Source of the DNA: a virus
Length of the DNA stretch: 30,840 bases
IMG/VR virus record: IMGVR_UViG_3300032296_001698
Location: 1 to 30,840 of that record
Direction: 5' to 3' (one strand)
Each line of letters starts with the position of its first letter. The first letter of the stretch is position 1. The notes under the pieces were generated by a model that saw only the letters and a list, made by a program, of their open reading frames with translations, made no database searches and had not been told where the DNA came from. Both the position numbers and the translations under genes were made by a program. Shown here piece after piece: positions 1 to 30,840 of this stretch.

Positions 1-651
1 GATGGTTGTAGAGTTGGAACAGAAGGCGGAACTATGAAAGTTGATATAAACAAAGATAGTGATACTATGTTTGAGGGGGGAAGACATAATAGTGGTAAGG
101 TTGCTGAACTAAATGAAGGCAGATTTCCAGCCAACATCATATTAGATGAGATTGCTGGTGAGATGTTAGATGAACAAAGTGGTATAAGTAAGTCAAGTCC
201 AGACAATAGAAAAGAAAAGAACGCAACTGGTGAGATGTTTGGAACTGGTAAGATTACAAGTCATAATGATAAAGGTGGAGCCTCACGCTTCTTCTATCAA
301 GCGAAAGTAAGTAAGGCTGAAAGAAATATGGGTTTAGATGGATTTGAGGATAAAGTATTTAATGTTGTTAATTCTGGTGGATTAGAGAATAGTCCAAACT
401 TCGCACCTAAGATATATAAAAATAATCATCCAACCGTAAAACCTGTATCACTTATGGCTTATCTTTGTAGATTAGTGACACCACCAAACGGAATTGTTTT
501 AGACCCGTTTATGGGTTCAGGTTCAACAGGTATAGCAGCACAATTAGAAGGATTTAGATTTTGTGGTATGGAGATGGATAAAGATTACTTTAAGATTGCT
601 GAGGCAAGAATAGAAAACTATGAGAAATATAGAAAGTTTCTAAAAAAATAA
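1..651 (+). CDS. DNA methyltransferase, beta class (N6-adenine or N4-cytosine), C-terminal part; gene cut by the window edge
   Basis: The frame is open from base 1, reading DGCRVGTEGGT before the first in-window ATG at 34, so the gene begins outside the window. The C-terminal part carries DPFMGSGSTG (codons about 504-533), the SAM-binding motif I, followed by FCGMEMDKDYFKIA, a typical motif II/III stretch. Motif I lying at the C-terminal end implies the beta order, in which the catalytic DPPY motif is N-terminal and here missing. The HPTVKP stretch just before motif I is also usual for phage methylases. It probably protects phage DNA from host restriction; no partner nuclease is next to it. 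TerL follows after 8 nt, suggesting co-transcription. Family call is strong; target base and specificity are unknown. Confidence 0.88.
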   Translation, partial: DGCRVGTEGGTMKVDINKDSDTMFEGGRHNSGKVAELNEGRFPANIILDEIAGEMLDEQSGISKSSPDNRKEKNATGEMFGTGKITSHNDKGGASRFFYQAKVSKAERNMGLDGFEDKVFNVVNSGGLENSPNFAPKIYKNNHPTVKPVSLMAYLCRLVTPPNGIVLDPFMGSGSTGIAAQLEGFRFCGMEMDKDYFKIAEARIENYEKYRKFLKK

Positions 652-659
652 TAATGTGA

Positions 660-1844
660 TTGAAATTCAAAAGAACAAAGTCTATTGATAGAATACTAAG
701 TATGAAAGCCACCAAGAAAGTTATTCAAGGTGGTTCTTCTGCTGGTAAAACATTTGCTATATTAGCAATCTTAATTGATAGAGCTATTAAAGAAGCAAAC
801 ATATCTATATCAGTTGTTGCTGAAAGTATGCCACATTTGAGAAGAGGTGCCTTAAGAGACTTCTTAAATATAATGAAAGAAACTGGTAGATACTTTGAAG
901 ACCACTTCAATAGAACAAATCTAATCTATACATTTTCAAATGGTTCTTATATTGAATTTTTTGCTGCTGATAGTCCTGATAAATTAAAAGGAGCACGTAG
1001 AGATATACTTTATTGTAATGAGGCCAATCATATATCATATGAAGCCTACCTACAATTATCTATTAGAACAAGAAGAGACATCTATATTGACTTTAACCCA
1101 ACAAAAAGATTTTGGGCTCATGATGAAGTCTTAAAAGAAGAAGGTAGTGAATTATTAATCTTAACTTATAAAGATAACTCTGCCTTAGACCAAAACACTA
1201 TTAATCAGTTTTTAGTTAATATAGAAAAGGCTAAGACATCTGACTATTGGAAGAACTGGTGTAAGGTTTATATTGATGGTGAAATAGGTTCATTAGAAGG
1301 AGTTATATTTGATAATTGGAAAACTATTGATAGAATACCTGATGAAGCCACCTTAGTTGGTTATGGATTAGACTTTGGTTATACGAATGACCCGACCGCA
1401 CTTGTAGGTGTTTGGAAATGGAATAACGAATATATCTTAGATGAAGAGATATACCAAACAGGATTATTAAACTCTACAATTAGTTCTATGATGAACCAAT
1501 TAAACATACCTAAATGGGGTGAAATATGGGCTGATAGTTCTGAACCTAAATCTATTAAAGAATTAAAAAACTCTGGTTGGAAAATTAATGGTGTTGTGAA
1601 AGGTAAAGATAGTGTGATGTGGGGAATTTCATTGATGCAGCAAAATAATTTATATATAACAAGTAGGAGTAAGAACATAATTGATGAATTTCAAAACTAT
1701 CAATGGATGAAAGATAGAGATGATAATTCAAAGAACATACCTATTGACGCTTTTAACCACGCTATTGATGCAATAAGATATTTATTCATGAGTAAGTTGG
1801 GTAAAAAGAATGAGAATAAAACACCATTTTATATCTCACGATAA
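660..1844 (+). CDS. terL: Terminase large subunit (TerL)
   Basis: This is the ATPase-nuclease motor that packages DNA through the portal and cuts it. The 394-residue product is of usual length. Walker A is GGSSAGKT (24-31), Walker B is DILYCNEA (115-122, catalytic E121), and DFNP (144-147) is the coupling motif. The RNase H-like nuclease half shows the expected acidic residues: GLDFGYTNDP (D238), IWADSSEP (D292) and NHAIDAIRY (D370). The start is TTG at 660; the ATG at 654 runs straight into TGA, and the next in-frame ATG (702) would cut close to Walker A. It sits between the methyltransferase and a small unknown gene, while the probable small subunit is at the other end of the window. Confidence is very high. 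Confidence 0.96.
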   Translation: MKFKRTKSIDRILSMKATKKVIQGGSSAGKTFAILAILIDRAIKEANISISVVAESMPHLRRGALRDFLNIMKETGRYFEDHFNRTNLIYTFSNGSYIEFFAADSPDKLKGARRDILYCNEANHISYEAYLQLSIRTRRDIYIDFNPTKRFWAHDEVLKEEGSELLILTYKDNSALDQNTINQFLVNIEKAKTSDYWKNWCKVYIDGEIGSLEGVIFDNWKTIDRIPDEATLVGYGLDFGYTNDPTALVGVWKWNNEYILDEEIYQTGLLNSTISSMMNQLNIPKWGEIWADSSEPKSIKELKNSGWKINGVVKGKDSVMWGISLMQQNNLYITSRSKNIIDEFQNYQWMKDRDDNSKNIPIDAFNHAIDAIRYLFMSKLGKKNENKTPFYISR

Positions 1845-1857
1845 AATAAGATTAGTT

Positions 1858-2283
1858 ATGAGCAAGACTAAATGGGAAAGAGATTGGGATGATATAATTA
1901 AGATTAACATTGTAGATGTTTTTGGTGTTGATGAATTATCTGCTATTATTGGTGCGCCTAATAAAATATCAACATCAATTATAAATATCTTTGAATTTTT
2001 AAAGAAATTAAAAAATAATAAATTTTATACGAAAAAAGAATTAGAAACCATTTATCTAGTTGTCTATGAAGATATACAATATATCAATGATATTTTATAT
2101 TATATGTGTTCAGACGAGGTTGTTGATACAATATATCGTGTTATAACAAACATATTTAATGAGTTGATATTAATCGCTAAAGATTTAGAAAATTACGAGT
2201 GTTCTGGTAATCTTCTAAATTTTAAAAATTATTGGTATTCACTGAATAGTATAAAAATCAATAGTAATAATGAGCAGAAATGA
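1858..2283 (+). CDS. Hypothetical protein, about 141 aa
   Basis: The frame is open from an ATG at 1810 inside terL, but the ATG at 1858 (MSKTKWERDWDD) is preferred: it lies 14 nt after the terL stop behind an A-rich leader like other starts here, and the first 16 codons of the longer version look like shadow sequence of terL. The product is helical, rich in Ile, Asn and Lys, with no motif I recognise and no membrane segment. Its 3' end overlaps the sigma-like gene by 14 nt, so the two are probably translationally coupled. Function unknown. Confidence 0.6.
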   Translation: MSKTKWERDWDDIIKINIVDVFGVDELSAIIGAPNKISTSIINIFEFLKKLKNNKFYTKKELETIYLVVYEDIQYINDILYYMCSDEVVDTIYRVITNIFNELILIAKDLENYECSGNLLNFKNYWYSLNSIKINSNNEQK

Positions 2284-2878
2284 AATCATTGACCAATTAT
2301 ATCGTTCTTATTTTATTAATGATTTAATAGACACAATAACATCTAATAATAAATTAAAATTTGATTTAAAGCAAGAACTATTTATCATATTACTTGAAAT
2401 GCCAGAATGGAGGATTAAAAGAGCATGGAATGAAAATTATTTAAACTATATGTGTGTTAATATATTGAAAAAGCAATATCATTCATCAACATCACCGTTT
2501 CATAAAAAATATAGAGCCGAGAAGTTTGATGAATTAACAGATTGGAATACATCAGATGAATTATTTGATTTAGTAGATAGTGAAGAAAATAGTGAAGACA
2601 TAATTAATAAGATTAGATGGATTGTTGAAAATAAATTAGATATGGTTGATAAAGAATTATTTAAACTTTATTATAAATGGGATAGATATGATAGATGGAT
2701 TGGTGATTTAAAAGATGATAGTTGCCAAAAAGAATGGAGTTCTTATAGAAAGATTGAAAAAAAATTAACTATTACACCAATTTCAGGTGGTAAGAAAATA
2801 GGAATTAGTAGAAATACTATATCTCTATCTCATCAAAGAAGTATAGAGAAGATTAAAAAATGGTTACGAAGAATATGA
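2270..2878 (+). CDS. Sigma-70-family-like protein (putative phage sigma factor)
   Basis: The 202-residue product resembles small sigma-like proteins found in phages of Bacteroidetes. The N-terminal half (about 3-85) has the EIIDQLY...DLKQELFIILLEMP...NYLNYMCVNILKKQYH pattern, matching a region-2-like helical core (polymerase and -10 binding). An acidic linker follows (about 88-115). The C-terminal end (about 165-200, GISRNTISLSHQRSIEKIKKW) reads as a region-4-like helix-turn-helix. It overlaps the upstream gene by 14 nt and the downstream one by 4 nt (ATGA). If functional it would redirect host RNA polymerase; the repeated late-promoter element in this window is an obvious candidate target, which is inference. 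It could instead be another helix-turn-helix regulator. Family call moderate. Confidence 0.62.
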   Translation: MSRNEIIDQLYRSYFINDLIDTITSNNKLKFDLKQELFIILLEMPEWRIKRAWNENYLNYMCVNILKKQYHSSTSPFHKKYRAEKFDELTDWNTSDELFDLVDSEENSEDIINKIRWIVENKLDMVDKELFKLYYKWDRYDRWIGDLKDDSCQKEWSSYRKIEKKLTITPISGGKKIGISRNTISLSHQRSIEKIKKWLRRI

Positions 2879-3165
2879 TGTTAGATTTAATTTATAACTT
2901 GTTAGAGGTTGTAGTTATTGCTTATGTTTTAACAGATTTGGGAGAGTTTATTGGTGATTTGATACAGATATTTAACAATGGTAAGAATAAGTTATTAGGT
3001 GTCTTTATTTCACTTATTAGTTATTTGCTACAATGTAGTAAATGTTTTACATTTTGGTTTAGTTTAATTTTTACTGGTGATTTATTCATAGCTGCTTCGG
3101 CTGCTATTATAGTAAGTCAGGTTAAAGAAATTATTAATATGTATAATGGGGATACAAAATTATAA
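2875..3165 (+). CDS. Small integral membrane protein with a CxxC motif
   Basis: About 96 residues with hydrophobic stretches near residues 5-20, 40-52 and 58-82, so two or three membrane passes. A CSKC motif lies at the start of the last segment (QCSKCFTFWFSL), a layout reminiscent of DUF1360-type proteins, though I cannot confirm membership. The frame opens at an ATG at 2860, but the ATG at 2875 forms an ATGA overlap with the stop of the sigma-like gene and is the likelier start. It may act in the cell envelope, for example in lysis or superinfection exclusion; nothing seen decides this. Confidence 0.6.
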   Translation: MMLDLIYNLLEVVVIAYVLTDLGEFIGDLIQIFNNGKNKLLGVFISLISYLLQCSKCFTFWFSLIFTGDLFIAASAAIIVSQVKEIINMYNGDTKL

Positions 3166-3173
3166 AATAAATT

Positions 3174-3374
3174 ATGAATGAATTAGATAAATTAGAATTT
3201 GAAAGGCTTTGTAATTTAACAGAGGCTAATGCTATTGATAAACATTCGGCACAAGACTTAATACAAAGGTATATGGACCCCGGCGCTAAGTATTGTATGT
3301 CCTGTGACCCATCAGTTAGAGCCATGTTTAGAAGATTAAAGGCCTGGTGGTTTGAGAATAAAGACAAATATTAA
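3174..3374 (+). CDS. Small conserved-looking hypothetical protein (66 aa, CxxC)
   Basis: A 66-residue charged, helical protein with a YCMSC motif near residues 42-46 and an aromatic C-terminal tail (RRLKAWWFENKDKY). The Cys pair alone is not enough for a zinc ribbon unless the protein dimerises. It begins 8 nt after the preceding stop and is the last gene of the terL group: the late-promoter element of the next unit overlaps its last codons. An opposite-strand frame over the same bases is a shadow. Function not recognised. Confidence 0.55.
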   Translation: MNELDKLEFERLCNLTEANAIDKHSAQDLIQRYMDPGAKYCMSCDPSVRAMFRRLKAWWFENKDKY

Positions 3375-3388
3375 ATTATTTATATTTA
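3360..3388 (+). promoter_or_regulatory. Putative phage late promoter P1 (AAAGACA-N14-TATATTTA)
   Basis: AAAGACA at 3360-3366 and TATATTTA at 3381-3388 with a 14-nt spacer. It is one of five perfect copies in the window. It overlaps the 3' end of the preceding gene and lies 27 nt before the tail-chaperone start. Confidence 0.72.
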
Positions 3389-3415
3389 TATAAAATAAAA
3401 AATTATTAGAAGAAA

Positions 3416-3967
3416 ATGATTATTGTAGAATTAGAAGGTAAAGAATATTCTTTACCAGAAGGTTGGCACGAGGTTAGTTTAGAAATGTTTGAAAAGATAG
3501 TTTCACATACTAATGTTTTAAGTGAGTATAAATCTCAATTTCAATATGCTATTGAGATGTTTGCTATTTTAACTAAATGTTCGGTTGATGACTTAAAAAA
3601 AATGACAAGAGGTAGTTTTGAACAATTAACTAGCGCTGTTAAATGGACAAGTGAAGAGATTACAAATGATACCAAAGAGTTTTTTGAAATTGAAGGTGAA
3701 GAATATATGAAAATTAAAAACTTAAATAGTTTAGAGATGGGAGATGTTGTTAGTTTAGAGATACTTATTTCAAATAGTCAAGCATTTGAGATATTAACTA
3801 ATATCTTACCAATTTTAATTAGAAAAGTTAAAACAGTTCAAAAAGCAAATGGTGAGATTAAAAAAGTTCCTATGCCTTTTGATGATATTAATTATGAAGA
3901 AACAAAACAGTTGTTTAGAAAACATATAATGGTTTCTGAAGTGCATGAATTGAAGAATTTTTTTTAA
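3416..3967 (+). CDS. Tail assembly chaperone, short form (gpG-like)
   Basis: A 183-residue acidic, helical protein with no catalytic motif. The call rests on architecture. It ends in Asn-Phe-Phe on a run of eight T (3958-3965), and an overlapping frame without its own early start continues in -1. This is the layout of lambda gpG/gpGT, in which the short and frameshifted forms coat the tape measure during tail assembly. The length is close to the usual range. It is the first gene behind a putative late promoter. Unusually, the tape-measure gene is about 7.4 kb away rather than immediately downstream. Confidence 0.68.
   Translation: MIIVELEGKEYSLPEGWHEVSLEMFEKIVSHTNVLSEYKSQFQYAIEMFAILTKCSVDDLKKMTRGSFEQLTSAVKWTSEEITNDTKEFFEIEGEEYMKIKNLNSLEMGDVVSLEILISNSQAFEILTNILPILIRKVKTVQKANGEIKKVPMPFDDINYEETKQLFRKHIMVSEVHELKNFF
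3958..3965 (+). promoter_or_regulatory. Programmed -1 ribosomal frameshift site (T8 slippery run)
   Basis: Eight consecutive T are read in the zero frame as AAT TTT TTT TAA. Slipping back one base lets both tRNAs re-pair and avoids the TAA at 3965-3967, entering the open -1 frame. No convincing stimulatory hairpin was found directly downstream. Confidence 0.68.
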
Positions 3968-4230
3968 GATGGCGTGAGGGTGTTTTTTATAACTATGAAG
4001 GTTATTTTGGTAAGAGAAAGCCAGAAGTAGAAGATGATAGTTTAGGACCAGTAATGAGTGAATTTGATTATAAAAAATGGCAATGGCATTTGATGGTTCA
4101 TAAACTAGTTGAAGAATTAAACCTCACGCCTAATGATGTTTATAAAATGAATTATATTGACTGTTTAAATTGGTTAAGTATGTTTCATCTAAGAGACAAG
4201 CATATTGAGATGACAAGAAAAAATAAATAA
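3964..4230 (+). CDS. Tail assembly chaperone C-terminal extension, made by -1 frameshift (gpT-like)
   Basis: This 88-codon frame begins on the eight-T run and reads LRWREGVFYNYEG... to ...LRDKHIEMTRKNK before TAA at 4228-4230. It has no early start codon: the first in-frame ATG is at 4054, well inside, and the nearest upstream stop in this frame is TGA at 3946-3948. The two frames therefore overlap by only about 19 nt, exactly over the slippery run. The fusion would be about 271 residues. The coding-like composition and motifs (FDYKKWQWHLMVHKL, DCLNWLSMFHLRDKH) argue against junk. It explains an otherwise gene-free stretch of 270 bases. Confidence 0.72.
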   Translation, partial: LRWREGVFYNYEGYFGKRKPEVEDDSLGPVMSEFDYKKWQWHLMVHKLVEELNLTPNDVYKMNYIDCLNWLSMFHLRDKHIEMTRKNK

Positions 4231-4235
4231 AAAAA

Positions 4236-4676
4236 ATGGAAGTTTGGAAAGATATAGATGGGATTGATGGGTATATGATTAGCAACTATGGTAGAGTTAA
4301 ATCAAATAGAGGATTGCTTAGGATACAAAATGGTAGAAAGTATAAACAGGTGACTATTAGAAGAAAGACATATACCATACATAAGTTAGTGGCTGAGAGT
4401 TTTTTAGGTGATAGACCAGTTGGATATATCATAGACCATATTGATAATGACCCATCTAACAATAGATTAGATAATTTACAATATACCAGTTATAAGGTAA
4501 ATAATACAAAAGATAGAAGATTTAATACTAATGTAAGAGGTGTTCATTTTTGTAAGTCAAAAAATAAATGGATTTGTAGATTGACAATTGATAAAAACAG
4601 AATACACCTCGGAACATTTAATACGGAAAAAGAGGCTATAAAAAAAATAAATGAATATGGCTATAACAATTGCTAA
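4236..4676 (+). CDS. HNH homing endonuclease (NUMOD4 - HNH - AP2-like)
   Basis: A 146-residue free-standing endonuclease. The NUMOD4 start is EVWKDIDGIDGYMISNYGRVKS (about 2-23). The HNH_3-type core contains IHKLVAESF (H49), IIDHIDNDPSNNRLDNLQY (D67-H68, N75/N76, N80), and the C-terminal part (about 100-140, RGVHFCKSKNKWICRL...LGTFNTEKEA) looks like an AP2-type DNA-binding domain. Such genes insert between phage structural genes and spread by cutting copies that lack them. This one separates the chaperone from the next tail gene, and its last 26 bases overlap that gene's first possible start, so the insertion brought or formed a fused boundary. It begins 5 nt after the frameshifted chaperone stop. 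Confidence 0.9.
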   Translation: MEVWKDIDGIDGYMISNYGRVKSNRGLLRIQNGRKYKQVTIRRKTYTIHKLVAESFLGDRPVGYIIDHIDNDPSNNRLDNLQYTSYKVNNTKDRRFNTNVRGVHFCKSKNKWICRLTIDKNRIHLGTFNTEKEAIKKINEYGYNNC

Positions 4677-5151
4677 CCTTATAAGTAGATTTAAAAAATT
4701 AGCAGACGCTGACCCTCGTTGTAATGCCTTTGGTTCAGGACCTCAATATGATATTATAGATGATATAAAATACTATCCATATTTATGGATTATAAATGAT
4801 TTAAATCACTCTGTAAGATATACACAAGATAATAGATATAAGGCTATTGAATATAACTTTATAATTAGAGTTGGTGATAAGGTAAATAATCAACAAAATG
4901 TTTATAGGGCTTATGGTGAAAACTCAAATAATGGTTTAGATATTTCATCTGATACATTTACTATACTTGTTGATGTTATTAATGCGATAAGTGAAAATTC
5001 TATTGGTTTATTTGGAGATGTTGCTATGATAGATGATATTGATGTAGAACCATTCTTTCATGAAGATACTGGTGACGTTAATGGTCATCAAGCCACTATA
5101 ACTTTAAGAGTTCCAATTGATAATGCTTGTAGTAGTCCAATTACAGATTAA
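4657..5151 (+). CDS. Putative tail-completion/terminator-like structural protein
   Basis: About 164 residues. Starts are possible at 4651 (MNMAITIAN) or 4657 (MAITIAN); the second is preferred because the first two codons lie deepest within the HNH gene. The protein has an alpha/beta pattern with a long C-terminal strand region (DIDVEPFFHEDTGDVNGHQATITLRVPIDN). A protein of this size with late strands ending in a regular ITLRVPI segment, sitting among tail-assembly genes, fits tail-completion or tail-terminator proteins that cap the tail tube. This is inferred from position and general shape only. Confidence 0.45.
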   Translation: MAITIANLISRFKKLADADPRCNAFGSGPQYDIIDDIKYYPYLWIINDLNHSVRYTQDNRYKAIEYNFIIRVGDKVNNQQNVYRAYGENSNNGLDISSDTFTILVDVINAISENSIGLFGDVAMIDDIDVEPFFHEDTGDVNGHQATITLRVPIDNACSSPITD

Positions 5152-5166
5152 AAAATAATTAGTAAG

Positions 5167-5967
5167 ATGCCAATTAAAAAGAAAAAAGGAGAAACAAAAG
5201 ACGAATTTTTAGGAAGATGTATTCCAATTGAAGTAGAAGCTGGATTTGAAAAAGAGCAAGCAGTTGCTATGTGTTATAATTATTGGACAACCGAAAATTT
5301 ATTAGATATTAGAAAAATAAGAAGAAAAAAATATCTAAATTATAGTAGAGAGGATAATGACTTAGAAGAATTTGAAAGCTATAATGATTATCCTAAGGCT
5401 GCAAGTGAAAATGCTAAGATTGCATTACGATGGGCTGAGAAATGGGGCTGGGGTGATTGTGGAACACCTGTAGGTAAGGCAAGAGCTAATCAATTAGCAA
5501 ATGGTGAGAATATTTCAAGAGATACTATTTCAAGAATGGCTGGTTTTGAGAGACATAGGCAAAATAGTCAGAAAGAATTAGGTGATGGCTGCGGTCGACT
5601 TGTCTGGCTCGCATGGGGTGGAGATGAAGGTATTGAATGGGCACAAAGAAAATTAAATCAAATTGAAGCAGAGAACTTTAAGAAATGGAGAAATAATCCA
5701 AAAAGTTCTAATGTTGCAAAAATAATGTATAATGATGAAACATTAGAATTGGTTCTTCAATTTAATGATAAATCTATTTATACTTATTCAGGTGTTAGTT
5801 TTGACCTTTTTAGAGATATTATGGATGGTAATGGGGTTTGTAGAACAGAAGGTGAAAATAGATGGGGAGAATGGTGGGTTGGTAAGTCACCATCGGTTGG
5901 TGCCGCAGTTTATGAAAGGTTAGTTTTAAAAGGTATAAGATATATAAAAGGTGGTAATTTAAGATGA
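5167..5967 (+). CDS. Three-part phage protein with C-terminal KTSC domain
   Basis: Three segments are visible in 266 residues. Residues 1-40 carry a short Cys-containing module (KDEFLGRCIP...AVAMCYNYW) that I recall at the front of phage head proteins. Residues about 75-165 hold a Gly/Trp-rich module (WGDCGTPVGKARANQLANGENISRDTISRM...GCGRLVWLAWGGDEGIEWAQRKL), also recurrent in phage proteins. Residues about 178-260 look like a KTSC domain (VAKIMYNDETLELVLQF, IYTYSGVSFDLFRDIM, SVGAAVYERLV). KTSC domains are small and often fused to other proteins, but their role is unclear. The gene overlaps the next by 4 nt (ATGA). I infer a structural or morphogenesis accessory role. Confidence 0.6.
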   Translation: MPIKKKKGETKDEFLGRCIPIEVEAGFEKEQAVAMCYNYWTTENLLDIRKIRRKKYLNYSREDNDLEEFESYNDYPKAASENAKIALRWAEKWGWGDCGTPVGKARANQLANGENISRDTISRMAGFERHRQNSQKELGDGCGRLVWLAWGGDEGIEWAQRKLNQIEAENFKKWRNNPKSSNVAKIMYNDETLELVLQFNDKSIYTYSGVSFDLFRDIMDGNGVCRTEGENRWGEWWVGKSPSVGAAVYERLVLKGIRYIKGGNLR

Positions 5968-6344
5968 GTAATAAAAAGATAAAATATCCACCAAGTGCTA
6001 TTAAAAAATGTGATAAGCAGATTAAAGATTTAATGATTGATATTATTAAAACTAAACAAGGAGGAACAACAATTAAAGGAGCGCCTGGACCTGAGAGAAC
6101 TATCATTAATAGAACAGGAACTTTGATAGGTAGTATAAAACCAGTTATTAAAGTTGTTGATAATGAGTTATTCATAGAAGTTGAAGTTGTTAAGTATTTT
6201 CAATATTTAGACCAAGGAACCAATAGAATAAAACAACCGTGGTTTTTTACAAATGAACTAACTCAACACGCTAAATTTTTAGATGCGATAGCTCAATTAG
6301 AAGCAAGAGGTATAGCTTATACGATACAAACTAATGCTAAGTAA
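5964..6344 (+). CDS. Putative HK97-gp10-like neck/tail-connection protein
   Basis: A 126-residue protein whose centre reads INRTGTLIGSIKPVIK....ELFIEVEVVKYFQYLDQGTNR, the pattern seen in HK97 gp10-like proteins: an R-x-G-x-L-x-x-S helix end, then strands, then Y-x-x-x-x-x-x-G. These act in joining head and tail. Its start overlaps the stop of the KTSC gene (ATGA). A late-promoter element begins 5 nt after its stop, so it ends its unit. The call rests on a short motif and position. Confidence 0.48.
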   Translation: MSNKKIKYPPSAIKKCDKQIKDLMIDIIKTKQGGTTIKGAPGPERTIINRTGTLIGSIKPVIKVVDNELFIEVEVVKYFQYLDQGTNRIKQPWFFTNELTQHAKFLDAIAQLEARGIAYTIQTNAK

Positions 6345-6348
6345 GAGT

Positions 6349-6377
6349 AAAGACAAAAACTTTTATTAATATATTTA
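6349..6377 (+). promoter_or_regulatory. Putative phage late promoter P2 (AAAGACA-N14-TATATTTA)
   Basis: AAAGACA at 6349-6355 and TATATTTA at 6370-6377, perfect in both halves with a 14-nt spacer. It lies in the 51-nt gap before the 6396 tail gene. A tiny frame (ATG ACG ATA TGA, 6388-6399) between them overlaps the start of that gene. Confidence 0.75.
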
Positions 6378-6395
6378 ATAGAAATTTATGACGAT

Positions 6396-7877
6396 ATGAG
6401 TTTAACACTTTGGAAAGTCCCACAAGAATTACAACCAACATATAATCAAGTAATTATAGTTGCAACCTCATCTTATCAAACTGAGGTTAATTATCAATTA
6501 GTAAGTGAGATTTGGTGTAGAGGTGAAAATGTCACTAAAATGAAAACACCAGTTAATCCAGAAGGATATGTTGTTGTTGATTTACATAAACATTTAGAAA
6601 ATAGAATTACATTTGATTTTAATTATGGTGCTACTGGATTTCAAATAGCAACGCAATCATTTGCTTCATATTCTGTTGTTTTCTATGATGAGTTTAGAGA
6701 GATTTATAACTTTATTGATAATCAATATAATTTAATTGGCGCAACTGCTTATATTGGCTTTACATCATTAGAAGAACCGAATTTTGATATAGGTGATGAG
6801 ATTTATGTTTCACAAGATGTGCCATATACACATGCAAGTTATAATGGTGTTCATACTATATTAAACATTACACAAAGTGGACCTACCTGGTCTGTTATAA
6901 CAGATGTTCTTTTTGCTGGTAACACACCAGTTGAAGGTGGAACTATAACACTCGCTAATTATGGTCTTACAACTCTACCAATTAATAATTTAACTATTTG
7001 GGAAAATGGAACTGCTACTAGTTCAACTTCATTTCCTGAAAAATATGTTTTTAATGGTGTTTTAAATTTTGAAGATTTTATAACATGGAATTATGATGAG
7101 TGGGAAGCAACTGGTTCAAGTCCATCTAGTGCTGGTAAATTCTTTACAAATTGTCCGAATGGCTTTGAAATAGATATTGATGGAACTCTTTATTTAAATA
7201 TGTATATGAATAAGACTAATGAACTTAGAACGGCTAAGATTAAAACACCATTAGGAACTTATTCAATTTCAAATGCTAATTATGTATTAAGTGATACAAC
7301 AAGATTTCAACAAATTAATGTAAGTCCTAGTTGGCTATATAATCAAGGCTGGATTTCATCAAGTGGTGGAACTATTGAGGTATGGATAGAAAATAATTTA
7401 GGTTATGAAACGGTTGCTAAAAAAACATTTACGATAACTAACAACTGTTCTATTTATGATAAGCAACAAATTATTTTTATGGATAAAATGGGTAGCTTTG
7501 TAAGTTATACATTCAATAAGGTAAATAGAGAAACAAGAAGTATAAACAGAACAGATTATCAACAAGTTTATGGAAGTTATGCACCATCAACACAAAATTG
7601 GTCTTATAATACTTGGGATAGAGGAAGAAAAACATTAGATACTATCGTCTTAGAGCAATGGACATTAAATAGTGATTGGGTTAATCAAAAAACAAGTGAT
7701 TATTTAATGGAATTATTTGAAAGTCCAGAAGTTTATTGGTTAAAACCTAATGGTAATTTAACTGCTATAAACTTAACCGTTCAATCTGTAGAAAGAAAAC
7801 AGATTATAAATGAACAATTGATAAACTATGTTTTAACATTTGAGTTATCAAATAAAAATATGCAACAAAGAGGATAA
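6396..7877 (+). CDS. Large tail structural protein (unassigned)
   Basis: A 493-residue, beta-rich protein with many Asn, Thr, Tyr and Trp, no signal peptide and no enzyme motif. The N-terminal part (LWKVPQELQPTYNQVIIVATSS) and the regularly alternating strands suggest a phage virion component. It is the first gene behind late promoter P2 and is followed by a tail-hub-like protein at a one-base overlap (TAATG), so the two are probably made together and may contact each other at the tail tip. I cannot assign it to a named family; distal tail protein is a possibility. Confidence 0.6.
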   Translation: MSLTLWKVPQELQPTYNQVIIVATSSYQTEVNYQLVSEIWCRGENVTKMKTPVNPEGYVVVDLHKHLENRITFDFNYGATGFQIATQSFASYSVVFYDEFREIYNFIDNQYNLIGATAYIGFTSLEEPNFDIGDEIYVSQDVPYTHASYNGVHTILNITQSGPTWSVITDVLFAGNTPVEGGTITLANYGLTTLPINNLTIWENGTATSSTSFPEKYVFNGVLNFEDFITWNYDEWEATGSSPSSAGKFFTNCPNGFEIDIDGTLYLNMYMNKTNELRTAKIKTPLGTYSISNANYVLSDTTRFQQINVSPSWLYNQGWISSSGGTIEVWIENNLGYETVAKKTFTITNNCSIYDKQQIIFMDKMGSFVSYTFNKVNRETRSINRTDYQQVYGSYAPSTQNWSYNTWDRGRKTLDTIVLEQWTLNSDWVNQKTSDYLMELFESPEVYWLKPNGNLTAINLTVQSVERKQIINEQLINYVLTFELSNKNMQQRG

Positions 7878-10800
7878 TGAATTACATTCAGTTATTTATT
7901 AATGACCCAGCAACTGCTGAGTTAGATTTAAATCAAGAAATAGATATAGCTTTACAATATAGTATAGCTGAGATTACAGATGTGAGTAAAAGAAATGCGG
8001 CTTACTCTAAAACAATTATTTTACCTGGAACAAAAACTAATAATTATTGGTTTGGTAATTTATTTGATGTTAATGCTGATTTTACAATGTTTAATCCAAA
8101 TAAAAAAACATCTGCAAGGTTATTAGTAAATACAGAAACAGTAATTGATGGCTTTCTTCAATTAAGAAAAATTGTAAAATTAAATAATGTTGATAGTCAA
8201 GGTAATTTGATTAACTATGAGGTTGTTATATTTAATAATTCAGTTGATTTAATGAGTGTTATTGGTGAAAATCCTGTAAATGAATTAGATTTATCTCAAT
8301 TTGGACACACTTTTAGTGCTCAAAATATTAAAGATAGTTGGAATAATGAGTGGCAAGATGGTTATGTTTATCCAATGTTTGGTCTTCATACAAAAGACAA
8401 TCAATATAAAGTTGAATATTTTTATCCAGCGATATTCTATAAAACACTTTTAGACCAAATGATTAGAGGTGCTGGCTTTGGTTGGACTGGTAGTTTATGG
8501 TCAAATGAACAATTTGAAAAAGAAATTATTAGTTTTGTTAGTGATGGTAGACCAAAACTTTCAGATAATGAAAGATTAGAAAGATTATACTATGTTGGTT
8601 TATCACCATCTAATTTAAATTTATTTTTAGGTGAATTTCCAAACTTTGGAGGTTATAATAATTTACAAATACCTATAACTAATCTTGTAGGTGGTTGGAC
8701 TTTTCAATTTGCTGATGAAGTGAGTGGTGGATTTTTTGATAATGGTAATAACTGGAATGCAACAACCTATCAATGGGTTGTTAATAATACTGGTGATTAT
8801 GATTGTTCTTATAATTTAAGTTATAATTTTAATGTTAGGAATACTCATCCTTCAACTACTGTTGCAATTACTGAAGCTGATGTTCAAGTTAAATTTGAAC
8901 ATTTTCTTCAATATTCAACAAATGGTGGCTCAACATGGACTAATTGGGATGTTTCAACTCAATATAAAAGCATTTCACAATCAACAATAGCACCTGGTTC
9001 ATCAGCATCATGTTATGTTTATGTTGGCAGGCAAGCACCTCAAATAACTTTAAGTTCTGGAACAATTGTAAGATTGAGATGGAAAGCAGCCAAAGTAAAT
9101 TTAGGTTGGTGGGCTGGAACAGGTGGTAATTCAACACCAAAGTTGAATGCTTATTTAGATTTTAAAACAACAAATGGTGGAAATTGGATTAAGAATGATG
9201 CTAAAATAGTTGAGTTTACACAAAATCAATATATTGATTTAGGTAGGTATTTACCTGATAAAATTAAACAAAAAGACCTTCTTACCGATTTGATAAGAAG
9301 ATATAATTTGTATATACAAACTGATGCTGATAATCCAAAACTTTTAATATTTGATACCAGACCTGATTTTTATGAAAAAGGAATTATATTAGATTGGACT
9401 GATAAAAAAGATTATTCTCAAAGAGATGAGATTAGTTTATTATCTGATTTGCAGTCAAAATTAATGATATGGTCTTATAAACCTGATAGTGATGAATATA
9501 ATAAATTGTATAGTGAGTATACTGGTGATATCTATGGTCAATATAAATATTATTATGATAATGACTTTGTTATTGGTGAAGAAAAAATAGAAAGTCCTTT
9601 TAGTCCGACACCACTTGTTAAAACACCTTTTAATGCAATTGTTGCTGGTATAAATCCAGAAATACCAAAGGTAGCTCCGAGAGTTCTATACTGGGGTGGT
9701 TTAAGAAATTGTGATAGTTGGTCATGGGCGGCACTAGACCCAATTACTGGTTTAACTGGTGCAACTGAAAGTTTTTCTCAATATCCATATGCTGGTCATT
9801 TTGATAATCCAGTTGAACCTTCAATTGATATTAACTTTGGAACTTGTAAATACTATTTCTATAATGATTGGGAATTCATCACTGATAATAATATGTTTAA
9901 TACTTATTGGAGTGATTATAACAGACAAATAGAAAGTGGTAGATTAATTACATCTTATTTTTATTTAAATGAGTATGATATTAGATTTATAAAAGATAAT
10001 TTCTATACAAAAATATTTGTTTTAGATAGTTACTATTATATTAATAAAATAGTTGATTATAAACCATTACAGTATGGAACTACAAAAGTTGAATTAATTA
10101 AAATTGTTGATGGTATAAAATGGGAAGCAAAAAGAAATACTTCACTTATAGCTTCAAATCCTATTTCTGTATTTAATAATCTAAGTGATTTAGTTGTTGC
10201 TGGTTCAGGAAATGTATCTAGTGGTGGTGGTATATTAGTAGGAAGTAATAATATTGCTGGTGGTAAAACTGAATATCAAATAGGTGGTTTTACTTATTCA
10301 GGACTAAATAAATTTGCTGTAATTGGTAATGATAATAATTTAGCAGGTGATAAATCAATGATTATCGGTAATTCAAATATTATTGAAAGTGATTTCAGTT
10401 CTATAATTAGTGGAGATAGTAATGTTGTTAAAACATCAAATGCTTTTATTGCTAATGGTTCAAGAAACACTATTGACAGCTCAGCAACATCATTAATCTT
10501 AGGTGGTAATGATAATATTATTGAAGTAAGTGGCTCTACTAGTGCGACCGGCTCAGCTCCTATCATTATAGGTGGTAATAATAATGTAATATCAAGTATT
10601 ACTGGTAGTGTAATATTAATTGGCACCAATGGTATAACACAATCAAGTGAAAATACGGTTTATATTGGTAATAATTTTCAAATTGATATTGATAGTGGCT
10701 CTTATTCAGGTATGAATGTTTTTTACACAGAAGATGTTGCTGGTTCATCAGCTTCTTTAATTATACCTTTTGGTGGCGAACAATATTGGGACATCAATGG

Positions 10801-11353
10801 TGTGGTTACTCAAATGGCTAATAGAGCTATTTATGTAAGACCATCAGAAGTTAAAATAAAAAGTGGTATAACAGATTACTCTCAAGGTTTCTATTATGGT
10901 GATGAATTTTATAATGAGGTTTATGATAATAGCACGGCTCAGACAGTTGCTTGGAGTTCGATAAAAAACATAATGAGTGATGGTTATACAAATTTACAAG
11001 CAATCGGAACTACATTACCTTTTAATAATAGAGCATTTTTAAAATTAGACCCATCAATGATTGATACAGGAACGACATTTAAACAAGAAACTATTGGTTC
11101 AACTGAAACAGCTGAAATAAAAATTTTGGGTTTAAGTGGTAGTCAAACTATATTTATGGATGTTTATGATGGTATAAGTAATAATTCACAAATAGATTTA
11201 AATCAATATTATGTTTTAATGACGCCTGATGCTAATGCGACTTGGTTATATCTAGAAGCGGGTAGATTTAATTTAAAGAATGTTCCATCTACTGCTTCAA
11301 ATCCAGGTGATATATGGAAAGATGCTAATAATTTTCTAAGAATTGTTCCATAA
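7877..11353 (+). CDS. Tail hub/adhesin-like protein with YadA-head-like repeats
   Basis: 1158 residues. The N-terminal part (1-160, RNAAYSKTIILPGTKTNNYWF...) is a beta-rich tail module; residues about 470-520 (LLTDLIRRYNLYIQTDADNPKLLIF) resemble a tail-hub/gpD-like segment. Residues about 770-940 hold a run of short repeats of the type IIGxxNxI (IGNDNNLAG, IIGNSNIIES, IISGDSNVVKT, LILGGNDNIIEV, IIGGNNNVISS, IGTNGITQSS), as in the left-handed beta-roll heads of trimeric YadA-type adhesins. The last 200 residues look like a tail-fibre tip. It is thus a candidate host-contact protein as well as tail-tip component. Its stop overlaps the next late promoter (TAAAGACA). Confidence 0.65.
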   Translation: MNYIQLFINDPATAELDLNQEIDIALQYSIAEITDVSKRNAAYSKTIILPGTKTNNYWFGNLFDVNADFTMFNPNKKTSARLLVNTETVIDGFLQLRKIVKLNNVDSQGNLINYEVVIFNNSVDLMSVIGENPVNELDLSQFGHTFSAQNIKDSWNNEWQDGYVYPMFGLHTKDNQYKVEYFYPAIFYKTLLDQMIRGAGFGWTGSLWSNEQFEKEIISFVSDGRPKLSDNERLERLYYVGLSPSNLNLFLGEFPNFGGYNNLQIPITNLVGGWTFQFADEVSGGFFDNGNNWNATTYQWVVNNTGDYDCSYNLSYNFNVRNTHPSTTVAITEADVQVKFEHFLQYSTNGGSTWTNWDVSTQYKSISQSTIAPGSSASCYVYVGRQAPQITLSSGTIVRLRWKAAKVNLGWWAGTGGNSTPKLNAYLDFKTTNGGNWIKNDAKIVEFTQNQYIDLGRYLPDKIKQKDLLTDLIRRYNLYIQTDADNPKLLIFDTRPDFYEKGIILDWTDKKDYSQRDEISLLSDLQSKLMIWSYKPDSDEYNKLYSEYTGDIYGQYKYYYDNDFVIGEEKIESPFSPTPLVKTPFNAIVAGINPEIPKVAPRVLYWGGLRNCDSWSWAALDPITGLTGATESFSQYPYAGHFDNPVEPSIDINFGTCKYYFYNDWEFITDNNMFNTYWSDYNRQIESGRLITSYFYLNEYDIRFIKDNFYTKIFVLDSYYYINKIVDYKPLQYGTTKVELIKIVDGIKWEAKRNTSLIASNPISVFNNLSDLVVAGSGNVSSGGGILVGSNNIAGGKTEYQIGGFTYSGLNKFAVIGNDNNLAGDKSMIIGNSNIIESDFSSIISGDSNVVKTSNAFIANGSRNTIDSSATSLILGGNDNIIEVSGSTSATGSAPIIIGGNNNVISSITGSVILIGTNGITQSSENTVYIGNNFQIDIDSGSYSGMNVFYTEDVAGSSASLIIPFGGEQYWDINGVVTQMANRAIYVRPSEVKIKSGITDYSQGFYYGDEFYNEVYDNSTAQTVAWSSIKNIMSDGYTNLQAIGTTLPFNNRAFLKLDPSMIDTGTTFKQETIGSTETAEIKILGLSGSQTIFMDVYDGISNNSQIDLNQYYVLMTPDANATWLYLEAGRFNLKNVPSTASNPGDIWKDANNFLRIVP

Positions 11354-11380
11354 AGACATAGTTAGATAAAAATATATTTA
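11352..11380 (+). promoter_or_regulatory. Putative phage late promoter P3 (AAAGACA-N14-TATATTTA)
   Basis: AAAGACA at 11352-11358 overlaps the stop codon of the preceding gene; TATATTTA is at 11373-11380. The spacer is 14 nt. The tape-measure ATG is 20 nt downstream. Confidence 0.75.
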
Positions 11381-11400
11381 TAAAAAAGTTTATTTAAAAT

Positions 11401-13653
11401 ATGGCTGAAACGGTAAGAATTAGAATACAGACCGACGGTGGTGAAGAACTAGCACAAAATTTAGAACAAGCATCTGATAGTGCCAAAAGTTTAAAAGCTC
11501 AATTAAGAGAAATTACTCAGGAGCTACAAAACACAGACCCTGGAACTGCTAGATTTAGTGAACTAACTCAACAAGCCGGTGCCTTAAAAGACCAAATATC
11601 AGATACTGCGGCAGTTATTAATGCAACTGCTGGTGGTCCTGTTGAGAACTTAGGTAGAGGTTTACAACAAGCAGCATCTATTGGTATTGCAGGAATGCAA
11701 GGTCTTATGTCGGCTCAAGCTCTTTTTGGTGATAAATCTGAAGCTCTTCAAGAGACATTAGTTAAGTTACAGGCTGTTGCTGGTATGGCTCAAGCAATAG
11801 AAACATTAGGTGGTCTTGGAGATGCTGTAACAAATCTAAAAGCAGGTTTTGGTAATTTCTTTACATCTGTAAAAGCAGGTCTTCAAGGAATTAAAGGTGC
11901 TGTTGCCGCAACAGGTATAGGTCTATTAGTAATAGCTGTTGGTGTTCTTGTTGCTTATTGGGATGATATTAAAACTGCTGTTACTGGAGTTAGTGCTGAA
12001 CAAGAAAAGCAAAAAAAGATGGCAGAAGCCGAGGCTAAAGTTCAACAAGAAAAATTAGATACATTAAACAGCCAAGATAATATTTTAAGATTACAAGGTT
12101 TAACAGAAAAGCAAATATTAGAAAAAAAGATTGCTCAAACAGATGAGACTATTAAGGCATTAGAGGTTCAAATGGAAACAAATAAAAATGTTTTCAAACA
12201 ACAATATGAAAGCGCTAAGGCTAATAAAGAAATTCTTAAAGGTATATTAACATTTATACAAATCCCATTAGTAACTATTCTTAAAACTATTGATGAAATA
12301 GCTAATTTTGCTGGATTTGAAAGTAATTTAGCTGAAGGTTTATTAGATTGGGAAGCGAGTTTTTTATTTGACCCAGAAGGTATAAAAAAAGAATATGATA
12401 CTCAACTCAAAGAAAATGAAAAGCAACTTCTAAAATTAAAAAATGATAGAGCTGGTATGCTTTTAGAAATTAAAGAAATTGATAAAAGAGATGCTGAAGA
12501 AAGAAGAAGGTTGGCTCAGGAGAATAATAAAAAGGTCGATAAGGATACTTCATCAACTGCTAAAGATAGACTGGCTGCTAAAAGAGAATTACAAGATGCT
12601 GAATTAGAATTGATGCAAGATGGTATTGAAAAAGAATTACTTGCTAATAAGTATAAATATGAGCGAATGATTGAAGATACTAATTTAGATGAGACTAAAT
12701 TGAAAGATGAAAAGTTAAAGATTAATGAGGCATATGCTAAAGAAAAGATACAGCAAGATGAGGTCATAAGAACTGAATATAAAAAGAAAGAAGAAGAAAG
12801 ATTAAAAGAAGAGGCTGAGAAGGAAAAGGAGAGAATGGCTAAAATTCGCGAGCAAGAAAAGCAAGAGGTTGAAACTGCTGCTAAAATGCGGGATAAAAGA
12901 ATTGAATGGATGGAAGAAGGTAAGGCAAAAGAAATTGCCGCAAGAGAAGCCGCTTTTCAAGATGAATTATGGGAACTTCAAAACTTTTTAGATGAAGAAA
13001 AGATTACAAGAGAAGAATATGATGAATTAACTAAAACATCAACCAAAAAAAGAAATGATGATATTGCTGCTATTAATAAAGCTTATAGAGATGCAGAAAA
13101 AGAAGCAGAAGCAGAATTAAGAGATAAAAAGATACAAGCTGTTAAAGATACTATCGACACGATAAGTAATTTAGCCGCACTTTTTGCTGGTTCAAGTGAG
13201 AAAGAACAAAGAAGAGCATTCAATATTCAAAAAGGTGCTCAAATAGCTCAAGCAACTATTGATACTTATAAATCGGCTACTGGTGCTTATTCATCTTTAT
13301 CATCTATACCTGTTGTTGGTCCTGCTTTAGGAGCTGCGGCTGCTGCGGCTGCAATAACTGCTGGTTTATTAAACATCAAAAAGATAGCCGCTACTCAATT
13401 TAAAGCAAGTGGAGGTGGAGGTGGTGAAAATCCAGCAGCACCTTCTATACCTGAAAGCACTGCTAATAATTTATCAGCACCGATACCTGATAGTTTAAGT
13501 TTATTAGGTGGCGCATTAGGTGGTTCATCAGGTTCAGGTTTGAATTTATATGGCTCAAGACAAGGAGCTGTTAGAAGTTATGTAGTTGAAAGTGATATTA
13601 CGAATACACAGAATACATTACAAACTTATAAGCAAAGGTCTGAAATTGGATAA
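11401..13653 (+). CDS. Tape measure protein
   Basis: A 750-residue protein that would span the tail lumen and set tail length. The N-terminal half alternates Ala/Gln/Leu helices (EELAQNLEQASDSAKSLKAQ) with a hydrophobic Gly/Ala zone ending in a membrane-like segment near 174-188 (GLLVIAVGVLVAYW). A long charged coiled coil follows (about 200-580, many EEKEKE-type heptads). The C-terminal region has a second hydrophobic Ala-rich segment (about 640-662) and a Gly/Ser tail. This is standard tape-measure architecture, and its length fits a long flexible tail of roughly 0.1 micrometre at 1.5 angstrom per residue. It has its own late promoter, far from the chaperone gene. Confidence 0.9.
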   Translation: MAETVRIRIQTDGGEELAQNLEQASDSAKSLKAQLREITQELQNTDPGTARFSELTQQAGALKDQISDTAAVINATAGGPVENLGRGLQQAASIGIAGMQGLMSAQALFGDKSEALQETLVKLQAVAGMAQAIETLGGLGDAVTNLKAGFGNFFTSVKAGLQGIKGAVAATGIGLLVIAVGVLVAYWDDIKTAVTGVSAEQEKQKKMAEAEAKVQQEKLDTLNSQDNILRLQGLTEKQILEKKIAQTDETIKALEVQMETNKNVFKQQYESAKANKEILKGILTFIQIPLVTILKTIDEIANFAGFESNLAEGLLDWEASFLFDPEGIKKEYDTQLKENEKQLLKLKNDRAGMLLEIKEIDKRDAEERRRLAQENNKKVDKDTSSTAKDRLAAKRELQDAELELMQDGIEKELLANKYKYERMIEDTNLDETKLKDEKLKINEAYAKEKIQQDEVIRTEYKKKEEERLKEEAEKEKERMAKIREQEKQEVETAAKMRDKRIEWMEEGKAKEIAAREAAFQDELWELQNFLDEEKITREEYDELTKTSTKKRNDDIAAINKAYRDAEKEAEAELRDKKIQAVKDTIDTISNLAALFAGSSEKEQRRAFNIQKGAQIAQATIDTYKSATGAYSSLSSIPVVGPALGAAAAAAAITAGLLNIKKIAATQFKASGGGGGENPAAPSIPESTANNLSAPIPDSLSLLGGALGGSSGSGLNLYGSRQGAVRSYVVESDITNTQNTLQTYKQRSEIG

Positions 13654-13668
13654 AAAATAATTTATAAT

Positions 13669-14274
13669 ATGAGTGAAATAAAATTAATTGAGTGGGAAGT
13701 AGATGATGTCATGGGTGAATTAAGGAGAATATCTTTAGTTTCAGAACCTGCTATTGAAGAAGATTTTTTACTTTTTGGCTCAGATACAATGAAGTTTAAA
13801 ACTATTGATAATGAAAAGAGAGTTTTAACTGGACCGGCGATGAGGCCAAATATTAATATTCCTAGAAAAGATGAAGAAGGTAATTTATATTATGGTTTCT
13901 TTTCGGAAGATACAGTTAGAAAATGCGCTGAGATATTTTTCAAATCTAATAGTAATGCTAATAGAACTAATTTAGAACATGAATTTGAAATTGATGGTGT
14001 TTTTGTTTTTGAAAGTTGGATAGTTGAAGACCCAGAGATGGATAAATCTAAATATTTAGGTTTTAAAAATATTAAAAAAGGCGATTGGTTTGTTTCTATG
14101 AAAGTTGAAAATGAAACTGTATGGAATAATTACCTAAAAACCGGTTTAATAAAAGGTTTTAGTGTTGAGATTAAGGCGGCAGAGGTTAAAATATTATCTA
14201 ATATAAAAGATATTTTATTAAATGATATAGATGATGATTTAAAGTTTAAAATGCTTCAAAACCTCTTAAAATGA
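13669..14274 (+). CDS. Prohead maturation protease, XkdF-like (Peptidase_S78_2 type)
   Basis: 201 residues. The pattern GPAMRPNINIPR (55-66), YYGFFSEDTVRK, NLEHEF (H104), WIVEDPEMDKSKYLGF and the late LIKGFSVEI (S165) matches the XkdF-type phage serine protease family, giving a His104/Ser165 pair of the expected order and spacing. These proteases cleave scaffold and capsid tails inside the prohead. The gene starts 15 nt after the tape measure and is followed by scaffold and capsid genes, the usual neighbours. Assignment is good from motifs and context. Confidence 0.82.
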   Translation: MSEIKLIEWEVDDVMGELRRISLVSEPAIEEDFLLFGSDTMKFKTIDNEKRVLTGPAMRPNINIPRKDEEGNLYYGFFSEDTVRKCAEIFFKSNSNANRTNLEHEFEIDGVFVFESWIVEDPEMDKSKYLGFKNIKKGDWFVSMKVENETVWNNYLKTGLIKGFSVEIKAAEVKILSNIKDILLNDIDDDLKFKMLQNLLK

Positions 14275-14281
14275 AAATAAA

Positions 14282-14310
14282 TATGACGAATTGAGTAGTC
14301 ATTATATTTA
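14282..14310 (+). promoter_or_regulatory. Variant late promoter P4 (TATGACG-N14-TATATTTA)
   Basis: TATATTTA at 14303-14310 is perfect; the upstream half at 14282-14288 is TATGACG, sharing the central GAC and one A with AAAGACA at the same 14-nt spacing. It precedes the scaffold-capsid-tail tube operon by 21 nt. Weaker than the perfect copies. Confidence 0.5.
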
Positions 14311-14331
14311 TATAAAAAGATAATAATTGTT

Positions 14332-15156
14332 ATGAATAAAAAATCGATTTTAAACGAAATCAAATCAATACTTTTTGGTTCGGAAGAAGATATGAAATTT
14401 AAAGAAGCTAAATCTGGTGACTTTATTTTAAGAGTTAATGGTGATGATTTTGCTGAAGGTCAAGAAATCAGTTTAGTTACTGCAGATGGCTTAATACCTG
14501 TTGAAGATGGTGTTTATCCATTAGAAGATGGTAGAATATTAAATATTCTTGCTGGTAAAATTAATAAAATTGAAGGTGAGATTAAAGAAGAAGAAGAAGA
14601 AGAAAAACCAGAAATTGAAATTGAACTTGCTGAGACAGAATTATTAGATGGAACTAAAGTTAAGGTTGAAGGTGATGTTGCAATAGGTTCAAAAGTTATG
14701 GTTGATAAAGATGGTGAGTGGATACAAGCACCAGAAGGACAACACAATTTGGCTGATGGTAAAGTTATTTATGTAGATGCTGAAGGTATGATTAATGAAA
14801 TTGAAACACCAGATACTAAAAAAGTTGAAGAAGAAATGGAAGCGGTTGTTGAAGCACCTGCTTATGTTGATGAGACTGCTGGTATGACTTCATCTATTGT
14901 TGAAGAAAAAATGGGTGATATGGAAAAAAGAATTGAGGAATTAGAAAAGAAGATTGAGGAAATGGGTAAAGTAAATATGGAGGTTGCTAATTTTTCTAAA
15001 AATGTTGAGAATAAATTAGATACATTCATTAAGGAAACACCTGCTGACTTAGAATTTAAATCTTTAAAATCTGATTTCAGTTCTTATGTTGAAAAAAACA
15101 AAGATACTAAAACAAGTAATTTAGAGGCTATTAAAAATATTAGAAGCAAAAAATAA
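14332..15156 (+). CDS. Putative capsid scaffolding protein with a duplicated domain
   Basis: 274 residues, strongly acidic. Two related units are visible: about 25-82 (EGQEISLVTADG...VEDGVYPLEDGRILNI...INKIE) and about 98-160 (LLDGTKVKVEGD...APEGQHNLADGKVIYV...INEIE), separated by a Glu-run linker (about 84-92). Residues about 190-220 form a charged coiled coil (MEKRIEELEKKIEEMGK). Position between prohead protease and major capsid protein, acidity and coiled coil fit a scaffold/prohead core protein digested during maturation. No catalytic motif is seen. Scaffold is inferred from context. Confidence 0.65.
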   Translation: MNKKSILNEIKSILFGSEEDMKFKEAKSGDFILRVNGDDFAEGQEISLVTADGLIPVEDGVYPLEDGRILNILAGKINKIEGEIKEEEEEEKPEIEIELAETELLDGTKVKVEGDVAIGSKVMVDKDGEWIQAPEGQHNLADGKVIYVDAEGMINEIETPDTKKVEEEMEAVVEAPAYVDETAGMTSSIVEEKMGDMEKRIEELEKKIEEMGKVNMEVANFSKNVENKLDTFIKETPADLEFKSLKSDFSSYVEKNKDTKTSNLEAIKNIRSKK

Positions 15157-15186
15157 TCCGAGAGGACAAAAAAATTAAATAAAAAT

Positions 15187-16152
15187 ATGAGTTTAAACTT
15201 ATTAGGATTAACGGCGTATGTTGAACAAAACGCGTCAGATTTAATCAAAGAAGCTGTATTAAAGGGTAGAACTGTAGATTTAGTAACTGTGCAAGGTGGT
15301 ATCAAATCTGCACAAACTATTAACAGAATTTCTACATCTTTAACAGGACAGGCTGGTGCTTGTGGTTGGAACGCTGCTGGAACAACTACTATAGACCAAA
15401 GAACTATCACAGTATGTGATGTTAAAATCAACGAGGCAATTTGTCTTAATGATTTACAAGAATACTATACGCAAGTTGCTATGAACCCAGGTTCTTACAA
15501 CACTGCAATCCCTTTTGAGCAAATCTTTGCTGAAAACAAAAGAGACCAAATCATGGCTATGATTGAAGATATCGTTTGGAGAGGTAATACTGCAACTGGT
15601 TCAGGAAATTTAGCACTATGTGATGGTTTTGTTAAATTGTTTGATGCTGGAGTAACTGCTTCATCTGGAAGATACATCACTTATTCTACAACTGCTCTTT
15701 CTGGAGCTGGTTCAGGTGGTGCTTATTCTGCTACATCATCTAATATCTATGAAGTTATTGATGAATTAGCAAGATTAGTTAATACTAACGTTATCGACGC
15801 AACAGATTTACATGTTTTCTTATCTTATGCAGATTACAGAGCATATGCTAAATTGTTAAGAGATAAAAATTACTTTGCTTACACTGGTGCTGAAAACCAA
15901 GGACAAGATTTTTCACAAATGCATCCTGGAACAAATATCAGAGTAATCGCTGTAAGAGGTTTGAATACTGCTAATAGAATTCTTTTAGCTGAGGCTTCTA
16001 ACCTTTATATCGGAACTGATTTACTTTCTGACGCAGAAGATTTCAAAGTATGGTATTCACAAGACTATGATGAAGTTAGATTTTTGGCTAAATTCAAATT
16101 AGGAGTTCAAGTTGCTTTCATTGAGAACGTTTGTTGGGCAAGAGGATATTAA
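15187..16152 (+). CDS. Major capsid protein
   Basis: 321 residues with the mix expected for an HK97-fold capsid protein: N-terminal helical arm (LTAYVEQNASDLIKEAVLKG), a central region with a spine-like helix (NIYEVIDELARLVN), HVFLSYADYRAYAKLLRDKNYF, and closing strands (AEDFKVWYSQDYDEVRFLAKFKLGVQVAFIENV). The gene follows protease and scaffold genes and is followed by the probable tail tube. Codons lean towards C-ending forms (ATC, AAC, TAC) more than in the neighbouring genes, consistent with very high expression. Identification is by context plus sequence pattern rather than a unique motif. Confidence 0.85.
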   Translation: MSLNLLGLTAYVEQNASDLIKEAVLKGRTVDLVTVQGGIKSAQTINRISTSLTGQAGACGWNAAGTTTIDQRTITVCDVKINEAICLNDLQEYYTQVAMNPGSYNTAIPFEQIFAENKRDQIMAMIEDIVWRGNTATGSGNLALCDGFVKLFDAGVTASSGRYITYSTTALSGAGSGGAYSATSSNIYEVIDELARLVNTNVIDATDLHVFLSYADYRAYAKLLRDKNYFAYTGAENQGQDFSQMHPGTNIRVIAVRGLNTANRILLAEASNLYIGTDLLSDAEDFKVWYSQDYDEVRFLAKFKLGVQVAFIENVCWARGY

Positions 16153-16170
16153 AAATAAAGAATTGATTTA

Positions 16171-16188
16171 AGGGGTCTAATGGCCCCT
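16171..16188 (+). other. Hairpin without a U-tract between capsid and tail tube genes
   Basis: A seven-pair stem (AGGGGTC against GGCCCCT, one G-U pair) closes a TAAT loop. It is followed by A-rich sequence, not T, so it is not a standard terminator. It may protect the 3' end of the capsid transcript or mark a processing site. Confidence 0.55.
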
Positions 16189-16217
16189 ATAATCAAATAA
16201 AAAAAATTAAATTAAAT

Positions 16218-16727
16218 ATGGCATGTTTATTAAATTCTGGATACACACTTGGGTGTCGCGATAGCATTGGCGGCATCAGTTTAGCCTATATCGGAAATTT
16301 TGATGCAGACCAAACATATACTCTTGATGCTAGCAATAATATTGTTGGAGTTACAGGTTCAACAGTTTCTTACTATACTTTTGAGCAAGAAATGGAGACT
16401 GGAACTTTCAATCAAACAGGAGCTTATTCAACAGAAAATGGAACTATATTCTTTACTCAGGAATTAACCTTAATGTTCCATAAGAATGATGCTTCTTTGA
16501 GAAATCAATTATTAATCTTATCACAAGCAAATCTTTCTATCATTGTTAAAGACCAAAGAAGTCAATATTGGCTTTTAGGTTTCCAAAATGGAGTTAGAGT
16601 TACTGCTGGTGCTATGAATACAGGTAAAGCATTTGGAGATATGAATGGTGTTACAATCACTTTCACTGGTAAAGAGCCAGTTCCTGCTTATAGAATTGAT
16701 GATATTAATGACTTTGCTATTGTATAA
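16218..16727 (+). CDS. Probable major tail (tube) protein
   Basis: A 169-residue beta-rich protein. SYYTFEQEMETGTFNQTG, followed by TQELTLMFHKNDASLRNQLL and IIVKDQRSQYWLLGFQNGVRVT, then the ending GKAFGDMNGVTITFTGKEPVPAY, is the kind of pattern seen in siphophage tail tube proteins, where the late strand reads G-x-x-x-T-x-T-G-x-E-P. It lies directly behind the capsid gene and before a strong terminator, so both abundant virion proteins would share one transcript. A minor head protein is the alternative. Confidence 0.62.
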   Translation: MACLLNSGYTLGCRDSIGGISLAYIGNFDADQTYTLDASNNIVGVTGSTVSYYTFEQEMETGTFNQTGAYSTENGTIFFTQELTLMFHKNDASLRNQLLILSQANLSIIVKDQRSQYWLLGFQNGVRVTAGAMNTGKAFGDMNGVTITFTGKEPVPAYRIDDINDFAIV

Positions 16728-16757
16728 TAGCATTTTCTTCATAATCCTAAATAGACG

Positions 16758-16790
16758 ACCCGTAGCAACCCCGCTACGGGTTTTCTGTTT
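16758..16790 (+). terminator. Rho-independent terminator after the capsid-tail tube operon
   Basis: A nine-pair stem (ACCCGTAGC at 16758-16766, GCTACGGGT at 16773-16781) with a six-base loop is followed by TTTTCTGTTTT. It is far more GC-rich than its surroundings. The next late promoter begins directly behind it. Confidence 0.9.
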
Positions 16791-16794
16791 TAAA

Positions 16795-16823
16795 AAAGAC
16801 AAAAGATAATAACTTTATATTTA
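16795..16823 (+). promoter_or_regulatory. Putative phage late promoter P5 (AAAGACA-N14-TATATTTA)
   Basis: AAAGACA at 16795-16801 and TATATTTA at 16816-16823 with a 14-nt spacer. It abuts the T-tract of the preceding terminator and lies 18 nt before the next start, so transcription is stopped and restarted here. Confidence 0.78.
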
Positions 16824-16841
16824 TATAAAAATAAAATCCGT

Positions 16842-17045
16842 ATGAAATTAAAACTAAAACAAGAATTCATAGAATATTCTATATCATGTAAAGGAGAAAG
16901 GATATATTTTGGTGATATAAAAGAAGAAGATTACGAGAAATATTATAAAATGGGTTATACTAAATTCTTTCAAGAAGTAAAAATAAAAGAGAAAGAAATA
17001 ATTATTGAAAAAATAAATAAAGAAGAAGATAATGATACTAATTAA
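16842..17045 (+). CDS. Small hypothetical protein (67 aa) ahead of the fibre gene
   Basis: A highly charged 67-residue protein (MKLKLKQEFIEYSISCKGERIYFGDIKEEDYEKYY...) ending in a Lys/Glu/Ile helix. It looks like a short beta-alpha protein. The first gene behind late promoter P5, it overlaps the fibre gene by 14 nt. Co-expression suggests a small virion or fibre-assembly role, but no family is recognised. Confidence 0.6.
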   Translation: MKLKLKQEFIEYSISCKGERIYFGDIKEEDYEKYYKMGYTKFFQEVKIKEKEIIIEKINKEEDNDTN

Positions 17046-20000
17046 TAAAGGGGAAACAAAAAAAGTTTATTTTACTCTTAACCCTACTATCAATCCAGTT
17101 TACTACCTGTTTAAGTTTACATCAAACGACACCGGTAATTTAACATATATGATGTCTAGTGATATCTCTACGGTTAATAACTATCAATCATTTTTATTCA
17201 TAGAAGGTGGAACTAATAGTTTTGCTGGTGGATTTACAGTAAATCCTGGAACTTATGATTATGAAGTTTGGGAAACACCTTATAACAATAATTTAACAAC
17301 AGCATCTGCAAGTGGTGTTTTAGAAATAGGTCTAATGACTGTATTAGGTGATTATTGTTATTCACCTGAGATAGATACAGATTATGTTTATTATGATGAA
17401 TGCTCTGGTCCATCTGTATACGGTATAACAGGCGCAACAGGCGCAACAGGCGCAAATGGAACAAGTGGAACTTCTGGTATAGATGGCACATCAGGAACAA
17501 ATGGCACATCTGGTGAGAGTGGAACAAATGGAACAAGTGGAACTTCTGGTATAGATGGCACATCAGGTATAGATGGAACAAGTGGTTCTTCTGGCTCAAG
17601 TGGTTCTTCTGGCTCAAGTGGTTCTTCTGGGTCATCTGGAACATCAGGAACATCAGGAACAAGAGGAACCAGTGGTTCAAGTGGTTCATCAGGAACTAGT
17701 GGTTCATCAGGAACTGCTGGTTCATCAGGAACATCTATATCTGCGACTTTATTTGAAGCATATTTATTATCACCAACTTATTCTACCGTAATTGGTTATT
17801 TAACTAATAATAATAATTGGAGCGAAGGTGGAACATATTCAGGAACAAATAGTATAACAGGAACTTATCAAGGTCAATTATATTATAGTGGTTCATATTT
17901 ATTTACAGCAGTTGATGATAACTCTTGGGTTAGAATTAATTTAGCCGCTAATGCTGGTGCAACAGGTGCTACTGGTTCAAATGGTTCATCAGGAACATCA
18001 GGAACATCTGGTCAAAATGGTTCATCAGGAACATCTGGTCAAAATGGTTCATCAGGAACATCAGGTTCTTCTGGTGCAAATGGTTCATCTGGAATATCCG
18101 GTTCATCAGGAACATCAGGTTCTTCTGGTAGTTCTGGTTCATCTGGTATAGATGGTTCATCAGGAACATCAGGTTCTTCTGGTGCAATTGGTGCTACTGG
18201 TCCAGCAGGTGCAAATGGTATATCAGCAGGACAAATTTATTATTTTAATGAAAGCCAAAACTCAGATGTAAGTGGATATAAAGTTCTTTCAATAAATCCT
18301 TCTACCGCTTCTCAACAAACAGTTACGACAAATCTTACAGGTAGCCAACAAGGTGTAATGATTAGTGATTATATCACATCTCAACTTGGATTTGCTGTTA
18401 TACCTGGTGGTATTCAAAGATTTCATACTCACTTATTAAAGCAAGCAAGTAACGATAATATAGAGTTTTATGTGGAAATACAATTGGCTGATAGTTCTGG
18501 AACACCAATTGGAACAACATTAACATCTGGTAGTTCATTAGTTGGCTGGGTTGATGCTACAACACCAGTTGAGGTGACGGTTGATTTAACATTACCTACT
18601 ACAACTATTGACCCTACAAATAGAATGATAGTTCGTCTTTATTTAGATAACAATGATAGTTCTTCAAAAAGTGTAGTTTATTATACAGAAGGAACTTCCT
18701 ATTATTCTTTTGTGCTTACATCAGTAGGTGTTATTTATTCAACCTCAGGAACTTCAGGTCAAAGTGGTTCATCAGGAACATCAGGTGAAAATGGAACATC
18801 AGGAACATCAGGTGAAAGTGGAACATCAGGAACATCAGGTGAAACTGGTGCTACTGGTCCTGCAGGAGCATATGAGTATGTTGTTGAAGATACTATGAAT
18901 AAAACATTTTTAATTTCAATTACAGGCTCAACTACTTATGATGAAATTTTAATAGACCCTGAATATTTTATTGGTGGTAGTAGATTATATTCAACTGATG
19001 GTGATAATGAAACATCATTAAATTTTTCAGCTAATGGTGGTGCTAATATAGATATTGTGTCTACATCAAGTGCAAACATTACAAGCTCATTAGGTATATC
19101 AAATAACAAAACAACATTATTAAGTGTTGATAGTCCAAATACTACAACTAATAGAATTGAAGTAAGTAATGAACCAGGTGACCCATTTATTAAGGTAAAT
19201 TCATTAAATTCAACAACAAGTGAAGAAGGTGGTTTAAATGTAAACTTTCCAACAAATTTAATACTATTCTCTACTGATATAACTAATACAGCCAACATAG
19301 AGATTTCACCTAGTTCAATTAATATTACAGATGAAAGTTCTAATGCCAGCATATTAACAAAGGCTGAATATACTACAATAGAGCAAACAGCTCAAACAAC
19401 TCACTTTATTGATGGTTCTGGAAAGGCATTTATATATCATGAAGCTGGTGATAATAATTTTTCATCAATAACATATTCTATTATAAGTCAAAATGAAAGT
19501 TCAATTTTAAGTCAGGTATATAATACAACTAATACATCAAATATGGAGATTTCTTCAATTGGTGTTTCAAGTTCAACAACTGATGGAAATATAACATTAT
19601 TAAATTCTATTAATAATGCTGTAGGTGCAATTGATATATCTTGGAGTGATGCAACTTATACTTATCAAACTTATATTGATGGTTTAAATGGAACAAAAAT
19701 TATAACTAAAAATTCAGGTTTTGAGAATGCTAATATAAACTTGGCTGATGAGGCCTTTTCTACATCTACATATGATACATTATCATCAGGTGCTACATAT
19801 TCTCAAATTAATCAACAACCAAATCAAATTCAAATTATTTCACAGGATGTAAATAATTTATTATCTAATATTCAATATTTTAAGTTAGACGAAACTTCAA
19901 ACATTATAGAAGCAACTGGCTTTGAGAAAACTGAATTAATCGCTAATTCAAATTCATTTGGCTATACTGCTTATAATTTAGTAAGTGGTTCAACTACTAT

Positions 20001-20559
20001 GCTTACATTTGATAATAGTCCACAAATAGATTTAAATGTTGATGATACTTCTTTTAGTAGTAATATAAATATGGGTGCTACATCTATATCAATAACAACA
20101 GATAATCTTATTGTATCAGGATTTTCTTCTAATGTTGGTGATTTAGTTTCTATTGATAATGGTGGTAAATTAATTGCTATAACACCTGCTAGTGGTGCAA
20201 CTGCTGGTTCATTTGGTATTACAATTGATGGTGGTGGTTCTGCAATCACAACTGGTGTTAAAGGTTATGTAGAAATACCTTATTCTGGAACTATAACCGG
20301 TTGGACTATATTATCTGACCAAACAGGTTCGTGTGTAATAGATGTTTGGAAAGATACTTATGCTAATTACCCACCAACAGTAGCTGATACAATTGCTGGT
20401 TCTGAAAAGCCAACTTTATCATCAGCTATAAAAAACCAGGATTTGTCTCTTTCAACGTGGACAACATCAGTTACAGCTGGTGATATAATAGCATTTAATG
20501 TTGATAGTGCTTCAACAGTAACAAGAGTTACTTTAACTATAAAAATAACTAAATCATAA
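17032..20559 (+). CDS. Collagen-like fibre protein
   Basis: 1175 residues. A beta-rich N-terminal attachment domain (1-125, GETKKVYFTLNPTINPVYYLF...) is followed by three Gly-X-Y collagen-like blocks at about 133-237, 306-396 and 573-615, dominated by GSSGTSG, GTSGTSG and GATGATG units. Non-collagen beta segments separate the blocks, and a long Ser/Asn/Thr-rich beta region (about 620-1175) ends the protein. Collagen-like segments in phage fibres trimerise into rods. It is therefore a head or tail fibre, probably involved in adhesion. Position after the tail tube does not settle head versus tail. Other long frames in the repeat area are shadows of the biased repeat. Confidence 0.85.
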   Translation: MILINKGETKKVYFTLNPTINPVYYLFKFTSNDTGNLTYMMSSDISTVNNYQSFLFIEGGTNSFAGGFTVNPGTYDYEVWETPYNNNLTTASASGVLEIGLMTVLGDYCYSPEIDTDYVYYDECSGPSVYGITGATGATGANGTSGTSGIDGTSGTNGTSGESGTNGTSGTSGIDGTSGIDGTSGSSGSSGSSGSSGSSGSSGTSGTSGTRGTSGSSGSSGTSGSSGTAGSSGTSISATLFEAYLLSPTYSTVIGYLTNNNNWSEGGTYSGTNSITGTYQGQLYYSGSYLFTAVDDNSWVRINLAANAGATGATGSNGSSGTSGTSGQNGSSGTSGQNGSSGTSGSSGANGSSGISGSSGTSGSSGSSGSSGIDGSSGTSGSSGAIGATGPAGANGISAGQIYYFNESQNSDVSGYKVLSINPSTASQQTVTTNLTGSQQGVMISDYITSQLGFAVIPGGIQRFHTHLLKQASNDNIEFYVEIQLADSSGTPIGTTLTSGSSLVGWVDATTPVEVTVDLTLPTTTIDPTNRMIVRLYLDNNDSSSKSVVYYTEGTSYYSFVLTSVGVIYSTSGTSGQSGSSGTSGENGTSGTSGESGTSGTSGETGATGPAGAYEYVVEDTMNKTFLISITGSTTYDEILIDPEYFIGGSRLYSTDGDNETSLNFSANGGANIDIVSTSSANITSSLGISNNKTTLLSVDSPNTTTNRIEVSNEPGDPFIKVNSLNSTTSEEGGLNVNFPTNLILFSTDITNTANIEISPSSINITDESSNASILTKAEYTTIEQTAQTTHFIDGSGKAFIYHEAGDNNFSSITYSIISQNESSILSQVYNTTNTSNMEISSIGVSSSTTDGNITLLNSINNAVGAIDISWSDATYTYQTYIDGLNGTKIITKNSGFENANINLADEAFSTSTYDTLSSGATYSQINQQPNQIQIISQDVNNLLSNIQYFKLDETSNIIEATGFEKTELIANSNSFGYTAYNLVSGSTTMLTFDNSPQIDLNVDDTSFSSNINMGATSISITTDNLIVSGFSSNVGDLVSIDNGGKLIAITPASGATAGSFGITIDGGGSAITTGVKGYVEIPYSGTITGWTILSDQTGSCVIDVWKDTYANYPPTVADTIAGSEKPTLSSAIKNQDLSLSTWTTSVTAGDIIAFNVDSASTVTRVTLTIKITKS
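17430..18230 (+). repeat. Collagen-encoding direct repeats (blocks 1 and 2)
   Basis: Short units such as GGTTCATCAGGAACATCAGG recur many times in 17430-17740 and 17955-18220. They encode Gly-X-Y triplets in a single frame. The near-identical DNA makes the block prone to length change by slippage or recombination. Confidence 0.85.
18745..18870 (+). repeat. Collagen-encoding direct repeats (block 3)
   Basis: The same unit family returns here (GGAACATCAGGAACATCAGG with GGTGAAAATGG or GGTGAAAGTGG), encoding GTSGTSGE(N/S)G. It is shorter than the first two blocks and is followed by GATGPAG. Confidence 0.8.
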
Positions 20560-20786
20560 TGCAATGGATTATAAATAGCGAAGGTGAAGATTGGCAAAAT
20601 ATACTTTTTGTCTATGATGAAGGAAACTGGGAAATCACATTAGATAAAAACTTATCAGATAGGGAAATTAATTTGTTTATATTAAAAAGAGTGGATGAAT
20701 TAACAGACGAGTTTTTGGAGAAACAAACCTATGATTTCTCAGACCTAATAGTTGATTGGACCACAAAAAAAGAAGGTAATAAGTAA
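20559..20786 (+). CDS. Small hypothetical protein (75 aa)
   Basis: An acidic 75-residue protein, MQWIINSEGEDWQNILFVYDEGNWEITL..., probably one beta sheet followed by a helix (REINLFILKRVDELTDEFLEK). Its ATG shares a base with the fibre stop (TAATG), and its own stop shares a base with the next start. Such one-base overlaps imply coupled translation, so it probably serves the fibre proteins on either side, perhaps as a fibre chaperone. That role is inferred from position only. Confidence 0.6.
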   Translation: MQWIINSEGEDWQNILFVYDEGNWEITLDKNLSDREINLFILKRVDELTDEFLEKQTYDFSDLIVDWTTKKEGNK

Positions 20787-22045
20787 TGGCTACAAGAACA
20801 ATAAGTAATACAGGAGGAAATTACAACGCAACTGGAACTTGGGTTGAAGGAGCTGTGCCTACATCTGCTGATGATGTTGTGGCAACTGCAACCTCAGGTC
20901 AATTAACAGTGAATGTCGCATCGGCTGCAAGAACTATTGATTTAACAAACTATTCTAACACTATAACAGTTAATGCGTCCTGGACAATATCAGGTGCTTC
21001 TTTAACTAATACTATACCATCTACTGTTACTTGGGCAGGCTCGTCTGCTGGTTCAGTTGTATTTATCGGTGCAGCCGCAACAATTGTTAATAACTCTACA
21101 AGTAGAATTGTTAGATTATCAATTTCTGCTGGCACTAAAACAATTACAGGAACTCTTTACTGTATAGATTTTATTTCATCTGCCTCTTTAACCTTAAATG
21201 GTGGAACTATTGATGTATCTGGTAATTTAGGTGCGCAAAGTGCTAAAACCCCAAGTGGAGCTGGTTATTCAGGAACTACAAAATTCAAACTAACAGGCTC
21301 TGGTTGGATTGATATACAGATAAATGGTTCACAACTTGAAGTAGATACATCTGGAACTTATTATACAGTATCAAGTCAATTACAATTGGCTTCTGGAACA
21401 TTTTCATGGATAAATGGAACTAATGGAACATTTAGTATTATTTTACAATATGATTTAGCTAGTGCTAACACTATCGGATTAGATTTAGGCTCAAAAGTTT
21501 TAACTAATCTTTTTGTTCCTTCTGTTTATGCCTCTTCTTTAGGAACAACTAGAAATTTAAACCTAAATATAGTAGGAACTTCTCAATTTACAAATCTTGG
21601 AACTTTTCCAGTCGCTAGACCAAATACAACAGATAGTGTTACAAAGCGACTTAGAGTTTTAACTGGTGGTTTATCTGCATCTAATGTTATATTAGCACCA
21701 ACATTTAGGTCAACATCTACTACTGGTGATGCTACCTGGAACTATACCGCACCAGATATACAATTGAATAGTGATAACACTCATACTTTTGGTGATTTAA
21801 TGGCAATTGGTTCTTTTGGTGGAGTTAAACCAGTTATATCGTCTTTGACTGCTTCTACTAATACTAATATAAACTTAGTAGATAAAGAAACATCACAGAT
21901 TGTAAATTACGATTTTACAGATATAACATCTACTGGTGAACAAATAGTGGCTATTGGTGGAACTTTAACAAGAACATCTAATATTACTACAACTTATCCG
22001 TCTGGCGGTGCTGTATCTGGTGGTAGTTGGACTTTTGTTAATTAA
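20786..22045 (+). CDS. Beta-helix/adhesin-like virion protein
   Basis: 419 residues rich in Thr, Ser, Gly and Asn with regular short strands (ITVNASWTISGASLTNTIPSTVTW, LTLNGGTIDVSGNL). The start TISNTGGNYNATGTWVEGAVPTSADDVV resembles the repeat start seen in beta-helix surface proteins and adhesins. No signal peptide is present, so it is not a secreted host protein. It is translated directly behind the fibre operon and probably forms another fibre or receptor-binding part. Confidence 0.6.
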   Translation: MATRTISNTGGNYNATGTWVEGAVPTSADDVVATATSGQLTVNVASAARTIDLTNYSNTITVNASWTISGASLTNTIPSTVTWAGSSAGSVVFIGAAATIVNNSTSRIVRLSISAGTKTITGTLYCIDFISSASLTLNGGTIDVSGNLGAQSAKTPSGAGYSGTTKFKLTGSGWIDIQINGSQLEVDTSGTYYTVSSQLQLASGTFSWINGTNGTFSIILQYDLASANTIGLDLGSKVLTNLFVPSVYASSLGTTRNLNLNIVGTSQFTNLGTFPVARPNTTDSVTKRLRVLTGGLSASNVILAPTFRSTSTTGDATWNYTAPDIQLNSDNTHTFGDLMAIGSFGGVKPVISSLTASTNTNINLVDKETSQIVNYDFTDITSTGEQIVAIGGTLTRTSNITTTYPSGGAVSGGSWTFVN

Positions 22046-22074
22046 AAAGACATATTATATAAAAAGTATATTTA
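22046..22074 (+). promoter_or_regulatory. Putative phage late promoter P6 (AAAGACA-N14-TATATTTA)
   Basis: AAAGACA at 22046-22052 starts directly after the preceding stop; TATATTTA is at 22067-22074 after 14 nt. The portal ATG comes only 6 nt later, implying a leaderless or nearly leaderless transcript. Confidence 0.75.
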
Positions 22075-22080
22075 ATAGTA

Positions 22081-23220
22081 ATGGAAAAAGGAAATGAAAA
22101 TAGTAAATTTGCAATTAAAGTTTTAGACTTTGCTAAAGGACAAGTTTATCCTACTTTTAGAGAAAATAGAAATGGTTTATGGGTAGATTATGGAGATAAT
22201 AATTTATATCCACAATACCTATTAGAGGTCTATAATAATAGAAGTAATAAACATAAAGCGATTATCAATAGAAAAGTTGATATGACTACTGGTAATGGTA
22301 TTGTTCAGCCAACTACGGAAGAATTAAAAAAGTTCTTAAAAAACTCATTTGGTGAATTAGATATAGAAGAGTTATCAATAAAAATAGATTATGATTTAGA
22401 AATCTATGGTGGTTTTGCTATTAAGGTTAGATGGAATTTAGATGGGACAAGAATTGCGGCTTTAGATTATGTTCCTTATCAAAAATGTAGAATTTCTCCT
22501 TGTGAGACTAAGGTTCTGATTAGTAAGGATTGGTCGAATGTTAGAAAAAGTGAGAATAAACCAGAAGAATTTTGTAGATTTTCTAGTAAAAAATCTGTAG
22601 AATATCCAACACAAATATTTTATTATTTAAGTGATGGACCAGGACAAGAACATTATCCAATTCCTTATTATTCGTCTACATTAACTTGGATTGAATTAGA
22701 TGGTGAGATTGGTAATTTTCATCTTTCATCTGTTAGAAATGGCTTTATGCCAGGTTTTATTTTAAACTTTGCTACTGGTATTCCGACTATGGAGGAAATG
22801 GAGACAGCTTATAAAGAGTTTGAAAAAAAATACACTGGTTCAGAGAATGCTGGTAAATTCATTTTAACATTTAGTGAAGGACAAGATGGAAAACCAGAAT
22901 TAACACCAATTAATCTAAATGATAGTGATGAAAGATTTATTATGTTACATAAAGAAATGAAAGAAGAAATCTTTATAGGTCACTCTGTAGTATCACCGAT
23001 GCTATTTGGTGTAAGAACAGAAGGTCAATTAGGTGGTAGAGCTGAGTTGTTAGAAGCCTTAGCTATATTTCAATCTACTTATATAAATAAAAGGCAAGAA
23101 TTAATAGAAAAGCAATTAGATAAATTAGCATATCATGCTGGTGTGGTTGAACCAATTAAATTTAACAAATATGAAATTGATTTTGGAAATGTCGAGGCTG
23201 AACAAAAAATAACAACTTAA
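22081..23220 (+). CDS. Portal protein
   Basis: 379 residues. The segment EEIFIGHSVVSPMLFGVRTEGQLGG followed by RAELLEALAIFQSTYINKRQELIEKQLDKL is the conserved clip/stem end of HK97/PBSX-type portals. The N-terminal YGDNNLYPQYLLEVYNNRSNKHKAIINRKVDMTTG also fits. Portals form the twelve-fold ring at one capsid vertex that docks the terminase. Length is slightly short for the family but complete. It lies about 20 kb from terL, instead of next to it, and heads its own late unit with the connector gene. Confidence 0.88.
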   Translation: MEKGNENSKFAIKVLDFAKGQVYPTFRENRNGLWVDYGDNNLYPQYLLEVYNNRSNKHKAIINRKVDMTTGNGIVQPTTEELKKFLKNSFGELDIEELSIKIDYDLEIYGGFAIKVRWNLDGTRIAALDYVPYQKCRISPCETKVLISKDWSNVRKSENKPEEFCRFSSKKSVEYPTQIFYYLSDGPGQEHYPIPYYSSTLTWIELDGEIGNFHLSSVRNGFMPGFILNFATGIPTMEEMETAYKEFEKKYTGSENAGKFILTFSEGQDGKPELTPINLNDSDERFIMLHKEMKEEIFIGHSVVSPMLFGVRTEGQLGGRAELLEALAIFQSTYINKRQELIEKQLDKLAYHAGVVEPIKFNKYEIDFGNVEAEQKITT

Positions 23221-23221
23221 A

Positions 23222-23788
23222 ATGAGTAGGGTTTTACTTACAAGCACTTGGAGATTAAAAAAAAATACTCCAATACAACAAAATGTTGATGATGATTTAT
23301 TAAATCCTTATATCTTTAAGGCACAAGAAACTCATATTCAGCAAATATTAGGAACAAATCTTTATGATAAGGTTATGAATGATGTTGTTGCTAATAGTAT
23401 TAATGGTTATTATAAAATTCTTTTAGACGATTATATAACCCCTTGTTTAATTGAATGGGCTTTTTACGAGGCATTACCTTTTATTAGTTTAAAAATAACA
23501 AATAAAAGTATAGGTAGAGGTAATGCTGAATTTCTTAATGAAGGTGATTTAAATGATTTAAAATATCTTAGGCAAACTGTAAGAGATTTGGCTGAATTTT
23601 ATGGACAAAGAATAATTGGTTATTTAAAACAATATTCTAATAACTTTCCAGAATATACAACTAATAGCGGTTTAGATAAAATAGTTCCGAATGGTTCTAA
23701 TTATTTTAGTGGTGTTTATCTTGGAGGTGGTAGGTCTCAAAATTGCCGATGGGGTTTAGATGATAGGGGAACAAAATATATTTTATAA
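23222..23788 (+). CDS. Head-tail connector/neck protein (adaptor-like)
   Basis: 188 residues, mostly helical: NVDDDLLNPYIFKAQETHIQQILGTNLYDKVMNDV, then DYITPCLIEWAFYEALPFISLKITNKSIGR and LRQTVRDLAEFYGQRIIGYLKQY. This all-helical bundle ending in a disordered tail resembles phage head-completion adaptors (gp6-like/DUF6712-type in Bacteroidetes phages). It follows the portal by 1 nt, as expected for the first ring below the portal. The family name is from memory; the role is supported by position. Confidence 0.65.
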   Translation: MSRVLLTSTWRLKKNTPIQQNVDDDLLNPYIFKAQETHIQQILGTNLYDKVMNDVVANSINGYYKILLDDYITPCLIEWAFYEALPFISLKITNKSIGRGNAEFLNEGDLNDLKYLRQTVRDLAEFYGQRIIGYLKQYSNNFPEYTTNSGLDKIVPNGSNYFSGVYLGGGRSQNCRWGLDDRGTKYIL

Positions 23789-23790
23789 AG

Positions 23791-24042
23791 ATGGGTATAG
23801 AAAGTTATGTTTTAGGAACATTATTAGCAATTATAGGTTATTTTTTAAAATCAACTATGGATGATTTAAGAAAAGTAAAAGATATTGCTTATGGTAATCA
23901 AAGTGAATTAAGTGTTTTAAAAAACGACCATATAAATAAATATGACCATCTTACAGAGAAGTTTGATAAATTATGTGATAGTGTTAAGGATTTAACAAAC
24001 GAAATTAAATTATTAAATAGAGAATTTAAAAAAAAAGAATAA
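23791..24042 (+). CDS. Holin-like membrane/coiled-coil protein
   Basis: 83 residues: one hydrophobic segment at about 4-20 (SYVLGTLLAIIGYFLKS) followed by a long charged helix (DDLRKVKDIAYGNQSELSVLKND...LTNEIKLLNREFKKKE). This N-terminal-anchor plus coiled-coil plan is seen in XhlA-like holin accessory proteins and some spanins. No endolysin gene is adjacent, so lysis is only one possibility; a membrane-associated infection protein is another. Confidence 0.5.
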   Translation: MGIESYVLGTLLAIIGYFLKSTMDDLRKVKDIAYGNQSELSVLKNDHINKYDHLTEKFDKLCDSVKDLTNEIKLLNREFKKKE

Positions 24043-24045
24043 TTT

Positions 24046-25059
24046 ATGGCTTACATAGAGAGATACAAAAACGGAAGAGTTCCGACTTTCAAAAGTAAGT
24101 TTAGATATTTTATTCAATCTCAATTTTGGATAGGCGGTCGTCAATCATCACCGTTTTTATCTACAAGAGTTTATTTAGATTTAATTGATGCTGATGGTAA
24201 TGGTTTATCATCACTACCTGTGAATAGAACAACCAACTCACAGGCTAAATCAATAAATGCGATTGAAATTGATTTAGATAGAAATTTATATCTTGCCTTT
24301 TCTGGAAACGAAAGTATTACTTTAATAAAGATAAATAGTAATGGATTTTTGATATGGGAAAAATCCAAATTCTTACCATTAGTTAGTCAAACAAATTCAT
24401 TAAAAATTGATTGGAATAATAATATTTATGTTGGTGCTCAAAGAACTACAACAGCTGGAACTTATTATAACTATTTTAAATATGATACGAATGGTAATTT
24501 ATTATGGAATTTAGATACATCTGGTGTTATATTTAGTATAGCAGTTGATGCTAATAACTCATATGTTTATACTGATAAAAATACTAGCAGGTCTTATTTA
24601 ATAAAGTATGATAATGATGGTAATGAAATTTGGCAAAGACAAGTATCTTCAAATGCTATTCCGAGACAAGTTATTTATGATGGTAATGGCTATTTATATT
24701 TAACTCATACAAGACCAATACCTCAAACAACATTAAAAAAATATGATATTGATGGTAATTTAATTTGGTCTGTTGATACAGTGAATGATGTATTTGCTAT
24801 TACATTAGGACCAGATGGTAATATTTATGTTGCTGGTTATACAACAGGTTTTGTTAGGATATATAATACATCTGGCTCATTAATAAGTCAATTTAGTTCA
24901 GTTGCTTTATGTCAATCTTTATATGTTGATACAGAAGGTAATGTTTATATGTCATCAAATGATGCTTATTATAGAAAATATAATAAATCAGGTGTTTTAT
25001 TATGGTCATATCTATATAATGGAGTAGTTTTAACAAGTAAATGGACAAAAAATAATTAA
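24046..25059 (+). CDS. Beta-propeller protein (NHL/SBBP/PQQ-like repeats)
   Basis: 337 residues. After about 60 N-terminal residues, blade-like repeats recur with the form D-x-x-G-N-x-(I/L)-W or D-x-x-x-N-(I/L)-Y: NSNGFLIWE, WNNNIYVGA, DTNGNLLWN, DNDGNEIWQ, DGNGYLYLT, DIDGNLIWS, GPDGNIYVA, DTEGNVYMS, NKSGVLLWS. This predicts a five- to seven-bladed propeller. No signal peptide is present. It starts 3 nt after the holin-like gene and sits at the end of the portal unit, so a tail-tip or receptor-binding role is plausible but unproven. It might instead act inside the host. Confidence 0.72.
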   Translation: MAYIERYKNGRVPTFKSKFRYFIQSQFWIGGRQSSPFLSTRVYLDLIDADGNGLSSLPVNRTTNSQAKSINAIEIDLDRNLYLAFSGNESITLIKINSNGFLIWEKSKFLPLVSQTNSLKIDWNNNIYVGAQRTTTAGTYYNYFKYDTNGNLLWNLDTSGVIFSIAVDANNSYVYTDKNTSRSYLIKYDNDGNEIWQRQVSSNAIPRQVIYDGNGYLYLTHTRPIPQTTLKKYDIDGNLIWSVDTVNDVFAITLGPDGNIYVAGYTTGFVRIYNTSGSLISQFSSVALCQSLYVDTEGNVYMSSNDAYYRKYNKSGVLLWSYLYNGVVLTSKWTKNN

Positions 25060-25063
25060 AATT

Positions 25064-25270
25064 ATGGAATACATATGTAATAATATTGAAATATTAGATG
25101 AGGTTCTAATTGATGAAGTAACAGAAGCGCCTTTTAAAAACTATAATATACTTTGTGATGAAGTTATATTAGAGGTAGGTAGATGTGAAGTGGAAGATAC
25201 TATAAATGATATTTTACAAAAAACTGGTATAGTTTTTAATTTAAGTAAATGGATAATTAATGAGAATTAA
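25064..25270 (+). CDS. Small acidic hypothetical protein (68 aa)
   Basis: A 68-residue acidic protein (MEYICNNIEILDEVLIDEVTEAPFKNYNILCDEVILEVGR...) with three Cys and no recognisable motif. It starts 4 nt after the propeller gene and ends the rightward late unit. Its last 14 nt overlap the 3' end of the leftward zinc-finger gene, and no terminator is visible at this convergence. Confidence 0.5.
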   Translation: MEYICNNIEILDEVLIDEVTEAPFKNYNILCDEVILEVGRCEVEDTINDILQKTGIVFNLSKWIINEN

Positions 25271-25754
25271 TTCGATTAAGTTTATTAATATTATACCACT
25301 TAACTACTTTATCTAGCATTATACAACAAGATGCTTCTATATCATTTATTTTTGGTAGACTATCTGTAAGATATATTCTATCATAGATATCTACAAGTTT
25401 ATAAATATCTATGATATCAGCATAATAATTTTTTAATTTTAGATTATAAATAAATTTATAAACTTCATCATAAAGATTTTCATTATAATTAATTGAAGCT
25501 CTTTTTACAGATAAACATTGTATACAATTGGCTTGTTTTATTTTTTTACCATAAAAAAGTGATAAATCTTTAAATTTAAGACATGCTCTACATTGCTTTT
25601 TACCATCTATTATTTTTTTATTGATAATTATTTTATTTTTTCTTTTTTTAATAGAAAAAAGTGATGAACATTGGTGAGAACAACACATTTTATCTCTTCG
25701 TGTAGGTATAAATATTTCATCACAATAAAGACAATTTCTTTTTATAGTTTTCAT
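25257..25754 (-). CDS. Zinc-finger protein with two Cys clusters
   Basis: 165 residues. The first cluster is CLYCDEIF...KMCCSHQCSSLF (C-x2-C ... CC-x3-C), the second CRACLKFKDLSLFYGKKIKQANCIQC (C-x2-C ... C-x2-C). Both look like zinc ribbons of the sort that precede HNH-type domains in phage proteins, but no HNH core follows; the C-terminal 80 residues are helical (YDEVYKFIYNLKLKNYYADIIDIYKLVD). It is the last gene of the leftward operon and probably binds nucleic acid. Confidence 0.6.
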   Translation of the reverse strand: MKTIKRNCLYCDEIFIPTRRDKMCCSHQCSSLFSIKKRKNKIIINKKIIDGKKQCRACLKFKDLSLFYGKKIKQANCIQCLSVKRASINYNENLYDEVYKFIYNLKLKNYYADIIDIYKLVDIYDRIYLTDSLPKINDIEASCCIMLDKVVKWYNINKLNRINSH

Positions 25755-25755
25755 T

Positions 25756-25971
25756 TTAATCTATTTTTTTTGGCAATGAAGAAACAGCCGATTTTATTTT
25801 ATTATAGTCTTCTTTAGTAAAAAAGTGCAACTCATCACCTAATATAATTGCTTCTGTTCTACCTTCTTCAATTGCCTTATTCCAATTATCTAATGGAACA
25901 ATAAAACGATTGTTACTAAATACAAATTCAATAACTGCAACTACCTCTTCTTCTTTTTTCTTTTTTCTCAT
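25756..25971 (-). CDS. Small hypothetical protein (71 aa)
   Basis: 71 residues: a Lys/Glu-rich start (MRKKKKEEEVVAVIEFVF) and then two short alpha/beta elements (NRFIVPLDNWNKAIEEGRTEAIILGDELHFFTKEDYNKI). Soluble, without Cys. It lies 1 nt before the zinc-finger gene and 9 nt behind the nuclease gene, inside the leftward operon. Not recognised; its size suits an early host-takeover protein. Confidence 0.55.
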   Translation of the reverse strand: MRKKKKEEEVVAVIEFVFSNNRFIVPLDNWNKAIEEGRTEAIILGDELHFFTKEDYNKIKSAVSSLPKKID

Positions 25972-25980
25972 AATTAATTT

Positions 25981-26463
25981 TTATTTTTTAGTCCATTGCC
26001 AATTACTTTTAATGATAAAAGTTTTAAATAGATGACCCCATTCTTTTCTATTAATAAGTCTACCGGTAACTAAACCATTATCACCTGCTCTTTTTGTAAT
26101 TCTAAATATATCACCTCTTTCATTCATCAATTGTCTTAGGTCTTTAACTTTAATGCTATATGCTATTTCCCAATCTGGAAAGAAATAAATAAACCAATCT
26201 GCTGATGTTGCTGATATACCTGATGGTTTGTTATTACAATAGGTTTCAATAAACATGTTATTAGTAACCCAGTTAAAATATTCCCATCTATCTGTTTTTA
26301 TCTCTAATGTTTGATAAACACCATTCTTTCTAACCATAACATCCCATTTAATATCTTTATTGTATTCAATAATTTCATATCCTTTTGTTTTTAGAAACTC
26401 GGCTACAATTCTTTCACCTATTTCTCCTTCTTTTAGGTCTTTGTAAAACTTCTCTTTGCTCAT
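25981..26463 (-). CDS. PD-(D/E)XK nuclease-like protein
   Basis: 160 residues. The N-terminal helix EGEIGERIVAEFLKTKGYEII (E14/E17) is followed by a catalytic-looking core WDVMVRKNGVYQTLEIKTD: D41, then E54-I-K56. This is the order of PD-(D/E)XK nucleases and Holliday-junction-resolvase-like phage enzymes. Further strands ADWFIYFFPDWEIAYSIKVKDL support the fold. Possible roles are recombination, DNA processing or host DNA breakdown. It overlaps the upstream leftward gene by 50 nt. Confidence 0.7.
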   Translation of the reverse strand: MSKEKFYKDLKEGEIGERIVAEFLKTKGYEIIEYNKDIKWDVMVRKNGVYQTLEIKTDRWEYFNWVTNNMFIETYCNNKPSGISATSADWFIYFFPDWEIAYSIKVKDLRQLMNERGDIFRITKRAGDNGLVTGRLINRKEWGHLFKTFIIKSNWQWTKK

Positions 26464-26731
26464 TTAGTAGTTCATTAATTTTTAATTCACGAACTTTTGA
26501 TAAACAAAGTGATGATATTATATCCCAGAGTTCGTGATAGTTTTCTACCACTTTGCCTTGGCTAATAAAATCAGTTTCCCATACAGCATTATCTTTTATA
26601 AAGGATTTACTTTCAATAGTATAGGTTCCAAATTTATCAATTGATTTACAATCTCTAAAGTAGTGGTAAACATTCTTGCTTTTTTTATTAAATGCAATTA
26701 CAAGTTTTTTAATCTTAATAATTTGCATCAT
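26414..26731 (-). CDS. Hypothetical protein (105 aa)
   Basis: 105 residues beginning MMQIIKIKKLVIAFNKKSKNVYHYFRDCKSIDKFG and ending in a basic tail (QRPKRRRNR). A beta-rich front and helical rear are likely; the basic tail hints at nucleic-acid contact. It overlaps both neighbours in the leftward operon (50 nt with the nuclease gene, 17 nt with the gene before it), and a start at the second Met is equally possible. Not recognised. Confidence 0.5.
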   Translation of the reverse strand: MMQIIKIKKLVIAFNKKSKNVYHYFRDCKSIDKFGTYTIESKSFIKDNAVWETDFISQGKVVENYHELWDIISSLCLSKVRELKINELLNEQREVLQRPKRRRNR

Positions 26732-26930
26732 TTAAATTACTTTTTAAGGTTGTTATAATCCAACCTAGCTCAACAAAATTTAATTCTATATTCCAATTTC
26801 TTAATGCTTCATGTCTGATAATCTCTTCTGCTAATTCACTGGTTATAAAATTTGAATTATACTTATCGGATAGATACTCCATAAGTAGTGAAATTTTGTT
26901 TACTCTTTTAACTAAATCTTTGCTCTTCAT
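26715..26930 (-). CDS. Small helical hypothetical protein (71 aa)
   Basis: 71 residues, predicted all-helical: MKSKDLVKRVNKISLLMEYLSDKYN...SELAEEIIRHEALRNWNIELNFVELGWIITTLKSN. No Cys, no membrane segment. It is the first gene of the tight leftward group that runs to 25257, separated by 72 nt from the HNH gene upstream. In that gap a possible variant of the late promoter is present on the minus strand. Function unknown. Confidence 0.5.
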   Translation of the reverse strand: MKSKDLVKRVNKISLLMEYLSDKYNSNFITSELAEEIIRHEALRNWNIELNFVELGWIITTLKSNLNDANY

Positions 26931-27002
26931 AATCTAATTTTATTTTTTGTTATATACTTATATATGCTCATTTTTATATGTGTTTTTGAAAAGGTGGATT
27001 TT

Positions 27003-27722
27003 TTATACTCTTTCATCATTCATAGAGAATTTAAATTTATCACCTTTAACAAAATAGTCATTCCAAAAGAATTTAACAGGATATATCTTCATATTTTTAG
27101 TATCAAATCCTTTTACTCTTATTCCTGTTTTTAAGCACCATTCGTGTAATTCTTTTTTTGTTTTAAATTGTTTAATAACTCCTTTTCCTATCTTATCTAC
27201 ATTAAAAAAACCACCTTCAAATCTAACAGCATGTAAAGTTTTCATTGTTTTTATATTTCTTATTTTAATAAGATAAGTAAGTGACTTACCTATATCATTT
27301 AAAATAAAATTACTTCCTTCATATGTTGAAACATATTTACCATCCCAAGTATAACGATGCCATTCCCATTTCCATTTCCAAACTCTTTTAATCTTTTTAC
27401 CTTTTCTAATAAGTCCTTTTTTAACTGCATGTTCTATATTCTTTTTTCTCGTAATATCTTCTAGGTTATTAATATTATTATTTGTTTTAATACCATCTTT
27501 GTGATTAATCTCATGTTCTATTCTACCTTTAAATGTCCAATATATTATATGATGAACATAGTAAAACTTATCTTTTATTCTAATAGCATGATATTTACTA
27601 CCTACATTACCACCAATTAATTGTGGTTTTAAAAACCTTTTTGATATATTACTCCATACTCTACCATCTTTATAAGCAACATATCTAGTATTTTCAATTA
27701 AATCATTTCCTATTTTAATCAT
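27003..27722 (-). CDS. HNH homing endonuclease-like protein
   Basis: 239 residues. The front (RYVAYKDGRVWSNISKRFLKPQ) resembles the NUMOD4-type opening. The HNH core is VHHIIYWTFKGRIEHEINHKDGIKTNNNINNLEDIT: H57/H58, H74 with KDG, and N82/N86. A basic middle part (KGLIRKGKKIKRVWKWKWEW) and a C-terminal region follow that may bind DNA. It is free-standing, opposite in direction to the late genes, and differs from the HNH gene at 4236, so two independent invasions are likely. Confidence 0.82.
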   Translation of the reverse strand: MIKIGNDLIENTRYVAYKDGRVWSNISKRFLKPQLIGGNVGSKYHAIRIKDKFYYVHHIIYWTFKGRIEHEINHKDGIKTNNNINNLEDITRKKNIEHAVKKGLIRKGKKIKRVWKWKWEWHRYTWDGKYVSTYEGSNFILNDIGKSLTYLIKIRNIKTMKTLHAVRFEGGFFNVDKIGKGVIKQFKTKKELHEWCLKTGIRVKGFDTKNMKIYPVKFFWNDYFVKGDKFKFSMNDERV

Positions 27723-27867
27723 TATCCTAATTTTTTATTATATATATAAAATAAGTTTAAGTCCCTTTTCATTTTTATACCTTTTTTAATTAAAAAATAA
27801 ACAAATGGTTATTTAGATAATATAAATTATAATGGTAGATTTCTTGTTCTATCTTTGCTCATTAAAG

Positions 27868-27898
27868 ACCCAGATTTTTTCTGGGTTTTTTTGTTTTT
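27868..27898 (+). terminator. Rho-independent terminator on the plus strand
   Basis: A seven-pair stem (ACCCAGA at 27868-27874, TCTGGGT at 27880-27886), five-T loop, and long T tracts after it. No rightward gene ends close upstream, so it may stop late transcripts that run on past the convergent junction at 25.26 kb. The stretch 27723-27867 before it holds no supported gene. Confidence 0.8.
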
Positions 27899-27900
27899 TA

Positions 27901-27932
27901 TTTGGTGGATTAGTAAATAGTCCTTATATTTG
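27901..27932 (+). promoter_or_regulatory. Host-type (Bacteroidetes) promoter
   Basis: TTTG at 27901-27904, 20 nt, then TATATTTG at 27925-27932, matching the known Bacteroidetes -33 TTTG / -7 TAnnTTTG consensus. It lies directly behind a terminator and before the small gene at 27954, as expected for an early gene served by host polymerase. Confidence 0.62.
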
Positions 27933-27953
27933 AATATACAAAAACACAGAGAT

Positions 27954-28115
27954 ATGAAAACTAACAAAACACAAAACAGTATGATTTTTATGAAAGCAGT
28001 TGTTGAGGCTGGTATTGAAAAGTATGGCATCGATACAGTTAGACAAAACCTAATAGAATTAGGTCATCATCAATGGCTTCGTTATGTTGATTTGAAAATT
28101 AAAAATAACAAATAA
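27954..28115 (+). CDS. Small early-type hypothetical protein (53 aa)
   Basis: 53 residues from ATG at 27954 (MKTNKTQNSMIFMKAVVEAGIEKYGIDTVRQNLIELGHHQWLRYVDL). A TTG at 27930 would lengthen it by 8 codons but lies within the promoter -7 element, so the ATG is preferred. The protein is helical with a small hydrophobic centre. It stands alone between a host-type promoter and a bidirectional terminator. Such one-gene early units often encode host-takeover or anti-defence proteins; that is inference. Confidence 0.6.
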   Translation: MKTNKTQNSMIFMKAVVEAGIEKYGIDTVRQNLIELGHHQWLRYVDLKIKNNK

Positions 28116-28117
28116 AA

Positions 28118-28141
28118 AAACCCACCTAAATTGGTGGGTTT
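28118..28141. terminator. Bidirectional rho-independent terminator
   Basis: A nine-pair stem (AAACCCACC at 28118-28126, GGTGGGTTT at 28133-28141) with a six-base loop. On the plus strand CTTGTTTT follows; on the minus strand a run of seven T follows. It separates the converging small genes at 27954 and 28327. Confidence 0.88.
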
Positions 28142-28162
28142 CTTGTTTTGCAGATTTAGTGG

Positions 28163-28327
28163 TTAATCTTTTATAATGACTTGAAATCTTCCATTCTTTC
28201 CTTTTAGTATGTTGATACGCTTTCCAGGATACTTACTGAAAAAGTAGTCCTGAACTTTCTTATCGCTCTTCTCACTAACAATAACAGTTCTAAATGAACT
28301 TGATGTCTTATCACTAATAATTTTCAT
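28163..28327 (-). CDS. Small hypothetical protein (54 aa), leftward
   Basis: Start ATG is at 28327-28325 and stop TAA at 28165-28163. The product opens MKIISDKTSSSFRTVIVSE and continues VQDYFFSKYPGKRINILKGKNGRFQVIIKD: two strands, a helix and a strand, well balanced and coding-like. It fills most of what would otherwise be a gene-free gap of about 300 bases and ends 21 nt before a strong terminator oriented for it, which supports its reality. No family recognised. Confidence 0.65.
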   Translation of the reverse strand: MKIISDKTSSSFRTVIVSEKSDKKVQDYFFSKYPGKRINILKGKNGRFQVIIKD

Positions 28328-28433
28328 AACCTATTTATTATATTCTTTATAAGCCATTTGTTGTAAAGGGGAAACATTTTTATTTTTTTTAATAAAATGA
28401 TAGAGGGAGTGTTACCCTTTTAATATATAACTT

Positions 28434-28634
28434 ATGAATTGCACTTACAGAAATTGTGAAAATGAAATTATTGGTAGAAGAAAAGATGCCAAGTTCTGTT
28501 GTCCTAATTGTAAGGCAGCAGAAAAGATTTATAGAAGAAGACATAAGGCTAAAATAGAGAAATGGAAGGCAGTTGAAATGGAGAAGGTAGAATTGATTAA
28601 GGCAATGAAACAAATGATTAAAGATTTGATATAA
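28434..28634 (+). CDS. Zinc-ribbon protein (66 aa)
   Basis: 66 residues. CTYRNCENEIIGRRKDAKFCCPNCK gives Cys at 3, 8, 22/23 and 26, a zinc-ribbon spacing with the I-x-G-R-R-x-D-A-x-F-C signature seen in small phage and bacterial zinc proteins. A long basic-to-amphipathic helix follows (AEKIYRRRHKAKIEKWKAVEMEKVELIKAMKQMIKDLI). It probably binds nucleic acid. It precedes the structured element and the replication gene. An opposite-strand frame over the same bases is a shadow. Confidence 0.68.
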   Translation: MNCTYRNCENEIIGRRKDAKFCCPNCKAAEKIYRRRHKAKIEKWKAVEMEKVELIKAMKQMIKDLI

Positions 28635-28636
28635 TT

Positions 28637-28712
28637 TGTAAGTTAGTTAAACTTACACTGGTGTCCTGGGATTAATTACCCCAGGGCTGGCCACCAGTCT
28701 AAATAAAGGCCA
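28637..28712 (+). ncRNA. Candidate structured RNA leader, two hairpins with possible pseudoknot
   Basis: Hairpin A pairs TGTAAGTT (28637-28644) with AACTTACA (28650-28657). Hairpin B pairs ACTGGTG (28657-28663) with CACCAGT (28692-28698), then TCCTGGG (28664-28670) with CCCAGGG (28680-28686, one G-U pair), with a nine-base loop and a five-base bulge CTGGC (28687-28691). Bulge bases TGGC can pair with GCCA at 28709-28712, a possible pseudoknot. GC content is far above its surroundings. No known RNA class is recognised; it could equally be a DNA structure such as an origin. Confidence 0.5.
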
Positions 28713-28719
28713 AAGACGA

Positions 28720-28751
28720 ATAATAGACTAAAGTGGTAATAGGTCTATTAT
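28720..28751. repeat. Perfect inverted repeat before the replication gene
   Basis: ATAATAGAC (28720-28728) and GTCTATTAT (28743-28751) are perfect inverted copies, nine bases each, 14 nt apart. They end 20 nt before the next ATG. They could be an operator, a hairpin in the leader, or part of an origin. Confidence 0.6.
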
Positions 28752-28771
28752 ATAAAGCCAGATAAAAAAGT

Positions 28772-30154
28772 ATGTTTAGTAAATTGAAATCAGTTTCTAA
28801 ATTCTCAAATGAAACTATTAGCTTGTATGATTTGTATCTTCTTGTAAAGAACAATCCACAAAAACCAATTATCGATGAGATAAGGTCTGTTGAGAAAGGA
28901 CCAGTCTATAATAAATTAAAATCACAATTAAATTGTATAACACCTCATACTATTCAATCAGGATTAAAAAGTAGTGATATAATAGGTTTATCTGGCTATC
29001 TATTTTATGATATAGATGGGTTTGATACCAAAGATGAGCTGGATGATACCATAAATAAATTAGTAAGTAGTTTTCCTATTTCTTTTTTACAAAGAAGTGT
29101 TGGTGGTTTAGGAATAAACTTTCTTATTAAGGTAGATGATACCAATTTTCAACTGGATGATACCAACTTTATTTCTGTTTATAATTATGTAAGAGAACTT
29201 TTAATCTCTAATGGTTTTATTATTGATAAGTATGCTGGTGGTATATCGAGAAAGATGAATATATCAAGTGATAATAGATGTATATTTAATAATGAGGTAT
29301 CATTCAGTATAGATAAGGTATCACTATTAAACCATTTAGGAAGTTCAAGTAAAAAATCAAACAATAAAAGAGTGGGTTATATTACACTGGATGATACCTT
29401 AGAATTATTACCTAAAGAAGATTTAAACATTAAAACACAAATCACTTATGATAAAGATATAAATGGTGATTACATAATAGAAAATATGGATTACTATTCT
29501 ATCCTAATACCAAAAGTCATCAAAGATGGTTTTAAACATAAATTATATACAAGAATAATAAATGGACTTTACTATATCAATTCATCAATTACAAGAAATG
29601 AAGTTTATTCATATTTATACTACCTAAATACATCAGCACAACCACCTATGAATTTATTTAGACTAAAACAACTTGTAAATTGGTTATGTAACGAAATAGA
29701 GACTACAGGAGAGATTAGAATTAAACCGAGAATAAAGAGGATACACTTTAATGAAAAAAGTAATTTAACAAAAAAAGAAAAACAAAGTATGGGAGCAAAA
29801 GTAAGAAATACAGAGCAGAGAAATAAAACAATTCAACAGATAATTGATGCAAGAAACCTATTATGGAAAAGTAATGAAGAACCTACACAGAAGAAAGTAT
29901 GTCAAATAACAAACTTAAGTATAGCAACAGTTAAAAGAAACTGGAAAATGGCATTAGAAGGTGATTTTATAGACATAAATGAAGTATTAGATGTGAAAGT
30001 AGAAAAAGAACCTGAGATTAAATTAGATGTAATAGAAGAAGAAGACTTTTGGGAAGGATTTTCTGTTACAAAAAGACATACAAAAGGACCTGAAGATGAA
30101 GATTTTGGTGATAGTGATGGTATAGATGGGTTTATAGAAACAATTGACATCTAA
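28772..30154 (+). CDS. Replication protein with BT4734/VirE-N-like (primase-like) domain
   Basis: 460 residues. The N-terminal 130 residues read LNCITPHTIQSGLKSSDIIGLSGYLFYDIDGFDTKDEL (DID at 80-82) and SVGGLGINFLIKV (109-121), the pattern of the BT4734-like VirE-N domain found in Bacteroidetes mobile elements and linked to primase folds. The two Asp of YDID would be the metal ligands. A middle region is helical, and a helix-turn-helix-like segment (KKVCQITNLSIATVKRNWK, about 374-395) precedes an acidic tail. I infer replication initiation or priming. The gene holds repeated 12-mers and is preceded by the structured element. Confidence 0.7.
   Translation: MFSKLKSVSKFSNETISLYDLYLLVKNNPQKPIIDEIRSVEKGPVYNKLKSQLNCITPHTIQSGLKSSDIIGLSGYLFYDIDGFDTKDELDDTINKLVSSFPISFLQRSVGGLGINFLIKVDDTNFQLDDTNFISVYNYVRELLISNGFIIDKYAGGISRKMNISSDNRCIFNNEVSFSIDKVSLLNHLGSSSKKSNNKRVGYITLDDTLELLPKEDLNIKTQITYDKDINGDYIIENMDYYSILIPKVIKDGFKHKLYTRIINGLYYINSSITRNEVYSYLYYLNTSAQPPMNLFRLKQLVNWLCNEIETTGEIRIKPRIKRIHFNEKSNLTKKEKQSMGAKVRNTEQRNKTIQQIIDARNLLWKSNEEPTQKKVCQITNLSIATVKRNWKMALEGDFIDINEVLDVKVEKEPEIKLDVIEEEDFWEGFSVTKRHTKGPEDEDFGDSDGIDGFIETIDI
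29039..29398 (+). repeat. Iteron-like 12-mer repeats inside the replication gene
   Basis: CTGGATGATACC occurs exactly at 29039, 29153 and 29387, with GTAGATGATACC at 29132, exactly 21 bp before the second. All are in frame, encoding (L/V)DDT. Identical codon choice each time, including the here uncommon CTG, suggests selection on the DNA itself. Confidence 0.5.
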
Positions 30155-30180
30155 GACAAAAGGGAGACAGAACATATTTA
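30152..30180 (+). promoter_or_regulatory. Variant late promoter P7 (TAAGACA-N14-CATATTTA)
   Basis: TAAGACA at 30152-30158 coincides with the stop codon of the replication gene; CATATTTA is at 30173-30180. Each half has one mismatch and the 14-nt spacing is kept. It lies 38 nt before the probable small terminase start. Confidence 0.6.
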
Positions 30181-30218
30181 TATATAAAAGGGAAACAAAA
30201 AAACATAACAAAATAAGA

Positions 30219-30641
30219 ATGGACCCAGATAACATAAACACAGAAGGTAAAAAGTATGACAGAGGCTTTTTAGTTCCTAAGATTGCTATGATGAGAATTA
30301 AAGGTAAATCAACTCATTCAATTATAGAGTTTTTAATGGAACAAGTTAAAGTAAGTAGAGCAACTGCTTATGAGATACTTAAAGATGCACAGAAAATGAT
30401 TACAGAGATGTATGCTGATGAATTAGATGCTTCATTCAAAGAAGCCATTTCAAGATTAGAAGAGATATATGAAAATGGAGAAGGTAAGTTAAAATTAGAA
30501 GTTCAAAAAGAGATTAACAAACTAAAAGGTTTATATGCTGCTGAAAAAGTAGAAGTTAATCATAAGATTGAAATGCCACTATTCCCAAAAGAAGAAGATG
30601 AAAAAGATGACGAACAATCAGAAGATGAGAGAAGAGTATAA
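30219..30641 (+). CDS. terS: Probable terminase small subunit
   Basis: 140 residues from ATG at 30219. The frame is open from an earlier ATG at 30144, but that version would start inside the replication gene and span the promoter, so 30219 is preferred. A helix-turn-helix (STHSIIEFLMEQVKVSRATAYEILKDAQ, about 33-60) is followed by a helical centre (ELDASFKEAISRLEEIYENGEGKLKLEVQKEINKLKGLY) and a very acidic tail. DNA-binding head, oligomerising core and charged tail are the TerS plan. TerS recognises the packaging site and hands DNA to TerL, which here is only found at the other end of the window. Confidence 0.62.
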   Translation: MDPDNINTEGKKYDRGFLVPKIAMMRIKGKSTHSIIEFLMEQVKVSRATAYEILKDAQKMITEMYADELDASFKEAISRLEEIYENGEGKLKLEVQKEINKLKGLYAAEKVEVNHKIEMPLFPKEEDEKDDEQSEDERRV

Positions 30642-30837
30642 AGAAATGGGTTATTGGTTTGAAAGTAATATGGCTATCTGTAACTCATCAGGTAATATGT
30701 TATTTATAACAACTGTTTATTATTTAGTTAAAGTAATAACCACAGTCACATCAACAGGTTGGGAATTAGATGTTAATGTGAATGACATAATAAAATCCCA
30801 TATAAGGGATACAAAATTGAAAAGTATAGGAATATGA
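30625..30837 (+). CDS. Small hypothetical protein (70 aa) after terS
   Basis: From ATG at 30625 (MREEYKEMGYWFESNMAICNSSG...) it overlaps terS by 17 nt; an ATG at 30646 would avoid overlap, and the open frame reaches back to 30568. The centre is mildly hydrophobic (MLFITTVYYLVKVITTVTS), possibly strands rather than a membrane helix. Its stop overlaps a new ATG at 30834. Not recognised. Confidence 0.5.
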   Translation: MREEYKEMGYWFESNMAICNSSGNMLFITTVYYLVKVITTVTSTGWELDVNVNDIIKSHIRDTKLKSIGI

Positions 30838-30840
30838 AGA
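30834..30840 (+). CDS. Start of a further gene, cut by the window end
   Basis: ATG at 30834 forms an ATGA overlap with the preceding stop, as at several other junctions here. Only two codons are visible. If the genome is circular this could be the start of the methyltransferase whose end opens the window. Confidence 0.25.

Follow-up and report, generated by a model that had tools for sequence, protein, structure and literature searches.

A two-domain sigma-like protein encoded by a probable Bacteroidota phage and the two-box late promoter that it probably reads

The virus record analysed here over its whole length (the window, 30,840 bases), which probably comes from a virus of Bacteroidota bacteria, encodes downstream of the gene for the large terminase subunit (terL) a protein that is very probably an ECF-like late sigma factor, made up of domains 2 and 4 only and acting at promoters of the form AAAGACA-N13/14-TATATTTA. 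In the mechanism that we propose, this protein would replace the host primary sigma factor on host core RNA polymerase and steer the enzyme to such promoters upstream of the operons for head, tail, portal and tape measure, so that late transcription would be switched on, with a timing that we infer. If it works as other sigma factors do, the −35 box AAAGACA would be recognised by domain 4 and the −10 box TATATTTA by domain 2. A phage sigma factor that turns the host polymerase to late promoters is a known design, represented by T4 gp55 and phiEco32 gp36 (PMC2988020, PMC4281155); the novelty appears to lie in the protein family, in the two-box promoter and in a −35 box that changes jointly with the protein. 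In the part of the literature that our search covered, we found neither a description of such a sigma–promoter pair nor a paper on late gene control in Bacteroidota phages.

The gene starts with ATG, encodes 202 residues and lies, as an earlier note on this DNA had indicated, between terL and the first late promoter, with one further ORF separating it from terL (Table 1). It is kept in 15 of 15 closely related records at 52–65% identity and, judged from the sequence, is a real gene rather than a chance frame. The intervening ORF was considered as a required partner and rejected, being missing in two motif-bearing records (G008 and L131). The ends of the window do not join into a circle and its first gene, a DNA methylase, has no N-terminal part, so that genes may be missing from the window. 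Another locus, L042, is a fragment of a record that is 99.9% identical to the window over 13100–26777; alignment of the window gene with L042 suggested a different repeat number for a direct repeat of about 63 bases at 17972–18183, inside the large gene 17032–20559.

Table 1. Positions of the genes and promoters of the window that are discussed in the text.
Feature	Position	Strand	Remarks
terL, large terminase subunit	660..1844	+	Terminase_3/3C match
ORF between terL and the sigma-like gene	1810..2283	+	
Sigma-like protein gene	2270..2878	+	residues 1 to ~85 predicted sigma2-like, 86–98 flexible linker, ~108–202 predicted sigma4-like
Late promoter AAAGACA-N14-TATATTTA before ORF 3416	3360..3388	+	exact; orthologous sites in relatives
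Late promoter before ORF 6396	6349..6377	+	exact; orthologous sites in relatives
Late promoter before tape measure gene 11401	11352..11380	+	exact; orthologous sites in relatives
Degenerate late promoter TATGACG-N14-TATATTTA before ORF 14332	14282..14310	+	3 mismatches; alone at chance level
Late promoter before ORF 16842	16795..16823	+	exact
Late promoter before portal gene 22081	22046..22074	+	exact; orthologous sites in relatives; −10 box ends 6 nt before ATG
Host-type sigma-A promoter TTG-N20-TATATTTG, presumed early region	27902..27932	+	
Degenerate late promoter TAAGACA-N14-CATATTTA before putative small terminase gene 30219	30152..30180	+	2 mismatches; count alone at chance level

The earlier note had called the protein sigma-70-like, a description that the predicted fold and weak Sigma70_r2 matches in distant homologues support and to which Pfam and PHROG added nothing, as no family of either library matched the window protein itself. 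Searches by tblastn returned no match to it among named phages and no relative among genome contigs of 84,980 species. None of the known sigma-family profiles rose above cut-off for the window protein or its relatives, Sigma70_r4 gave no match at all, and PDB profile searches with the protein family yielded no sigma match. Fast-evolving phage sigma factors can escape curated sigma profiles. In the distant homologues (L136 and L152–L154), Sigma70_r2 matched at the expected place, with E values of 4e-5 to 2e-3 per genome that are below the curated cut-off. The C termini of these proteins are canonical compact helix-turn-helix sequences, relative to which the window branch has about a dozen additional residues, located at about residues 167–178 of the window protein as an insert inside the helix-turn-helix of its sigma4-like part.

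A structure model built from 13 relatives (pLDDT 79.6) has two helical parts, one N-terminal and one C-terminal, with a low-confidence linker between them; with 202 residues and two folded parts only, the protein is predicted to have neither region 1.1 nor sigma3. When the model was compared by VIA-align with the 86 chains ranked best by Foldseek, sigma factors accounted for 46 of the 49 matches listed, in favour of the sigma fold that the earlier note had proposed to look for in a predicted structure, and the best match was sigmaE (1or7; Z 8.1, 145 residues). The two-domain matches have a large rmsd (14–25 Å), as expected if the two domains are placed differently. The C-terminal part fits sigma4 of several sigma chains at 1.9–2.4 Å over 62–68 residues (Z 6.0–6.9). 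The sigma2-like part aligned to sigma factors within the whole-model comparison; folded alone, it matched sigmaB over 84 residues at 3.5 Å (Z 4.5), tied with an unrelated enzyme. Foldseek alone gave no significant match for either the whole model (E 0.34) or the sigma2 domain, and the structural matches in BFVD include phage sigma24-like proteins. Prediction thus supports a sigma fold, in which the modelled sigma4 assignment is firmer than that of sigma2, and the fold and the distant homologues together point to a two-domain sigma factor (sigma2 and sigma4), the architecture of ECF sigma factors.

As is predicted for the window protein, ECF (group 4) sigma factors such as E. coli sigmaE (1or7), SigW and AlgU combine sigma2 and sigma4 through a short flexible linker in about 200 residues, and they are its top structural matches. 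It differs from them in having no detectable sequence match, in the insert within the sigma4 helix-turn-helix and in that no anti-sigma gene was recognised near its gene; its −10 box, unlike the ECF-type motif SM6 of F. psychrophilum, has no CGT (PMC9723704). Among phage proteins, phiEco32 gp36 is an ECF-like sigma factor by which host polymerase is brought to the middle and late promoters of the phage (PMC4281155), which is what we propose for the window protein in so far as it too would be a phage-encoded ECF-like sigma factor. Alignment of our family profile with gp36 by hhalign was in register at region 2.1 and not significant (E 0.062, against 0.35 for a control protein). The phiEco32 promoter motif is tAATGTATAtA, with no AAAGACA-like box reported there (PMC4281155), whereas that of the window is AAAGACA-N14-TATATTTA. 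T4 gp55, which the earlier note had named as an example of such a late switch, is likewise a phage sigma-family protein that drives late genes, but it has no sigma4 and forms a split sigma factor with gp33, which mimics sigma4 (PMC2988020). The window protein, with its own predicted sigma4-like domain and a two-box promoter, is ECF-like rather than gp55-like in its predicted architecture.

AAAGACA alone occurs in the window at chance level (11 copies, 8.4 expected). In contrast to the 100 shuffles, which gave none, the window has five sites of AAAGACA-N14-TATATTTA, all in the sense direction and all before late genes, 6–27 nt upstream of ORFs 3416, 6396, 11401 (tape measure), 16842 and 22081 (portal); on these counts the motif, and with it the late promoter to which the earlier note had referred, is real. 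A hairpin terminator-like site (16757–16782) ends just 5′ of the fourth of these promoters. The first of two degenerate copies precedes ORF 14332, which lies shortly before the probable major capsid gene and whose orthologue is preceded by sites in three relatives (G013, G020 and G022). The second precedes the probable small terminase gene (terS), upstream of which promoters also occur in L003, L007 and L128; it could be the promoter of a packaging operon to which the sigma gene may belong, in which case positive feedback would be possible.

At some promoters the −10 box lies only 4–6 nt before the ATG, as at 22046–22081 in the window and before the ORF-3416 homologue in L007, L128, L143 and L145; if transcription begins 4–5 nt downstream of the box, the distance seen in flavobacteria, the late mRNAs made from them would have little or no leader. 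The window also encodes, at 25756–25971 (−), a small conserved protein of 71 residues, and an apparent homologue of it in L128 begins 5 nt after a late promoter. In L216 (G013), long hairpins around an AT-repeat loop (ACCACTA...TAGTGGT; sense strand, 8485–8561 and 14491–14596) take the place of the usual promoter before two late genes.

Without fixing the −10 box, we collected AAAGACA/TANNTTTN pairs at spacers of 11–17, and 29 of the 32 pairs were TATATTTA at spacer 13 or 14, none ending in G; the last base of the phage box is A. The final G of the sigma-A promoters of F. johnsoniae, TAnnTTTG, is nearly invariant (PMC6847099). The phage promoter has the TAnnTTT part in common with the Bacteroidota primary sigma promoter TTTG/TAnnTTTG, and departs from it in that A replaces the nearly invariant last G and the AAAGACA box replaces TTTG (PMC6847099). 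The late promoters could, as the earlier note had allowed, be host sigma-A promoters at which the host enzyme reads the −10 box and a phage activator, the window protein or another, binds AAAGACA. The TAnnTTT common to TATATTTA and the host −7 box would suit this arrangement, as would a sigma4-like domain serving as a plain DNA-binding domain. It fits poorly, however, with a box that ends in A, no pair having been found with a terminal G, and with the strict 13–14 bp between the boxes; moreover, the proteins that match in structure are sigma factors, aligned over both domains, and no other regulator is common to all motif-bearing records. We therefore consider it unlikely and retain the phage sigma factor as the probable reader of both boxes.

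To relate gene and promoter, relatives were gathered via the sigma-like gene and via terL and then scanned for the motif; most of these metagenomic records are incomplete, and because gene and motif have a common ancestry, the co-occurrence counts represent few independent events. Among 48 whole records we found 41 exact sites (spacer 13 or 14), confined to 14 records, all 14 of which carry a close homologue of the gene. All 41 sites share their strand with the sigma-like gene, and the reversed pattern, scanned as a control, gave 0. In L008, the fifteenth record with a close homologue, the sequence stops at the gene, and the 33 other records, in which the gene is absent or diverged only, have no exact site. 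About ten relatives have such sites at orthologous genes, and one record (G015) has an in-frame stop inside the sigma-like gene, yet three promoter sites are kept. Homologues at 45% identity (G013, G011 and G012) come without repeated boxes, G013 having one convincing site, and no clear repeated motif was found in these three records or in G014, G021 and G023.

Relatives lacking the gene, in which boxes would, according to the earlier note, refute the proposal, had no repeated boxes, except for same-group fragments that do not reach the position of the gene. The 67 gene-less TerL relatives (809 kb) contained 0 exact sites, with the relaxed motif at chance level. A fragment whose TerL is 60% identical to that of the window (L149/G019) lacks the gene and has no site, and in it terL is followed directly by the ORF-3416 homologue. 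Cultured relatives (TerL 37–48%; Flavobacterium FPSV-S2, Elizabethkingia TCUEAP1, Bacteroides BF1-2 and Phocaeicola BV737P3) have neither gene nor motif. A motif-first scan of the viral collection returned at least 118 loci, mostly single chance matches; among the matches listed, the sigma-like gene is present in 11, and the multi-site loci without it are fragments of the same phage group (L042, L108 and L101), of which L108 spans structural genes only and L101 falls within G008, which has the gene. In another sigma-like branch (L091, L079, L031, L054, L041 and L111), the gene has a match to AAAGACA-N14-TATATTTA about 90 nt before it, in conserved coding sequence, and this match may be due to chance or else to autoregulation. 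Together, these results show a joint distribution and a shared strand for gene and promoter.

Some relatives encode a second phage sigma, a gp55-like protein (phrog_234), found in two lineages (L008:1094–1489; L227:10847–11590, which is G018; and also G016 and G017). In one case it forms a fusion with an endonuclease VII-like zinc ribbon. Among named phages, its closest relatives are those of huge phages, including the Prevotella Lak phages, and it has no similarity to the window protein. Its presence in L008 and G016–G018 (E 8e-8 and 8e-6) raises the possibility that it reads the late promoters, but this is extremely improbable: it is absent in ten motif-bearing records, including G000, G002 and G008 (29–31 kb; the records may be incomplete), and it would leave unexplained the change of the −35 box with the other gene. 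As a general reader it was rejected, being found in four records only.

This change of the −35 box emerged from a dyad search that was run without guidance on the records that have diverged homologues. In G020 and G022, whose homologues are about 30–35% identical, AAACA lies about 13 bp before TATATTTA, giving the motif AAACA-N13-[AT]ATATTTA, in which A stands in place of the −35 box G and the distance to the −10 box is unchanged. Several of the AAACA sites precede orthologues of window late genes (3416-, 14332- and 7877-like). In the diverged group, the relaxed motif matched at 10 sites in the sense direction and at none in antisense (0.75 expected), against 2 and 1 in the 67 gene-less relatives (0.8 expected). 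The AAACA box had been derived from two records, and 12 loci with G020-type homologues, fetched afterwards, served as the hold-out; they contained 12 sense AAACA sites (0.2 expected) and no AAAGACA. Each of the 11 unique sense sites lies 3–17 nt before an ORF; there were also five antisense AAACA matches, three with no ORF behind and two at one orthologous position. No examined record carries both box types. Two-box promoters of fixed spacing, AAAGACA-N13/14-TATATTTA and AAACA-N13-[AT]ATATTTA, thus go with the gene, and the −35 box changes together with it.

AAAGACA records have R, Y or K at residue 181, at the predicted start of the recognition helix, whereas AAACA records have H there; two other homologue lineages (L132 and L134) have H too, but no clear motif, and the link between residue and box is a correlation within a few lineages. 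That two branches of one phage sigma family have the same −10 box and evolved distinct −35 specificities, AAAGACA in one and AAACA in the other, in connection with this start of the region-4 recognition helix, has in our estimation an even chance of being correct. The protein might also be sigma-like and yet not initiate at these promoters, for example by appropriating or inhibiting the host sigma factor, with something else of shared ancestry reading the motif. Every association being comparative, and with shared ancestry, leaves room for such a role, but in two branches a change in the −35 box is matched by one in the recognition helix, and we regard it as very unlikely. The fold, the co-occurrence and the joint −35 change instead support the proposal of the earlier note that a phage sigma factor is the partner of the late promoter.

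The ECF-like sigma factor proposed here and its promoter give a specific regulator–promoter pair for Bacteroidota phages, where late gene control appears little studied, and a probable function for a gene that standard family libraries miss. The motif allows late operons in metagenomic phages to be marked from sequence alone, and the family offers a comparative system in which −35 recognition appears to have changed between relatives. Should the pair prove active in vitro, it would offer a candidate tool for gene expression in Bacteroidota, bacteria with promoters unlike those of E. coli, and if the two branches do have distinct −35 specificities, they would provide a natural set of mutually exclusive sigma–promoter pairs for Bacteroidota RNA polymerase.
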